Origin: Verrucomicrobiaceae bacterium
GTDB taxonomy: Bacteria; Verrucomicrobiota; Verrucomicrobiia; Verrucomicrobiales; Verrucomicrobiaceae
DNA length: 59,209 nucleotides
Reading direction: 5' to 3'
NCBI GenBank assembly: GCA_027487315.1
Contig: JAIYDW010000121.1
Coordinates: forward strand, 1-59,209
Shown here: positions 1-59,209 of the stretch, piece after piece
Layout of the letters: every line of letters starts with the position of its first letter
How positions within the stretch are numbered: the stretch's first letter is position 1
The notes under the pieces: model-generated
Databases searched by the model: none
The model's input: only the letters and a program-made list of their open reading frames with translations
What the model was told of the DNA's origin: nothing
Position numbers and translations under genes: made by a program

Positions 1-1281
1 CCTCCTTCTCTTCAGCCTTCCGCTCCGGCAGTCGCATCTCCAACTGCTTCACCCTCGCCCGCGCCATCCGCCTCACCTTGAGCGTTGCCTCGCCAGCCAT
101 GACCCGCTCACCTGGCTTCGGCACATGCCCCAAAAGCTTAAAGACCAACCCTCCCACCGTATCAATACCTTCCGCGCCTGCTGGCGTCAGACTCGATCCC
201 GTCACCTCTTCAATGTGATCCAATCGCGCCCCCCCATCCAACAACCAGCGTCCAGGTTCCAGCTCGCGAATCTCCACCTCTTCGCCCAGCCAAGGTGCCG
301 CTTCATGCAAAAGCCAGTCCGCAATCTCTTCCTGACTCACCAGACCTTCCAACCCCCCATACTCATCCACCACCAACACCGCCGAACTGGATTGCCCCAA
401 ATGACGCTCCAAAGCATCCAGCAAAGGAAACGTCTCAGGAACAAACACCGGCGGCCTCAACATCTCCCGATACGGCGGCCTCCCCTCCAAACGCCACGCC
501 AACGTATCCACCACTCCTTCCACTAAATCGGGTGTGTCTCCATGCACCACCACAAATCGCCCCGTCGCCGCTTCCAAAGCCGCCCTCACTCCCGCCTCGT
601 CCCGACCGGAAAACGCCAAAGGCACATCCACCCGTGGCACCATCGCGTCCCTCACATTCAGACTTTCAAGGTCCAAAATCTCCCGAATCATCGCCGCCTC
701 GTGCGCCGTCACGACTCGTTGCTCTTCCCGCATTTCCACCAAGGTCTCAAACTCCTCCCGAGTCATCCCCGATCGCGCTTTCATCCCTTCCGGCACCAAC
801 CTTCTCAATACCCCCTCCGCGATCCTTTCCGCCCAGCGAGCCAAAGGATCCACAACCAGTCGCACCGGCAACAAAAGACGGTTCCCCAGAACCAACAGCT
901 CAGGAGCACGCCTCGCCGCAAACAACTTCGGCACCGCGTCCCCGACCAAAACCGTCAAACCAAACAGAATCGGCGATACCACCCAAGGATTCCACCCGAT
1001 CGACCTCAGTGGCCCTGTCACCGCATACAAACCCAGCAACGCCAACGCCAAGTTCAACGCTGCAGAGAGCAAAAGCGTCTGCTGCAATTGATCAAATGGG
1101 TTTTGCCGGATCTTCCTCAACCGCCTGTCCAACCCCGTCTCGTTGGCTTCATCCGCCGGACTTCCCCCACCCGCACCATCCACCTCGCGCACCGAATGGA
1201 TGGCCGTCTCCACAGCCGATACGACTGCTAGCAACAGCAGCAGTGATCCATAAAGCAGCCCCAGGGCAGTTAACGTCATGA
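1..1281 (-). CDS. CNNM/CorC-type CBS-domain transporter-like protein, 3' end outside window
   Basis: Membrane protein of the HlyC/CorC (CNNM, DUF21) family, usually linked to Mg/Co ion transport. Reading leftwards, the first hydrophobic helix (LLYGSLLLLLAVVSAVETA) lies at 1258-1202 and the DUF21 region reaches about 700. A CBS pair follows; its typical DAMVPRVDV start is near 625 and VLVVDEYGGLEGLVSQEE is near 370-320. A CorC/HlyC transporter-associated domain (DTVGGLVFKLLG.VPKPGE) lies at about 160-105. At least 420 residues are visible and the frame is open to base 1. The start is a problem. The only good ATG (1281-1279) is in another frame, and a run of six G (minus strand) at 1264-1259 separates it from the coding frame. 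In frame, the first usable codons are CTG at 1258 or TTG at 1234, inside the first helix. An indel in the G run would join the ATG to the frame. It is divergent from rimO. Confidence 0.85.
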
Positions 1282-1556
1282 TCTCAAACCCAACAAACAA
1301 GTCCAGTCACCGCACAAAACAGGCCAACAGCACCCGCCCGGTCAACCGAACCATCCTACCATCCCTGCCCTGCCCATTCGGTCAAGACTCATTGTCGACT
1401 CCCAGCCAGACATTCCTGGCCTCACACCCCCATCTCGATATCCATCTCCCTGCTCTAGTCAGTTGCACCTTGCCTTAAACCGCCTATTCTGTTCCCCCAA
1501 ATTACACTCCCTCGCCTAACCGCTCCTCTGCGGTAACTCGCTCCCCCTCTCAACTC

Positions 1557-2912
1557 ATGATCAAAGTCGGACTCGTCTCTCTTGGCTGCGCTAAAAACCT
1601 CATCGATTCCGAAATCATGGTCGGTCACCTCCAACAGGCGGGCATGACCATGACCCCGGAGCCAGAACTCGCCGACGTCCTCATCATCAACACCTGCTCC
1701 TTCATTGACATGGCCAAGAAGGAATCCGTTGGCGCCATCCACGATGCCGTCGACGCCCGCCAAGAAGGCGGAGCAAAGCGCAAAAAACAAAAGATCATCG
1801 TCGCCGGTTGCCTTTCCCAGCGCTTCGCTCAAGACCTTCCCGGCCTCATGCCCGATGTCGACGCCTTCATCGGCCTCGATCAAATCACCTCCGTTGCCCC
1901 CATCATCCAGGGCCTCATGGGAACGCAAACTCAGGAGAACCTCGTCACTCGACAGCCCAAATACATCCCCGACTACGACACCCCGCGCTTCCGCCTCACC
2001 CCCAAACACTTCGCTTACATCAAAATCGCGGAAGGCTGCAACCATCCCTGCTCCTTCTGCATCATCCCTCAGATTCGCGGCCGCCACCGCAGTCGCACCC
2101 AGGAATCCATTGTCAAAGAAGCGCGCGACCTCGTCGCCTCCGGAGTCAAAGAAATCAATCTCATCTCACAAGACACCACCTACTTCGGCATGGACAAATG
2201 GACCGAAGACCGACCTAAACCCCGCAGTGGCGTCGACTCTTCCAAAGGCGAATCCCTCTCCACTCTCATTCGGGCTCTTAACGAAATCGAAGGCGACTTC
2301 TGGATCCGCCTCCTCTACACCCATCCGGCCCACTGGAGCGACGACCTCATTCAAGCGATCGCCGAATGCCCAAAAGTGGCTCGCTACATCGACATGCCCT
2401 TGCAGCACATCAGCGATAACATGCTGACTCTCATGCGTCGTGAAACAGATGGCGCCTACATTCGAGACCTCCTCAAACGCATCCGCGCAGGCATCCCCGG
2501 CATCGCCATTCGCACCACCTTCATCGTCGGCTTCCCTGGCGAAACCGATGCCGATTTTAACGAACTCGTGAACTTCATCGAAGACAGCAAGTTTGAGCGA
2601 GCCGGCGTCTTCAATTATTCCAAAGAAGAAGGCACTCGTGCCCACAACATGGACGGGCAAATTCACCACATGACCCGCAAAGCTCGCTGGAACGAAGCCA
2701 TGCGCGCCATCCAACGCAGCGTCGAACGCTTCAACACCACCCAGGTCGGCATCAAACGCCGCGTCCTCGTCGAAGAACCCGGTGTCGCTCGCTCCGAAAT
2801 GGATGCCCCAGACATTGACACCACCGTCTTCGTCGACCCCACACTTCCTGTCGGACAATTCGCTGACGTCACCATCAAAGAGTGGCGCGGCTACGACCTC
2901 GTAGCGGCCTAG
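1557..2912 (+). CDS. rimO: Ribosomal protein uS12 methylthiotransferase RimO
   Basis: Radical SAM methylthiotransferase that modifies a conserved aspartate of ribosomal protein uS12 (beta-methylthiolation). The 451 residues show the MTTase order: N-terminal UPF0004 domain opening with VGLVSLGCAKNLIDSE, with cysteines in GCAKN, NTCSF and AGCLSQ for the auxiliary cluster. The radical SAM motif GCNHPCSFCIIPQIRGRHRSR-type (CxxxCxxC) is near residues 161-168, and a C-terminal TRAM-like region ends at VDPTLPVGQFADVTI. The family-specific NLIDSE start and the length separate it from MiaB. The ATG at 1557 follows a 275-base spacer shared with the divergent CorC-like gene. Housekeeping gene with no visible anomaly. 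Confidence 0.97.
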   Translation: MIKVGLVSLGCAKNLIDSEIMVGHLQQAGMTMTPEPELADVLIINTCSFIDMAKKESVGAIHDAVDARQEGGAKRKKQKIIVAGCLSQRFAQDLPGLMPDVDAFIGLDQITSVAPIIQGLMGTQTQENLVTRQPKYIPDYDTPRFRLTPKHFAYIKIAEGCNHPCSFCIIPQIRGRHRSRTQESIVKEARDLVASGVKEINLISQDTTYFGMDKWTEDRPKPRSGVDSSKGESLSTLIRALNEIEGDFWIRLLYTHPAHWSDDLIQAIAECPKVARYIDMPLQHISDNMLTLMRRETDGAYIRDLLKRIRAGIPGIAIRTTFIVGFPGETDADFNELVNFIEDSKFERAGVFNYSKEEGTRAHNMDGQIHHMTRKARWNEAMRAIQRSVERFNTTQVGIKRRVLVEEPGVARSEMDAPDIDTTVFVDPTLPVGQFADVTIKEWRGYDLVAA

Positions 2913-3080
2913 CACGTTTTAGGCCGTTGCGACGGCCACCGGCATGCCTTCAAGGAGTTCGGAATAGCCGAACTGCGCCTCCATTGCGCTTCTCTGCGCC
3001 AATTTGGCGATCCACTATGAACTCCCTGCGTCATGCGTTTCAGTTCCAGACGCGCATTGAAGTCCAGCCCATTCCAACCG

Positions 3081-3302
3081 ATGAAACCACTTCTCACCAC
3101 CCTCCTCCTCAGCGCAACCGTTGCCACCACAGCCATCGCTGCTTGGCCAATCAACGACATCTGCCCCGTCGACAACAAAGCCGCCAGACCCATCTACCGA
3201 GTCAAAACCGACGACGGCATGGTCGCCTTCTGCTGCTCCACCTGCATGCAAGCCTTCACCCGCTCCCCAGGCAAGTACACCGTCAAACGAAAAGCCCAGT
3301 AA
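3081..3302 (+). CDS. Small secreted Cys-rich YHS/TRASH-like protein
   Basis: A 73-residue protein. The ATG at 3081 gives a clean signal peptide (MKPLLTTLLLSATVATTAIA, cleavage probably after AIAA); an upstream in-frame ATG at 3033 would bury it. The mature part of about 50 residues has the pattern CPVDNKAARP...VAFCCSTCMQAF...PGKY. This resembles YHS/TRASH metal-binding modules (CPV.G..., FCC..C...F...P.KY), so a periplasmic role in binding a thiophilic metal is plausible but inferred. It is convergent, 29 bases apart, with the large cupredoxin-bearing dehydrogenase, which makes copper a reasonable guess. The spacer from rimO contains a short GGCCGT/ACGGCC inverted repeat but no T tract. Confidence 0.7.
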   Translation: MKPLLTTLLLSATVATTAIAAWPINDICPVDNKAARPIYRVKTDDGMVAFCCSTCMQAFTRSPGKYTVKRKAQ

Positions 3303-3331
3303 CCCAGTCGCCCTCCCCGAGCGACCTCTCC

Positions 3332-6300
3332 TCACTCCACCTTCATCATGCCGCGCATGATGACCCAATGCCCGGGGAACGTGCAAACGTAGGGGTATTC
3401 GCCAGGCGTGGTCGGAGCCGTAAAGCGCAATGTCTCGGTCTCATTGGGATTGAGTAACTTGGTGTGGTGTAAAATCTTGTCCGTGACAGGTATAAAGTCC
3501 TTCTTGATGCCTTCAGGGTCTTTGGCCATCTCGTTGCCGGCAAGACCTATCTCCTCGACACTGCCAGGCAGGCAAATGGCCAGATTGTGCGGTGTCGCGT
3601 CGGGGTTCTTGAAAACCAAACTGACAGCCTGCCCCGACTTCACTCGAAACTCGGTTTTATCGAAGAGCATGCGCTCGCGCACACAGTTGATGGTAACGCG
3701 GGTCACACCAGGTTGCTTGTCAAACGCGGTCTCTTGAACGCTCTTTTTCTTTTCTCCAAAACCTGGCTTGTAGCTCTTGGCAAAGTCTTCGAAGAAAGCT
3801 GCAATCTTGGGATTGTTCTCGGTTCTCCAGTATTGTGACAGCGCCTCGCTTCCAAGGGCAGTTCGGATGGCATACTTCAAATGATCGCCCGCCGGCTTAT
3901 CAAGCACGCCGAGAATAGCCTGATAAGCCTCCTTACTTCCAATGTAGCTCGCGGCGATCACAGCCTCCAATCGAACTAGCGCGTTTTCGTCATTCGCCCG
4001 AACTTGCAATTCAGAAATCGGCAGGGCCACATGCCGAAGTTGCTGCGTAGCAGCAGCACGAGCATTCGCGTCATCGCAATGCAACACTTCCTTGAGCAAG
4101 GTGGCATTTTCCAAGCTCAGGGTGCGATAGGTCCATAGCGCTTCAACTTGATGATGTCGATGGCGCTCGTCCTTGGAATCAAGTTTCGTCACCCAAGCAT
4201 CCAGCGCGGCTTTGACTTCGGTCGCATTGCGCCCACTAAGTTCGCGCTTCGCTTGATAGCGCCAGCGGTAATGCGGACTCTTCAAAAGATCGAGCAACGC
4301 TTCAATGGGGGCCCCCGCAATCACAGGAGGCTCAGCCAGTTTCGCCCCTTTCGGCACAATGCGCCAGATGCGACCACTGGTCCGCAGACGGCGCGGATCT
4401 CGCAACGAATACTGCGCGTGGCCTTTGATCGGATTGTACCAATCACAAATGAACATGTCACCCCGTGGACCGACTTTCACATCGGTCGGGATGAAACTCA
4501 GATTGGTCGAGAAAATCAAATCTCCAATCTTTTGCTCCTCAAAGTGGTCCCCTTTCTCAATCCACTGATGCATTTCGATGTTGTTGGTCGGCTTGTAGCG
4601 CGCTTTGAGAAAGCCGCCTTGGAGCTCCTTCGGCCAGAAATCAAAATCAATGAATTCCTGTCCACAGGTGCCAGAATACGCAGGCATTTTTCCGGCACCA
4701 GGATGCTGCTCTGGATAAGGCGGATTGGTCGCGTGAAAGGCATTCGCAAAGATCGGATGGCTCGCCATGTGTCGCCCCCAATCATCGAACGTCACTCCCC
4801 ATGGATTGGTGCTTGGATAGCTTCCGAACGTCGTCAAACGCTGGGAATCGGTGCGCAAACGAAACCATCCTGAGTTATCCATGCGCTGCGGACCGTAGGC
4901 CGTCTCAATCTGCGAATGAAGAAAAATGGAGTCCCGGAAAATGAGATCGCCATCGGGCGTCCAAACAAAATCATGCAGCGCATGGTGGGAGTCCTCCGTG
5001 CCAAAGCCAGTGAAAACTTGACGACGAAAGTCGGCCTTCCCGTCTCCATCGCTGTCTTTGAGAAAGGTCAAATGGGGCTCGTCAGAGACATAGACACCCC
5101 CATCACCAAATTCAAACGCCAGCGGGATATGTAATTTGTCCGCCCAAACCTTGCAGGTATCCGCCCGACCATCATGGTCCACATCCTCAAGAATCAACAG
5201 ACGATCCGCAGGCTCCTGCCCCGGATAAAGATGCGGATAAGCCTGTGAAGTACTGACCCACATTCGACCCTTCGTATCAAACCGGATCTGAATGGGATTC
5301 GCGATCTCCGGAAACTGTTCCTCGCTGGCAAACAAATTCACCTCAAAGCGTGGATCAATCTTGAACGCTGCAAGCTCATTCGCGGGTGTCATCCACTCAT
5401 TCGCGCCCTTGCTCTCCTTCGTCGCGGGCATCTCAGGAACATTTGAATCATCCACCGGTTGGGTCATGTCCCAGATATGACGATCACGATTCGCCACCAT
5501 CATGTCAAAACTGCGCATCGCCGGCAGGAAATCGAGGTAACCATAATCCTTATTTCGATCACCCGTATAGTAGAACCCATTCAAAGGGCGGTAACGTTGA
5601 AAGAACTGCTTGTTCTTGTCAGCAATGGCCGCACGCAACTCGGCCGACACCTCCGGCGCGCTGACTTCAAACGTGGCGCGATAGAGGGCTTCTCCCAGCG
5701 CCGCATAGCCCGCGTCTTTCAAATGCACCCCGTTAAAGGTAAGTCCCTTGATCGCTGGTAACATCGGCTCAAACACATCTGCAAAACCCACCTTCTCCGC
5801 AACAGCCACTTCGCCCATGGCCTTCGCATAAGCAGAGAGCCGGGCATTGTTCATCGACCCAGCGGGTACGCCCTTGACGTCCTCATTGGCCGTGGGCGAA
5901 ACCAGAATGATCCGAGGCCCAGTATGACCATTGTAGGCATGCGTTTTGAGTTCCTGCACCAGCGCCGTGAGCCGTTGCTTGAACTCCTGCAGTTCCTCCA
6001 ATCCACCGAACGATTCATTGAAGCCAAACGCAGCGAAAATCACATCTGCTTTCTGCGCCATGAGATGCTGGTTCAAAGTTCCAAAATTCTCTGGTCTCGG
6101 CATTAAGTCCACCTCGTCTGCCGCCCAGGCGAGGGTGCGAATCACCAGTCCAAGATCAGGATGACCTTTCTGCAGCATCGCCTCAAAATACGGAAACTGT
6201 GCCCCACGCTCAAACAAGGTATTGCCAATGAAGACGACTTGATCATCCTTTTTTAACGCCAGCGGCAAACGAGTTTCCATTGCCACCGTAGTTCCGGGAA

Positions 6301-6499
6301 AAGGCAGTGTCTTCTCGGAAGCATAATATCTCGCCAACTCGGGGTCTTCTGGAGGTAGCGGCTTGCCGGTGTCGATATACTTCGCATCCTTCAACCCGGC
6401 CTGATCCTCAGCTTTTGGTTTTCGATTTGTCTTCGAAGGTTCGACAGCAACGGCCAATGCGAGAGCTAGGAATGAAAGGAGCGGAAGAGTTCGAATCAT
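3332..6499 (-). CDS. PVC-type membrane-bound dehydrogenase: SGNH hydrolase + beta-propeller + HEAT + cupredoxin
   Basis: Exported multidomain protein of 1055 residues, starting at MIRTLPLLSFLALALAVAVE, a signal peptide; an ATG eight codons upstream is less likely. In order: an SGNH/GDSL-like domain (about 80-290, with DQVVFIGNTLFERG, AFGFNES and NGVHL); a PQQ/sorbosone-dehydrogenase-like beta-propeller (about 360-750, with GRMWVSTSQAYPHLYPG, LILEDVDHDGRAD and FVWTPDGDLIFRDS); HEAT-like repeats (about 770-900); and a C-terminal plastocyanin-like domain (about 940-1055). The copper ligand set is visible: His in TPHNLAICLPG, then Cys, His and Met in YVCTFPGHWVIMRGMM. Known Planctomycetes/Verrucomicrobia relatives often end in cytochrome c instead. 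I infer oxidation of a sugar or deacylated glycan with electrons passing to copper. The actual substrate is unknown. Confidence 0.88.
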   Translation of the reverse strand: MIRTLPLLSFLALALAVAVEPSKTNRKPKAEDQAGLKDAKYIDTGKPLPPEDPELARYYASEKTLPFPGTTVAMETRLPLALKKDDQVVFIGNTLFERGAQFPYFEAMLQKGHPDLGLVIRTLAWAADEVDLMPRPENFGTLNQHLMAQKADVIFAAFGFNESFGGLEELQEFKQRLTALVQELKTHAYNGHTGPRIILVSPTANEDVKGVPAGSMNNARLSAYAKAMGEVAVAEKVGFADVFEPMLPAIKGLTFNGVHLKDAGYAALGEALYRATFEVSAPEVSAELRAAIADKNKQFFQRYRPLNGFYYTGDRNKDYGYLDFLPAMRSFDMMVANRDRHIWDMTQPVDDSNVPEMPATKESKGANEWMTPANELAAFKIDPRFEVNLFASEEQFPEIANPIQIRFDTKGRMWVSTSQAYPHLYPGQEPADRLLILEDVDHDGRADTCKVWADKLHIPLAFEFGDGGVYVSDEPHLTFLKDSDGDGKADFRRQVFTGFGTEDSHHALHDFVWTPDGDLIFRDSIFLHSQIETAYGPQRMDNSGWFRLRTDSQRLTTFGSYPSTNPWGVTFDDWGRHMASHPIFANAFHATNPPYPEQHPGAGKMPAYSGTCGQEFIDFDFWPKELQGGFLKARYKPTNNIEMHQWIEKGDHFEEQKIGDLIFSTNLSFIPTDVKVGPRGDMFICDWYNPIKGHAQYSLRDPRRLRTSGRIWRIVPKGAKLAEPPVIAGAPIEALLDLLKSPHYRWRYQAKRELSGRNATEVKAALDAWVTKLDSKDERHRHHQVEALWTYRTLSLENATLLKEVLHCDDANARAAATQQLRHVALPISELQVRANDENALVRLEAVIAASYIGSKEAYQAILGVLDKPAGDHLKYAIRTALGSEALSQYWRTENNPKIAAFFEDFAKSYKPGFGEKKKSVQETAFDKQPGVTRVTINCVRERMLFDKTEFRVKSGQAVSLVFKNPDATPHNLAICLPGSVEEIGLAGNEMAKDPEGIKKDFIPVTDKILHHTKLLNPNETETLRFTAPTTPGEYPYVCTFPGHWVIMRGMMKVE

Positions 6500-6598
6500 G
6501 GTCAGAGAGTAAAACGGGGACACAACTGTATCTTATCCCAATCGTCTCGTGAAAACCGGACACTTAAATTGGACCGAGATTCCACAATTCAACGCGCC

Positions 6599-7309
6599 TC
6601 AACTAATCAAAAGCAAACGACCCGGATCTCCCGGCATCGTTTCCGGCGCTCGATGAATACACGGCTTCACTGGACTTCCTTGGTAGGCAACCGCGATTCG
6701 CCATAGATTGCCCACTCCAAATCCAAAAGGCTTTGCCCCATCCAGCATCGCGTAATGCAGGTCAAAACAGTTTTCACTTAGGAATTCACGAAAACCCTCA
6801 TCGTCATCACCTCCATAAAGTTTCAAGAGCTCCGCACGCGTCTCCGGAACATCCACACGCCGCACAGCTTCATCATTTCGTAAACCTTCACTGGCAGGAC
6901 CATGGTAGGTGCAAAGATACGTGTCCGCCTCAGCGGTCGCGCTATCCACATGGAAGGAAAAAACATCCGTCGGTAATGGCCCCGGGTCGGCATCTCGCAA
7001 ATAGCCATTCACACAGTCCAATACAGGCTCTAGCCCATGCTCCCGAAGCCTTCGAAGATCCCCCAGCATGACCTCAACAGCCAATCGCCCCTCTTCACTC
7101 AAGCAAAGTCCCTCCAAATCTTCATCCTCCAAGGTTGTAATTCCTTCACCCGCCGCCAACACCTCCAAGACCTCTCCAAAATTGCCCGCCAATTCTCGGC
7201 ACCAACACAACGCATTCACTTCCCCGCCAAACGCAGTCCCTACCAACTCTTCGAAACTCTTCACCAGTTTGATGCCTTGATACCCAGCAGGTGGAACGAA
7301 TTCGGACAT
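6599..7309 (-). CDS. DUF1826-like protein
   Basis: A soluble 236-residue protein without a signal peptide. It resembles DUF1826 proteins: FHVDSATAEADTYLCTYHGP at about 118-137, followed by GLRNDEAVRRVDVP, and an ending HRAPETMPGDPGRLLLIS, like the family's conserved tail. The family has no assigned biochemical function. The retained His and Asp (FHVD...HRAP) suggest a double-stranded beta-helix oxygenase-like site, but that is my inference. It lies 25 bases downstream of rsmB on the same strand, so it may be the last gene of the ugd-rsmB transcript. Confidence 0.6.
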   Translation of the reverse strand: MSEFVPPAGYQGIKLVKSFEELVGTAFGGEVNALCWCRELAGNFGEVLEVLAAGEGITTLEDEDLEGLCLSEEGRLAVEVMLGDLRRLREHGLEPVLDCVNGYLRDADPGPLPTDVFSFHVDSATAEADTYLCTYHGPASEGLRNDEAVRRVDVPETRAELLKLYGGDDDEGFREFLSENCFDLHYAMLDGAKPFGFGVGNLWRIAVAYQGSPVKPCIHRAPETMPGDPGRLLLIS

Positions 7310-7334
7310 TTCAATTTTCCTATCGGCCTTTTAA

Positions 7335-8630
7335 TCAAGCCCACTTTAAAACCGCCGCAAACGCCCCATCTACCCCGTCAAGATGCGGTATCCTAGACTC
7401 TTTTGAAACGCAAGTGAGCCCGGGAAACGCCGCCACGGCCCATTCCATTTGCCCTTCATTCTCTTCTCGATCAATGCTGCAAGTGCTGTACACCAGGCGA
7501 CCTCCTGGCTTCAAAAGCGGCAAACACTTTCTAAGTAGCGCTCGCTGAAGTTCCACCATCCGATCAAACTCCGCCTCCGACAAACGCCACCGCACATCCA
7601 CCCTTCGCCTCATCACACCCGTATTCGAGCACGGCGCATCCAACAAGATTCGGTCAAATGAATCTGGTTCAAATGGCAGACCATCCACCTCCAGCCAATC
7701 CACTCCACGCACATCCGCACAACGCACACCCAATCGCAAGAGATTGTCCTCCAGCCTCCGCAACCTTCCCCCGGGCAAATCACAAGCCACCAAACATCCT
7801 TGATTCTCCATCATCTGAGCCAGAAACGCTGTTTTGCCTCCAGGGGCCGCACAGGCATCCAAAACCATCATGCCTGGCCCCACATCCAACAATCCCGGCG
7901 CCACAACAGTACTCGGATCCTGAGCGTAACACCAACCGGCCTCTAACGCCAATCGCGGCAAGATCTCACACCGATAAAAATCGCCGCCCACTGACTCCAC
8001 CCCCTCTGTCCTCGCCATTCCCGCAATCGCCTCAGGATGCAGCCGGTTCAATCGCACAAAGACGGGTGCTGGCTCCTGGTTCCATTCGGCAAGTTTCTCC
8101 ATCCCCGCCTCCCCATACTGCGACTCCCAGCGCCGCAACAAAAAAGCCGGATGCGATGTCCGCGTCTCAACCCCCAATGACCCCATCCCTTGCAGCAATA
8201 CTCCTCGTTCACGACAAATCCTTCGCAGCACCGCATTCACCAAGCCAGATGCTCGCCCTGCCAGACCCACATTTTCATTCACAGCAGCATGCTCCGCCAC
8301 GTTCAAAATCAACAACTCAGTCAGCCCACCCCTCAATAACCACACCGTCGCCTCATCCAACACCTTTCCTCCCGTCATCTCCGCAATCCAATGATCAAGC
8401 AAACTCAAATTTCTCAACGTGGTTAGCACCAGGTCCTGCATGAAAGCCCGATCCGCTCCCTTCAAAGCACGACACACAGGCAAGCTCTCCATCAACTCCG
8501 TCGCATGGCGATTACCCACCGCCCACTGATTCAGCACCGACTGCGCAGCCGCACGCGCGCTCGCAGGCAATCTTCCAGAGGGATGCCTACCCGCATCTTG
8601 GCTTCGAACTGGTCCAGCCGGGCGATTCAC
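7335..8630 (-). CDS. rsmB: 16S rRNA (cytosine-967-C5) methyltransferase RsmB
   Basis: SAM-dependent enzyme making m5C967 in 16S rRNA. The 431 residues have an N-terminal NusB-like RNA-binding domain (about 25-160, with TELLILNVAEHAAVNE and GLVNAVLRRI) and a Rossmann methyltransferase domain. Motifs: DACAAPGGKTAFLAQMM (SAM binding), LLDAPCSNTGVMRRR (motif IV) and LVYSTCSIDREENEGQ (motif VI), carrying the two cysteines typical of RNA m5C enzymes. The start is GTG at 8630, overlapping the ugd stop in a GTGA arrangement, so the two genes are probably translationally coupled. The first 20 residues are Arg/Ser/Ala-rich and look disordered. Confidence 0.94.
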   Translation of the reverse strand: MNRPAGPVRSQDAGRHPSGRLPASARAAAQSVLNQWAVGNRHATELMESLPVCRALKGADRAFMQDLVLTTLRNLSLLDHWIAEMTGGKVLDEATVWLLRGGLTELLILNVAEHAAVNENVGLAGRASGLVNAVLRRICRERGVLLQGMGSLGVETRTSHPAFLLRRWESQYGEAGMEKLAEWNQEPAPVFVRLNRLHPEAIAGMARTEGVESVGGDFYRCEILPRLALEAGWCYAQDPSTVVAPGLLDVGPGMMVLDACAAPGGKTAFLAQMMENQGCLVACDLPGGRLRRLEDNLLRLGVRCADVRGVDWLEVDGLPFEPDSFDRILLDAPCSNTGVMRRRVDVRWRLSEAEFDRMVELQRALLRKCLPLLKPGGRLVYSTCSIDREENEGQMEWAVAAFPGLTCVSKESRIPHLDGVDGAFAAVLKWA

Positions 8631-9958
8631 AAGGACTCAGGCACTGTCGATTCCATGCCCGCACCACGACCAATGCCGCGATACTGAAATCCATACGATG
8701 CCGCCGCAGCCGGATCGATCAAATTTCGCCCGTCAAAAATAAACGGCGTCATCATCACATCTCGCAACTCAGCCAAGTCCACGTTGGCAAACTCAGGCCA
8801 CTCTGTCGCAATGATCAATGCTTCAGCCCCTCGCGCCGCTTCCAATGGACTTTCAGCGAACCGAATATTACCACCCACAGGCAATTCTTTCGCTTTCTCC
8901 ATCGCCTTCGGATCGTAGGCCACGACATCCGCGCCTTCAGCCACCAACCTCTCCACCAGGTCAATCGCTACCGAGGATCGCACGTCGTCTGTGTTCGGTT
9001 TAAAACTCAAACCCCAAACCGCCAACTTCTTCTCTTTCAACACCCACAAAGGCTCCCGAATCAAATCCACAAAGCGATCAATCTGCCGCTTATTGATCGC
9101 CTGCACCTCTTTCAAAAGAGTGAACGGCACGCCCAACTGATCACTAATCGCAATGAATGCAGCAATGTCTTTCGGAAAGCAAGACCCCCCATATCCCAGT
9201 CCCGCATTCAAGAACGATCGCCCGATCCGCTTGTCCATCCCAATCCCGTCAACCACCTTGAGAATGTCCGCCCCAGCGGCCTCGCAAATCTCAGACAGCG
9301 CATTCGCATAAGAGATCTTAAGCGCCAAAAAGCTGTTCGCCGCATGTTTGATCAGTTCGGCACTATTGATGTCCGTCACCAAGACCGGCGCCACAAACGG
9401 CTCATAAACCTTCTGCATGATCGATAACGCCCGATCACTGTTCCCTCCAATCACAATTCGGTCTGGCTTCATCAAGTCCGTCACCGCGCTGCCCTCGCGC
9501 AGGAACTCAGGATTGCTCACCACATCAAACTCCACACCTGGCTTCGCATATCGACGAATCGTCGCCGCCACCCGCTCACCGGTCTTCACAGGCACTGTGC
9601 TTTTATCCACGATCACCCGGTAAGAATCCAAATACTGCGCGATCTCACGCGCCACCTTCTCCATGAAACTCAAGTCCACACTGCCGTCAGGTTGTGGCGG
9701 CGTTGGCACTGCAATAAACAGCACCTCACCGTGATCCACACCCTCTTCTGTCGAAGCCGTGAACCCGAGTCGCTTCGCCATCACATTCCGCTTCACCAGC
9801 GCGTCAAGTCCCGGCTCGAAAATCGGAATCTGCCCAGCCTTCAAGCTACCCACCTTCTCAACGTCGTTGTCAACGCACAGCACAAAGTGTCCTGCCTCGG
9901 CAAAGCAAGCACCTGTTGTCAGACCTACATATCCAGAACCAATGATCGTGATGTTCAT
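8627..9958 (-). CDS. ugd: UDP-glucose 6-dehydrogenase
   Basis: NAD-dependent oxidation of UDP-glucose to UDP-glucuronate, a precursor of extracellular polysaccharides. Starting at MNITIIGSGYVGLTTG (9958), the protein has 443 residues; the upstream ATG at 10018 would place 20 residues before the Rossmann glycine motif and is unlikely. Visible features: NAD-binding GSGYVGL, VPTPPQPDGSVD, DKSTVPVKTGE, the catalytic cysteine in GYGGSCFPKD, and the C-terminal NAD-dependent domain with GLSFKPNTDDVR. It overlaps rsmB by four bases. The pairing of a nucleotide-sugar enzyme with an rRNA methylase probably reflects compact packing only. Confidence 0.95.
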   Translation of the reverse strand: MNITIIGSGYVGLTTGACFAEAGHFVLCVDNDVEKVGSLKAGQIPIFEPGLDALVKRNVMAKRLGFTASTEEGVDHGEVLFIAVPTPPQPDGSVDLSFMEKVAREIAQYLDSYRVIVDKSTVPVKTGERVAATIRRYAKPGVEFDVVSNPEFLREGSAVTDLMKPDRIVIGGNSDRALSIMQKVYEPFVAPVLVTDINSAELIKHAANSFLALKISYANALSEICEAAGADILKVVDGIGMDKRIGRSFLNAGLGYGGSCFPKDIAAFIAISDQLGVPFTLLKEVQAINKRQIDRFVDLIREPLWVLKEKKLAVWGLSFKPNTDDVRSSVAIDLVERLVAEGADVVAYDPKAMEKAKELPVGGNIRFAESPLEAARGAEALIIATEWPEFANVDLAELRDVMMTPFIFDGRNLIDPAAAASYGFQYRGIGRGAGMESTVPESL

Positions 9959-10087
9959 GCTCAAAGAAAACTTTCCCACCCGACCAATTTCTTGTCGGGC
10001 ACGCAAAGTTAGCCCCAAATCGCCTCAGGCACAAACCCCAGCCGCACCTTAGGCAAAAATTCTTTCTTCAAAGAGGCCCGATCTACC

Positions 10088-11098
10088 CTACAACTTGGTG
10101 TAGCCCACACTCTCGCAAGGCAAGTCCCAGAGCGCCTTCAATTCCGCATCCAACTTGGTAATGCTGAAGGAAACCCCCGCCATCTCCTGGCAGGTCACGA
10201 TGTTGTCCACAATGGTCTGATGCACCTTCAATCCACGCGCATCCAGGATCGGTTTCGCCGCCCGCAGCAAAATGAGAAGCTCCATCATATGGGTCGAACC
10301 GAGGCTGTTCACAAAAAATATGATCTCATCCCCGGCGTTCAACTCCAGATCATCAGCAAACAAAAGGTCCAGGATCTTCGGTGCCAACTCATCAGCCGTG
10401 CACATCGGAATCAGACCAACCCCCTTCTCGCCGTGAATGCCCATCCCCAACCCAATCACATCGTCTGCCAGTTCAAAAGTCGCCGCCCCGGTTGCAGGGA
10501 TGGACCCCGGCTTGGTCGATACCCCAACAGACCGTGTCATGTCATTCGCCTTTTGCGCAATCCGCACCAGCTCATCCAGGGTATCCACCGTTGCCGCCGC
10601 CGCTCCCGCCAACTTCACAATCGGCACCAAGCCAGCCACCCCGCGTCGTTTGCCCTTCTCAGTCGGAGGCGCAGAGCAAACATCGTCGTTAATGATCACA
10701 GTCCGAACTTCAATCCCTTCGTCCGCCGCCAATTCACCGCCAATATCAAAATTCATCACATCACCGGCATAGTTGCCATAGAGATACAGCACACCCTTGC
10801 CTCGGCTCACCGCCTGTGTCGCCTCAAGCACAATATCAGGTGGTGGCGCCGCAAAAATTTCTCCAACAGCCGCCCCGTCCGCCATGCCCTTACCAATCAA
10901 CCCATGATAAATCGGCTCATGCCCGGCACCTCCACCCACCAACAATGCTGGCGCATCCGGCCGCAAATCATTCATCACAATCGACCGCTTCCCTACCCGG
11001 CGGGCCTTGCCGTCGTAAGCGATCACTAGGCCGTCGAACAAATCGTCGGCGCAAGTCAGTGGGTTATTGATGATTTTCTTGGAGGCATTGGTGCTCAT
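10088..11098 (-). CDS. dhaK: Dihydroxyacetone kinase DhaK subunit (orphan)
   Basis: DhaK-type substrate-binding subunit of dihydroxyacetone kinase, 336 residues, a normal length for stand-alone DhaK. Visible: LLVGGGAGHEPIYHGLIG near residues 52-70, the IINDDV segment, and GMGIHGEKG near residue 220, whose His forms the hemiaminal bond to dihydroxyacetone. DhaK needs DhaL (nucleotide-bearing) and, in PTS-linked systems, DhaM. Neither is adjacent: ugd lies downstream and a 190-base spacer with the divergent kefF/G gene lies upstream. The partner must be elsewhere, or the protein works with another phosphoryl donor. Family assignment is firm; the in vivo substrate is not shown. Confidence 0.93.
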   Translation of the reverse strand: MSTNASKKIINNPLTCADDLFDGLVIAYDGKARRVGKRSIVMNDLRPDAPALLVGGGAGHEPIYHGLIGKGMADGAAVGEIFAAPPPDIVLEATQAVSRGKGVLYLYGNYAGDVMNFDIGGELAADEGIEVRTVIINDDVCSAPPTEKGKRRGVAGLVPIVKLAGAAAATVDTLDELVRIAQKANDMTRSVGVSTKPGSIPATGAATFELADDVIGLGMGIHGEKGVGLIPMCTADELAPKILDLLFADDLELNAGDEIIFFVNSLGSTHMMELLILLRAAKPILDARGLKVHQTIVDNIVTCQEMAGVSFSITKLDAELKALWDLPCESVGYTKL

Positions 11099-11288
11099 AA
11101 AAACAAATTAGAGAATTCAAGGGTTAGCAACGATGCGGGATCAAAGCTTCTAGCAAATCACCACGCAGGTCAGGGTCGGAAGTTCTATCGGAACTCCACG
11201 CTCAGGTCAATCCGCTTTCGCCGATTTGCCGCCTCCCTTGCTTATTGTATTTCCATGAGTTCGAGGGAAACTACCCCCTTCTGACATC

Positions 11289-11849
11289 ATGCGACGCCGA
11301 ATCCTCCTCCTTCACGCCCATCCGATGCCCCATCGTTCGCGCGTCAATCGCCATCTCGTCACTGCCGCTGAATCCATCGCAGGCATCACCATCCGCCATC
11401 TGTACGAGCTCTATCCCGACTACATGATCGATGTGGATGCCGAACAAAAGCTCCTCCTCGACCACGACATCATCGTCCTTCAGCACCCCTTTTTCTGGTA
11501 TAGCGCCCCCGCCCTCGTCAAAGAATGGCTGGACCTTGTCCTCCAGTATGGCTGGGCTTACGGCGAAGGCGGCACAGCCCTTCAAGGCAAATCTCTCCTC
11601 CAGTCCGTCACCACCGGAGGCGCCGCCGAAGTCTACTGTTCCGCTGGACGCAATCGCCACACCGTCCGCGAATTCCTTCTCCCTTTCGAACAAACCGCCC
11701 GACTTTGTGGCATGACCTACCTGGACCCTTTCGTCGTTCACGGAACCGGTCAACTTCAAACCGAAGCCGATCTCGCTCCACATTCCCAGGCTTACTGCAC
11801 CCTTTTGTCCAACCTCGCCTCCGGCATCGACCTGCCACCTTCGCCATGA
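11289..11849 (+). CDS. KefF/KefG-type NAD(P)H oxidoreductase, ancillary to K+ efflux
   Basis: Flavodoxin-fold (Flavodoxin_2/NQO1-like) protein of 186 residues. It starts MRRRILLLHAHPMPHRSRVN, and has the family signature FPFFW-like QHPFFWYSAPALVKEWLD and GWAYGEGG..LQGK with TTGG. In enteric bacteria KefF or KefG binds the Kef antiporter and is needed for full glutathione-gated K+ efflux during electrophile stress. The next gene is a Kef antiporter and overlaps by four bases (ATGA), which strongly supports that role here. I cannot tell KefF from KefG. Confidence 0.9.
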   Translation: MRRRILLLHAHPMPHRSRVNRHLVTAAESIAGITIRHLYELYPDYMIDVDAEQKLLLDHDIIVLQHPFFWYSAPALVKEWLDLVLQYGWAYGEGGTALQGKSLLQSVTTGGAAEVYCSAGRNRHTVREFLLPFEQTARLCGMTYLDPFVVHGTGQLQTEADLAPHSQAYCTLLSNLASGIDLPPSP

Positions 11850-13726
11850 GTGATCCCGGCTTCTTCCAGTCCGCCCTCGTCTACCTGACGGCTGCAGTCA
11901 TCTCCGTCCCGATCGCCAAACGCCTCGGCCTCGGCTCTGTTCTCGGATACCTCGCTGCCGGCGTCGGCATCGGCCCCCACGTTCTCGGACTGGTCGGAGG
12001 TTCGTCCTCCTCTTCCGAGGTGATGCACATCGCTGAGTCTGGCGTCGTCGTCATGCTCTTCCTCATCGGTCTCGAGTTAAAAATCTCCGCACTGTGGCGC
12101 ATGCGCGGCACCCTACTCGGACTCGGAGGATCCCAAATGCTTGCCTGCGGAATGATTCTCGGTGTCGGTGCCTGGCTTTGGGGCATCGAATTAAAATCCG
12201 CCCTCCTCATCGGTTTCATCCTCGCCCTCAGTTCCACTGCCATCGTGCTTCAAACCCTTCGTGAGAAATCCCTTCACGCCACTGCCGGAGGCCGCCACGC
12301 CTTTGCGACCCTGCTCTTCCAGGACATCGCCGTCATCCCTCTCCTAGCCATCCTCCCCCTCCTTGCCTCTACATCAGCCAGCGCCGCAAACGATATCCAC
12401 TCTGCCACCCACCTCAGTGGTGCGATGCAGGGTCTCGCCATTTGCGCTGCAATTGCCAGCGTCGTCCTCGCGGGCCGCTGGCTACTCCCCTTCCTGTTTT
12501 CCTACATCGCCAATGCCGGCCTGCGAGAAATCTTCACCGCCACAGCCCTTCTCCTCGTCCTGGCCATCGGCGGCCTCATGTCGCTCGTCGGTCTCTCACC
12601 CGCTCTAGGCGCATTCGTCGCTGGCGTTGTCCTCGCCAGCAGCCCCTACCGCCATGAATTGGAGGGCGATCTCGAACCCTTCAAAGGCCTCCTTCTCGGG
12701 CTCTTTTTCATCAGCGTCGGCGCCTCCATGGACCTTCAACTCATCCTCAAAGATCCCCTCGGCATCACCCTGCTGCTAGCAGGGTTCGTGATCATCAAAG
12801 GCTCCGTTCTCGCCGCCCTTGGAAAACTCTTCAACTTCGCCCCCGGTGCCACCCCACTTTACACCCTTTCCATGTTCCAAGGCGGTGAGTTTGCATTCGT
12901 CCTCTTCAGTCAGGCCACCACTCTCGGTATCCTCACCCTCGATCAATCCGCTCGCTTCAATGCCATCGTTGCTCTCTCCATGGCCCTCACCCCACTCGCC
13001 CTTCTCGCCGGTCGCAACTGGCTCAAACCTCCTACCGATTCTGATGCCACCCCACACCGAGAAGCAGATGCCATCGAGCATTCGTCACCTGTCATCCTCG
13101 CTGGCTTCGGCCGCTACGGCAACTATGTCGGCCGCCTCCTTCGCTCTCAAGGCTTCCGCCCAGTCGTCCTCGAAACCGATGCCGAACATGTCGAACTCAC
13201 TCGCCGACTCGGCTTCGAAGTCCATTACGGCGATGCCACCCGCCTCGATATCCTCCACGCCGCGGGTGCCCAACACGCCAAACTCCTCGTCATTGCCATC
13301 AGCGATGAAGAAACCATCGACCTCCTCGTCGCCACCGCCCGCCGCCATTTCCCCCATCTCGAAATCGTCACTCGTGCCACCGGCATGGACCATCGCCTAC
13401 GCCTCATCCAACAAGGGGTCCACCACGTCTTTCACGAACTCGCCGGCAGCGCCCTCGACGCCGGCACCCAGACCCTTCGCCTGCTTGGAATCCCCGCCTA
13501 TCCCGCTGAACGCGCCGCCCGGAAATTCCGTCGCTGGGACATCGAAAGCGCCCGCGACCTCGCCCCCATTCGCTTGCAGGACGAATCCGCTTACTTCGCA
13601 ATCATCCGCGAACGCGTTGCCAATTTGGAATCCCTCTTCCGCTCCGACCCCACCCATGAAGGCAGCGCCGACGCCAAGGCGTGGCAACCTCCTTCCTCTC
13701 CCAAAACGCCCCCTGCACAAACCTGA
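11846..13726 (+). CDS. KefB/KefC-type K+/H+ antiporter with RCK domain
   Basis: Inner-membrane monovalent cation/proton antiporter of the CPA2 family, 626 residues. The ATG at 11846 overlaps the stop of the oxidoreductase gene and gives MSDPGFFQSALVYLTAAVISVPIA, the right place for helix 1; the frame stays open upstream, but that part is antisense-like. About 12 hydrophobic helices span residues 5-385. The regulatory loop HELEGDLEPFKGLLLGLFF closely matches the Kef Q-loop region. A TrkA-N (RCK) domain begins at VILAGFGRYGNYVGRLL (about 417), followed by a charged, Pro-rich tail. By family knowledge it is inhibited by glutathione and opened by glutathione adducts to protect against electrophiles. 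Confidence 0.94.
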   Translation: MSDPGFFQSALVYLTAAVISVPIAKRLGLGSVLGYLAAGVGIGPHVLGLVGGSSSSSEVMHIAESGVVVMLFLIGLELKISALWRMRGTLLGLGGSQMLACGMILGVGAWLWGIELKSALLIGFILALSSTAIVLQTLREKSLHATAGGRHAFATLLFQDIAVIPLLAILPLLASTSASAANDIHSATHLSGAMQGLAICAAIASVVLAGRWLLPFLFSYIANAGLREIFTATALLLVLAIGGLMSLVGLSPALGAFVAGVVLASSPYRHELEGDLEPFKGLLLGLFFISVGASMDLQLILKDPLGITLLLAGFVIIKGSVLAALGKLFNFAPGATPLYTLSMFQGGEFAFVLFSQATTLGILTLDQSARFNAIVALSMALTPLALLAGRNWLKPPTDSDATPHREADAIEHSSPVILAGFGRYGNYVGRLLRSQGFRPVVLETDAEHVELTRRLGFEVHYGDATRLDILHAAGAQHAKLLVIAISDEETIDLLVATARRHFPHLEIVTRATGMDHRLRLIQQGVHHVFHELAGSALDAGTQTLRLLGIPAYPAERAARKFRRWDIESARDLAPIRLQDESAYFAIIRERVANLESLFRSDPTHEGSADAKAWQPPSSPKTPPAQT

Positions 13727-13782
13727 CCTCCCACCTGATTTTGCTTTCCAAACAATCCCCGACTGGCTTCAATAAGACCACC

Positions 13783-14739
13783 ATGAACATCACCAACCGC
13801 CGCCAGTTCATCACTCAAAGCGCTGCCGCCCTGGGCACTTTCATCGGCACTCAAGCCGTCGCAGCTCCATCCTCCACCTCAGAGACCCTCGTCCAGCAGC
13901 TCCACAAAAGCCTTAACGAAGCCCAAACCACCGCCCTCTGCCTCCCCTACGACGACCCTCTCCGTCTCAAAGTCGACAACAATTGGCATATCCGCCCCAA
14001 AGCCATCCGTGATGTCCTCGACCAGGATCAGCAAGACCTCGTCCGTCAAATCTTCGACGGTCTCCACAGCGACGAATACAAAAAAGAAGTCTGGCGTCAG
14101 TTCGACCAGGACAACAAACGCGACGGCGGATTCGGCAGTGCCTCCATCGCTCTATTCGGTCAACCCGGCTCCGGCAAGTTCGAGTTCGTCCTCACCGGCC
14201 GCCACTGCACTCGTCGCTGCGATGGCGATAGCGCCGTCGGCACCGCCTTCGGTGGTCCCATCTTTTACGGTCATGCCGCTCAAGGCTTCGACGAAGAACC
14301 CAACCACCCGGGCAACGCCTACTGGTTCCAGGCACTCCGCGCCAACGAAGTCTTCCAGGCCCTCGATGGCAAACAACGCGCCACCGCCCTTCTCGAAACC
14401 TCTCGCGGAGAACACGGCACCAAAACCGTCGAACTCTCCCGCAAAACCACCGGCCTCCCCGGCATCCGGGTGGGCTCCATGTCGTCCGATCAAAAAAACC
14501 TCGTCCGCCTTGTCCTGGCCGACCTCATCAAACCCTTCCGCGAAACGGACGCAAAAGAAGCCCTGTCTCTCATCGATGCCTCCGGTATGGACGACCTCCA
14601 CATGGCCTTCTCCAAAAACGAAGACGTCGGCAACGACAGCGTCTGGGACACTTGGCAGGTCGAAGGCCCCAACATGGTCTGGTATTTCCGGGGCGACCCT
14701 CACGTCCACTGCTGGGCACACATCAAAGCTCCCATCTGA
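13783..14739 (+). CDS. Tat-exported DUF3500-like protein
   Basis: A 318-residue exported protein. The ATG at 13783 gives MNITNRRQFITQSAAALGTF, a twin-arginine signal peptide (RRQFI); the longer in-frame start at 13681 overlaps kefC and is rejected. The body has the pattern of DUF3500 proteins: LCLPYDDPLRLKVDNNWH, FVLTGRHCTRRCDGD, FYGHAA and the AYWFQALRANEVFQALDGKQRATAL segment, ending in a GDPHVHCWAHI-type His motif. Clustered His and Cys (GRHCTRRC, GDPHVHCW) suggest metal binding, which is inference. No enzymatic activity is established for the family as far as I know. It starts 56 bases after kefC; co-transcription is possible, but the functions have no clear link. Confidence 0.65.
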   Translation: MNITNRRQFITQSAAALGTFIGTQAVAAPSSTSETLVQQLHKSLNEAQTTALCLPYDDPLRLKVDNNWHIRPKAIRDVLDQDQQDLVRQIFDGLHSDEYKKEVWRQFDQDNKRDGGFGSASIALFGQPGSGKFEFVLTGRHCTRRCDGDSAVGTAFGGPIFYGHAAQGFDEEPNHPGNAYWFQALRANEVFQALDGKQRATALLETSRGEHGTKTVELSRKTTGLPGIRVGSMSSDQKNLVRLVLADLIKPFRETDAKEALSLIDASGMDDLHMAFSKNEDVGNDSVWDTWQVEGPNMVWYFRGDPHVHCWAHIKAPI

Positions 14740-14830
14740 CCCCAAACGGTCAGCACATTGAACGTCCCTGGGTCGTCAGTGTTCAAATCCAGCATGTAAC
14801 CCGCCCTTCATCTGGCACGACTGATGCTAG

Positions 14831-15544
14831 GTGGAGAGTGAGTTAGAACAACTCCCAGCTGTAATGACAAACTTCCCTCGTCCAGGCTGTTGGTTCCGTT
14901 TCACTGAGACGGATTGGAACTTCATCTTTCAAACCCTCGCCCTCACCGACCGGGGCAAGCAGAGCCTCTCGGACCTCTGCAAAGACCCGGAGACCATCGC
15001 CCTCATCCTGGATCACCCCAAACTCTTCGAAAGTCTCGTCATCCGCAATTGCTCCGCCCTTCTCTCCGCCGAACTCTTCTTCTTCATCGTCGTCCGCCAC
15101 ACCCTCAAACGCGTCGGCGTCACCGAAGTCTCCGTTGCAGACTACATCGCCGTCGTCTGCGCTGACTACGGTTGCCGTCCCAGCGGCGGTCGCCAGGAAG
15201 CCGAACGCCAAGTCGAAAGCTTCTACAGTCACGACTACCTGAACTCCATTGACCGCGCCAGCCGCCACGAACGCTTCTTCCTCCACGTCCAGTGCGCCAA
15301 TCAGTTTCTCGTCCTCACCAGCCTCTACCCGGACTTCCTCAAACGCCGCGCCGAACGCCGGGGCGCCCCCGGTCTCGACTTCTACGAAGGCATGGTCATC
15401 TCCCACCTCCACGCCGCCAGCCGACACGTCCTCGCCGAGGAATTCGCCATGGTCTCCGTCCTCTCCCATCTCGCCGACGCCTTCCCGCCAGTCCGCCGCG
15501 CCATGAATCACACCGTCCGCGAATACCTCCACCTAGGGCAGTAG
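14831..15544 (+). CDS. Unrecognised conserved-looking soluble protein
   Basis: A 237-residue protein I do not recognise. The start is either GTG at 14831 or ATG at 14864 (MTNFPRPGCWFRFTE); neither has a clear ribosome-binding site, so the start is open. There is no signal peptide or membrane segment. Composition is balanced and rich in His, Arg, Phe and Glu, with several helical stretches (LFESLVIRNCSALLSAELFF; HERFFLHVQCANQFLVLTSL) suggesting an all-alpha globular fold. Codon use matches the neighbours, with a strong preference for C at the third position, so it is a real resident gene. It sits alone between the DUF3500-like and metallo-hydrolase genes, all on the plus strand. Confidence 0.7.
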   Translation: MESELEQLPAVMTNFPRPGCWFRFTETDWNFIFQTLALTDRGKQSLSDLCKDPETIALILDHPKLFESLVIRNCSALLSAELFFFIVVRHTLKRVGVTEVSVADYIAVVCADYGCRPSGGRQEAERQVESFYSHDYLNSIDRASRHERFFLHVQCANQFLVLTSLYPDFLKRRAERRGAPGLDFYEGMVISHLHAASRHVLAEEFAMVSVLSHLADAFPPVRRAMNHTVREYLHLGQ

Positions 15545-15688
15545 CCAGCCAAACTTCGTTCTGGTCGAATCCATGCAGACTCGCTGACTGTAGCGCGCAC
15601 GAAGATCCTCCATAAAAGCCCCACTCTCAGCGAGCAAAGTCAGCGTCCTCGGCGTCAAACATTCAACGATCGACACGGAGTTGTTCAA
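15533..15688 (-). CDS. Possible 51-residue small protein or gene fragment
   Basis: An open frame from TTG at 15688 to a TAG overlapping the last codons of the convergent 237-residue gene. It reads like protein (SVSIVECLTPRTLTLLAESG, then MEDLRARYSQRV, ending DSTRTKFGWLLP). There is no ATG start except an internal one near 15625, and I recognise no family. It fills most of an otherwise empty 179-base spacer. It may be a small protein, the remains of a longer gene, or chance. Confidence 0.22.
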   Translation of the reverse strand: MNNSVSIVECLTPRTLTLLAESGAFMEDLRARYSQRVCMDSTRTKFGWLLP

Positions 15689-15723
15689 TGCTCCAAAACG
15701 CGCTATGCAGTCCTCCTGATTTC

Positions 15724-16512
15724 ATGGCCGCCCTTTCTCTCACCTTTCTCGGCACCGGCACTTCCATCGGCATTCCCGCCGTCGGTTGCGACTGCGAAAC
15801 CTGTCGCTCCACCGACCCCCGGGACAATCGCCTCCGCTCCTCCGTCTGGATGCGTACTCCCGATCTGGATTGGATCGTCGACACCGGTCCCGACCTCCGC
15901 CAGCAATGCCTCCGCGCTGGCATCCGCCACCTCGAAGCCGCCCTCTTCACTCACGCCCACATGGATCACGTCACGGGCTTTGACGAACTCCGCCGCTTCA
16001 CCCCCGAACTCAACCAATTCATCCCCATCCACGGCACCGCCTCCACCCTCGCCGTTCTCGAACGCATGTTCGAATACGCCTTCAATGGCGAAAACCGCTA
16101 CCGCGGCTACCTCAAACCCTTCCCAAAACCCATCCACGGCCCCTTCAACCTCGGCCAGACCCGAGTCACCCCCCTTCCCGTCTCCCATGGCAAAGTCGAA
16201 ACCATCGGCTACCTCTTCGAACAAAACGACCGCAAACTCTGCGCCTACATCCCCGACTGCAAGACTCTCGCTCCCGAAACTCTTTCAGCTCTCGCTGGCA
16301 TCGACACCCTCATCATCGACGCACTCCGCTTCTCGCCTCACCCCACCCACATGAATTTCGACGAAGCCCTCGCCATCCGCGACCTCGTCCTACCTCGCCG
16401 CACCTTCCTGACCCACTTCCAGTGTGAAGTCATGCACGCCAGAGCTGAACCCGCCCTTCCACCCGACGTCAGACTCGCCTATGATGGACTCAACTTGACC
16501 TGGGATGACTGA
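15724..16512 (+). CDS. MBL-fold metallo-hydrolase, PhnP-like
   Basis: Metallo-beta-lactamase-fold phosphodiesterase-like enzyme, 262 residues from the ATG at 15724 (MAALSLTFLGTGTSIGIP); a start 12 codons upstream only adds a non-conserved tail. Motifs: GCDCETCRSTDPRDNR (the Cys-rich segment seen in PhnP-type proteins), THAHMDHVTGFDELRRF (the HxHxDH metal site), YIPDCK and a late LTHFQ His. PhnP hydrolyses 5-phosphoribosyl 1,2-cyclic phosphate in phosphonate use, but many PhnP-like proteins occur without phn genes, as here, so the substrate is open. Its stop overlaps the next gene by eight bases. Confidence 0.85.
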   Translation: MAALSLTFLGTGTSIGIPAVGCDCETCRSTDPRDNRLRSSVWMRTPDLDWIVDTGPDLRQQCLRAGIRHLEAALFTHAHMDHVTGFDELRRFTPELNQFIPIHGTASTLAVLERMFEYAFNGENRYRGYLKPFPKPIHGPFNLGQTRVTPLPVSHGKVETIGYLFEQNDRKLCAYIPDCKTLAPETLSALAGIDTLIIDALRFSPHPTHMNFDEALAIRDLVLPRRTFLTHFQCEVMHARAEPALPPDVRLAYDGLNLTWDD

Positions 16513-18061
16513 TTCCTCCTGCGCCATTCACACCTGCATCCGCACCCTCCTGCGGCATCACCTCGCATGCCTCCTTCTCGTTATCCCATGGCAAATCTCC
16601 GCCCAAGACGAATGGAATCCAGCTAGCGAAACCCTCGTCGTCTTTAATCCCGACTTCCCAGGCTCCGAAGCGCTCGCTAAGCACTACGCCACCGCCCGAC
16701 AAATCCCCGCCGAACGACTCATCGGTCTCCCCTGTCCCAACACCGACGACATCTCCCGTTCCGACTTCAATACTCAAATCCGGGGACCCCTCCGCAAACA
16801 GTTCGAAAAGAACAAATGGTGGCAAACCGGCAACAAAAAAGCCATCAACGACACCCTCACCACCCGCGTCAAATCCAGCCAGATCCGCATCATTGCCCTC
16901 ATTCGTGGCATTCCGTTCCGCATCCTTCGCGAAACCCCCAATCCCGCTGCAGGCAAAGAAGACGAAGCCAGTGTCGACAGCGAACTCGCCCTCCTCGGCA
17001 TGGAACCCTACTCCCTCCCTGCCTTCACCCCCAATCCCTTCTTCAAGAGTGAACTTCCCTTTCACCTGAACGATTCCTCGCCAGGACTCCTCCTCATCTC
17101 CCGCCTTGACGGACCCGATGACGCCACGGTCAAACGCATGATCGACGATGCCATCAAAGTCGAAAACGAAGGCCTCACCGGTCGCGCTGTCATCGACCTC
17201 GCCCTCAAAGACGGCGCCTACGAACAGGGCGAGGAATGGCTCCGCCAGTGTGCCACACTCTATCGCAAAAACGGCATCCCCCTCTACGTCGACCGCTCGT
17301 CAGATCTCATCCCCGTTCACTGGCCCCTGCCTGACACCGCCCTCTATTTTGGCTGGTATCGCGACCGCGTCAGCGGCGTCTTTGAAGACCCTTCCTTCCG
17401 CTTCGCTCCCGGCGCCGTTGTCTGTCATCTCCACTCCTTCAGCGCCACCCATCTCCGCAGCGGCACCGAACACTGGACCGGCCCGCTCCTCCTTCGCGGT
17501 GCCGCCGCAACCCTCGGCAACGTCTGGGAACCCTACCTCGCCGTCACCTGCTACTTCGACCTCTTTAACCAGCGCCTCCTCTCCGGCGCCACCCTCGCAG
17601 AATCCGCCTGGTTCGCCTCTCCCGGCCTCTCCTGGATGCAAGTCGTCCTCGGTGACCCCCTCTATCGCCCATTCAAAAAACCACCCGGCTCACGCCTCGG
17701 CACCGAAGGCCGCTCGCGCGACTACGCCCTCTACCACGGCCTCGTCACCACCTATCCCAACGATTCCGACGCCCCCAAACTCAAAAGCAAACTCCTCCAA
17801 CTCGCTGACAAACGCCAAAGCCCCCACCTCATCGAACTCCTCGGTCTCCTCTCCGGCCAAACCGGCGATTCCCTCGAGTCCGCCGACCTCCTCGACCACG
17901 CCGCTAGCCTCTACCCCGCCCACTCAGCCGACCAACAACGCGCCCGTCTCTACCAAGCCGAAGCCCTCCGCACCCACCATGACTTCAAAACCGCCATCGA
18001 AGCCTTGAAGTCTATCCCCGAACACCCAGCCACCGCACCCCTGCTCGAAAAACTCAAGTAG
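16505..18061 (+). CDS. TIGR03790 family secreted protein
   Basis: A 518-residue exported protein with an N-terminal hydrophobic signal (about 10-35, LLRHHLACLLLVIPW...SAQ). It matches the TIGR03790 pattern known mainly from Planctomycetes, Verrucomicrobia and relatives: ETLVVFNPDFPGSEALAKHYATAR, PAERLIGL, IIALIRGIPFRI, DTALYFGWY, GAATLGNVWEPYLA and the closing GDPLYRPF near 375-385. The remaining roughly 130 residues form an Ala/Leu-rich helical tail resembling TPR-like repeats (HLIELLGLLSGQTGDSLESA; YQAEALRTHHDFKTAIEALK). No function is established for this family. Overlap with the upstream hydrolase gene suggests co-translation. Confidence 0.82.
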   Translation: MTDSSCAIHTCIRTLLRHHLACLLLVIPWQISAQDEWNPASETLVVFNPDFPGSEALAKHYATARQIPAERLIGLPCPNTDDISRSDFNTQIRGPLRKQFEKNKWWQTGNKKAINDTLTTRVKSSQIRIIALIRGIPFRILRETPNPAAGKEDEASVDSELALLGMEPYSLPAFTPNPFFKSELPFHLNDSSPGLLLISRLDGPDDATVKRMIDDAIKVENEGLTGRAVIDLALKDGAYEQGEEWLRQCATLYRKNGIPLYVDRSSDLIPVHWPLPDTALYFGWYRDRVSGVFEDPSFRFAPGAVVCHLHSFSATHLRSGTEHWTGPLLLRGAAATLGNVWEPYLAVTCYFDLFNQRLLSGATLAESAWFASPGLSWMQVVLGDPLYRPFKKPPGSRLGTEGRSRDYALYHGLVTTYPNDSDAPKLKSKLLQLADKRQSPHLIELLGLLSGQTGDSLESADLLDHAASLYPAHSADQQRARLYQAEALRTHHDFKTAIEALKSIPEHPATAPLLEKLK

Positions 18062-18072
18062 CCCGTGTTCAA

Positions 18073-18987
18073 TCAAGGCACCCCGTGCCCCTTCGCCGCC
18101 TCCCAAAGCGCATACCAATCCTCTCGCTCCAGTTTCATCTCGGCCGCCTTCGCCACCGCCCGAATCCGCTCCACCTTGTTCGTTCCAATCACCGGCAAAG
18201 CCTGAGCCGGATGCGCCAGAAGCCACGCATACGCCAGCTGATCCAGCGTCGCATTCCCATACTTCAGCCCTAGCTTCGCCGCCTTGGCATGCAGCCGCAC
18301 CGCCCCCGCATCCGTGCTTCCACTCATCATCCGCCCGCCCGCCAGAGGCGACCACGCCATCGGCTTAATCCTCAGCTTCTGACACTGGTCAAACACCCCA
18401 TCATCAATCGGATCCATGTGCATCAAACTGAACTCCACCTGATTCGTCACCAACGGCTGCTCCATCCGCGAGTTCAACGCCTCAAACTGATGCACATTGT
18501 AGTTGGAAACCCCCGCACTCCGAATCTTCCCCGCCCTCAGCAACTGATTCAATCCCTCCGCCGTTTCATCCACACTCGTCAACCAGTCCGGCCGATGCAC
18601 CAGCAGCAAATCCAGCGTCTCCACCCCCAGAAATCGCAGGGACTTCTCCGCACTCTTCACAAGCCTCGCCGCCGTCGCATTGTAATGCGCCACCGTGCGC
18701 TCTGGATGAAACTCACACGGCACATAAATCCCGCTCTTCGTCACAATCTGAACCTTGTCCCGCACCCCGGAATCCAGCGCCAACGCCCGCCCCACCAACT
18801 CCTCCACCTTGTACAACCCATAAATCTCCGCCGTATCCAGCGTCGTAATGCCCAGATCCAAGCAAACTTTGATCCTCTCCAGCACCTGCTCCGGTGAGCA
18901 CGAAGACGGATCATCCAAAAACCGCCACGTCCCATAAACCAACCGCGAAAACTCCGGACCACTTTCTGAAATCAAAACACGCTGCAT
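18073..18987 (-). CDS. Aldo/keto reductase, YdhF-like
   Basis: NAD(P)H-dependent oxidoreductase, 304 residues from the ATG at 18987 (MQRVLISESGPEFSRLVYGTWRF); longer in-frame starts add a basic stretch not typical of the family. The AKR tetrad is visible: Asp and Tyr in TLDTAEIYG, Lys in VTKSG, His in LLLVHRPDW. Further family segments are SAGVSNYNVHQFEAL and AYAWLLAHPAQALPVIGTNK for cofactor binding. The closest style is the YdhF group. It is divergent from the DUF1552 gene, 82 bases away, and convergent with TIGR03790, 11 bases away. Substrate unknown. Confidence 0.92.
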   Translation of the reverse strand: MQRVLISESGPEFSRLVYGTWRFLDDPSSCSPEQVLERIKVCLDLGITTLDTAEIYGLYKVEELVGRALALDSGVRDKVQIVTKSGIYVPCEFHPERTVAHYNATAARLVKSAEKSLRFLGVETLDLLLVHRPDWLTSVDETAEGLNQLLRAGKIRSAGVSNYNVHQFEALNSRMEQPLVTNQVEFSLMHMDPIDDGVFDQCQKLRIKPMAWSPLAGGRMMSGSTDAGAVRLHAKAAKLGLKYGNATLDQLAYAWLLAHPAQALPVIGTNKVERIRAVAKAAEMKLEREDWYALWEAAKGHGVP

Positions 18988-19069
18988 CCTGCCATCTAAC
19001 GAAACCCTCCTCCCCCAGTCAACCCCCATTTCCCTGTCAGATCGCCCTCGACTCAATCGTTCCAACTTC

Positions 19070-20341
19070 ATGAACTTTGCCACCAAACGTCACCTCGACC
19101 GCCGCACCTTCCTCCGCGGCACCGGCACCGCTCTCGCATTGCCCTTCCTCGATGCCATGGTGCCCGCCTTCGCGACCCGCGCCCAAGCCGCCGTCGCTCA
19201 GCCTCCCCCAAGATTCCTCGCCATGTGCGCCACCCTCGGCTTCCACACGCCCTTCCTCTTCCCCAAAGAAACCGGAACCGACTACACCCTCACCCCCTAC
19301 CTCGAACCCCTCCAAAACCTCCGCTCCAACTTCTCCGTCATCTCAGGCCTGCAACACGAGGAACAAAACGGCGCCAACGGTCACACCTCCGAAATGACTT
19401 GGCTCACCTCCGCCAAACACCCGGGCCTCGCCGGCTTCAAAAACACCATCTCCATAGACCAACTCATCGCCGACCACATCGGCTCCCAAACCCGCTTCCC
19501 CAGCCTCATCCTAGGCACCGGCAGCGAATCCATGTCCTGGTCCTCCAGCGGCGTCCCCCTCCCCGCTGAATCCTCCCCCTCACGCGCCTTCCAGCAACTC
19601 TTCGTCGATGGCACCCCATCCGAAATCGAAGCCCAAATAAAGAGCCTCACCCGCGGTCGCAGCATCCTCGATACCGTCCTCGGCCAAGCCAAAAAACTCC
19701 ACTCCAACCTCGGCCAACGCGACCAGGAAAAACTCGACGAATACCTCTCCGCTGTTCGCGACCTCGAAGGCCGACTCGTTCAAAACGAAGCCTGGGTCCA
19801 ACGCCCCAAACCCAAAGTCGACGCCAAACCGCCCACCGACATCCAGGCCCGAACCGATGCCATCGGCAAAATGAACCTCATGCAGGATCTCATCGTCCTC
19901 GCCCTCCAAACCGACAGCACCCGCACCATCACCCTCCGGCTCAACGGCATGAACGCCGTCCCGGAAATCGCAGGCGTTAAAAACGACTGGCACAACCTCT
20001 CCCACCACGGCCAGGACGAAGCCAAAATCGAAGAACTCAAAGTCATCGAACTCGCCGAATTCACCGCCTTCGCTGGCTTCCTGACCAAACTCCAAGCCCA
20101 GTCCCTCCTCGATTCCACCTCCGTCCTGTTCGGCTCCAACCTCGGCAACGCCAGTGCCCACCAAACCGCCAACCTCCCTCTCATCCTCGCCGGCGGCGGT
20201 TACAAACATGGCCGACACATCGCCATCAACAAGGACCAGCACGTCTTCTCCAACCTCTTCGTCTCCCTCGCCCAACGCATGGGCGTCGAGACCGACCACT
20301 TCGGCTTCAGCACAAGCACCCTCGATATCAATCAGGCATGA
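19070..20341 (+). CDS. DUF1552 Tat-exported protein
   Basis: A 423-residue DUF1552 protein common in Planctomycetes and Verrucomicrobia. The N-terminus carries a twin-arginine signal, HLDRRTFLRGTGTALALPF, followed by LDAMVPAFA. Family segments include FLAMCATLGFHTPFLFP, GHTSEMTWLTSAKHPG, SIDQLIADHIG, MNLMQDLIVLALQTDSTRTITLRLNGM and, near the end, VLFGSNLGNASAHQTANLPLILAGGGYKHGRHI. The fold resembles alkaline-phosphatase/DUF1501-like exported proteins, but no reaction is known. Its stop overlaps the start of the DUF1592 cytochrome gene (ATGA). This DUF1552-DUF1592 pairing recurs in the phylum, so the two probably act together outside the cytoplasm. Confidence 0.93.
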   Translation: MNFATKRHLDRRTFLRGTGTALALPFLDAMVPAFATRAQAAVAQPPPRFLAMCATLGFHTPFLFPKETGTDYTLTPYLEPLQNLRSNFSVISGLQHEEQNGANGHTSEMTWLTSAKHPGLAGFKNTISIDQLIADHIGSQTRFPSLILGTGSESMSWSSSGVPLPAESSPSRAFQQLFVDGTPSEIEAQIKSLTRGRSILDTVLGQAKKLHSNLGQRDQEKLDEYLSAVRDLEGRLVQNEAWVQRPKPKVDAKPPTDIQARTDAIGKMNLMQDLIVLALQTDSTRTITLRLNGMNAVPEIAGVKNDWHNLSHHGQDEAKIEELKVIELAEFTAFAGFLTKLQAQSLLDSTSVLFGSNLGNASAHQTANLPLILAGGGYKHGRHIAINKDQHVFSNLFVSLAQRMGVETDHFGFSTSTLDINQA

Positions 20342-22737
20342 CCGCCAAAGCCCTCCTCTTCACCACCTTTCTGCTCTGCTCGATGGCGTCGCTCGCCTCT
20401 GCAATCCCACCCGCTATCCAACCCTTTCTCGATCTACATTGCATCGATTGCCATGACAGCGATGTCAAAAAAGGCGGGCTCGATCTCTCCGCGCTCACGT
20501 CCTCCCCAAGCACACCAGCCACCCTTAAAAAATGGGTCCGCATCTTCGACCGTGTTGCCGCCCACGAAATGCCACCCCAAAAAAAACCGCAACCTTCCCC
20601 CTCGGAACTCCAAGTCTTCGCCACCGCCCTCAGCACCGACCTAACCAACCAATACAATACCCAAAAAGGCACCGTCCTTCGCCGCCTCAACCGACGCGAA
20701 TATCAAAACACCATCAACGATCTCCTCGGCATCAACGTCAACCTCATCGACTCCCTGCCCGAAGACGGACGCGCCCAAGGCTTCGACAACGTCGGCTCAG
20801 CCCTTTCCATCTCCGGTATCCAAATGCTGCGCTACATGGAAACCGCAGAACTCGCCCTCAATGCCGCCCTCTCCTCCGATCAGCGCCCGGTCCCAACCTC
20901 CCAGCGCGCCACTCTCGAAAGTGAACGCAACAAAGAAGCCATCGGTAAACAATGGCTCAAACAATCCGACGGCTCCATCGTCGTCTTCAATGACGGCGGT
21001 TTCCCCAGCACCGTCATCCCCAACCTCCGCGCCCCCTCCACCGGCACCTACAAACTCCGCATCACCGGTTACGGCTACCAAATCGCAGAACCCGTCACCT
21101 TCGCCATCATCACTGGCAGCTTCAATTTCCGCAACGCCGACAACCTCACCCACAGCTTCCACCAGCTCCCCATCGGCACACCCGGCACTGTCGAAGTCAC
21201 CCTCCATCTCAATCAAGGCAACGGCATCTGGATCAGTCCCCAAGGACTCAACGGCCCCGACGGTCATTCCCCCAGCAAAGACGGTCCCGACAAATACCCG
21301 GGGGAAGGCATGGCCATCAAAGAAGTCACCCTCGATGGCCCCATCATCACCACTTGGCCTCCTCAAGGCCAAACCCTCCTTCTTGGCAACGCCAAACTCC
21401 GCGAAATCCCACCCGCCAGGGAATCCGATCGCCGCAAGTCCAACTTCAAACCCACCTTCACCGCCGATAGCTCCGACCCCATCGCCGACTCCCGCACCCA
21501 ACTCACAGCCTTCATCACCGCCGCCTTTCGCCGACCCGCCACCCCCGCCGACATCGCCCCCTATCAAAATCTCTTCGATGCCGAGTTTGCCTCCAGCAAA
21601 GACTTCCTCATCGCCATGCGCACCGCCGCCATCGCCGTCCTCTGCTCCCCCGAATTCCTCTTCCTTCAAGAACCCGCAGGCCCTCTCAACAACCTCCAAC
21701 TCGCCTCTCGCCTCAGCTACTTCCTCACCCGCAGCGCTCCAGACCCCGAACTCCTCCGCGCCAACCTCACCCAACCCAACGTCCTCAAAACCCAAACCGA
21801 ACGCCTCCTCAAAAGCCCCACCCTCACTCGCTTCATCACCGACTTCACCGATGGCTGGCTCAACCTCCGCGAAATCGACTTCACCACGCCCGACAAACAA
21901 CTCTACCCCGAATACGACGAACTCCTGCTCGACTCCATGCTCCGCGAAACCCGCAGCTTCATCACCGAACTCATCACCCAAAATCTCAGCACCTCTCATT
22001 TGATTGATAGCCCCTTCGCCATGCTCAATGCACGCCTCGCCCAGCATTACGGCATCCCTGGCGTCACCGGCCTCAACATCCAAAAAGTCACCCTCCCTCC
22101 CAACAGCAAACGCGGCGGCATCCTGACCCACGCCAGCATATTAAAAGTCTCCGCCAACGGCACAAACACCTCCCCCGTCGTTCGCGGCGTCTTCGTCCTG
22201 GATCGACTCCTCGGCACCGAACCTCCCCCACCCCCTCCTGGCATTCCCGGTGTCGAACCCGACATCCGAGGCGCCTCCACTCTCCGCGAAATCCTCGACA
22301 AACATCGCAACTCCGAAACCTGCAACAGCTGCCACCGCATCATCGATCCCCCGGGCTTCGCCCTCGAAAACTACGACGTCATCGGCGGCTGGCGCGACCG
22401 CTTCCGCAGCATCGGCGAGGGCGAACAAGTCAAACTCACCGTCCAAGGTCGCAAAGTACGCTACCGCCTCGGCCCACCCGTCGACTCCACCGGCGAGCTA
22501 CCCTCCGGCGCCACCTTCAAAAACCTCGCTGACCTCCAAAAACTACTCCTCGCCGACCAGGATCGCATCGCCCGTTGCCTCACCGAAAAGCTTCTCACCT
22601 TTGCCACCGGCCGCGAAATGACCTTCGCCGACCGCCCCGAAATCGATCACCTCGTCGCCGAATCCAAAACCCGCCAACACTCCCTCCGCGACCTCATCCA
22701 CGCCATCATTCAAAGCCCGATCTTCACAACCAAATAG
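20338..22737 (+). CDS. DUF1592/DUF1588 planctomycete-type cytochrome protein
   Basis: A 799-residue exported protein with signal peptide MTAKALLFTTFLLCSMASLASA. Order: a heme motif CIDCHDSDVKKGGLDLSAL (about 38-55, planctomycete cytochrome C), DUF1587 (LRRLNRREYQNTINDLLGI, about 118-180), a beta-rich carbohydrate-binding-like insert (about 200-340), DUF1592 (ITAAFRRPATPADIAPY to GWLNLREID, about 390-525), DUF1588 (TSPVVRGVFVLDRLLGTEPPPPPPG and ETCNSCHRIIDPPGFALENYD, about 610-690) and DUF1585 at the end (LLTFATGREM). Two CxxCH heme sites are visible. Partner of the DUF1552 protein. The role is presumed to be electron transfer or oxidative breakdown of a polymer; unproven. Confidence 0.94.
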   Translation: MTAKALLFTTFLLCSMASLASAIPPAIQPFLDLHCIDCHDSDVKKGGLDLSALTSSPSTPATLKKWVRIFDRVAAHEMPPQKKPQPSPSELQVFATALSTDLTNQYNTQKGTVLRRLNRREYQNTINDLLGINVNLIDSLPEDGRAQGFDNVGSALSISGIQMLRYMETAELALNAALSSDQRPVPTSQRATLESERNKEAIGKQWLKQSDGSIVVFNDGGFPSTVIPNLRAPSTGTYKLRITGYGYQIAEPVTFAIITGSFNFRNADNLTHSFHQLPIGTPGTVEVTLHLNQGNGIWISPQGLNGPDGHSPSKDGPDKYPGEGMAIKEVTLDGPIITTWPPQGQTLLLGNAKLREIPPARESDRRKSNFKPTFTADSSDPIADSRTQLTAFITAAFRRPATPADIAPYQNLFDAEFASSKDFLIAMRTAAIAVLCSPEFLFLQEPAGPLNNLQLASRLSYFLTRSAPDPELLRANLTQPNVLKTQTERLLKSPTLTRFITDFTDGWLNLREIDFTTPDKQLYPEYDELLLDSMLRETRSFITELITQNLSTSHLIDSPFAMLNARLAQHYGIPGVTGLNIQKVTLPPNSKRGGILTHASILKVSANGTNTSPVVRGVFVLDRLLGTEPPPPPPGIPGVEPDIRGASTLREILDKHRNSETCNSCHRIIDPPGFALENYDVIGGWRDRFRSIGEGEQVKLTVQGRKVRYRLGPPVDSTGELPSGATFKNLADLQKLLLADQDRIARCLTEKLLTFATGREMTFADRPEIDHLVAESKTRQHSLRDLIHAIIQSPIFTTK

Positions 22738-22821
22738 CGAACCTGTAAATCAACCGCACCTGCTCTTCGTCGGGCATCACACCCTCACTCGACAGCAGCC
22801 GCAAAGCCCCCTTTGGCATAC

Positions 22822-22858
22822 AAAAAAAGGCGCGCCCCGTTTCCAGAGCGCGCCTCGT
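22822..22858 (-). terminator. Intrinsic terminator of pnp
   Basis: On the minus strand, an 8-bp GC stem (AGGCGCGC at 22828-22835 pairing with GCGCGCCT at 22848-22855) with a 12-base loop runs directly into seven T. It starts 14 bases after the pnp stop. Confidence 0.88.
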
Positions 22859-22872
22859 CATTTTTTCAGGGA

Positions 22873-25032
22873 TTAACCCTCGTCACTTTCAGCAGGCGCC
22901 TCACCACTTCCACCGGCGGCCTTGTCGTCCAGATCCTTCATCGCAGCGCGGCGGCTCATCTTCACCCGACCCTTGTCATCAATGCCGATGCACTTGGCCG
23001 TCACGATGTCACCCATCTTCACCACGTCCTCAACAGCCTTCACTCGGAAGTCTGCCAATTCAGAGATGTGGATCAGTCCATCCTTGTTGCCAACCACTCG
23101 CATGAACGCACCAAAGTTCGTCGTGCTGACCACTTTGCCTGTGTAGGTCTTGCCGATCTCGACTTCCGCGGAAATTCCGGTGACCATCTCGATCGCCCGT
23201 TCCAAAGACTCCTTGCGTTGAGCATAAATGTACACCGTGCCGTCGTCTTCGATGCTGATGTCAGCACCCGACTCCGCCTGGATCGCCTTGATGTTCTTGC
23301 CGCCAGGTCCGATCAACTCACCGATCTTGTCCGGGTTGATCTTCACGATCTCAATGCGTGGCGCATGCGGGCTCAATGGTTTTGGATCCGCAATCGAGGC
23401 ATTCATCACGCCCAGAATTTCAGTCCGACCCACCTTCGCCTTGTCCACAGCCTCTTCCAGAATCGAAAGCGGAATGCCAGGAAGTTTCAGGTCCAATTGG
23501 AAACCCGTCACACCCACGTCCGTGCCGCAAAGCTTGAAATCCATGTCACCAAAATGGTCTTCGCTGCCCAGGATGTCGATCATCGTCAGGTAGCGCTTCA
23601 TCTGGTTGTTGTCGTCATACTCAGACACCAGACCCACCGAAATCCCACCCACAGGGCGGATCAAAGGCACACCTGCGTCCAGCAACGCCATCGAACCGGA
23701 ACAAACTGTCGCCATCGAAGTCGAACCATTGGACTCCATCACTTCGGAGCTGATCCGGATCGCATACGGGAACTTGTCTTGCGCAGGAATCACTGGCGCG
23801 ATCGAACGCTCAGCCAAAGCTCCATGACCAATCTCACGGCGATTCTGACCACCAAAGCGGCCCGTCTCACCCACCGAGAACGGAGGGAAGTTGTAGTGCA
23901 AAATGAACCGCTTGGTGCTTTCGCCACCTGCATACGTGTCCATCTCTTGCGCCTCGTCAGCGGGAGCCAACGTCGCCAGTGCCACCGCTTGCGTCTCACC
24001 ACGTGAGAACAAAGCCGAACCATGCACCCGTGGAATCAAACCCACTTCGCCCGTCAACAAACGGATCTGGTCCACTGTCCGCCCGTCACAACGCTGTTGC
24101 TTGTCCAAAATGCTCACGCGGAAAGCCTTCTTCTGAAGGTAATCAAACGCCTGGCTGATCTCGAACGCGCTCGCGTCAGGATGAAGCTCCTTGATCTTCA
24201 ATTCCACTTCAGCACGCAGCGCACCAACGGCCTTCGCACGCTCCACCTTGCTCGGACGATAAATCGCGGATTCAATCCGGTCACCCGCCACTTGGTAAGC
24301 CACTTCGCAAAGATCTTCGCGGGCGATCATCACCGGCGCCTCACGCTTCGCCTTGCCTGCCTTCGCAGCCAGTTCTTCCTGCGCACGCACCAGCAATTGC
24401 ACTTGGGATTGAGCAAAACGCAGCGCCTTTTTGAACTCTTCTTCGCCCAGTTCATTGGCCGCGCCTTCAATCATGATCACGTCATTCTTGTTGCCCACGT
24501 AAACCAGATCCAGATCGCTCTCCTCGCGCTGACTGTGCGTCGGGTTCACCACGAACTCTCCGCCCACCCGACCAATGCGCACTGCGCCAATCGGACCCGC
24601 AAACGGAATGTCCGAAACGCACAAGGCTGCGGACGCTCCGTTGATGCTGAGAATGTCCGAATCATTCTGGCCATCCGCGCTCAGCAAAATGGTGATGATT
24701 TGGGTCTCGTAAAAATAACCCTTCGGGAACAAAGGACGCAACGGACGATCCGTCATCCGAGCTGTCAGAATTTCCTTTTCAGTCGGGCGACCTTCACGCT
24801 TGAAGTAGCCCCCAGGGAAGCGACCTGCAGCAGATGCCTTTTCCTTGTATTCAACAGTCAAAGGGAAGAAATCGAGACCCTCTTTGATTTTGGTCGCAGA
24901 AACGGCGGTGACGATCACCAGCGTTTCGCCCAGTTGCACAGTAACGGCACCGTCAGCCAATTTGGCCAACTTACCGGTTTCGAATGTCATGGTGCCCGCA
25001 CCCAGTGTGCAGGAGATGTTTTGGATGTTCAT
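22873..25032 (-). CDS. pnp: Polyribonucleotide nucleotidyltransferase (PNPase)
   Basis: Phosphorolytic 3'-5' exoribonuclease of the RNA degradosome, 719 residues against about 711 in E. coli. Two RNase PH domains (about 10-230 and 320-550; the second has IPRVHGSALFSRGETQ and FPPFSVGETG), then a KH domain (KINPDKIGELIGPGGKNIKA, about 556-610) and an S1 domain (GKTYTGKVVSTTNFGAFM, about 625-690). The acidic tail ends PAESDEG. It follows rpsO on the same strand after 257 bases, the classic rpsO-pnp order, with a hairpin between them. Confidence 0.98.
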   Translation of the reverse strand: MNIQNISCTLGAGTMTFETGKLAKLADGAVTVQLGETLVIVTAVSATKIKEGLDFFPLTVEYKEKASAAGRFPGGYFKREGRPTEKEILTARMTDRPLRPLFPKGYFYETQIITILLSADGQNDSDILSINGASAALCVSDIPFAGPIGAVRIGRVGGEFVVNPTHSQREESDLDLVYVGNKNDVIMIEGAANELGEEEFKKALRFAQSQVQLLVRAQEELAAKAGKAKREAPVMIAREDLCEVAYQVAGDRIESAIYRPSKVERAKAVGALRAEVELKIKELHPDASAFEISQAFDYLQKKAFRVSILDKQQRCDGRTVDQIRLLTGEVGLIPRVHGSALFSRGETQAVALATLAPADEAQEMDTYAGGESTKRFILHYNFPPFSVGETGRFGGQNRREIGHGALAERSIAPVIPAQDKFPYAIRISSEVMESNGSTSMATVCSGSMALLDAGVPLIRPVGGISVGLVSEYDDNNQMKRYLTMIDILGSEDHFGDMDFKLCGTDVGVTGFQLDLKLPGIPLSILEEAVDKAKVGRTEILGVMNASIADPKPLSPHAPRIEIVKINPDKIGELIGPGGKNIKAIQAESGADISIEDDGTVYIYAQRKESLERAIEMVTGISAEVEIGKTYTGKVVSTTNFGAFMRVVGNKDGLIHISELADFRVKAVEDVVKMGDIVTAKCIGIDDKGRVKMSRRAAMKDLDDKAAGGSGEAPAESDEG

Positions 25033-25242
25033 TATGTTTGTTTTGGTTTGGGAAAGGTTTGCGACGACTGAGAAAGGCAGCCGCCTTCAAAAGAAAAAAT
25101 CAGGACCGAAATCAATCGCCGTCTGATTTGGGTGGTGACTCACTGCACCTGTGTCGGGCCATGCTTCAACTCAGTGGTCCACCACCAAATCTCACGCGTG
25201 AAGTTGGCCTCGGCGCATCAAGCAAGCTCCAACGATCAAACG

Positions 25243-25275
25243 AAAAAGGGGTGGACTCATTGAGTTCACCCCCAT
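25243..25275 (-). terminator. Hairpin with T tract between rpsO and pnp
   Basis: Minus-strand stem of about 12 bp with one mismatch (arms at 25248-25259 and 25260-25271, nearly no loop) followed by five T. It lies 15 bases after the rpsO stop. It can end rpsO messages or allow partial read-through into pnp. Confidence 0.75.
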
Positions 25276-25290
25276 TTCAAAATCGTCGTC

Positions 25291-25551
25291 CTAGCGGCGC
25301 AGACCGAGCGTCTTAACCGCTTTCGTGTAGCGGTCTTCGGCCGTGACCTTCAAGTAATCAAGAAGCTTCCGGCGACGAGCCACCATCTTCAACAACCCAC
25401 GGCGTGTGGAGTGGTCTTTCGAGTGTTTCGTCAAATGCTGTGTCAGGTAATTGATACGTCCCGTCAACAGCGCGATCTGCACATCGGAGCTGCCGGTGTC
25501 CTTCTCATGCAATTGGAAGGTGTTAAGGGAGGGTGCTGTAACTTCGCTCAT
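25291..25551 (-). CDS. rpsO: 30S ribosomal protein uS15
   Basis: Small-subunit protein uS15, which binds the central domain of 16S rRNA. At 86 residues it is two or three shorter than usual. Signature stretches are present: [39 protein letters not shown] and [10 protein letters not shown]. It starts at ATG 25551 and is transcribed away from the TIGR04073 gene, sharing a 213-base upstream region. Upstream of pnp in the usual order. Confidence 0.98.
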
Positions 25552-25764
25552 GGTTTTGTCAGTTCACCGCCTTGGTGAAAGGGTGGTGTTGTTTGTGGTC
25601 AATTTTAGGGCCACGAACAAAACACACAGCCTACCATTGGCAAGCAAAAGTTTAAAAATCAGCCAATGTGATGCAATTTTCATAGCCATCCGGAAAACTT
25701 TTGTCCGAAATCGCATTTCCCTCTTGCCATCACCCTACCTATTTGAGTAACTACTCACGTCTTC

Positions 25765-26184
25765 ATGAAAAAACGTCTCTCTCTCACTCTCCTCGCCGGC
25801 CTCGTCCTTGGCGGTCTCGTCATGGCGGATATCCAATCCCCTCCCGGCCACCACTTCAACTGGAGCCGCAAACTCAGCCGCGGTCTCGCTAACCTCGCTT
25901 ACGGCGCTTCCGAGATCATCAACGTCTGGGACCGCTCCAATCGCAGTGACGGCGCCCACGCCGCTGCCAGTGACATGGTCGTTGAAGGCACCAAGCGCAC
26001 AATCGTTCGCCTTGGCTACGGCGTCTATGAAGTCGTCACCTTCCCTTTCCCCACCTACAAGTGCACCTACCGCCCACCGTATTACCGGAAAGAGCAACTC
26101 GACCCATGGTGGGGCTACTCGGAATTCTCACCCCAGGTCGGCTTCATCTCCCAAGTGGACTACAGCCGCACTCAAGGCTGGTAA
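25765..26184 (+). CDS. Exosortase-associated protein, TIGR04073 family
   Basis: A 139-residue exported protein. The signal peptide is MKKRLSLTLLAGLVLGGLVMA. The mature part, starting DIQSPPGHHFNWSRKLSRGL, follows the TIGR04073 pattern (KLSRGLANLAYGASEI, then a helical stretch and RLGYGVYEVVTFPFPTY). This family is reported as linked to genomes with exosortase/PEP-CTERM sorting; its molecular role is unknown. No exosortase gene is in the window. The gene is monocistronic: it has a strong terminator after it and its own upstream region shared with rpsO. Confidence 0.78.
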   Translation: MKKRLSLTLLAGLVLGGLVMADIQSPPGHHFNWSRKLSRGLANLAYGASEIINVWDRSNRSDGAHAAASDMVVEGTKRTIVRLGYGVYEVVTFPFPTYKCTYRPPYYRKEQLDPWWGYSEFSPQVGFISQVDYSRTQGW

Positions 26185-26220
26185 TCAGTCAGATCCCCTG
26201 ATTTAGGGTTCACCCCTTTC

Positions 26221-26257
26221 GAGGCGCAGGTTGTCAACAACCTGCGCCTCTTCTTTT
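26221..26257 (+). terminator. Strong intrinsic terminator after the TIGR04073 gene
   Basis: A perfect 13-bp inverted repeat (GAGGCGCAGGTTG, loop TCAA, CAACCTGCGCCTC) at 26221-26250, followed by TTCTTTT. It insulates the tol operon that starts 104 bases later. Confidence 0.92.
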
Positions 26258-26360
26258 GTGCCCCTCGAATTCCAAGTTGACGCATGACCTCATACCTCCG
26301 TTAACTGTTTCTGTCCGCATACCTTTCACCCACTCCTCTTCTATCCCTTCGCATTAAGCC

Positions 26361-27203
26361 ATGCCCTTGCTACCCCTGGCTTCCGGCCTCTCCTTTGGAT
26401 TCAATAACGCCACCCCCTCAGGCATCATTATCTGCGGTCTTTTGGTTGTCCTTTCCATCGCCAGTTGGGTCGCCATGACCCGGAAGTTTCTCCTCCTCAA
26501 ACACGCCCGGAAAGCTAACGCCACCTTCTGCAGCGACCTCCGCCGCAGCCCCCATCCGCTCTCCCTTTTCCAAGCTGGCGAACGCTTCCTCGAAGCCCCC
26601 ATGTTTCACGTCTATCACGACGCCTGCCGCGAGCTCGCTTTCTACCTCCTGAATACCGACACTGTCGACGCCCAATTCAGCCGTCGCCTCCAATCCGCCG
26701 GTCGCATCACCCCCAGTGAAATGAACGCCGTCAAAGAAACCATGGAGCGCGCGGTTAGCGAGGCCGCCCTCCGGCTTGAGACCGGACTTGGCGTCGTCGC
26801 CAGCGCCCTCAGTGGCGCCCCCGTCCTCGGACTCCTCGGCACCGTCTGGGGTGTCATGGAAAGCTTTGGCGGGCTTGCCAGTATCGCCGATGGCGGCGGC
26901 CTCCGAGCACTCGCCCCCGGCCTCTCCTCCGCCATGCTCACCACCATCGCAGGCCTCGTCGTCGCCCTGCCAAGCATGTTCGGATACAACTTCCTCGTTT
27001 CTCGGATCCGCCTCCAAATCGCTCGGATCGAGCATTTCTCCGCCGATTTCGCTAGCATCCTCGATCGCCATTTCGTCGATCACCGCACCACTACCCCGGA
27101 CCTCCCTAGTGCCATCAGCGATCTCGACTCCATTGGCCTGGACGCCTTCTCCGGCGCCCCCTCTGGCTTGGCTTCTTCCCCTCCCATCGAGTCCCACTCA
27201 TGA
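26361..27203 (+). CDS. tolQ: TolQ/ExbB/MotA-family proton channel subunit
   Basis: Inner-membrane proton channel subunit energising the Tol-Pal envelope system, 280 residues. Three hydrophobic helices are visible: about 20-40 (SGIIICGLLVVLSIASWVAM), about 150-175, including the family core GAPVLGLLGTVWGVMESF, and about 190-215 (LSSAMLTTIAGLVVALPSMF). The C-terminal cytoplasmic tail is extended, acidic and Ser/Pro-rich compared with TolQ (about 230 residues). It is the first gene of five (Q-R-A-B-Pal). Its stop overlaps tolR in ATGA, implying translational coupling. Confidence 0.9.
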   Translation: MPLLPLASGLSFGFNNATPSGIIICGLLVVLSIASWVAMTRKFLLLKHARKANATFCSDLRRSPHPLSLFQAGERFLEAPMFHVYHDACRELAFYLLNTDTVDAQFSRRLQSAGRITPSEMNAVKETMERAVSEAALRLETGLGVVASALSGAPVLGLLGTVWGVMESFGGLASIADGGGLRALAPGLSSAMLTTIAGLVVALPSMFGYNFLVSRIRLQIARIEHFSADFASILDRHFVDHRTTTPDLPSAISDLDSIGLDAFSGAPSGLASSPPIESHS

Positions 27204-27622
27204 GACACGCCCGACACCACAACCAACTCAAATGGTTCACCGAGATCAGTGTTACACCACTGCTCGACCTCGTGTTCATCCTGCTCTTCGCCTTCATGGT
27301 CGCCCTGCCTCTGGTCTCTCAAACCGACTCGTTGCTCACTTCCACACCCGCCAACAGCGCCGCTCCCGCCCCGACACCGAGTGAGACCATTACCCTCTCC
27401 TTGCTCCCATCAGACTCCATCCTTTGGAACGGCGCTGAAATGCCCGCGATTAGCCTCGAAACTCGCCTCACCGATTCCCTTCTCACCCAACCCAACCTCG
27501 GCGTCATCATCGAAATGAACCCCGACCTTCCAGTTTCTCGACTGGTCGCACCCATGGCCATCCTGCAAAAAACAGGCGTCCAAAGCACTGCCATTCGCCT
27601 AACAGCCTCAACCGTTCCATGA
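27200..27622 (+). CDS. tolR: TolR/ExbD-family protein
   Basis: Second channel subunit, 140 residues, a normal length. One N-terminal helix, EISVTPLLDLVFILLFAFMV, carries the conserved Asp (LLDLVF) that takes part in proton flow. After a Ser/Ala/Pro linker comes the periplasmic domain, ending in LGVIIEMNPDLPVSRLVAPM. It sits between tolQ and the tolA-like gene with four-base overlaps on both sides, so the order and stoichiometry of the complex are preserved. Confidence 0.9.
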   Translation: MRHARHHNQLKWFTEISVTPLLDLVFILLFAFMVALPLVSQTDSLLTSTPANSAAPAPTPSETITLSLLPSDSILWNGAEMPAISLETRLTDSLLTQPNLGVIIEMNPDLPVSRLVAPMAILQKTGVQSTAIRLTASTVP

Positions 27623-28335
27623 CCGCAACCGCCAGCGCTGCTTTCGATGCCCGGCCTTACGTCCTGGAACCCCTTCGCCCCGCCCTCATAGGCGTCACCG
27701 TTGTCCATCTTCTCCTCGCAATCATCGTTCTGTGGCTCGCCTCAGACAGTTCCACCACTACCCAGGCCCCACCCGACTCTTCCTCAAAGACGCAGTCACC
27801 TTCCTTGCATTGGTTCCGTCCCGCCGATTTCCAATCTCCCCTACCCCTGACCACCCCAGCGACCACTCCTCCACCGGCAACTCGCAACACCTCTCGCTAC
27901 ATCACGCTCTCTCGCGTCACTTCTTCCTCAACAAGCAATCCGCCTCCAACCGCAAACTCCAGTCAGCCTTCGCTTCCCACTAGCGCCGGAACGGACGCCG
28001 CGACCATGAGCGTACTCGACCAAATCGACGAAGCTCTCTACGAAGCCTTCATGCAGGTCTGGACTCCTCCCGATCTCGAACAAACCGCCCCTTCTAAGCG
28101 AACCACCCGTCTCGATATCTCACTCAACACAGACCTTGCCCTGGTTCAAGCCGACCTCGTCGCTCCATCGGGCTCCACCGAACTCGATCTCTCCGTGCTC
28201 CTCGCAGTCGAAAAAGTCGCCGAACGCCTCCGAAGCCGACTGACATCAGCAGATTCCCTGAAAATTCCTAACTCCCTCCCTTCCTCTTTTCAAAATTCGC
28301 GTTACGTGTGTCGTATCCAGTTTCAGATCGAATGA
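27619..28335 (+). CDS. tolA: TolA-like energy-transducing protein
   Basis: A 238-residue protein in the tolA position. One N-terminal membrane anchor (PALIGVTVVHLLLAIIVLWL, about 20-41) is followed by a Ser/Thr/Pro-rich linker (about 42-130) and a C-terminal domain (about 135-238; MSVLDQIDEALYEAFMQVW... to RYVCRIQFQIE) that has the size and final beta-strand style of TolA/TonB C-terminal domains. Unlike enteric TolA it lacks the long Ala/Lys/Glu helical domain II; the extended linker would have to span the periplasm. The assignment rests on position and architecture, not on strong sequence identity. Confidence 0.7.
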   Translation: MTATASAAFDARPYVLEPLRPALIGVTVVHLLLAIIVLWLASDSSTTTQAPPDSSSKTQSPSLHWFRPADFQSPLPLTTPATTPPPATRNTSRYITLSRVTSSSTSNPPPTANSSQPSLPTSAGTDAATMSVLDQIDEALYEAFMQVWTPPDLEQTAPSKRTTRLDISLNTDLALVQADLVAPSGSTELDLSVLLAVEKVAERLRSRLTSADSLKIPNSLPSSFQNSRYVCRIQFQIE

Positions 28336-29552
28336 CCCAGGCAATCCAACGTTTGAGCCTTCTTTTGGCGTTCCTTTTGTTAGCGCCAACCGATAGTTCT
28401 GCACTAATTGGCTTTGGCAGCAAGAAGAAGGACCCCAGCCAAGCCCCCGAGAAGTCCTCCCCACTGCCGGCGCTCAGCGTCACGCCCTTCACTGGCAGCT
28501 CCGGCACCAGTGCCCAAACAGGCATCATCGAAGAACTAACGCGGTCCCGTGCTTTCGATATCCTTGCCTCAGGTGCCAAAGCAGATCCCGCCCAAGCCTC
28601 TTTCGAACTCTCCGGTGACTCAGTCGGCGGACGCGTCTCCAGCCGCCTGAAGGATAGCTCCGGCAAACTTCTTTTCGAGCGCACCTACGCAGCCCCCGGA
28701 CTCGACGAAAACCTCCAAGCGCTCTCCGACGATCTCACCTTCGCCATCACCGGCAAACCCGGCCTCGCTACCAGCCGAATCGTCTTCGTCAGCAACAAGA
28801 CCGGCGTCAAACAAATCTACCTCTCCAATGCCGATGGCGGCAACATTCAACAAGTCACCCGCCATCGCCACGGCGCCGTCAGCCCTTCCCTCTCCCCGGA
28901 CGCCTCCCTGCTCGCGTTCACCAGCTATCGCACCGGCTTTCCCGAAGTCACCCTCATGGACCTCGGTGGCGGCATGGAACGCGTCGTCACGGACACCTCA
29001 GGTGCCAACTTCGGTGCTTCAATCGCCCCGGATGGTCAGCACCTCGCCCTTGTCATGAGTTTCCTCGGTAACCCCGAAATCTTCGTCACTGACCTCGCCA
29101 CCAACTCCGCCGGCTGCCTCACCGAATCCATCGGCGTCCCCTGCAGCCCCTCCTGGAGCCCCACCGGCACCCGCCTCATTTTCTCAAGCGACGAAGGCCA
29201 CGGCCAACAACTCTACGTCGCCGACTTCGGTTCGGAAAAATCTCCCGGCGCCCTGCAACGCTTCAATGTGGGCTATCGGTTTGCAACGGATCCCACTTGG
29301 TCGCCAGACGGCACCCAGGTCGCCTTCACGGCCCGCAGCCGCGCGTCCTGGGTCGTCGCCATCAAAGACTACCCTTCCGGTCGCACTCGCGTGATCCAAC
29401 GCGGTGCCTCCCATCCCTCCTACAGCCCCAACGGCCGCTACCTGATCTACACTGAAAATGGCGACCTCTACCGCCATGATCTTGTTTCAAACTCAAGACG
29501 CCTTCTTATTAGTGACTTCGGCGAAGTCTCCGAACCCCGATGGATGAATTGA
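28332..29552 (+). CDS. tolB: Tol-Pal system beta-propeller protein TolB
   Basis: Periplasmic propeller protein that binds Pal and is displaced by the Tol motor. Starting at ATG 28332, which overlaps the tolA stop as ATGA, it has 406 residues with a signal peptide (AIQRLSLLLAFLLLAPTDSSA). An N-terminal alpha/beta domain (about 45-145; LTRSRAFDILASG, DLTFAITGKPGLATSRIVFV) is followed by repeated WD40-like/PD40 blades (VSPSLSPDASLLAFTSYRTG; PSWSPTGTRLIFSSDEG; PTWSPDGTQVAFTA; PSYSPNGRYLIYTE). Normal length. Confidence 0.93.
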   Translation: MTQAIQRLSLLLAFLLLAPTDSSALIGFGSKKKDPSQAPEKSSPLPALSVTPFTGSSGTSAQTGIIEELTRSRAFDILASGAKADPAQASFELSGDSVGGRVSSRLKDSSGKLLFERTYAAPGLDENLQALSDDLTFAITGKPGLATSRIVFVSNKTGVKQIYLSNADGGNIQQVTRHRHGAVSPSLSPDASLLAFTSYRTGFPEVTLMDLGGGMERVVTDTSGANFGASIAPDGQHLALVMSFLGNPEIFVTDLATNSAGCLTESIGVPCSPSWSPTGTRLIFSSDEGHGQQLYVADFGSEKSPGALQRFNVGYRFATDPTWSPDGTQVAFTARSRASWVVAIKDYPSGRTRVIQRGASHPSYSPNGRYLIYTENGDLYRHDLVSNSRRLLISDFGEVSEPRWMN

Positions 29553-30061
29553 TCTCCCACACTCGCCATCACGTGAAACGCCTCTTCTTTTCTCTCATCA
29601 TCGCAGCGACCGCCACCTCATGCGGATCGCTCAAACAGGATAACACCGCTGTCGTCTACGCCCTCGGTTCGCGTGAAGGATTCACCTCCCCCCTCGCTGG
29701 AAACCTCACACCTGCCTGTCCGGCATTAAGCTTCGTTGGCGATCACCACACTATCAGCGGTCGCCATCTGATCAGCCTTCGAAAAGTGGCGGATCAGATC
29801 AAACAAGACAAAACCCGCCTGCTCATCGCCGGATACACCTCACCCAAACTCCCCCAGGATTACGCCCGCTCCCTCTCCGAACGCCGCGCCCAGGATGTTC
29901 GGCAGCATCTGATCGAGATGGGTGTCGAAGCCGGTTCAATCCACACCCTGGGCCTTGGCAATGACTTCTCCCCCTCCGGACCCTCCAGCGACGTCGTCGT
30001 CATCTACCACGCCACACCCCGCTCGACCTCCGGCACCGCAGAATCGCCCTCCTCAAACTAG
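29540..30061 (+). CDS. pal: Pal-like OmpA-family lipoprotein
   Basis: Outer-membrane lipoprotein ending the tol operon, 173 residues from the ATG at 29540 that lies inside tolB. A GTG at 29573 would give a cleaner signal (MKRLFFSLIIAATATSC) and is a good alternative. The lipobox is ATSC. The OmpA-type peptidoglycan-binding domain spans about 70-165: LLIAGYTS, SLSERRAQDVRQHLIEMGVE and LGLGNDF. The Arg in LSERRA is kept, but the Asp usually found in the preceding G-H-x-D motif is replaced (AGYTS), so binding to diaminopimelate could be altered. A Ser/Thr-rich tail ends the protein. Confidence 0.82.
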   Translation: MDELISHTRHHVKRLFFSLIIAATATSCGSLKQDNTAVVYALGSREGFTSPLAGNLTPACPALSFVGDHHTISGRHLISLRKVADQIKQDKTRLLIAGYTSPKLPQDYARSLSERRAQDVRQHLIEMGVEAGSIHTLGLGNDFSPSGPSSDVVVIYHATPRSTSGTAESPSSN

Positions 30062-30248
30062 ACATGCCTGATAGCTTGGCGAGTCGAGCCATTCAAACCG
30101 GAATCCTAAGTTTCAGGAGCAGGAAGCGGTGCCTCCAACTTCGAAGCTCAAGTTCAACACACCGCATCAGAACAATCTCCAGTTCGCAAAGAATCCATTT
30201 GCAAAAGCCCCCGCCCCGCCTTTACTCCTAACTCCTCTCTGAGGAAAC

Positions 30249-30333
30249 GGGCAGATACCCAAGCGGCCAACGGGGGCAGACTGTAAATCTGCTGGCTTTG
30301 CCTACGCTGGTTCGAATCCAGCTCTGCCCACCA
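30249..30333 (+). tRNA. tRNA-Tyr (anticodon GUA)
   Basis: Class II tRNA with a long variable arm. Acceptor GGGCAGA pairs with TCTGCCC; the anticodon stem GCAGA/TCTGC holds loop CTGTAAA, anticodon GTA. The T arm is GCTGG-TTCGAAT-CCAGC, the discriminator is A, and the CCA is encoded at 30331-30333. Its 3' end borders the accessory stretch. Confidence 0.97.
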
Positions 30334-30461
30334 CCTTATCCCGCAAGGGATTGCGGCGATCCACCGCCTCCGGCGCCCATCGCGGAGAATTCTGCTTGGA
30401 CACTTCTTGGACACTTTTGGAAGTCTTAACGGTAGGTTCACATTCGAAACCACGGCTGTCC

Positions 30462-31124
30462 ATGGCCTCATACAACCTCCACTCCCCCACCAGCCTCACT
30501 CAACCATGTCAGGTCGAGGACCTTGGATCATGGTTGGCGAACGAACTTCAAACGATCACACCTCCTTCCGTCCGGTCTATAGTAAAGGCCGTGTGCGATT
30601 CTCAAAAAGACTTCATCTGCTGGCCATCAGAGGCAATTTTGCTATGGCATGGATGCAATCGCGTCCCCCCAGAAGGCAAGACGCAGGCATGGCATGAATA
30701 CCCACTCGCACTGAAACAGGCTGTTGCTTCAATGAAAGGACCATGGGACCCTCGTCCAAACGGTCCTGCCATTAAAGCGTTCCTTATCGCTGGCGGCAAT
30801 CGCCCGCCCCGCAAGGGGACAAACAACGCTTGGTCGATTCACCACGTTTATTCTGGCAAGTTTCCGCACAGCGCAACCCAGCCGACCACTCACGCTAAGA
30901 AGGAGGGTTTGCATTTCACCCAAAGCGCTGGTCTCGTGGCGGTGCATCCAATTGCAGACGCACTGTGCGACGAATTTCCATTTTTCTCTTGGTTTCTGAG
31001 AGCACGTGCCTTCCAACTTTTCGGCTACGATCCAGATCACGTCTTCCATTTCGGCGAGCATGATGAATTTGGTTTTATTGAGGGCAGCCAAAGTCGAGTC
31101 ATTTATTGTCCTCAACCGGATTGA
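30462..31124 (+). CDS. Unrecognised protein in the accessory region next to tRNA-Tyr
   Basis: A 220-residue soluble protein from the ATG at 30462 (MASYNLHSPTSLTQPCQ); an in-frame start at 30351 would read through the flank of the tRNA and is unlikely. I do not recognise a characterised family. Visible are an aromatic/His-rich core (NAWSIHHVYSGKFPHSA, TTHAKKEGLHFTQSAGLVAVHPIADALCDEFPFFSWFLRA split here into its parts) and a GYDPDHVFHF segment. Several conserved-looking His residues could bind metal, but this is only an impression. Base composition is lower in GC and less C-biased than the flanking operons, consistent with acquired DNA inserted after the tRNA. Confidence 0.6.
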   Translation: MASYNLHSPTSLTQPCQVEDLGSWLANELQTITPPSVRSIVKAVCDSQKDFICWPSEAILLWHGCNRVPPEGKTQAWHEYPLALKQAVASMKGPWDPRPNGPAIKAFLIAGGNRPPRKGTNNAWSIHHVYSGKFPHSATQPTTHAKKEGLHFTQSAGLVAVHPIADALCDEFPFFSWFLRARAFQLFGYDPDHVFHFGEHDEFGFIEGSQSRVIYCPQPD

Positions 31125-31320
31125 GCACCACTGGAGCATGTGGAGTGGGGTGCACTTTGTATCAAAGTTGGCGTTCTGAGTTAAAGATATCTGATCATGC
31201 CTCCAGCACCGCTTTGAAGGGCTGAACAGCACTGACACCTTTGCCTGTAATTTTGGTCTCATTCATGATGCTCTAACCCACCTTTATGAACAACAAGCAG
31301 GAGTGTCATAACCAGAGCTT
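31125..31320 (-). other. Gene-poor spacer with a 23-codon minus-strand frame
   Basis: No convincing gene. A short minus-strand frame at 31266-31195 reads MNETKITGKGVSAVQPFKAV and four more codons to TGA. Nothing supports its expression. Composition is more AT-rich than the core genes. Confidence 0.35.
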
Positions 31321-31596
31321 TCAATCCCCACCCTGTATCCGTCTCTGTTCGTCATTGAGCCGCAGCCAAAGCCCAATTTCCTCGCTGTATCCGGTCTTGG
31401 CAAACTCCGTAATAACCGTGGCCCGATTGGGGCAATCTTCCAAAAAGGCGGTAGCACAACGGACCTTCATTCCCACATCGATCATTTTGCAAACCGCCTC
31501 ATTGAGCGGTTAATCGTCATAGGATCGCTCTTTGACGATCTCGAAAGTCCATTTGGACTCGTACTTCACGAACTCCCAAAATGGTTTTGTCGCCAT
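31321..31596 (-). pseudogene. Small gene interrupted by one in-frame TAA
   Basis: A 92-codon minus-strand frame from ATG 31596 to TGA 31321 has a single TAA at codon 29. The first part reads MATKPFWEFVKYESKWTFEI and continues to RSYDD. After the TAA come PLNEAVCKMIDVGMKVRCAT and AFLEDCPNRATVITEFAKTG, ending RRIQGGD. Both halves look like real protein and share the frame, so I read it as a small gene with a nonsense mutation. Alternatively, a 54-residue protein could start at the internal ATG (codon 38). The opposite strand is also open here but has no start codon. No family recognised. Confidence 0.4.
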
Positions 31597-31960
31597 ACAT
31601 GAAATTGTGACGGGCAAACTTGGTGCAGCAAGAAGTGGTATTCCTCAGAAATTTGGTTTGTGTGCACACATAAATGGACCTTTTACTGAAAGTCGTCTTG
31701 ACACGCCGAAACAGTCGACCGTGGCAGCCGAGCTACCCAAAGGGTGATGCTGGCACATTAAAGCGGTCGCCGGCTTAAAACCCGAATGCCGCGATTGAAA
31801 GTGACTCAGGCGTACCATCCTCGCGGTTCCTAGAGCTTGCGACTCGCAGTCTCTATGTCAAAAAAGAGACCTGGCAAGAGACGCGGTGCCTTGGAACCAA
31901 TATCCGGGTAGCGAATGGACCGCTTCCAGTCGCGGTGTTCGCGTTCAAATTCCAGCTCCC
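31597..31960. other. 364-base stretch with no convincing gene
   Basis: No frame with coding character was found. It includes a degenerate tRNA-3'-like segment near 31930-31965 (GCGTTCAAATTCCAGC) without pairing partners, so no tRNA is called. It probably belongs to the decayed insert that follows tRNA-Tyr. Confidence 0.4.
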
Positions 31961-32293
31961 CTATCTGCGCACGTTGGCCCCTCGGTTGGCATCAATCGAC
32001 CGCATCGTGTTCGGCATCACCCTTCTGGCCCCAAAATCCATCTGCCTCATAGACCACACAACCGCCGAAACCGCAAACAACGCCACGATCAGCCCCAAAA
32101 CACCCACTGAAATCGCAACGATTCGCAATCGCCGCTCCTGCCATCGCCTCTGTTGCCGCGTCGTGTTGAGATCAGAAACACCAAGCTGCGCACACCACCA
32201 ATGACGCCACCCACGTGGATCACGGGCCATGATGATCGCCCAGATGGCGACAACCAGAGCGGCAAAAGCGGTAATGGTCTCAGTTGGCGGCAA
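31961..32293 (-). CDS. Small two-helix membrane protein
   Basis: A 110-residue protein from a TTG start at 32293; a stop lies just upstream in frame, so no ATG start exists. Two hydrophobic segments are clear: about 7-22 (ITAFAALVVAIWAIIMA) and about 58-80 (IVAISVGVLGLIVALFAVSA). A basic, Trp-rich cytoplasmic-looking loop lies between them (RDPRGWRHWWCAQLG, RRWQERRLR). Family unknown. It lies 81 bases downstream of pyruvate carboxylase on the same strand. The TTG start and weak context keep confidence moderate. Confidence 0.45.
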   Translation of the reverse strand: MPPTETITAFAALVVAIWAIIMARDPRGWRHWWCAQLGVSDLNTTRQQRRWQERRLRIVAISVGVLGLIVALFAVSAVVWSMRQMDFGARRVMPNTMRSIDANRGANVRR

Positions 32294-32374
32294 GGTCGCG
32301 ACAGTGACTTATTTTGAAACAGTTTCAAGTCCCTGTTCCACTAATTTCTAAGATTCAATGCTGCCCCCCAGTCC

Positions 32375-35300
32375 CTACTTTTCCATCACGATAAGCAAGT
32401 CCTTGCTCTCCACGGTCTCGCCCACCTTGGCTGCAATCTCCAAAACCGTCCCCGCCTTCGGTGCAGCTACGGCCGCAAACATCTTCATCGCCTCAAGCGT
32501 CAGTAGCGTCTCACCCTCCTTCACCTTCTGCCCAACCGTCACCGCAATGCTCGCCACCATCCCTGGCATCGGCGCCCCTACCTGACTCATGTCAGCCGGA
32601 TCCGCCTTCGTTCGCGTCACAAGATTGGTCGCGATCTTCTTGTCCACCACGTGCGTGTGCCGCGGGTAGCCATTCAGATCAAAGATCGCCGTCCGCACCC
32701 CGTTCGAATCCGGCTCAGTCAGGTTCAGTGACTGAATAAACAGCGTCTTGCCCGCTTCCAGATCCACATGAATCTCCTCCTTGTCCTGCAGCCCGTAATA
32801 ATAAGCAGGAGTTGGCAAGACCGACACATCCCCGTGCTTCTTCCTGAAATCCGCAAACTTCAAGAACACATCCGGATACATCAGGTAACTCCACACATCA
32901 TCATCAGTCGGCTTCTTCCGCAACTTGGTCTCCAGTTCGGCACGCACCTCATCCAAATCAATCTTAGCGGCCTGCTCCCCTGGACGACCGCTGATCCTTT
33001 TACCGTCCTTGCCCACAATGGCAGCCGCCAAAGCGTCCCACTTCGCCCGTGAATCCGCCGCCTTGGCCGCCTCCATCCCGTAAAATGGCTCACCCAACCA
33101 GCCTTCAAACATGCTGGTCACATCCTTGCTCCACTTCGCTCCAACAAGATTGAAGATGTCACTTGGCTTCACTCCACGCGCCACACACTCGATGGCCAAA
33201 TCACCCACCACCTTGCTAGACGGAGTCACCTTCACAATGTCGCCGCACAACTGATTCACCTCAGCGTAAGCACGAGCAATCTCAGGCCAGCGTGCCGACA
33301 TTCCCATCCCGCTCGCTTGCTCCTTCAAGTTGGTATACTGCCCTCCCGGCATCTCATGCAAATAAACCTCCGCCGTCCCATAGGGTTCGCTGGTGTCGAA
33401 AGGTTTGTAGAAATCACGAACAGCGGCCCAATAGTCGCTGAACTCTTGTAGCGCGTCCGTATCCAACCCGGTATCCCGTTCACTGTGTTGCATCGCCGCT
33501 ACGATCGAATTCAAATTCGGTTGGCTCGTGCCTCCAGACAAAGATGAAATCGCTGCGTCCGCCACGTCCACACCCGCCAACGCCGCCTCGATGATGCTCG
33601 ATGCATTCATCCCGCTGGTGTCGTGCGTGTGAAAGTGAATGGGCAAATCCACCTCATCGCGCAAGGCCTTCACCAGCTTTTGCGCCGCCAATGGACGACA
33701 CAACCCCGCCATGTCCTTGATCGCCAGCATGTGCGCCCCCATCTTTTCCAACTCCTTCGCCAGCCGTACATAATACTTTAGGTCATACTTGTCCCGCTTC
33801 GGATCCAGAATATTCCCCGTGTAACAAAGCGTTCCTTCGCAGATCGACGACGTGTCTTCTCGCACCGCCTCCATCGCCACCTTCAAATTCGGCAAGTAAT
33901 TGAGGCTGTCGAAGATTCGGAAAACATCCATGCCACTCTCCGCGGAGTGTTTCACAAAACCCTTCACCACATTGTCGGGGTAGTTGCTGTATCCCACAGC
34001 GTTCGATCCTCGAAACAGCATCTGCAGCAGGATATTCGGAACCTTCTCCCGCAACTGCCTCAAGCGATCCCAGGGATCCTCGCGCAGAAACCGCATCGTC
34101 ACATCAAAGGTCGCCCCACCCCACATCTCGAGAGAGAAGAGATTCGGCGTCCGCCTCGCCACCGCGCTCGCCACCGCCAGCATGTCATACGTCCGCATCC
34201 GCGTCGCCAACAGCGACTGATGTGCATCACGCATAGTCGTGTCCGTGATCAACAACGCCTTCTGACCCCGCACCCATTCTTTGCAGAACCTCTCCGGCCC
34301 CATCTCCGTCAGCTTTTGTTTCGTGCCTTCCGCCGGAACCTGCCGATGGTCAAATCGCGGGATCGGAGGCTTCGCAAACGTCTTCCCAGGCAAATGCCCC
34401 TTCGCAAACGGATTCCCGTTCACTCGCACCTCAGCCAGGTAATTGACCAGCTTGGTCGCACGATCCTTCCTCGCGGTGAACTTCAACAGGTCGGGATTGT
34501 TATCAATGAACCGCGTCGTCGCCTGTCCACTCCGAAACTCAGGATGCGCCGCCACATTCAGCAAGAACGGAATGTTCGTCTTTACCCCCCGAATGCGGAA
34601 CTCATGCAAACTCCGCGCCATCCGGTCCAACGCCTGCTGAAACGTGCGACCATACACTGTCAACTTCACCAGCATCGAATCATAATACGGCGTCACCACC
34701 GCATTCGTCGCACCCAGAGCACCATCCAAGCGGACACCAAATCCACCCGCACTACGGTAGGTGAGGATCTTCCCAAAATCCGGTGTGAAGCCGTTCTCCG
34801 GATCTTCCGTCGTGATGCGGCACTCAATCGCGAAACCCGACTTGTCGATCTTTTCTTGGATCGGCAACCCCAGGGGCTCCTCATGCAACGAGTGCCCCTC
34901 AGCGATCAGAATCTGTGAGCGCACGATATCGATGCTCGTGATCTCCTCCGTCACAGTGTGCTCCACCTGGATCCGCGGATTCATCTCAATGAAAAACCAC
35001 TCGCCCGTCTCGTAATCCACCAAAAACTCAACCGTTCCAGCGTGTGTGTATCCCACCGCCTCAGCAAGCTTCAGCGCCGCTTGGCAAAGCCCGTCAACTA
35101 CTTTTTGGTCCAACCCATAACTTGGCGCCTGCTCAATCACCTTTTGGTGCCGACGCTGCACTGAGCAATCGCGCTCATGCAGGTGCAAAACATGCCCGTG
35201 CTTGTCCGCCAGGATCTGAACCTCAATGTGCTTCGCCTTCCCAACAAACCGCTCCAAAAACACCGCCCCATTCCCGAACGCCCTCTCCGCCTCGGTCTGT

Positions 35301-35896
35301 GCCTCCTCCAGCAACGCCTCCAAATCCGCCTCCTCGCGGACCACCCGCATCCCTCGCCCTCCACCGCCAAACGCCGCCTTGATGATCAACGGAAAACCCA
35401 CCTTGCGCGCAATCTCAAGCGCCTCTTTCCGATCCGATACCGCCTCATCTGTCCCCTCCAAAATAGGCACCTGCAACTGCCTCGCCACCTCTCTCGCAGC
35501 CGTCTTGTCACCCATCCGCTCCAGCACTTCCGGTTCCGGCCCGATAAAAGTAATGCCCGCCTCCGCGCACGCTCGCGCAAACTGCGGATTCTCCGACAAG
35601 AAACCATAACCGGGATGGATCGCATCCACCCCCTTCTCCTTGGCCAATCGAACAATACCTTCAATATCAAGGTAAGCTCCCACCGGTCCCTTCTCTTTGT
35701 TCAATTCATAAGCCTCATCCGCTTTGAATCGGTGCGGACAAAATCGATCCTCTTGTGCGTAAATCCCAACGGTCCGAATCCCCAACTCCGACGCCGCCCG
35801 CATGACTCGAATGGCAATCTCTGAACGATTCGCAACGAGCAGTTTCTTGAACGGCTTGATCTTAACCAACGGATTGGCTTTGGCTGATTTGGGCAT
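32375..35896 (-). CDS. pyc: Pyruvate carboxylase
   Basis: Biotin-dependent anaplerotic enzyme making oxaloacetate from pyruvate and bicarbonate; 1173 residues, the full single-chain form. From the ATG at 35896: biotin carboxylase domain (about 15-465; KKLLVANRSEIAIRVMRA, KAAFGGGGRGMRVV, EMNPRIQVEHTVTEEI), carboxyltransferase TIM barrel (about 545-830; LLITDTTMRDAHQSLLATRM, FHTHDTSGMN), PYC_OADA region, and the C-terminal biotinyl domain with LEAMKMF, its Lys being the biotin site. The upstream frame is open to 35962, but those residues are not family-like. It lies in the same direction as the ECF sigma and anti-sigma genes, 139 bases upstream. Confidence 0.98.
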   Translation of the reverse strand: MPKSAKANPLVKIKPFKKLLVANRSEIAIRVMRAASELGIRTVGIYAQEDRFCPHRFKADEAYELNKEKGPVGAYLDIEGIVRLAKEKGVDAIHPGYGFLSENPQFARACAEAGITFIGPEPEVLERMGDKTAAREVARQLQVPILEGTDEAVSDRKEALEIARKVGFPLIIKAAFGGGGRGMRVVREEADLEALLEEAQTEAERAFGNGAVFLERFVGKAKHIEVQILADKHGHVLHLHERDCSVQRRHQKVIEQAPSYGLDQKVVDGLCQAALKLAEAVGYTHAGTVEFLVDYETGEWFFIEMNPRIQVEHTVTEEITSIDIVRSQILIAEGHSLHEEPLGLPIQEKIDKSGFAIECRITTEDPENGFTPDFGKILTYRSAGGFGVRLDGALGATNAVVTPYYDSMLVKLTVYGRTFQQALDRMARSLHEFRIRGVKTNIPFLLNVAAHPEFRSGQATTRFIDNNPDLLKFTARKDRATKLVNYLAEVRVNGNPFAKGHLPGKTFAKPPIPRFDHRQVPAEGTKQKLTEMGPERFCKEWVRGQKALLITDTTMRDAHQSLLATRMRTYDMLAVASAVARRTPNLFSLEMWGGATFDVTMRFLREDPWDRLRQLREKVPNILLQMLFRGSNAVGYSNYPDNVVKGFVKHSAESGMDVFRIFDSLNYLPNLKVAMEAVREDTSSICEGTLCYTGNILDPKRDKYDLKYYVRLAKELEKMGAHMLAIKDMAGLCRPLAAQKLVKALRDEVDLPIHFHTHDTSGMNASSIIEAALAGVDVADAAISSLSGGTSQPNLNSIVAAMQHSERDTGLDTDALQEFSDYWAAVRDFYKPFDTSEPYGTAEVYLHEMPGGQYTNLKEQASGMGMSARWPEIARAYAEVNQLCGDIVKVTPSSKVVGDLAIECVARGVKPSDIFNLVGAKWSKDVTSMFEGWLGEPFYGMEAAKAADSRAKWDALAAAIVGKDGKRISGRPGEQAAKIDLDEVRAELETKLRKKPTDDDVWSYLMYPDVFLKFADFRKKHGDVSVLPTPAYYYGLQDKEEIHVDLEAGKTLFIQSLNLTEPDSNGVRTAIFDLNGYPRHTHVVDKKIATNLVTRTKADPADMSQVGAPMPGMVASIAVTVGQKVKEGETLLTLEAMKMFAAVAAPKAGTVLEIAAKVGETVESKDLLIVMEK

Positions 35897-36035
35897 GGTG
35901 GTAGGGAGGATTGGTCTGAATCGCCAACCGAATGGCGGCCCAAATCTTCGAACGCTGCCCACCCAAATGCAAGATCACTTTCAATCAACACTCGCCCCAC
36001 CCCATCCACCGACCCGATCCCGATCAAATCAAGAC

Positions 36036-36566
36036 CTACGGTTCATCCTCTCGCCCGGACATCTCACTTTGGCCACTTTCCTGCTTCACCACAGCCTTAA
36101 CCTCCCGCGCTTCGTCCGCATAGCCACCCGAAAAGTGTCGACTCAAAAGCATCGGAGTCTCTTCAACAACTCCTTCAGGATCCATCCCCATAATCAGGAT
36201 CGCCTCAGTGCCAAAAGCCGCGTTCGGATCCGCTTGGATATCGCTCGAAAGCCCGCTTTCAATTCCAGCGACCTCATCTCCCATCGGACCTTCAACCGCC
36301 TTTGGAATCAAAACCAACCCCAACCCCAATACCAGCGCCGCTGCCACTCCCGCAAGAGCCCACTTCGGCGCCGCACGATTTTCCCAATAAGTCGTCCACC
36401 GCTCCCAAAGCAATCCCCTGGCACTCTGCCTCAACATCTCCGAGCGCTGCCTCTCTTTGAAATCAGACAGGAAACCCTCAATGAACTCATCATCAGGAAT
36501 CTGATTCCGTCGCATCCGAAGCAGTTGCTGCACCGGGGTCAGGTCTTGGGGATCTTCAGAAGGCAT
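36036..36566 (-). CDS. Putative membrane anti-sigma factor
   Basis: A 176-residue protein beginning 10 bases after the ECF sigma gene. The N-terminal cytoplasmic part (about 1-65, acidic and helical, DDEFIEGFLSDFKERQRSEM) is followed by one membrane helix (about 69-88, WALAGVAAALVLGLGLVLIP) and an acidic extracytoplasmic part. Size, topology and position fit an anti-sigma factor, but there is no HxxxCxxC zinc motif, so it is not a ZAS-type protein. The assignment is from context. Confidence 0.6.
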   Translation of the reverse strand: MPSEDPQDLTPVQQLLRMRRNQIPDDEFIEGFLSDFKERQRSEMLRQSARGLLWERWTTYWENRAAPKWALAGVAAALVLGLGLVLIPKAVEGPMGDEVAGIESGLSSDIQADPNAAFGTEAILIMGMDPEGVVEETPMLLSRHFSGGYADEAREVKAVVKQESGQSEMSGREDEP

Positions 36567-36576
36567 ATCGATAAAG

Positions 36577-37176
36577 TTATTTGATGAAGTCTTCGAGGTA
36601 GTTCTGCAATTGACGATGCGCGTAAAATAACCGTGATCTTACAGTTCCCTCTGAAACTCCCAAAATTTGACTGATCTCGGAATGTTGCAGACCCTGGATA
36701 TCATAAAGCGTCACCACTGTCCGGTGGTCTTCAGACAGGCGCATCATAGCCTCGTTCAATCTTTTTTGCAATTCATGAACATGCACATCCCTCATCGTTC
36801 CACCATTTGCCGTAGTCACTTTGATGAACTCAGGATCGTTTTCTATCCCTGTATCTACATCGTCAAGACTCACCTTATGGTAACGCCCTCGCTTCTTCAG
36901 AAAGTTCAGCGTCATGTTCACTGATATCGAATAGATCCAAGTGTAGAACGAAGACCTACCCATGAATCGCTTCAATGATCGATAGGCTTTGGCAAACACA
37001 TCCTGCAGCAAGTCCGCCGTATCCTCTCGATTGGACGTCATATTATAGATCATCCCATAGAGCTTTGGCGTATATCGCCTCACCAACTCATCAAACGCAC
37101 GCGTGTTCCCCTCTTGGGCCAACGACACCAACTCAATGTCAGTCGAAGATTCGTAGTTGGCCCTGGGTTCACTCAT
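36577..37176 (-). CDS. ECF (RpoE/SigW-like) sigma-70 factor
   Basis: Extracytoplasmic-function sigma factor, 199 residues. Sigma-2 domain about 22-95 (AFDELVRRYTPKLYGMIY, DTADLLQDVFAKAYRSLKRF, SFYTWIYSISVNMTLNFL); sigma-4 domain about 135-190 (LSEDHRTVVTLYDIQGLQHS, EISQILGVSEGTVRSRLFYA, the helix-turn-helix). It precedes the putative anti-sigma gene by 10 bases, the usual order. Promoter targets are unknown. Confidence 0.95.
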   Translation of the reverse strand: MSEPRANYESSTDIELVSLAQEGNTRAFDELVRRYTPKLYGMIYNMTSNREDTADLLQDVFAKAYRSLKRFMGRSSFYTWIYSISVNMTLNFLKKRGRYHKVSLDDVDTGIENDPEFIKVTTANGGTMRDVHVHELQKRLNEAMMRLSEDHRTVVTLYDIQGLQHSEISQILGVSEGTVRSRLFYAHRQLQNYLEDFIK

Positions 37177-37285
37177 TCAATTGATGTTCCTCAGGCCTCG
37201 AATTACTCCCAGCCAAAGGATTGACCCATAAGAAAACATTTCTTTGCCCCTAGGACAAGCGTTTCTTCAACTTCCTCTTTCTCAC

Positions 37286-37313
37286 TTGTGCTCACCCAAC
37301 CAGCAGTTATAGA
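37286..37313 (+). promoter_or_regulatory. Likely sigma-70 promoter of the SRP RNA
   Basis: TTGTGC (37286-37291), 16-base spacer, TATAGA (37308-37313), ending about 8 bases before the first paired base of the SRP RNA. The spacing is right, but the -35 match is imperfect. Confidence 0.45.
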
Positions 37314-37318
37314 ACCAA

Positions 37319-37411
37319 CGTCAGGGGCCGTGGATGGCGAGCTCGCGAACCCCGCCAGGTCCTGACGGAAGCAACGGCAGCATGCCTTGTCATGCCGCGG
37401 TCCCCTGGCAT
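37319..37411 (+). ncRNA. ffs: Bacterial small signal recognition particle RNA (4.5S-type)
   Basis: The domain IV signature is GAACCCCGCCAGGTCC, loop, GGAAGCAACGGCAGC, matching the bacterial small SRP consensus (CCGCCAGG...GGAGCAACGGUAGC). The ends close: CAGGGGCCGTGG at 37322 pairs with CCGCGGTCCCCTG ending at 37407. The apical tetraloop reads TGAC rather than the usual GGAA. It binds Ffh for co-translational membrane targeting. It lies just upstream of tadA. Confidence 0.88.
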
Positions 37412-37443
37412 TACTCCTTTCCCTGCTTCCGCACGCTCCACTC

Positions 37444-37989
37444 ATGGACGACGCCGCCCCCCTTATCGACCTCTACAGCGACGACCACTTCATGCGTGAA
37501 GCGCTCAGACAAGCCCGCCGCGCCGCCGCCCAAGACGAAGTCCCCATCGGCGCCATCATCGTCCACGACCGCCAGATCATCGCCCGTTCCTGGAATCAGG
37601 TCGAAACCCTCAAAGACGCCACCGCCCACGCCGAAATGCTCGCCCTCACCCAGGCCCAAAGCGTCTTCGGCGACTGGCGCCTCACCGACTGCGATCTCTA
37701 CGTCACCAAAGAACCCTGCCCCATGTGCGCAGGAGCCATCGTCCACACCCGCATCCGCCGCGTCATCTTCGGTTGCCCCGATGTCAAAGGCGGCGCCGCC
37801 GGCGGCTTCTGGAATCTCCTCCAAACCGACAACCTCAATCACCGTTGCGAGGTCAGTTCCGGCATTCTCGGCGATGACTGCGTCGCCATCCTCAAAGATT
37901 TCTTCGCCCAGGCACGCCGCCGCAAGGCAGACGGCACCCATCACCAAAAGGGCCTCGGCATCACTCCCCCCGTATTCGACGGCCCCTAA
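37444..37989 (+). CDS. tadA: tRNA-specific adenosine deaminase TadA
   Basis: Zinc deaminase making inosine at the tRNA-Arg wobble position; 181 residues from the ATG at 37444 (MDDAAPLIDLYSDDHFM). The in-frame upstream ATG at 37387 lies inside the SRP RNA and is rejected. Motifs: EVPIGAIIVHDRQIIARSWN, the HAE active site (ATAHAEMLAL) and the second zinc motif EPCPMCAGAIVHTRI. The C-terminal tail is somewhat longer than E. coli TadA. Only 33 bases separate it from the SRP RNA. Confidence 0.95.
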   Translation: MDDAAPLIDLYSDDHFMREALRQARRAAAQDEVPIGAIIVHDRQIIARSWNQVETLKDATAHAEMLALTQAQSVFGDWRLTDCDLYVTKEPCPMCAGAIVHTRIRRVIFGCPDVKGGAAGGFWNLLQTDNLNHRCEVSSGILGDDCVAILKDFFAQARRRKADGTHHQKGLGITPPVFDGP

Positions 37990-38057
37990 CCTCTGCCCGG
38001 CCACCCAGTATTTTCTTCAAAAAACGGCACCGCTTGCCCGTTTATATTCTATAGCCC

Positions 38058-41000
38058 ATGGCCATCCCCCTTCGAACCCTCCTGTTGCTCCTGCTCCTCG
38101 CGCTGCCCTCACTCGCTGAGGCTGGAGTCTCCTTCAACAAGGACATCCGCCCCATCCTAGCGGACGCCTGCTTCCACTGCCACGGCCCCGACCCCGGCAC
38201 CCGCAAAGCCAGTCTCCGACTCGACACCGAAGCCGGCTTCTTCGACCCCGCCAGCGGCCCCACCGTCGTCAAAGGCAAACCCGACGAAAGCCCCCTCTAT
38301 CAACGCCTCCTCAACAAAGACCCCGAGGAAGTCATGCCTCCACCCGAGGCCCATCGACAACTCAAACCCAGCGAAATCGCTCTCCTCAAAACCTGGATCA
38401 CCGAAGGCGCCCCCTGGCAACCCCATTGGAGCTTCATCACTCCCACCCGCCCGGCTTTGCCTCCCGTCAAAAAGAGCGATTGGGTACGCAATCCCATCGA
38501 TGCCTTCATCCTCGCCGGCCTCGAATCCCAAAATCTCTCCCCCGCCCCGGAAGCCGATCCCCGCACCCTCATTCGTCGCGTTTCACTCGACCTAACCGGT
38601 CTCCCTCCCTCTCCAGACCTCCTCACCCGTTACCTTCCCACAACCCCTAACACTCCCCTGTCAGACTCAAGCTACTCCCAACTCATCGACGAACTCCTCC
38701 AAAGCCCTGCCTTCGGCGAACATCGCGCCCGCTACTGGTTAGACGCCGCTCGTTATGCCGACACCCATGGCATGCACTTCGATAACTATCGCGAAATGTG
38801 GCCCTACCGCGATTGGGTCGTCTCCGCCTTCAACAACAACCTCCCTTTCGACCAATTCACCACCGACCAAATCGCTGGAGATCTCCTCCCCAATCCCACC
38901 ACCGAGCAACTCATCGCCACCGGATTCCAACGCTGCAACATCACCACCAATGAAGGTGGAACCATCGACGAAGAAAACCTCGCCCTCTATGCCGCAGACC
39001 GCGTCCAAACCATCGGCTGGGTCTACCTCGGCCTCACCACCAATTGCTCTCAATGCCACGATCACAAATTCGATCCCATCACCCAGCGCGACTACTACTC
39101 CCTCGCCGCCTTTTTCCGCAACACCACCCAAGGCCCAAAGGACGGTAACAGCAAAGACGGCAGAGGCCCCGTCCTCGTCGTCCCCTCCGAGCAAGACAAA
39201 CCCAGATGGACCGCCCTCCCCACCGAAATCGCCGCCGCCACCGCCAAACGCGAGGAGCGCCGCAGCCAAGCCCACGCCGACTTTGACACTTGGCTAGCCA
39301 CCGCCACCCCGGACGCTCTCGACAAACAAATCCCCTCCAAGAACCTCGATCTTCACGTTCCCCTCAACGAAGGCACCGGCAATACCGCCAGCGGCATCTG
39401 CGGCGGCCCCATGACAGCCAAATCCACAGGTCAAGTCTCCTGGACCCCCGATGGCAAACTCGGCCCTGCTCCTGTCATGAACTCCGGTGGCACCTTCGAT
39501 CTCGGTGCAGCAGGCGACTTCGAAAAAGACCAGAAATTCAGCTATGGCGCCTGGATCAAAGCCGGACGCAACGGCGTCTCGGGTGGCATCTTGGCCCGCA
39601 TGGACGAAAAAAACGGCTATCGCGGCTGGGACCTTTTCCAATCCGACAGCGCCCTCAGCGTTCACATCGTCTCCGCTTGGTCAAGCGAAGCCATCAAAGT
39701 CTCTACCCGCAATGCAGTCGTCAAAGCCGGCACCTGGCAGCATGTCTTTGTCACATACGACGGCTCAGGCAAAGCCAAAGGAGTCAAAATCTTCGTCGAT
39801 GGTGCCGATCAAAAACTCAACATCGACATCGACACCCTCAAACCCACCAGTTCCATCCGCACCACCACCGCCCTTCGCGTCGGCCAGCGCAGCCATGGAC
39901 AATACTTCGCTGACGGAGCCGTCCAAGACGTCCGCGTCTATTCTCGCCAAATCACCCCACAAGAAATCGGTCGCATCCGCGATGTCGGCCCGCTTCGCGG
40001 CATCCTCGCCGCCACCGCGTCCAACCGCACTCCCCAGCAACGTGAAGCCCTCTACGGCCATTTCCTCGCCACAATCGACTCCACCTACAAGACCCTCAAT
40101 AAGGCCGTTGTAGCACTCGAAACAGAATCCAAAACCATCCAGGCACGCAGCCCCGTCACCCACGTCCAAGTCGAAAAACCCGACTCTCCACCCATGGCCA
40201 ACGTCCTCATGCGCGGCCAATACGATCAGGTCGGCGAACAAGTCCCCGCCGCCTCCCCTGCCGCCCTGCATCCTCTCAAAAAAGGTGCCCCCGGCAATCG
40301 CCTCGGACTCGCCCAATGGATCACCGACCCCGCCAATCCCCTCACCCCTCGCGTCACCGTCAACCGCTTCTGGCAGGAAGTCTTCGGCCAGGGTCTCGTC
40401 GCCACCGCAGAAGACTTCGGCATCATGGGCACCGCCCCCAGCCACCCCGAATTGCTCGACTGGCTCGCCGTCGAATTCCGCGAATCCGGTTGGGATACCA
40501 AGCAGTTCTTCAAACTCATCGTCTCTTCCGCTACCTATCGCCAAGCCGCCATCGCCACACCGGAAAAACTCGAACTCGACCGCTCCAACACCCTCCTCAG
40601 CCGCGGCCCTCGCTTCCGCATGGACGCCGAAATGATCCGCGACTACGCCCTCGCCGCCAGCGGCACACTTTCCCCCAAAAGAGGTGGCCCAGGCACTCGC
40701 CCCTATCAGCCCGAGAACATCTGGGACGTCGTCGGCCTTCCCGGCGCGGACACCCGCAAATACGTCCAGGATACCGGTGAAAATCTCTACCGCCGCACCC
40801 TCTACAACTTCTGGAAGCGCATGGCCCACTCCCCCAACATGGACATCTTCAACGCCCCCAGCCGCGAAACCTGCGCCGTCCGCCGCGACCGCACCAACAC
40901 CCCTCTCCAAGCCCTCGTCACCCTCAACGACCCGCAATTCGTCGAAGCCGCTCGCCGCTTGTCCGAAACGCTTCTTCAAAACCACCCCGGCAACCCTTCC

Positions 41001-41243
41001 TCCCTCCTTCAAGACCTCGCCGAGCGCGTCCTCGCCCGCCCCTTCCGCTCACCCGAACTCACCATCCTCACCCAATCCTACCAGGACCTCCTCGCTCACT
41101 ACCAAGCCCAACCCGCCGACGCTCAGGCCCTCATCACCGTTGGCGATTCCAAACCTTCGCCTTCTCTTAATCCCTCCCAACTCGCCGCCTGGACCATGGT
41201 CTGCAATCAAGTCATGAACTTGGACGAAGCGCTCAACAAATAG
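38058..41243 (+). CDS. PSD1/planctomycete cytochrome C protein (DUF1549-LamG-DUF1553)
   Basis: A 1061-residue exported protein with signal peptide MAIPLRTLLLLLLLALPSLAEA. Order: planctomycete cytochrome C module with CFHCHGPDPGTRKASLRLD (about 37-55), DUF1549 (WVRNPIDAFILAGLE to NCSQCHDHKFDPITQRDYYSL, about 143-350; a second CxxCH), a LamG/concanavalin-like insert (about 430-635; FDLGAAGDFEKDQKFSYGAW, VTYDGSGKAKGVKIFVDG), and DUF1553 (GNRLGLAQWITDPANPLTPR, about 740-1040). The family is hugely expanded in Planctomycetes and Verrucomicrobia. No DUF1501 partner, its usual neighbour, is adjacent. Function presumed redox and polymer-related; unproven. Confidence 0.94.
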   Translation: MAIPLRTLLLLLLLALPSLAEAGVSFNKDIRPILADACFHCHGPDPGTRKASLRLDTEAGFFDPASGPTVVKGKPDESPLYQRLLNKDPEEVMPPPEAHRQLKPSEIALLKTWITEGAPWQPHWSFITPTRPALPPVKKSDWVRNPIDAFILAGLESQNLSPAPEADPRTLIRRVSLDLTGLPPSPDLLTRYLPTTPNTPLSDSSYSQLIDELLQSPAFGEHRARYWLDAARYADTHGMHFDNYREMWPYRDWVVSAFNNNLPFDQFTTDQIAGDLLPNPTTEQLIATGFQRCNITTNEGGTIDEENLALYAADRVQTIGWVYLGLTTNCSQCHDHKFDPITQRDYYSLAAFFRNTTQGPKDGNSKDGRGPVLVVPSEQDKPRWTALPTEIAAATAKREERRSQAHADFDTWLATATPDALDKQIPSKNLDLHVPLNEGTGNTASGICGGPMTAKSTGQVSWTPDGKLGPAPVMNSGGTFDLGAAGDFEKDQKFSYGAWIKAGRNGVSGGILARMDEKNGYRGWDLFQSDSALSVHIVSAWSSEAIKVSTRNAVVKAGTWQHVFVTYDGSGKAKGVKIFVDGADQKLNIDIDTLKPTSSIRTTTALRVGQRSHGQYFADGAVQDVRVYSRQITPQEIGRIRDVGPLRGILAATASNRTPQQREALYGHFLATIDSTYKTLNKAVVALETESKTIQARSPVTHVQVEKPDSPPMANVLMRGQYDQVGEQVPAASPAALHPLKKGAPGNRLGLAQWITDPANPLTPRVTVNRFWQEVFGQGLVATAEDFGIMGTAPSHPELLDWLAVEFRESGWDTKQFFKLIVSSATYRQAAIATPEKLELDRSNTLLSRGPRFRMDAEMIRDYALAASGTLSPKRGGPGTRPYQPENIWDVVGLPGADTRKYVQDTGENLYRRTLYNFWKRMAHSPNMDIFNAPSRETCAVRRDRTNTPLQALVTLNDPQFVEAARRLSETLLQNHPGNPSSLLQDLAERVLARPFRSPELTILTQSYQDLLAHYQAQPADAQALITVGDSKPSPSLNPSQLAAWTMVCNQVMNLDEALNK

Positions 41244-41325
41244 CGCCACATCTGTCCAGTCGAAGTCTTGTCTACCGACAAACTTCTGCTTTCCCCGGGC
41301 ACGTTTCCACCTATCACTCTCCCCC

Positions 41326-41928
41326 ATGCCCGAACACGTCCTCGTCATCCCCCGCGCCCTCTTCGATGAACTCGGCAGCTTTCAAGGTTTCCACCCCGAC
41401 GCCGAACGCTACCTCTCCGCCATCCTCGCCCCAGGCGCAAACTTCTTCATGGAGCGCCCCGCCGCCGAACTCGACCCCACCCACAAACAACTCATCCCCT
41501 ACTCCCTCTTCCACCACAACGGCCGCTACCTCTGCTACACCCGCGGGGGTGCCTCCGGCGAAAAACGCCTCCACGCCAAACGCAGTGTCGGCATCGGCGG
41601 CCACATCAACCCCATCGACGAAGCCCACGACGGCCTCGGCCGCTCGCTCTATTTCAATGCCATCGACCGCGAGATCGCCGAAGAATTGATCCTCTCCGGC
41701 AGCCACACCCAGCGCGTCATCGGCCTCATCAATGACGACTCCAACGAAGTCGGCTCCGTCCACCTCGGCGTCGTCCACGTCTTCGACCTCGAAAATGACA
41801 ACGTCCTATCCAATGAAGACGCCATCCAGGACCTCGCCTTCCACCCACTTGAGGGCCTAGTCGCAGACCTCGATTCGCTGGAGAGTTGGTCACGCATCTG
41901 CATCCAACACCTCGCCGGCATCACATGA
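41326..41928 (+). CDS. Nudix-like predicted phosphoesterase (COG4112-type)
   Basis: A 200-residue soluble protein. Its centre resembles a Nudix box stretched by an insertion: GIGGHINPIDEAHDG...YFNAIDREIAEELIL (about 90-125), with the REIAEEL core intact. This is the arrangement of the COG4112 predicted phosphoesterases; the substrate is unknown. Other family-like parts are YLCYTRGGASGEKRLHAKRS and LGVVHVFDL. The stop overlaps the manA start (ATGA), suggesting coupled translation. Confidence 0.72.
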   Translation: MPEHVLVIPRALFDELGSFQGFHPDAERYLSAILAPGANFFMERPAAELDPTHKQLIPYSLFHHNGRYLCYTRGGASGEKRLHAKRSVGIGGHINPIDEAHDGLGRSLYFNAIDREIAEELILSGSHTQRVIGLINDDSNEVGSVHLGVVHVFDLENDNVLSNEDAIQDLAFHPLEGLVADLDSLESWSRICIQHLAGIT

Positions 41929-42899
41929 ATCCCCCCCTCACCTTCACCCCCCTTCCCCAGCAACGCATCTGGGGCGGTCGCCAACTCGAGACCCGGTTTC
42001 ATCGCACCCTCCCGGACCCCTCGGCTCCCTATGGTGAATCCTGGGACCTGGTGGATCGTGAGGAAGCTCAAAGCATCGTCGCCAGTGGCCCCGAACCGCT
42101 CGTCGGCCTCTCTTTGCACGACCTCTGGACCCAACACCGAGCCGACCTCTTCGGCCAGTCCCTCGCCTCCCATCCCTCCCCCCGTTTCCCCCTTCTCATG
42201 AAGATCCTCGACGCTCGCGAGGACCTCAGCCTTCAAGTCCATCCCCCAGAGCACCTCGCCACCGAACTCCAAGGCGAACCCAAAACCGAAATGTGGTTCA
42301 TCGCCCATGCCGAACCCGGAGCCAAAATCTACGCTGGCCTCCACCCCGGAGTCACCCGCGAGGCCTTCCTTACAGCCCTCGCCAACGGCACCGCCGCCGA
42401 CCTCGTCCACGTCCTCCATCCTCGCACCGGCGATTGCCTCTTCATCCCCTCCGGACGCCTTCACGCCATCGGCGCCGGCCTCCTGATCTACGAGATCCAG
42501 CAAAACAGCGACACCACCTATCGCGTCTTCGACTGGAATCGCCTCGGCCTCGATGGCAAACCTCGCGACCTCCATGTCGAACAATCCCTCGCCTCCATCG
42601 ACTTCACTGACATCGCCCCCACCTTCCAAACCCCTGACCCCGATGGCCTCCTCGTCTCCTGCCCCCACTTCGAAGTCCGCCTCCGCAGCGCAGCCACCAC
42701 CCCCGTCATCGGCCGCCCCCACCCCCCTGAAAGTCTCACCCTCGCCGTCACCCAAGGCAGCCTTCAAATCGGCACCGCTCCCGTCCTAACCACCGGCACC
42801 TTCGCGCTCCTCCCCCCAGCTGCAAACAGCCCTCACCGCCTCGGCCCCGAAACCACCCCGGACGCCCAGTGGCTCGAAATCCGCCTGCCTCCCGTGTGA
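41925..42899 (+). CDS. manA: Mannose-6-phosphate isomerase, class I
   Basis: Zinc enzyme interconverting mannose 6-phosphate and fructose 6-phosphate, supplying GDP-mannose synthesis or mannose use. From ATG 41925: 324 residues, the short Bacillus-type class I form. The zinc ligands lie in LSLQVHPPEHLA (Gln, His) and TEMWFIAHAE (Glu), with a later His in IPSGRLHAIGAG. PYGESWDLVDRE and RIWGG are family signatures. It overlaps the Nudix-like gene by four bases and is convergent with moaC, six bases away. Confidence 0.93.
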   Translation: MNPPLTFTPLPQQRIWGGRQLETRFHRTLPDPSAPYGESWDLVDREEAQSIVASGPEPLVGLSLHDLWTQHRADLFGQSLASHPSPRFPLLMKILDAREDLSLQVHPPEHLATELQGEPKTEMWFIAHAEPGAKIYAGLHPGVTREAFLTALANGTAADLVHVLHPRTGDCLFIPSGRLHAIGAGLLIYEIQQNSDTTYRVFDWNRLGLDGKPRDLHVEQSLASIDFTDIAPTFQTPDPDGLLVSCPHFEVRLRSAATTPVIGRPHPPESLTLAVTQGSLQIGTAPVLTTGTFALLPPAANSPHRLGPETTPDAQWLEIRLPPV

Positions 42900-42905
42900 C
42901 TCATC

Positions 42906-43358
42906 TCACCCCTTCACCTTGCTGACCAACCGCACCCCATCGATCCGCATCGCCTTGTCGACCGCCTTGCACATATCGTAAATCGTCAGCGCCGCCACAC
43001 TCGCCGCTGTTAGCGCCTCCATCTCCACCCCGGTCGCAGCCACCGTCCGCGCCAGAGTCGTAATCCGGATTCCCCCAGCCTTCGCATCCGGCACAAAATC
43101 CACCGCCACCTTCGACAAAGGAATCTGGTGACAAAGTGGTATCAAGAGCTGCGTCTGCTTCGCCGCCTGAATCCCGGCCACCCGCGCCACCGCCAGCACG
43201 TCCCCCTTCGGCGTCTGCCCATCCGCAATCATCCTCAGTGTCTTTTTCCCCAGCACAATGAACGCCTCCGCCACCGCCTCACGCATCACCGCCGGCTTCG
43301 CCGACACATCCACCATCGACGCCCGCCCGGCCTCATCCAAATGACTCAATCGCTTCAT
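42906..43358 (-). CDS. moaC: Cyclic pyranopterin monophosphate synthase MoaC
   Basis: Second step of molybdenum cofactor synthesis. 150 residues: [71 protein letters not shown] and the closing VRLVSKVKG. Catalytic Asp and Lys residues lie in MCKAVDK. It is isolated here, with no other moa or moe gene in the window. Confidence 0.97.
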
Positions 43359-43455
43359 CCCCTACCCAACCACAAAATCCCCCACCCGCCAATCCGCATT
43401 CCACAATCCACTTTCCATCCCGCCCACCCCTGCTACTCCTCCTGCTATCCCGTCG

Positions 43456-44763
43456 ATGCGCCCCACCCCTCTCCTCCTCCGCCTCGCGCTCACCTGGACC
43501 GCCTTCGGTCTCCTCGCCTCCATCTGGCCCACCGCCCTTGGCATCCCCTGGCTCATCTCCGGCATCCTCCTCGCCGCCGCCGCTCTCATTGACCCCCTCT
43601 CACTTCCCAAAGCCCGCCACCTCCAACTCCAGCGCTCCCTCCCGGGCCGTTTCGCCCTCGGCAGCCCCGCCCCCGTCACCCTCACCTTCTCCCATTCCCT
43701 CTCACGACCCCTCGCCCTCGAACTCATCGACGGTCTCCCCCCCGCCGCCGAAGCCCCCTCCTTCCCCTGGCACGGCATCCTCCCCCCACGCGAATCCGCC
43801 ACCCTCACCTACCACCTCCACTTCACCGAACGAGGCCCCCAAACCCTCGCCCCTGCCCACCTCCTCGCCAGCTCGCGCCTCGGCCTCTGGCAGCGCGCCC
43901 TTTGCATCGGCGACTCCTCCGACACCCGCTGCTACCCCAACTACGAACCCATCGTCCGCTACGCCCTCCTCGCCATGGCCAATCGCCAGGACCAAATGGG
44001 CATCGTCAAACGCCGCCGCTCCGGTGCCACCCTCGACTTCCATCAACTCCGCGAATACCAGGACGGCGACATCCTCTCCCGCGTCGATTGGAAAGCCACC
44101 TCCCGCCGCGGCACGCTCATCAGCCGCGACTACGAAGAACAACGCAACCAGACCCTCCTCCTCGTCCCCGACTGCGGCCGCCGCATGCGCGCCCTCGATG
44201 GCGAACTCTCCCAGTTCGACCATTGCCTCAACGCCATGCTTCTCCTCTCCTACATCGCCCTCCGGCAGGGCGACGACGTCGGCATCCTCAGTTTCGGCGG
44301 CGAACCCCGCTGGCTCAAACCTGTCAAAGGCGCGCACGCCATGCCCATTATCCTCAACCACCTTTACGACTACCAGACCACCACCCAACCCAGCGACTTC
44401 ACCGAAGCCGCCGAGCGCATCATGGCCATGCAAAAACGCCGCGCCCTCGTCGTCTTCCTCACCAACCTCCGCACTGAAGACAGCGCCCACCTCCACAACG
44501 CCGTCAACCTCCTCCGCAACCGCCACCTCGTCCTCCTCGCCTCCCTCCGCGAACAAGAACTCGACCAGCGTGTCGAAACCCCCATTCACGACCTCGACAC
44601 CGCCCTCGGCTACGGTGCCCTCTGCTCCTACTTCCAGGAGCGCGACCTCCTCATCCGCACCCTCCGCGCCCACCGCATCCACACCCTCGACGCCACCGCC
44701 CAAACCCTCCCCATCGCCCTCACCAACCGCTACCTAGACCTCAAAGCCACCGGCATCCTCTAG
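43456..44763 (+). CDS. DUF58 domain protein
   Basis: A 435-residue protein with two N-terminal hydrophobic helices (about 5-45; PLLLRLALTWTAFGLLASIW and IPWLISGILLAAAALI) and a cytoplasmic or periplasmic von Willebrand A-like DUF58 domain. The hallmark is DFHQLREYQDGDILSRVDWK, then ATSRRGTLISRDYEEQRNQT (about 195-235), followed by LLLVPDCGRRM. DUF58 proteins usually act with a MoxR ATPase and a DUF4129/transglutaminase partner; none is adjacent. Codon use is extremely C-rich at the third position, making reverse-strand frames look open. Confidence 0.9.
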   Translation: MRPTPLLLRLALTWTAFGLLASIWPTALGIPWLISGILLAAAALIDPLSLPKARHLQLQRSLPGRFALGSPAPVTLTFSHSLSRPLALELIDGLPPAAEAPSFPWHGILPPRESATLTYHLHFTERGPQTLAPAHLLASSRLGLWQRALCIGDSSDTRCYPNYEPIVRYALLAMANRQDQMGIVKRRRSGATLDFHQLREYQDGDILSRVDWKATSRRGTLISRDYEEQRNQTLLLVPDCGRRMRALDGELSQFDHCLNAMLLLSYIALRQGDDVGILSFGGEPRWLKPVKGAHAMPIILNHLYDYQTTTQPSDFTEAAERIMAMQKRRALVVFLTNLRTEDSAHLHNAVNLLRNRHLVLLASLREQELDQRVETPIHDLDTALGYGALCSYFQERDLLIRTLRAHRIHTLDATAQTLPIALTNRYLDLKATGIL

Positions 44764-44796
44764 CCCCAAAAGCGAACCGAGAACCGAGAACCACCC

Positions 44797-46341
44797 TCAC
44801 TTCTCCAACATCTCCCGCACCGCCTTCACCAACCCCGGGATCGTGTGCTCCTTCGCCTCCACATCCACCTTCAAACCGCGCTTCTTCATCTCCGCGCTCG
44901 TCACCGGCCCGATGCTCGCCGTCCTGATCCCTTCCGGCAACGGCACGCCCAACGCCAAAAAATGCTCCACCGTTGAGGCACTCGTGAACGTGATCACATC
45001 CGCCCCCTCTTCCTTCAACCGCTCAATCCCGTCCAAATTGTCCTCCGTCTCCGCCACCGTCTTGTAAGCCTGCGCCTCATCCACAATCGCCCCCAAAGCC
45101 GTCAACCCATCGGCCACCACATCCCGCACCTCCTCCGCGCGCACCCACAACACCTTCAGGTTCTCAATGTCCTGGTGATCCCGAAACGCCTTCACCAATC
45201 CCTCCGCTACAAAGTCCTTCTCCGGCATCAAATCCACCGCCAGATGCCGCTCCCGAATCTTCACTCCCGTCCCCGGCCCGATCACCGCAATCCGCGCCCC
45301 TCCAATCGCCCGCGCATCATCAAACAACTTGTCGAACATCTTGAAAAACGCCTCCACCCCGTTCGGACTGCTAAACACGATCCAGTCATAGGTGTGGCAA
45401 TCCTGCACCAACTCCCCAAACTCCGTCACATTCGTCGGCTCCGTGATCCGAATCGTCGGCAACTCGATCACATCCGCCCCCAGGTCCGCCAGCTGCTTGC
45501 TCACCGCTCCGATCTGCTGCCGCGTCCGCGTCACCACCACCCGCTTGCCAAACAACGGCCGATTCTCAAACCAATTGATCGACTGCCGCTCATTCACCAC
45601 ATCCCCCACCACCGCCACCGCAGGCGCCTTAAAGCCCGTCTCCTTCACCCGCTGCGCCATCGTCCCCAGCGTCGCCACCAGCGTCTGCTGCCGCCCATGC
45701 GTCGCCCATCGCACCAGCGCCATCGGCGTCTCCGCCTTCGCCCCGTGCTTCATCAGTTCCCCCGTGATCTCCCCCATCCGCTCCACGCCCATCAAAAACA
45801 CCTTCGTCCCCTCCGCCTGCGCCAGCTTCGCGTAATCCAGCGACGTCTCCGCCTTCGTCGGATCCTCGTGCCCCGTGAAAATCGTCAACTGCGACGCATG
45901 CGACCGATGCGTCACCGGAATCCCCGCATAAGCCGGCCCCGCGATTGCACTCGTGATCCCCGGCACAATCTCAAACTTCACCCCCGCCTCCGCCAGCTCC
46001 TGCGCCTCCTCCGCCCCGCGACCAAACAACACCGGATCGCCCCCCTTCAGCCGCGTCACCGTCTTCCCCTCCTTCGTCAGCTTCACCACCAGCGCATTGA
46101 TGTCCTCCTGCTTCATCGCATGATCCCGCGCCTTCTTCCCCACATAAATCCGCTGCGTCCCCGGCTTCGCATGCCTCAACAACTCCGGATTGCACAAATA
46201 GTCATAGACCAGCACATCCGCCGCCTCGATGCACGCCTTGCCCTTCAGCGTTAACAACCCCGGATCACCCGGGCCCGAACCAACGAGATAACAGATGCCT
46301 TCAGTAACGGTGCTTTTGCGGGATGATGAAGAAGTGGCCAT
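44797..46341 (-). CDS. cobA-hemD: Fused uroporphyrinogen-III C-methyltransferase / uroporphyrinogen-III synthase
   Basis: Bifunctional tetrapyrrole enzyme, 514 residues from the ATG at 46341. Residues about 12-260 are the SAM uroporphyrinogen-III methyltransferase (YLVGSGPGDPGLLTLKG, VTRLKGGDPVLFGRGAEEAQ, VPGITSAIAGPAYAGIPVTH); about 268-514 are HemD-type synthase (GKRVVVTRTRQQIGAVSKQL, DWIVFSSPNGVEAFF, ITFTSASTVEHFL, ASIGPVTSAEMKKRGL). Together they close the linear tetrapyrrole to uroporphyrinogen III and lead it to precorrin-2 (siroheme or cobalamin). This fusion is known in several phyla. It lies 61 bases upstream of no other heme gene here. Confidence 0.95.
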   Translation of the reverse strand: MATSSSSRKSTVTEGICYLVGSGPGDPGLLTLKGKACIEAADVLVYDYLCNPELLRHAKPGTQRIYVGKKARDHAMKQEDINALVVKLTKEGKTVTRLKGGDPVLFGRGAEEAQELAEAGVKFEIVPGITSAIAGPAYAGIPVTHRSHASQLTIFTGHEDPTKAETSLDYAKLAQAEGTKVFLMGVERMGEITGELMKHGAKAETPMALVRWATHGRQQTLVATLGTMAQRVKETGFKAPAVAVVGDVVNERQSINWFENRPLFGKRVVVTRTRQQIGAVSKQLADLGADVIELPTIRITEPTNVTEFGELVQDCHTYDWIVFSSPNGVEAFFKMFDKLFDDARAIGGARIAVIGPGTGVKIRERHLAVDLMPEKDFVAEGLVKAFRDHQDIENLKVLWVRAEEVRDVVADGLTALGAIVDEAQAYKTVAETEDNLDGIERLKEEGADVITFTSASTVEHFLALGVPLPEGIRTASIGPVTSAEMKKRGLKVDVEAKEHTIPGLVKAVREMLEK

Positions 46342-46402
46342 GGAAAGACGAACGAACGAGCCACCCACCTTGGCGGGTAAGACCACCCACGCAAGGCCGG
46401 GT

Positions 46403-47974
46403 TCACTCCCACTTCAATTCCGTCCCCACCGGCAACAACCGCACCACCCTCGCCAAATCCCAGTTCGTCAGCCGAAACCCGCCCACACTCTCCTGCCGCG
46501 TCAAATGCCCCGGAATGCTCGTCCCATGCAACCCATAAGGCAGCGGCGTCGGATCCGTTCCCTTCGCCAAATTCACCCAAAACAAACCCGCCGGATTGTT
46601 CGGCCCAGGAGGCAACACAGCCCCCGCCGGCGGCGGAATCACCACCACCTCTTCCGCCCCCAACCCCACCCCCAACGGCTTCGGCGGATTCGCCCACTCC
46701 CCCGTGCACACCAGCTTCGGCCGCGCCACCGCATCCAAAATCCGCCACGTCCCCCGCCCCCTCAGCCCCGGCCTCGCCGCCGACACCGGCACCCGCGCCA
46801 CCAGTTTCTCCCCACGCCTCACCTCCAGCCACACCCCGCCCAAAACCTTCGCCACCACTGGCATCGCCGCATCCACCTCCGGCCTCACCGGTTCCTCAAA
46901 CGCTTTTTCAATCTCAAACGGCTCCACGTTCGGCACCAAAAACAGCGTCCCCACCTTCGGCGTCGACTTCACCACCGAGTTGATCCGCCTCAAAAAACCT
47001 TCCGAACAATGATACCGCTCCGCCACATACTCCCACGCACTCCGATACGGCAAAAACGTCCCGGTCGACAATTGCTCCCAAGTCGGATCCGGATCCTTCC
47101 CCGCCTTCCCGCTTGTCTTCGCCCCTCCACTGCCCGACTGCCCCGCAATCCACCGAAAATCCTCCGCCCTCAGCGTGTACTCCCGATACGCCCCACCCAT
47201 CTCCACAATCACCGCCGGGGTCTTCCCATCCACCCACTCCAACTCATTCGGATAAGCCGCCTTGTAAGCCGCAATCGCCGCCTGATGCATCGATCCATCA
47301 GACCCGTCAATCGGCCCTGTCGAAAACAGCTTCCGATCCAAATACGCCTGCGTCTGCACCACATGCGTCGCACGCTGCGCCTCCTCATTCGGCATCCGCG
47401 TGTACTTCACCGCCGCCAGCGCTGGCCGCACCTCTTCCTTCGGCGGCTTCACACTCACCGTCGGCTTCGCCTCTTCCTTCTTCTCCACTGGCGGCGGCGG
47501 CTTCATCGCCTCCACCTCCGCCCGACTCGGGATGCGCAACTTCTGCCCCACCTTGATCAAATCCCGCTCCATCTGATTCGCCACCTTGATCTGCTCCACC
47601 GTCACCCCATACTTCTTCCCGATCAAAAACAACGCCTCCCCACTCACCACCACGTGGTCCAGCGACACCTCAGGCGGCCCTGTCACCACCGGCGCCGCTG
47701 GCTTCACTGGTGTCCCCTTCCCCCCTGACGGGGCCCCAGCTCCCACCCCTGCAGCAGGCGTCGGCAAATCCACCGGAATCCCCCAGGCCCCTTCATCCCC
47801 AGCCTCCACCTTCCACTTCCACTTCACCGCCTCCTCCAACCCCGGTTCCACCGTCGGCACCGGCACCTTCACCGCCGTCTTCTCCGCAGCCATCCCCCCC
47901 ATCACTCCCACCGCCCCAAAAACGAGCATCCTCCACCCGGGTCCAATCAAAGAAGCATTTCGAGTCCGTTCCAT
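46403..47974 (-). CDS. LysM protein with L,D-transpeptidase-like domain lacking the catalytic Cys
   Basis: An exported protein of 523 residues from the ATG at 47974 (MERTRNASLIGPGWRMLVFG, a signal-like helix to about residue 30). A LysM domain follows a Pro/Lys linker (about 105-155; HVVVSGEALFLIGKKYGVTV, LIKVGQKLRIPSR). A helical segment resembling a peptidoglycan-binding domain lies at about 190-260, and a second LysM-like part (YVAERYHCSEGFLRRINSVV) at about 320-345. The C-terminal YkuD/ErfK domain runs from about 385. Its His is present (PYGLHGTSIPGHL), but the catalytic motif S-x-G-C-[IV]-R reads ESVGGFRLTNWD: Cys is Gly (GGG codon at 46484-46486 region). Probably a non-catalytic envelope-binding protein. 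Confidence 0.85.
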   Translation of the reverse strand: MERTRNASLIGPGWRMLVFGAVGVMGGMAAEKTAVKVPVPTVEPGLEEAVKWKWKVEAGDEGAWGIPVDLPTPAAGVGAGAPSGGKGTPVKPAAPVVTGPPEVSLDHVVVSGEALFLIGKKYGVTVEQIKVANQMERDLIKVGQKLRIPSRAEVEAMKPPPPVEKKEEAKPTVSVKPPKEEVRPALAAVKYTRMPNEEAQRATHVVQTQAYLDRKLFSTGPIDGSDGSMHQAAIAAYKAAYPNELEWVDGKTPAVIVEMGGAYREYTLRAEDFRWIAGQSGSGGAKTSGKAGKDPDPTWEQLSTGTFLPYRSAWEYVAERYHCSEGFLRRINSVVKSTPKVGTLFLVPNVEPFEIEKAFEEPVRPEVDAAMPVVAKVLGGVWLEVRRGEKLVARVPVSAARPGLRGRGTWRILDAVARPKLVCTGEWANPPKPLGVGLGAEEVVVIPPPAGAVLPPGPNNPAGLFWVNLAKGTDPTPLPYGLHGTSIPGHLTRQESVGGFRLTNWDLARVVRLLPVGTELKWE

Positions 47975-48066
47975 TCCTATATCAAATCCCATTTTATCCT
48001 GCAAACAAGCCCCGTTTCATTTTCACTCCGCATGCAATGGCTCGTCCCCCTCTCCGTTCTAATCTC

Positions 48067-49011
48067 ATGAAGGCACCCCTCATCCTCCTCATCACCTGCC
48101 TCGGCACCCTCGCAGCAGCCGAAGTCACCTCCGAAAAACAAGGCTCAATCCTCCGCTTCACCTCCGCAGGCCAACCCATCTGCGACTACCAAATGGAACC
48201 CGGCGAGGTCCCCGAAGGCGTCGATCTCGTCTTCAAACACGGCGCCCACCTCCACCCCATCTATTCTCCCAGCGGCAAACTCGTCACCGGCAATCACCCC
48301 GAAGACCATCGCTGGCATCGCGGCGTCTGGTTCGCCTGGACCAAAACCGAGTTCGGCACCTCCCATCCCGACTTCTGGAACATGGGCAAGGTCGGCGAAA
48401 AACTCGCCTCCGAAGTCCGCTTCGACCAACTCATCCAGTCCACCCCCAACAGCTTCACCAGCCAGCACTCCTTCCTCGACCACAGCCAATCCCCCGACCA
48501 AAAAGTCCTCACCGAAACCTGGGAAGTCGCCATCTCCCAAAAAAACCTCGATGGCACCCTCACCAACATCATCGATCTCACCAGCACCCAAACCTGCGCC
48601 ACCAACCAACCCCTCAAGCTCCCCACCTACCACTACGGCGGCCTCGGCGTGCGCGGCAACCTCGCCTGGAATCCCGTCGACGCCGTCACCATGCTCACCA
48701 GCGAAGGTCACGACCGCAAATCCGGCGACTCCACCAAAGCCAAATGGGTCCACATCGGCGGCCAAGTCGACGGCACCCCGACCGGCATGGCCATCCTCAT
48801 CCACCCCACCAACTTCCGCTTCCCCCAACCCCTCCGGCTCAACCCCAAAAACCCCCAACTCTGTATCGCCCCCTCCCAAGACGGCGACTGGTCCATCGAA
48901 CCCGGCAAACCCTACCTCTCCAAATACCGCCTCCTCATCTTCGACGGCAAACCCAACGCCCAATGGATCGAAGCCCAATGGACCACCTACGCCACCTCCA
49001 TCGAACCATAA
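48067..49011 (+). CDS. DUF6807 (PmoA-like) secreted protein
   Basis: A 314-residue exported protein; the ATG at 48067 gives MKAPLILLITCLGTLAAAEV, a signal peptide (an in-frame ATG ten codons upstream is also possible). DUF6807/PmoA-like pattern: LVFKHGAHLHPIYSPSGKLV, NHPEDHRWHRGVWFAW, TETWEVAI, HYGGLGVRGN and PTGMAILIHPTNFRFPQPLR. The His-rich HPEDHRWHRG stretch is characteristic. Such proteins are secreted beta-sandwich proteins frequent beside sugar-active genes in Planctomycetes and Verrucomicrobia; activity unknown. A second DUF6807 domain lies 4 kb on, inside the large fusion protein. Confidence 0.87.
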   Translation: MKAPLILLITCLGTLAAAEVTSEKQGSILRFTSAGQPICDYQMEPGEVPEGVDLVFKHGAHLHPIYSPSGKLVTGNHPEDHRWHRGVWFAWTKTEFGTSHPDFWNMGKVGEKLASEVRFDQLIQSTPNSFTSQHSFLDHSQSPDQKVLTETWEVAISQKNLDGTLTNIIDLTSTQTCATNQPLKLPTYHYGGLGVRGNLAWNPVDAVTMLTSEGHDRKSGDSTKAKWVHIGGQVDGTPTGMAILIHPTNFRFPQPLRLNPKNPQLCIAPSQDGDWSIEPGKPYLSKYRLLIFDGKPNAQWIEAQWTTYATSIEP

Positions 49012-49084
49012 AGACGTGATATCCAAACCTCTAAAGCTCGCTCCCTCAGAGTGATCCAGCTCCAACTCACCGTTAAACAAACTC

Positions 49085-50116
49085 ATGATCCCCCTTCCGC
49101 ACTCCCACCGCACCCCCACCCACCTCGCTCATTCCTACCTCCCCTGGTGGCCTCACCTCCTCCTCACCTCGCTGCTCCTCCCGCCCCTCTTCGCCGCCGA
49201 CACGCCGCCCAAGGAACAAAAACCCGCACCCGAGTTCCGAAAATACGAACTGCCCGTCGAACCCGACGAAAACGTCTCCTATGGCCCCCATCGCATGCAG
49301 GTCATCTACTTCTGGCGCGCCAAGTCCGACCAACCCACTCCCCTGCTCGTTTACATCCACGGCGGCGGCTGGCAGGGCGGCGACCGCTCCGTGGCCCGCA
49401 GCATGATCCTCCCAGCTCTCGAGGCCGGCATCTCAGTCGCCTCCGTGGAATACCGCACCATCAAAGACGCCACCGCCGACGGTCTCGTGCCGCCGGTCAA
49501 GGGACCCATGCTCGACTGCGCCCGCGCCCTCCAGTTCTGCCGCAGCAAAGCCAAGGACTGGAACCTCGACAAAACCAAAGTCGCCCTCGCCGGTGGCTCC
49601 GCTGGCGCCTGCACCAGCCTCTGGCTCGCCTTCCACGACGACCTCGCCGACCCTACCAGCCCCGACCCTGTCGCCCGCGAATCCACCCGAGTCCTCTGCG
49701 CCGCCGTCTCCGGTGCACAAACCACGCTCGACCCCCACCAGATGCGCGAGTGGACGCCCAACAGCAAATACGGCTCCCACGCCTTCGGCATCGTGTGGGA
49801 TGCGAAGAAGAAAATCAGCTCCTTCCAGATGTTCTACGACGCCCGCGAACGCCTCCTCCCCTGGATCAAAGAATACTCCCCCTACGAACTCGTCTCCCCC
49901 GGCGACCCACCCGTCGGCCTCTACTACAGCACCCCACCGAACCTCGGCAAAGAAGAAAAAGACCCCACCCACACCGCCAACTTCGGCGTGAAATTCAAAG
50001 AACACTGCGACGCCAACCAAGTCCCCTGCGACCTCATCTACCCCAACGCCCCCAAAATCAAACACCCCACCGACAACGACTACATCAAAGCCCACCTCCG
50101 CCCAGAGCTAAAGTGA
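49085..50116 (+). CDS. Secreted alpha/beta hydrolase (esterase-lipase family)
   Basis: A 343-residue protein with an N-terminal hydrophobic export signal (about 17-38, SYLPWWPHLLLTSLLLPPLFA). Hormone-sensitive-lipase-like motifs: oxyanion LLVYIHGGGWQGGDRSVA, nucleophile elbow ALAGGSAGACTSLWLAF (GGSAG) and a late His in IKHPTDNDY. Carbohydrate esterases deacetylating xylan or pectin share this layout, and the neighbourhood supports such a role, but the substrate is inferred. It lies 73 bases after the DUF6807 gene and 34 before the GH43 gene. Codons are still of the C-rich resident type. Confidence 0.86.
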   Translation: MIPLPHSHRTPTHLAHSYLPWWPHLLLTSLLLPPLFAADTPPKEQKPAPEFRKYELPVEPDENVSYGPHRMQVIYFWRAKSDQPTPLLVYIHGGGWQGGDRSVARSMILPALEAGISVASVEYRTIKDATADGLVPPVKGPMLDCARALQFCRSKAKDWNLDKTKVALAGGSAGACTSLWLAFHDDLADPTSPDPVARESTRVLCAAVSGAQTTLDPHQMREWTPNSKYGSHAFGIVWDAKKKISSFQMFYDARERLLPWIKEYSPYELVSPGDPPVGLYYSTPPNLGKEEKDPTHTANFGVKFKEHCDANQVPCDLIYPNAPKIKHPTDNDYIKAHLRPELK

Positions 50117-50150
50117 CACTCGCCACACCACCACTGCCACCACCTGAACA

Positions 50151-51848
50151 ATGAAACGTTCCCTCGCTGCCCCCCTGTTGCTTGCCTCGATCACGGCTTC
50201 GCTCCTCGCGCCGCTGAGCCCGCTTCACGCCACCGAGCCTACCACCCTACCTGCTTGGGGCGATCAAGGAAATGGCACTTATCGCAATCCCATTTTGTGG
50301 GCGGATTACAATAACCCGTGTGTGTTCAAGACAGGCAACACCTTCTATCTGACCTGCGCCTCGCATCACTTCATGGGCATGCCGTTACTGGCGTCGAAGG
50401 ATTTGGTCAACTGGACGCACGCTGGGCGCATCTACTCGCGACTCGATGGCGTTCATGCGGACTTCACGCTCCCCGGCAAAGCCTGTTCCGCCGGTTCGCA
50501 GGATGGCGAGGTGGGCTTCTTCCGTGGCACGTATTACATGTTCAACTGGAGCACGAAATACTGCGGCTTTGTCTGCAAGGCCGCTGCGCCGGAAGGACCG
50601 TGGAGCGCTCCGGTGCGCCTTTCGGAAAAGATCGTGGGTGACTTCGAAGACCCGTGTCCGTTTTGGGATGATGATGGCAAAGGCTACTTGTTCCTGCTCG
50701 GCAATCCGGGGGCACTGCGGATCTATCGCTTGAACGACACCTTCGATACCATCGTGGACCAAGGCGCGATCTTGATCGATGACATCCCTCCGAAAGGTCC
50801 GCAGGTGTTCAAGCGCAACGGCTTCTACTACATCTCCGTCGCCTCCACCGGCAAGAACAAGGACAAGGCGCAATATGTCTATCGCTCCAAGTCACTCTAC
50901 GGTCCCTACGAGAGCCGGAAACTTTTCCATGCAGGCAAGGCCGACATCAACGCCGCTCAGGGATCGCTCGTCGAAGTCAGTGGCGACCGCTGGGCCTTCC
51001 TCCATCACGACTACAACCTCTTTGCCACCTATGGCCGGCGTCTCTACCTTCAGCCTGCGGGCTGGTCAGCTGACGGCTGGCCGTGGATTGGCGTGGACTC
51101 CGATGGAGATGGCATCGGCGAACCCGTGGGCCTCACCGAGCCCTACGCCAAGCCAGCGCTGCCAGTCCAACCCATCAACGCAGCAGAACCTTCCGATGAT
51201 TTTGAAGCAAGCACGCTCGGTGGCCAATGGGCCTGGAATCACAACCCCGACGACCAGCATTGGTCGCTCACCGCGAGGCCCGGACACCTTCGATTGACAG
51301 CGCGGCATCTGAACACCCAGGGCGGCGTTTCCCAATTTGGCCGCACGAAGGTCAACTATCGCGATGACCATCTTCTCTTCGCCTACAACACGCTCGTCCA
51401 GCGCCTCTACGGAGCCGAGTCAGACAACGTCACGAAGCTCGACACCACGAACATGATCGACGGCCAACGCGCCGGTCTCTGCACGATGATCGACGACTAC
51501 ACCTGGATCGGAGTCGCCAAGGAGGGCGGCACCAAACACATCCGCTTTGCCAAAGGCACCGCCACTTCCGGCCCTGGCGCATTCACCGATGGCCCCGAAC
51601 TCAAGCAAGACGCCATCTGGCTCAAACTCGAACACCGCCACTACAAAGGCACCCTGTTCTACAGCCTCGACGGCGAACACTTCGAGCCGCTCGGCGATCG
51701 CGACTATCCCTACCGCACCGCATGGTATGAGGGCACCAAGGTCGGCCTGTTTTCCTACAACTTGTCATCGGCAGCAGAAGGCGGCCACGCGGATTTCGAT
51801 TTCTTCCACCAACAACACGACGGACCAAAAACAGCCCGCAAAGAATGA
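50151..51848 (+). CDS. GH43-fold secreted protein with altered catalytic residues
   Basis: A 565-residue exported protein (signal SLAAPLLLASITASLLAPLS). N-terminal five-bladed GH43 propeller (about 35-335; GTYRNPILWADYNNPCVF, MPLLASKDLVNWTHAGRIYS, DFEDPCPFWDDDGKGYLFLL, KGPQVFKRNGFYYISVAS) and a C-terminal beta-xylosidase-type concanavalin domain (about 350-550; GGQWAWNHNPDDQHWSLTAR, RAGLCTMIDDYTWIGV). By eye, the general-base position (D in the usual DP motif) is Asn (NNPC) and the general acid (E in EGP) is Lys (KGP); the middle Asp (EDPCPF) remains. It may be a non-catalytic binder or use other residues. Codon use shifts here to more G-ending and AAG codons. Confidence 0.88.
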   Translation: MKRSLAAPLLLASITASLLAPLSPLHATEPTTLPAWGDQGNGTYRNPILWADYNNPCVFKTGNTFYLTCASHHFMGMPLLASKDLVNWTHAGRIYSRLDGVHADFTLPGKACSAGSQDGEVGFFRGTYYMFNWSTKYCGFVCKAAAPEGPWSAPVRLSEKIVGDFEDPCPFWDDDGKGYLFLLGNPGALRIYRLNDTFDTIVDQGAILIDDIPPKGPQVFKRNGFYYISVASTGKNKDKAQYVYRSKSLYGPYESRKLFHAGKADINAAQGSLVEVSGDRWAFLHHDYNLFATYGRRLYLQPAGWSADGWPWIGVDSDGDGIGEPVGLTEPYAKPALPVQPINAAEPSDDFEASTLGGQWAWNHNPDDQHWSLTARPGHLRLTARHLNTQGGVSQFGRTKVNYRDDHLLFAYNTLVQRLYGAESDNVTKLDTTNMIDGQRAGLCTMIDDYTWIGVAKEGGTKHIRFAKGTATSGPGAFTDGPELKQDAIWLKLEHRHYKGTLFYSLDGEHFEPLGDRDYPYRTAWYEGTKVGLFSYNLSSAAEGGHADFDFFHQQHDGPKTARKE

Positions 51849-51877
51849 CGCTGAGCATTCTCCGCTCATCAGTGCGC

Positions 51878-52618
51878 TTACCCCTGATGCCTCATGCGGA
51901 ACTGCTTCGGCGTTAGGCCGATGCGTTTGCGGAAGTGTTGGGTGAAGGCGCTTTGGTCGCAGAAGGCGTGGGCTTGGGCGATGTCGATGACTTTGTCGTT
52001 GGTTTGGATGAGGGCTTCGGCAGCGGACTCGATGCGGATGCGGAGCATGAGTTCATAGGGCGTGACGCCGAGGGCTTGGTGGATCTTGCGATACAGCGTG
52101 CGCTCGGAGAGGCCGCATTCGCGGGCGAGTTCGGCGGTGCTGAGGATGCGGCTGGTGTTCTTCTGGATGTGGCTGACGATGAGCGTGACTTCGCTGTTGG
52201 GCTGATGACGGCTACGACCTTCATCGCGGCGGGTGAGGCCCATGAGGCCGATGATTTTGCCGTTTTTGCCTCGCAGCGGGGCCTTGGTGGTGAGAAACCA
52301 GTTCAGCGTGCGCTGTTCATCATACCAGACTTCGAGGCGATTGATCAACGGTTTGCCCGTGCGGAAGACGAGCGCGTCATCGGCTCGGTAGGCCTTCGCG
52401 GTTTGCTCGGGGAAGAAGTCTTCATCGGGGCGGCCAATGACGTCGGCTTCACTTTCGAGGCCCAGGCGGGTCCACGTTGGCTCGCTGGCCGCGATCAGGC
52501 GGCTCTCACGATCCTTCACAAAGAAGAATACGTTAGGCTGCTGATCAAACATGAGCCGGAATGCCTGCGGATCGGTCATGCTGGCAAAAAAGGCGCTCTG
52601 AATCGAATCGGGAGACAT
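51878..52618 (-). CDS. PAS-AraC family transcriptional regulator
   Basis: A 246-residue regulator: PAS domain about 18-132 (FRLMFDQQPNVFFFVKDRES, GRPDEDFFPEQTAKAYRADD, APLRGKNGKIIGLMGLTRR) and C-terminal AraC double helix-turn-helix about 145-245 (STAELARECGLSERTLYRKI, YELMLRIRIESAAEALI, AHAFCDQSAFTQHFRKRIGL). It is divergent from the large fusion gene with only 70 bases between, and convergent with the GH43 gene. This makes it the likely regulator of the cluster; the ligand seen by the PAS domain is unknown. Its coding strand is C-rich and the plus strand here is G-rich, opposite to the first 50 kb. Confidence 0.93.
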   Translation of the reverse strand: MSPDSIQSAFFASMTDPQAFRLMFDQQPNVFFFVKDRESRLIAASEPTWTRLGLESEADVIGRPDEDFFPEQTAKAYRADDALVFRTGKPLINRLEVWYDEQRTLNWFLTTKAPLRGKNGKIIGLMGLTRRDEGRSRHQPNSEVTLIVSHIQKNTSRILSTAELARECGLSERTLYRKIHQALGVTPYELMLRIRIESAAEALIQTNDKVIDIAQAHAFCDQSAFTQHFRKRIGLTPKQFRMRHQG

Positions 52619-52688
52619 GGCAGGAAGATAACAACTTTTGGCAGATCTAGGCCATGTATTTCGGAATGGAAAGGCGTTTATTCTTTGT
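52619..52688. promoter_or_regulatory. Divergent regulatory spacer of the AraC gene and the fusion gene
   Basis: A 70-base AT-richer spacer shared by two divergent genes, so both promoters must lie here or reach into the coding ends. No exact operator repeat was recognised. Confidence 0.4.
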
Positions 52689-55600
52689 ATGAAAATCCAT
52701 CATTGCTTTTCTGTCCTCACTCTTTGCCTTCTCGCCAACACGGTGGCATCAGCTCATAATACGGTGCTGACGCTGCGTCAGGATGATGCGGCGAACACGA
52801 TCTCGGTCTATCGCGAGAACGACAAGGAGGCGATCCTCACGCAGAATGCGCGGCCGGATTTTCGACCTTACCTTCATCCGATCGTAGCTCCGGATGGCAA
52901 GGGCCTGCTGACGGAATATAGCCCTGGGCATCACAAGCATCAGACGGGGCTCTACTGGGGGCTGAAGCAGGTGAACGGGCGCGACTACTTTCACAATCCT
53001 GGCGCGGGCTTCTGGCGCAAGGTGTCGAGCGCGGTGCTCGTGCCGAAAGGCGAGGTGGTGAAGTGGACGACGGTTTATCAACTGCTCGATGCCGAGGGCA
53101 AGCCGGTGATGAACGAGACGCAGGTCTGGACGATGCGCGATAACGATGGCCGTTACTTCCTGGAGCTTGAATGGAAAGGCGAAGGACTCGTGGATTTGAC
53201 CATGGCCAAGCAGCCTTACGGCGGACTCTTTCTACGCATGCCGTGGAAGCCTGGCATGGAAGGCGGCGTGATGAACAGCGTGCGTCAGGGCAATGGGCGT
53301 GCTGAAGGACAGCGCTCGATCTGGATGGATGTCGGCATGAAAGTGGATGGCCGCGAGGACCAGGCTCACATCGCGATTTTTGATCATCCGAAGAATGTGG
53401 GCTACCCGCAGCATTGGCGTGTGGATGGGCAGATGGGCGTGGGGCCTTGTCGTGCGATTACGGGCGATTGGAAGATTGCCAAGGGCAAGTCCGAGACAGT
53501 GCGGCATCAGTTCTTTGTTTATACGGGCAAGCTCAACGATGTGGAAGTCACAGATGCGTGGAAGGCCTACACCGGCCAGGGTTCAGATGCAGTGATGTGG
53601 GGCATCGCCAAGGCGGCGGGTAAAGAGGCGGCATTTCTCACTGGCGAACAAGCGGTGGCGAAGATGACCGTGCCTGAAGGTTTCGAGGCGAAGCTCGCTG
53701 CGGTCGAGCCGATGATCACACAGCCGATGGCGTTTTGCTGGGATGATCGAGGGCGGCTTTGGGTCGCGGAGAATCGCGATTATGAAGCACGCGGCACCGG
53801 CTTCTCCGCCGATGGCAACAGCCGCATTCTGATTCTCGAAGACACGAATGGCGACGGGAATTTCGACACGCGCCAAGTCTTCCTCGAAGGCATTCCCTTT
53901 CCCGCCGCCATTGCGGTCGGGTTCGACGGACTCTGGCTCGGCGCGCCGCCCAATCTGCTCTTCGTGCCCGACAAGGATCACGATGACAAAGCCGACGGAG
54001 CCTTCGAAGTTCGCCTCACCGGGTGGGGGATTCAGGATCGCCACGAGACCTTAAACAGCTTCAATTGGGGACCCGATGGCTGGCTCTACGGCTGCCAGGG
54101 CTTTGCTACACGCTCGACCGTGGGCAAGCCGGTCGGTGGCGGCAAAATCTTCCACAAGGGCGATTCGTTCCCTGCCGAGATTCCGGTGAAGGATGGTCAA
54201 TACATCGACGGCGGCGTTTGGCGTTATCATCCCACGAAGGACCGCTTCGAAGTCGTCGCGCACGGCTTCAGCAATCCGTGGGGGATGGACTTCGATGACC
54301 ACGGCCAGATCTTCATCACTGCCTGCGTGATCCCGCATCTCTGGCATGTGATCCCCGGCGGCATCTATCACCGCCAGGGCGGCAGCCACATCAATCCTTA
54401 CGTCTTCGACGACATCAAGACCATCGCCGATCATCGCCATCGCTCCGCGCATGGCGGTGCGCGCATCTACCTCGCGGATGAGTTCCCGAAGGAATACCGC
54501 GACCGCATCCTCATGGCGAACATCCACGAGCATAATGTGATCACCGACATCCTCAAGCCCAGCGGCTCGGGCTTCATCGGTCATCATGGCGATGAACCGC
54601 TCTTCGCCAATGACAATGCGTGGGTAGGTTTCAGCATGGAGATCGGACCCGACGGCGCGGCTTATGTGCTCGATTGGCATGACACCGAAATCTGTGGCGC
54701 TGCCGTCTACGACAAAGAAACCGGCCGCATCTACCGCCTCGCGCCGAAGGGCCTGCCAGGAAAGACCGGCATCAATCTCGCCGCGCAGACCGATCTCGAA
54801 CTCGTCGGCCTGCTGACGCATCGCAACGATTGGTATAGCCGCCGTGCTCGCGTGCTGCTCCAGCAACGCGCTGCGGCTGGTCAACTCGATGCCGCAGTGC
54901 CTGGGAAGCTGTGGGAACTCTTTGTGCAATCCAAGACCTCCGCGCATCAACTCCGCGCTCTCTGGGCTCTGCACATCACGCAGAATATCCCAGCGGATCG
55001 TTTGCTGCCGTTGCTCGATCATGCTGAGCCGTATGTTCGCGGCTGGGCCATCCAGTTGCTGGGCGAAGATCGTGCTTACAGTCCGGCAGCTTTGGCAAAG
55101 CTCACTGCGATGGCGGAGAAGGACAGCTCGCCCATCGTGCGGCTTTACCTCGCTGCGGCGCTTCAGCGCATGAACGTGGCCGAGCGCTGGCCCATCGCGC
55201 AGAACCTCGTCGCTCATGCCGAGGACGCTACGGATCATAACTTGCCGAAGATGCTTTGGTTTGGCATCGAGCCGATGGTCGAAGCCGACACTACGCGAGC
55301 GATGGCACTCGCCACGCAAAGTAAGATCCCGCTGCTCGCGCCATACATCGCCCGCCGCGCCATCGCTGCCAAACAGCTCGAGCCGATAGCCGCCACACTG
55401 CTGAGCAACACCGATCTCGCCCTGCGTCTCCAGCTTCTCGAAGGCGTGCGTGATGGACTCAAATCGCTGGGCCGCAATGTGGTCACGAAGCCGAAGAACT
55501 GGGACGAAGCCTTTGCCGCGCTCGATGCCACTAAGGATGCAAAATTGAGCGACTTCACTGCGCAGATAGGTCAGCTTTTCGGCGATGCCAAAGCCGCCGA

Positions 55601-56489
55601 AGCACAGCTTGCCGTGCTCAAGGACACAGCGGCACCTATTGAGCGCCGCCAACAAATCCTGACGGCCTTTGCCCGCGATGCGTATGTCGCCGCGCTGCCC
55701 GTGGTGCTGTCCCTGCTCGATGAACCCGCCGTGCGCCGTGATGCCATTCGCGCGCTGTCTTCGTTCGATGCTCCGCAGATCGCGCCGACCTTGATCCAGC
55801 GCTATGCCAAACTTTCCCCTGTTGAGAAAGCTGAGGTCGTCGTCACACTCTCCGCGCGCCGCAGCACCGCGAGCGCCCTAGTCGCTGAGTTGAAGAAGAA
55901 CACCCTTCCGAAGACCGATGTCACCGCCTTTGACGCCCGCCAACTCTACCGCGTGCTCGGGCCATCGTTCGTCGAGTTCTGGGGTCCCATCACCCAGCTC
56001 GCCAGTGATAAGCAGGCTGAGATGGCAAAATACAAAGCCATGCTCACCGATGCCGTGATTGCCAAAGCCAATACCAGTAAGGGTCGCGCCATCTTCGAGC
56101 GCACCTGCATGGGCTGCCACATGCTCTACGGCGCAGGCGGCATTGTCGGCCCCGATCTCACCGGCTCCAATCGCGCCAACCTCGACTACATCCTCGCCCA
56201 GATCATCAACCCCAGCGAGGTCATGCAGGAAAGCTATCAGCTCGTCATCGTCACCACTCGCGATGGCCGCACCCTCTCCGGCACGGTCGCCGCCGAAGAC
56301 AACCAGCAGCTCACGCTCCGCCTTGTCGGCCAGGACAGTGTCGTCACCAAATCCGAAATCCTCTCCCGCGAGAAATCCCCCATCTCCATGATGCCCGAGG
56401 GCTTGCTGAAAACCCTCAAAGACGACGAAGTCCGCGACCTCATCGCGTATCTGCGCACCACCGCACAGGTGCCGCTGCCGAAGCCTTGA
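52689..56489 (+). CDS. DUF6807 + PVC dehydrogenase beta-propeller + HEAT + cytochrome c fusion
   Basis: A 1266-residue exported protein from the ATG at 52689 (MKIHHCFSVLTLCLLANTVASA). Order: DUF6807 (about 25-300; HPIVAPDGKGLLTEYSPGHH, KHQTGLYWGLKQVNGRDYFH), sorbosone-dehydrogenase-like propeller (about 325-690; FCWDDRGRLWVAENRDYEAR, ILILEDTNGDGNFDTRQVF, NSFNWGPDGWLYGCQGF), HEAT-like repeats (about 710-1085), and a C-terminal cytochrome c with CMGCHMLYGAGGIVGPDLTG (heme Cys at about 1140) and a late Met (ISMMPEGLL). By family knowledge it oxidises an extracellular sugar and passes electrons to heme. It ends QVPLPKP. Divergent from the PAS-AraC gene. Confidence 0.92.
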   Translation: MKIHHCFSVLTLCLLANTVASAHNTVLTLRQDDAANTISVYRENDKEAILTQNARPDFRPYLHPIVAPDGKGLLTEYSPGHHKHQTGLYWGLKQVNGRDYFHNPGAGFWRKVSSAVLVPKGEVVKWTTVYQLLDAEGKPVMNETQVWTMRDNDGRYFLELEWKGEGLVDLTMAKQPYGGLFLRMPWKPGMEGGVMNSVRQGNGRAEGQRSIWMDVGMKVDGREDQAHIAIFDHPKNVGYPQHWRVDGQMGVGPCRAITGDWKIAKGKSETVRHQFFVYTGKLNDVEVTDAWKAYTGQGSDAVMWGIAKAAGKEAAFLTGEQAVAKMTVPEGFEAKLAAVEPMITQPMAFCWDDRGRLWVAENRDYEARGTGFSADGNSRILILEDTNGDGNFDTRQVFLEGIPFPAAIAVGFDGLWLGAPPNLLFVPDKDHDDKADGAFEVRLTGWGIQDRHETLNSFNWGPDGWLYGCQGFATRSTVGKPVGGGKIFHKGDSFPAEIPVKDGQYIDGGVWRYHPTKDRFEVVAHGFSNPWGMDFDDHGQIFITACVIPHLWHVIPGGIYHRQGGSHINPYVFDDIKTIADHRHRSAHGGARIYLADEFPKEYRDRILMANIHEHNVITDILKPSGSGFIGHHGDEPLFANDNAWVGFSMEIGPDGAAYVLDWHDTEICGAAVYDKETGRIYRLAPKGLPGKTGINLAAQTDLELVGLLTHRNDWYSRRARVLLQQRAAAGQLDAAVPGKLWELFVQSKTSAHQLRALWALHITQNIPADRLLPLLDHAEPYVRGWAIQLLGEDRAYSPAALAKLTAMAEKDSSPIVRLYLAAALQRMNVAERWPIAQNLVAHAEDATDHNLPKMLWFGIEPMVEADTTRAMALATQSKIPLLAPYIARRAIAAKQLEPIAATLLSNTDLALRLQLLEGVRDGLKSLGRNVVTKPKNWDEAFAALDATKDAKLSDFTAQIGQLFGDAKAAEAQLAVLKDTAAPIERRQQILTAFARDAYVAALPVVLSLLDEPAVRRDAIRALSSFDAPQIAPTLIQRYAKLSPVEKAEVVVTLSARRSTASALVAELKKNTLPKTDVTAFDARQLYRVLGPSFVEFWGPITQLASDKQAEMAKYKAMLTDAVIAKANTSKGRAIFERTCMGCHMLYGAGGIVGPDLTGSNRANLDYILAQIINPSEVMQESYQLVIVTTRDGRTLSGTVAAEDNQQLTLRLVGQDSVVTKSEILSREKSPISMMPEGLLKTLKDDEVRDLIAYLRTTAQVPLPKP

Positions 56490-56708
56490 TGGCAGTGAAC
56501 GCCTGCTTCAGGATCGCATCAATCAAGGGCAGCCTCTGGCTCAAACCCACTAACGCCCTCTTTCAATGATCAACCGTCGTCCCTTCCTCCGCCAAACCGC
56601 ACGTGAAGGCTGGAAGGTGTGAGGCTGACTCACGCTTGTTGCACGCACTCTAGGCGCGTCGAAGCCCTACATCCTCACCCATACAGAATCTCCTGAAACC
56701 TCACTCAC
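56490..56708 (+). other. Spacer before the ThuA gene
   Basis: A 219-base spacer holding a truncated Tat-leader reading frame at 56566 (listed separately) and no other gene. Confidence 0.5.
56566..56622 (+). pseudogene. Remnant of a Tat-signal gene start
   Basis: ATG at 56566 opens MINRRPFLRQTAREGWKV, then TGA. The RRPFLRQ twin-arginine start is typical of exported oxidoreductases and sulfatases in these bacteria, but no hydrophobic core follows. The same frame then meets another stop and reads LVARTLGASKPYILTHTES. It looks like the 5' end of a lost gene. Confidence 0.45.
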
Positions 56709-57644
56709 ATGAAGCATTCACTCTGCCCTTATTTATTCAAACTCTCGATGGTCTTCGGACTGGCGCTCGTTCAGCTCTCAGCCCATGCCGCTGACAAAAA
56801 GAACATCGTGCTCATTGCTGGAAAGCAGAGCCACGGTCCCGGAGCTCATGAACACAACGCGGGCGTCCAGTTGTTCGCGAAATGTCTCCGAGCCGCAGTG
56901 CCGGATTTGGTAGATGTGAAGGTGCATTTAAATGCGGAATGGCCTGCGGAAGAAGAGATCAAATCCGCTGACACCATTTTGATTTATGCGGATGGGTTTA
57001 CCATGCATCCGGCGTTGCAGGGGGATCACCTTCAGCAGCTCGCGGCCGAGATGAAGCGTGGCTGTGGTTTTATGGCGTTGCACTGGGCCACTGAGGTGCC
57101 CAAGAACAAGGGCGAGGCTGAGTTCCTTGATTGGATGGGCGGATACTGCGACCCCATCTGGAGTGTGAATCCGCACTGGCTGGCAAACTTCACCACCCTG
57201 CCCCAGCACCCGATCACCAGCGGTGTGCATCCCTTTTCAACCACAGACGAGTGGTATTTCCACATGCGTTTCCGCAAGGGTATGGCGTCGGTGAAGCCGA
57301 TCTTAACCGCCGTGCCACCGGACTCCACCATGAGCCGTCCTGATGGAGTGCGTTCGGGCAATCCCGATGTCCGCAAGGATGTGGCGAACAAGGTCCCCCA
57401 ACACGTCGCGTGGGCAGCAGAGCGGCCCGGCGGCGGCCGTGGCTTTGGCTTCACAGGTGGCCATTTTCACAAGGGCTGGGCCAACAACGATCAACGGAAG
57501 CTGGTGCTCAACGCGATCCTTTGGACAGCGAAAGCAACCGTTCCCGCCAATGGCGTGGAGTCCGTGGTCACCGAGGAGGATTTGAAACAGAACCTCGACC
57601 CCAAACCCGCTCCAAAAGCCCAGGTTCCACTGCCGAAGCCGTGA
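56709..57644 (+). CDS. ThuA-domain secreted protein
   Basis: A 311-residue exported protein (signal LFKLSMVFGLALVQLSAHA). ThuA/trehalose-utilisation-like glutamine-amidotransferase fold: NIVLIAGKQSHGPGAHEHNA, ILIYADGFTMHPALQGDHLQ, GCGFMALHWATEVPK, HPITSGVHPF, TTDEWYFHMRF and GRGFGFTGGHFHKGWANND. The GAHEHN His cluster is common in the secreted subgroup beside dehydrogenases. The reaction is unknown; some ThuA proteins are linked to disaccharide oxidation products. It ends AQVPLPKP, like the upstream fusion protein. 11 bases precede the next gene, so they are likely co-transcribed. Confidence 0.9.
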   Translation: MKHSLCPYLFKLSMVFGLALVQLSAHAADKKNIVLIAGKQSHGPGAHEHNAGVQLFAKCLRAAVPDLVDVKVHLNAEWPAEEEIKSADTILIYADGFTMHPALQGDHLQQLAAEMKRGCGFMALHWATEVPKNKGEAEFLDWMGGYCDPIWSVNPHWLANFTTLPQHPITSGVHPFSTTDEWYFHMRFRKGMASVKPILTAVPPDSTMSRPDGVRSGNPDVRKDVANKVPQHVAWAAERPGGGRGFGFTGGHFHKGWANNDQRKLVLNAILWTAKATVPANGVESVVTEEDLKQNLDPKPAPKAQVPLPKP

Positions 57645-57655
57645 GATCGCACGCG

Positions 57656-59209
57656 ATGAAAGACTCACTCTGCCTTCGCCTGCTGACGGCGCTTGTCGTT
57701 TTCAGCAATCTTGTCCGCGCCGAAGAACCACCGCTACGTGTGGCGATCACGCCGGATTCGCTGCGCTTTGCGTGGCCGCCTAGCGAGGGAAAGACGGAGA
57801 TTCGCGAGTTACCGCTGCATACCTCGGCGACCGGAGAAGGCAGCGTTTTGTGGAGCGGCGAGGGTGCGGAGGCAACGGTGCCTCGCTTCGATGGCAAACG
57901 CGACCGGTTGTTCGCGAAGTTTGAACGTCGCTCGGGTGGCAAGACGCTTGGTTCGCCGCAGCATGTCACGGATTTCTCCGCGCTCCCGCAGCGGAAGAAC
58001 TCCCTCGGCTCGCTCGCAAACAAGAAAGGGATCGCCTGCCTGCTCGACGTGGAAGATGGCAAGGCGCTCGGCTTCGGGCAGTCGAACCAGAACATCAACA
58101 TCGGCTGGCTGATCGACTGGCAGAGCGTGGAACCCAAGCTCAGCTTCGAGTTTGAGGGTAGAAAGATCGGGCTTCGTCCGGATGCGGTCGCGGCGCTTGA
58201 TCGCGACTTGCAGGCGCTCCACGCGGCGAAGATGCGCGTGACGGGCATCCTCGGGAATTACGTTCCGAAGACCCTGTCACGGACATCGCCGCTCGTGCAT
58301 CCCCTCACTGATCCGGCGACGGTTCCAGAGGGCCCGGCGGCGTTCAATACGGCGACGGAGGAAGGCGTCTTCTTCTACCGTGCGATCCTCCATTGGCTGG
58401 TGGATCGCTACACGCGCGAGGACGCGAAGTTTGGCCAGATCGCCGGGCTCGTGATCGGCAACGAAGTGCAGAACCACTGGGGCTGGTATCACATGGGCGC
58501 GGTCGAGCCGGAGGTGTTGTTGCGCGAATACAGCGTTGCGCTGCGCATCGCCGATCTGGCCACGCGCAGTGTGCATGCGGACTTCCCGATCTTTATCTCG
58601 CTGGACCATCACTGGACGCTTACCGCGACGACGGATCGCACACACGACTTCACCGGCCTGGAGGTTCTGGAAGGAGTCCACGAGCGTGCGAGACGTGAAG
58701 GCGATTTCCCATGGAACCTCGCGCATCATCCGTATCCAGAGAACCTCAGACAGCCAAGCTTTTGGAATGACCGTTCCGCGCCCTTGCGGTTCGATGCGCC
58801 GCGGATCACGTTTCACAATCTCGAGGTGCTGCCCGCCTTCCTGCGCCAGCCGCGCTTCCTTTTCGAGGGTAAGCCACGCCGGATCGTGCTGACCGAACAA
58901 GGCTTTGACTGCCCGCCCGGCCCCGACGGTGAACTCGCGCAAGCCGCCGCTTTCGCGCTCGCGTGGAAAAAGGTGCAGGCGCTGCCAGGCATCGAGTCCT
59001 TTCTTTATCATCGCCACGTCGATCATCCGAACGAAGGCGGTCTCCTCTTCGGCATCCGCGAGCACGATGGCAGTGCGAACGTCAACGGCGCTGGCCGCGC
59101 GCGGAAGCTATGGGATGTCGTGCAAAAGGCCGGCACGCCGGAGGAAGAGGCCGCGTTCGCCTTTGCGCTGCCCATCGTCGGGCGCAAGGACTGGAGTGAT
59201 GTCGTGGCG
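57656..59209 (+). CDS. DUF5722 protein, C-terminus outside window
   Basis: An exported protein with signal LCLRLLTALVVFSNLVRA; 518 codons are open to the window edge. The core matches DUF5722, a TIM-barrel glycosidase-like family: KNSLGSLANKKGIACLLD, FGQIAGLVIGNEVQNHWGWY (NEV..H, with the Glu in a place typical of glycosidase acid/base residues), FISLDHHWT, FPWNLAHHPYPENL and RIVLTEQGFDCPPGPDGELA (a second candidate Glu). No activity is established to my knowledge. It follows ThuA closely, and the G-rich codons match the 50-59 kb cluster. Confidence 0.85.
   Translation, partial: MKDSLCLRLLTALVVFSNLVRAEEPPLRVAITPDSLRFAWPPSEGKTEIRELPLHTSATGEGSVLWSGEGAEATVPRFDGKRDRLFAKFERRSGGKTLGSPQHVTDFSALPQRKNSLGSLANKKGIACLLDVEDGKALGFGQSNQNINIGWLIDWQSVEPKLSFEFEGRKIGLRPDAVAALDRDLQALHAAKMRVTGILGNYVPKTLSRTSPLVHPLTDPATVPEGPAAFNTATEEGVFFYRAILHWLVDRYTREDAKFGQIAGLVIGNEVQNHWGWYHMGAVEPEVLLREYSVALRIADLATRSVHADFPIFISLDHHWTLTATTDRTHDFTGLEVLEGVHERARREGDFPWNLAHHPYPENLRQPSFWNDRSAPLRFDAPRITFHNLEVLPAFLRQPRFLFEGKPRRIVLTEQGFDCPPGPDGELAQAAAFALAWKKVQALPGIESFLYHRHVDHPNEGGLLFGIREHDGSANVNGAGRARKLWDVVQKAGTPEEEAAFAFALPIVGRKDWSDVVA

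Follow-up and report, generated by a model that had tools for sequence, protein, structure and literature searches.

The window analysed here (the whole stretch of 59,209 nt, which is the entire contig G000:C235) appears, with a probability slightly above even (about 0.55), to carry in its right part a laterally exchanged, regulator-linked gene set whose products would oxidize a complex, probably sulfated glycan outside the cytoplasm, a chemistry that we infer. The initial annotation had treated seven consecutive genes as a single locus whose order could be read as a pathway; the seven genes do not make up one conserved locus. Its domain assignments held: all seven reading frames are open, and in a profile search of 48–59 kb each matched its stated family. 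Also as stated there, no SusC/SusD, ABC or PTS transporter genes were among the families found in 48–59 kb. Scans for sigma-70 promoters and terminators gave no more matches than expected by chance. Because the window spans the whole contig, the DUF5722 reading frame is cut off at the contig end and lacks its 3′ end. The genes, and the composition border between them, are:

48067..49011, + strand: DUF6807s, stand-alone exported DUF6807 protein (PF14100, 1.6e-54)
49085..50116, + strand: abH, BD-FAE-like alpha/beta hydrolase (abhydrolase_3; PF20434, 1.1e-19)
50117..50150, no strand: approximate position of the break, left of which lies host-like sequence and right of which skew is low and the DNA apparently acquired (GC skew from ~−0.4 to ~0)
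50151..51848, + strand: GH43-fold protein with C-terminal beta-sandwich (PF04616, 1.1e-41; PF17851 (GH43_C2), 5.2e-33)
51878..52618, − strand: PAS-AraC regulator, divergent from FUS (PF08448 (PAS_4) and PF12833 (HTH_18))
52689..56489, + strand: FUS, with signal peptide, DUF6807, six-blade propeller (DUF7133/TIGR02604), HEAT and cytochrome c (TIGR02603)
56709..57644, + strand: ThuA-domain exported protein (PF06283, 1.1e-18)
57656..59209, + strand: DUF5722 exported protein, 3′-truncated (PF18989, 1.9e-97)

A composition break within the seven genes

A break in composition at ~50.1 kb divides the seven genes. DUF6807s and abH share the extreme strand skew of the host (third-position GC skew −0.80 and −0.65; range of the neighbours, −0.65 to −0.86; genome median of the absolute skew, 0.33), which the genes from GH43 to DUF5722 do not (GH43, −0.35; PAS-AraC, +0.43; FUS, −0.15; ThuA, −0.01; DUF5722, +0.01). 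The segment from ~50.1 kb to the contig end, comprising GH43, PAS-AraC, FUS, ThuA and DUF5722, looks like a laterally acquired one. FUS was 94% and 92% identical to its counterparts in two genomes of another family (G085 and G082), with CobA-HemD at only 61% in both, which indicates that the block was exchanged recently. The corresponding values for FUS and CobA-HemD were 97% and 79% in G030, and 96% and 99% in G003, which belongs to the same genus. Divergence at fourfold sites was 0.27 between G000 and G085 versus 0.62 between G000 and G130.

DUF6807s, with orthologs (71–79% identical) at unrelated places in other genomes, is a resident neighbour outside the conserved unit. The abH product is probably a carbohydrate esterase; its gene, with orthologs at 89–92% identity only in G028, G030 and G085, located in other islands, is a neighbour of the acquired unit and not part of it. 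Both abH and GH43 are shared sporadically among genomes, GH43 having been found once near FUS. The GH43 assignment was correct as to the fold, but neither catalytic acid is present: in an alignment with PDB entries 5joz, 6mly and 6ms3, the catalytic base Asp is replaced by Asn and the acid Glu by Lys. Both substitutions are retained in four orthologs (90–93% identical), and the Lys at the acid position is present in a 58% identical homolog, too. As both catalytic carboxylates are replaced, the previously suggested "trimming" step is doubtful.

The recurrent unit and its regulatory cassette

Elsewhere, the conserved unit recurs as PAS-AraC divergent from FUS, followed by a Gfo/Idh/MocA gene (at some loci), ThuA and DUF5722. 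In the window, it is accompanied by the following features:

52484..52733, + strand: cassette of ~250 bp, comprising the 5′ part of PAS-AraC, the intergenic promoter and ~15 initial FUS codons
52636..52654, + strand: core of the conserved element, TTTTGGCAGATCTAGGCCA, at 32 of 287 loci
56566..56600, + strand: scar of a deleted Gfo/Idh/MocA gene, 35 nt, first ~11 codons remaining

Orthologs of PAS-AraC (87–96% identical) are divergent from FUS at many loci. ThuA is linked to FUS in G003, G030, G035, G037, G041 and L146, and in G021, G091 and G124 a gene for ThuA fused to a HEAT segment adjoins one for a propeller-cytochrome protein; DUF5722 is linked to FUS at nine loci. In most of the distant relatives, notably Bacteroidota, FUS occurs without ThuA or DUF5722. 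The neighbourhood comparison proposed in the initial annotation recovered linkage of FUS with ThuA and/or DUF5722, but not with DUF6807s. Judged by blastn of the gap between FUS and ThuA against G003, G030, G031 and G041, the Gfo/Idh/MocA gene located there in relatives is deleted here. Of the regulator-linked set as first conceived, the PAS-AraC core stands, its promoter being conserved in relatives before FUS, DUF5722 and sulfatase genes; membership of the three leftmost genes is not supported. Lack of co-location and co-regulation elsewhere, named at the outset as evidence against a common locus, is largely true of these three but not of PAS-AraC, FUS, ThuA and DUF5722.

The element core is a probable operator/promoter site. 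It was found 40 times in 20 of 387 genomes, and the reversed pattern not once; no recombinase gene was noticed next to these sites. The cassette precedes FUS, DUF5722, several sulfatase genes and another propeller gene, and its copies before unrelated genes are 77–82% (PAS-AraC 5′ part), 80–87% (promoter) and 65–76% (~15 codons) identical. The best reading of this pattern is that, in relatives, exported enzyme genes unrelated to one another have received copies of a regulator-promoter piece. It is plausible, though somewhat less likely than not, that a self-contained unit of the PAS-AraC gene (or its 135-nt 5′ stub), divergent promoter and start/export codons moves both inside a genome and from one genome to another and joins unrelated enzyme genes in frame, building a new regulon of exported enzymes around a heme-linked sugar dehydrogenase. 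Two other notions were rejected: secondary structure of the element did not exceed that of shuffled sequences, which speaks against an RNA leader, and GFO is not a direct cassette target in G030, where the frame is broken and the GFO start lies ~270 nt downstream.

A rival origin of the promoter repeat, in which adjacent operons simply underwent local duplication and gene conversion and no regulatory piece spread as such, is somewhat unlikely. Several copies do lie on one contig and one strand (G085, G035 and G030), and truncated PAS-AraC copies resemble decayed duplicates; however, other copies are on separate contigs, the target genes are not homologous, homology ends at codon ~15 (identity then ~48%), and the same ~135-nt stub of the PAS-AraC 5′ end recurs upstream of different genes in more than one family. 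That FUS, ThuA and DUF5722 came together by chance within a hypervariable island, linked by no more than hitchhiking, is quite improbable. It would fit the highly variable neighbourhoods of FUS, which frequently stands alone, and the defence genes contained in some islands, but not the persistence of FUS-DUF5722 linkage at 59–61% DUF5722 identity (L140, L155 and L172), the ThuA-HEAT fusions adjoining propeller genes, or the single promoter element upstream of FUS, DUF5722 and sulfatase genes. More improbable still is a chimeric assembly join at 50.1 kb, with the right part stemming from another organism. Composition does shift abruptly, and DUF5722 runs into the end of the contig, yet the window contains no ambiguous bases, G+C is unchanged across the break, similar low-skew stretches occur on other contigs of the same genome (L243, L239 and L234), and the same genes or element are carried by G003 and G014 of the same genus. 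Lateral exchange of a regulator-linked set is the reading preferred here.

FUS and DUF5722

FUS, with its start codon at ATG 52689, belongs to a wide family in Verrucomicrobiota, Planctomycetota and Bacteroidota, including cultured members of the latter (Larkinella, Runella); its CxxCH motif (residues 1140–1144) is invariant. The modelled propeller (residues 317–690) aligned with 6h7t, 3a9g, 6jt5, 2g8s and 1c9u at Z 24–27 (rmsd 2.8–3.8 over 272–313 residues, the model being partly of low confidence). The nearest matches were AA12, aldose sugar dehydrogenase and sGDH, followed by a group at Z ~22. This proximity to PQQ sugar dehydrogenases is in line with the heme-coupled, exported carbohydrate oxidation proposed initially, which persists as a theme. 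HHalign matched the propeller to a GSDH alignment at 95%. His452, corresponding to the catalytic His (sGDH His144), was invariant in 40 of 40 sequences, and Asn529 is invariant too; the spacing from His452 to the polar residue at +4 is that of GSDH homologs, and one residue is inserted before GPDG. The Arg228-Asn229 pair of sGDH, located at the PQQ quinone and conserved as Arg-Asn in all 20 GSDH homologs, is Ser528-Asn529 in all 49 FUS sequences. With Ser in place of the Arg that is the partner of the catalytic His, any PQQ chemistry of FUS may differ from that of sGDH. PqqC gave no match in 59 genomes of the family, nor did it in control genomes; some PQQ users import the cofactor. A search of plasmids for FUS found distant relatives only, including a Ketogulonicigenium propeller-HEAT dehydrogenase adjoining a c-type cytochrome gene. 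Foldseek matches to GH36/GH38 proteins may reflect the DUF6807 sandwich.

The missing Arg and the lack of PqqC matches (here as in the control genomes) would also suit a propeller-cytochrome protein that is not a sugar dehydrogenase, its fold serving binding, lactone hydrolysis or a lyase reaction and its cytochrome a sensing or structural role; HHIP, SMP30 and lactonases have the same fold at Z ~21–22.6. This is unlikely, since sugar dehydrogenases, if only slightly above the others, were the top matches, since His452 and Asn529 are invariant, and since a fused electron carrier, be it cytochrome c in FUS or the cupredoxin domain that takes its place in a paralog at 3332–6523 of the window, favours a redox function. 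A sugar dehydrogenase remains the preferred assignment.

In DUF5722, E270 (GNE) and E414 (TEQG) were invariant in six sequences. This two-Glu signature resembles the catalytic motifs of clan GH-A (N-E and T-E-x-G) and, as a motif reading from few sequences, suggests a glycosidase-like protein. A structure model from the six-sequence alignment (pLDDT 42.5) was too poor to judge whether the protein adopts a TIM-barrel fold. Sequence searches for PDB relatives of DUF6807, ThuA and DUF5722 yielded nothing useful; in a literature search, DUF6807 turned up once, in passing, and DUF5722 not at all.

Proposed mechanism and known systems

The core of the proposed system would consist of PAS-AraC, its divergent promoter (to which the regulator may bind), FUS, ThuA and DUF5722. 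As an exported quinohemoprotein-like dehydrogenase, FUS would oxidize a sugar or oligosaccharide with its propeller, the DUF6807 domain helping to hold the substrate, and electrons would pass from the propeller through the cytochrome c domain of FUS into the respiratory chain. The oxidized sugar would be handled by ThuA (together with a Gfo/Idh/MocA partner where present), with DUF5722 as a glycosidase-like partner. The sulfatases of relatives that share the promoter would remove sulfate; that the substrate is sulfated is a guess from these enzymes, which are encoded outside the window. The copied cassette would give unrelated genes one control and one export signal.

The ~250-bp cassette in front of unrelated genes is a new observation. 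It offers a direct look at how sulfatase-rich, SusCD-free degraders bring newly acquired enzymes under common control, hints at how freshwater Verrucomicrobia rewire sugar-degrading genes, and provides a sequence tag for further regulon members. Placing DUF6807 and DUF5722 in one element-linked, exchangeable set gives both testable functions, and as the FUS family is present in cultured Bacteroidota, the chemistry can be tested in isolates.

A classical polysaccharide utilization locus differs by its SusC/SusD pair, which is absent here as judged by the Pfam families that the seven genes match. For freshwater Verrucomicrobia, earlier work on PSCyt genes (He et al, 2017; PMC5615132) proposed that cytochromes are linked to carbohydrate breakdown; in PSCyt clusters, cytochrome genes likewise adjoin sulfatase genes; those clusters comprise other protein families, and PSCyt genes are absent from 48–59 kb. 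PSCyt genes do occur in islands of some relatives and elsewhere in the window. Coprinopsis CcPDH, a six-blade quinoprotein sugar dehydrogenase, is coupled to a heme domain (PMC6881789, PMC4332668), as is the FUS propeller. With sGDH, Asd and AA12, FUS shares the propeller fold, the catalytic His and the following Asn, but it differs in the Ser replacing Arg228, the N-terminal DUF6807, the putative PQQ binding and the C-terminal position of its c-type heme behind HEAT repeats. FUS matches both models of the PVC-type heme-binding CxxCH proteins far above the cut-off (TIGR02604, 317 versus 122 bits; TIGR02603, 127 versus 68 bits), but has the additional DUF6807 domain and constitutes its own conserved subfamily of ~1270 aa in three phyla. 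In trehalose utilization, thuAB pairs ThuA with the Gfo/Idh/MocA protein ThuB, and in relatives ThuA adjoins a Gfo/Idh/MocA gene as well; here, however, the proteins are exported, a propeller-cytochrome is present and the Gfo/Idh/MocA gene is deleted. Mobile promoters, or horizontal regulatory transfer, place one promoter sequence before non-homologous genes. The cassette promoter does the same, but brings along ~15 export-signal codons of the target and, on its other side, the divergently oriented gene for the regulator, whole or as a 5′ stub.

Gene content and composition

All seven genes at 48067-59209, which the initial annotation had read as one candidate secreted carbohydrate-oxidation locus, are present, and each matched the profile of the family named; the DUF5722 gene is interrupted by the contig end, as the window is the entire contig (G000:C235). 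Features are:

52636-52654, conserved element, core TTTTGGCAGATCTAGGCCA, in the intergenic region between PAS-AraC and the fusion gene (FUS), 34 nt upstream of the FUS start
52689-56489, FUS, start ATG 52689, 1,266 residues: signal peptide, DUF6807, DUF7133/TIGR02604 propeller, HEAT repeats, TIGR02603 cytochrome c (CxxCH at residues 1140-1144)
3332-6523, minus strand, paralog, 1,063-aa fusion: GDSL lipase, DUF7133 propeller, HEAT, C-terminal plastocyanin/azurin-like copper domain

Strand skew of the host genome (G000) is very strong (median |GC skew| 0.33; 2-kb windows, a dozen own stretches). Within the window, GC skew is ∼-0.4 through the stand-alone DUF6807 and esterase genes and abruptly becomes ∼0 at 50.1 kb, with G+C unchanged. 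Third-position skew is -0.80 (DUF6807) and -0.65 (esterase) left of the break, and -0.35 (GH43), +0.43 (PAS-AraC), -0.15 (FUS), -0.01 (ThuA), and +0.01 (DUF5722) to its right; the values of FUS, ThuA, DUF5722, and PAS-AraC are similar in other genomes. By composition, the seven genes would have two origins, an acquired core and its neighbours. GC skew of ∼±0.3 to 0.5 prevails over most of the host genome (window 1-50100; stretches L234-L246), as in same-genus G003, and is interrupted by low-skew stretches that resemble islands gained from elsewhere. In relatives, G030 among them, the stretches read showed little skew.

A probably exchanged core and its neighbours

G003 (over two contigs), G030, and G041 share with the window an arrangement in which PAS-AraC and FUS diverge and FUS is followed by ThuA and DUF5722; G035, G037, G028, G085, and others have parts of it. 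FUS also adjoins DUF5722 (59-61% identity) in L140, L155, and L172. In G021, G091, and G124, a ThuA gene carrying a fused HEAT segment adjoins a propeller-cytochrome gene that stands separately, and DUF6807 is a separate, neighbouring gene in G079. A PAS-AraC homolog (35%) and a ThuA-HEAT fusion gene diverge from each other in G021 (L080:5368-8315), an arrangement which suggests that the regulator-ThuA link is of older date. A Gfo/Idh/MocA gene follows between FUS and ThuA, or straight after FUS at a contig end, in G003, G030, G031, and G041; in the window, where this gene is missing, its first ∼11 codons are fused to its downstream sequence, and the gap is ∼1.24 kb shorter than in G041.

The single-locus reading is supported for the recurring core but largely not for the three leftmost genes: orthologs of the stand-alone DUF6807 gene (71-79%) occupy unrelated sites in other genomes, the esterase has orthologs (89-92%) in just three genomes (G028, G030, and G085), where they lie in other islands, and those of GH43 (90-93%; G003, G028, G029, and G030) are close to FUS only in G028. 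The proposed locus would rather be a composite of an acquired core and adjoining genes.

FUS identity was 92-94% in G085 and G082 (another family) versus 61% for the housekeeping reference protein CobA-HemD, 97% versus 79% in G030, and 96% versus 99% in G003. Fourfold-degenerate-site differences from G000 were 0.27 (G085), 0.14 (G030), 0.18 (G003), and 0.62 (G130). Together, these values argue that FUS has been laterally exchanged, with a history uncoupled from the organisms' own.

Scanning named genomes with the FUS DUF6807 domain yielded 493 relatives. The top 80 belong to Verrucomicrobiota, Planctomycetota, and Bacteroidota, and the ∼1,270-residue fusion is kept in nearly all those with sufficient sequence; in their neighbourhoods, Cytophagales FUS had neither ThuA nor DUF5722 beside it, and genes often found near Verrucomicrobiota FUS encode sulfatases, a second propeller protein, and Gfo/Idh/MocA proteins. 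Pfam families in FUS islands comprise sulfatases, PSCyt/PSD, SASA esterases, FAD oxidoreductase, GH28, AP_endonuc_2, and Gfo/Idh/MocA. Elsewhere in the window, DUF1552 is paired with PSCyt3/PSD, and a Laminin_G_3 domain occurs in a PSCyt1/PSCyt2/PSD1 protein (19070-22737 and 38058-41243). Defence-like genes (TOTE primase-helicase, ABC-3C CTD6 with AAA partner, AlbA/AAA) lie in or beside islands of G041, G035, and G030 (L065:1076-3877, L067:1958-5362, L111:4277-8764).

Proposed enzymatic role

The AlphaFold model of FUS residues 1-690 (pLDDT 78.9) was judged usable. Structurally, its propeller comes closest to AA12, aldose sugar dehydrogenases, and sGDH (Z 24-27), whose scores exceed those of HHIP and lactonases (Z ∼21-22.6); HHalign against a GSDH alignment gave 95% probability. 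In sGDH, His144 is the base, and Arg228 and Asn229 sit at PQQ (PMC6881810, PMC6881789). FUS retains His452 and Asn529, but has Ser528 in place of the Arg (sGDH Arg228) in 49/49 sequences, versus Arg in 20/20 GSDH homologs. FUS would thus resemble quinoprotein sugar dehydrogenases in its working, by fold and fused electron carrier, with one defining residue failing. The paralog at 3332-6523 carries a cupredoxin domain where the cytochrome would be, which supports a redox role; this paralog represents a copper-based variant of the propeller-cytochrome type. A Ketogulonicigenium vulgare plasmid (L248:2449-5199) bears a DUF7133-HEAT dehydrogenase gene adjoining a separate c-type cytochrome gene, a split counterpart from a sugar oxidiser.

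The GH43 protein, aligned to solved structures, has Asn for the base Asp and Lys for the acid Glu, as do its orthologs. E270 (GNE) and E414 (TEQG) of DUF5722 are invariant (n = 6 sequences), a two-Glu signature that may be read as clan GH-A-like. The carbohydrate-oxidation theme of the initial annotation is plausible; cofactor and substrate are putative.

A putative mobile promoter cassette

Of 387 genomes of the order, 20, from four families, carried a 30-nt version of the element (≤3 mismatches), at 40 sites in all; the reversed pattern, as a control, gave none in the same genomes. The 38 sites examined precede FUS (12), DUF5722 (9), sulfatases of several kinds (13), and another propeller gene (1), three being decayed or unresolved. 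The window has a single copy, before FUS. Upstream lies a complete PAS-AraC gene or, often, one recurring ∼135-nt stub. Copies preceding FUS, DUF5722, and sulfatases share 77-82% identity in the PAS-AraC 5′ part, 80-87% in the promoter, and 65-76% in the first 15 codons, and ∼48% past codon 15. The cassette (regulator gene or stub, promoter, and first codons) stands alone in G028, with FUS reduced to its first codons. Several cassettes (L289, L309-L312, L314) are bordered upstream of the element by a second common sequence (ATGAGATGATCCTGAACGGGCGGCG...), which appears to be another gene's 3′ end. The folding test showed no secondary structure in the element strand; the element is therefore likely a DNA operator/promoter, and we infer that PAS-AraC binds this putative operator.

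PSCyt cytochrome genes near sulfatases in freshwater Verrucomicrobia have been suggested to serve carbohydrate breakdown (He et al; PMC5615132), and the cytochrome-carbohydrate theme is therefore not new. This locus adds to that work its protein family, its exchangeable core, and its promoter cassette. Promoters are generally known to spread to positions before unrelated genes; to our knowledge, spreading that takes a regulator and export-signal codons along is an unusual form.
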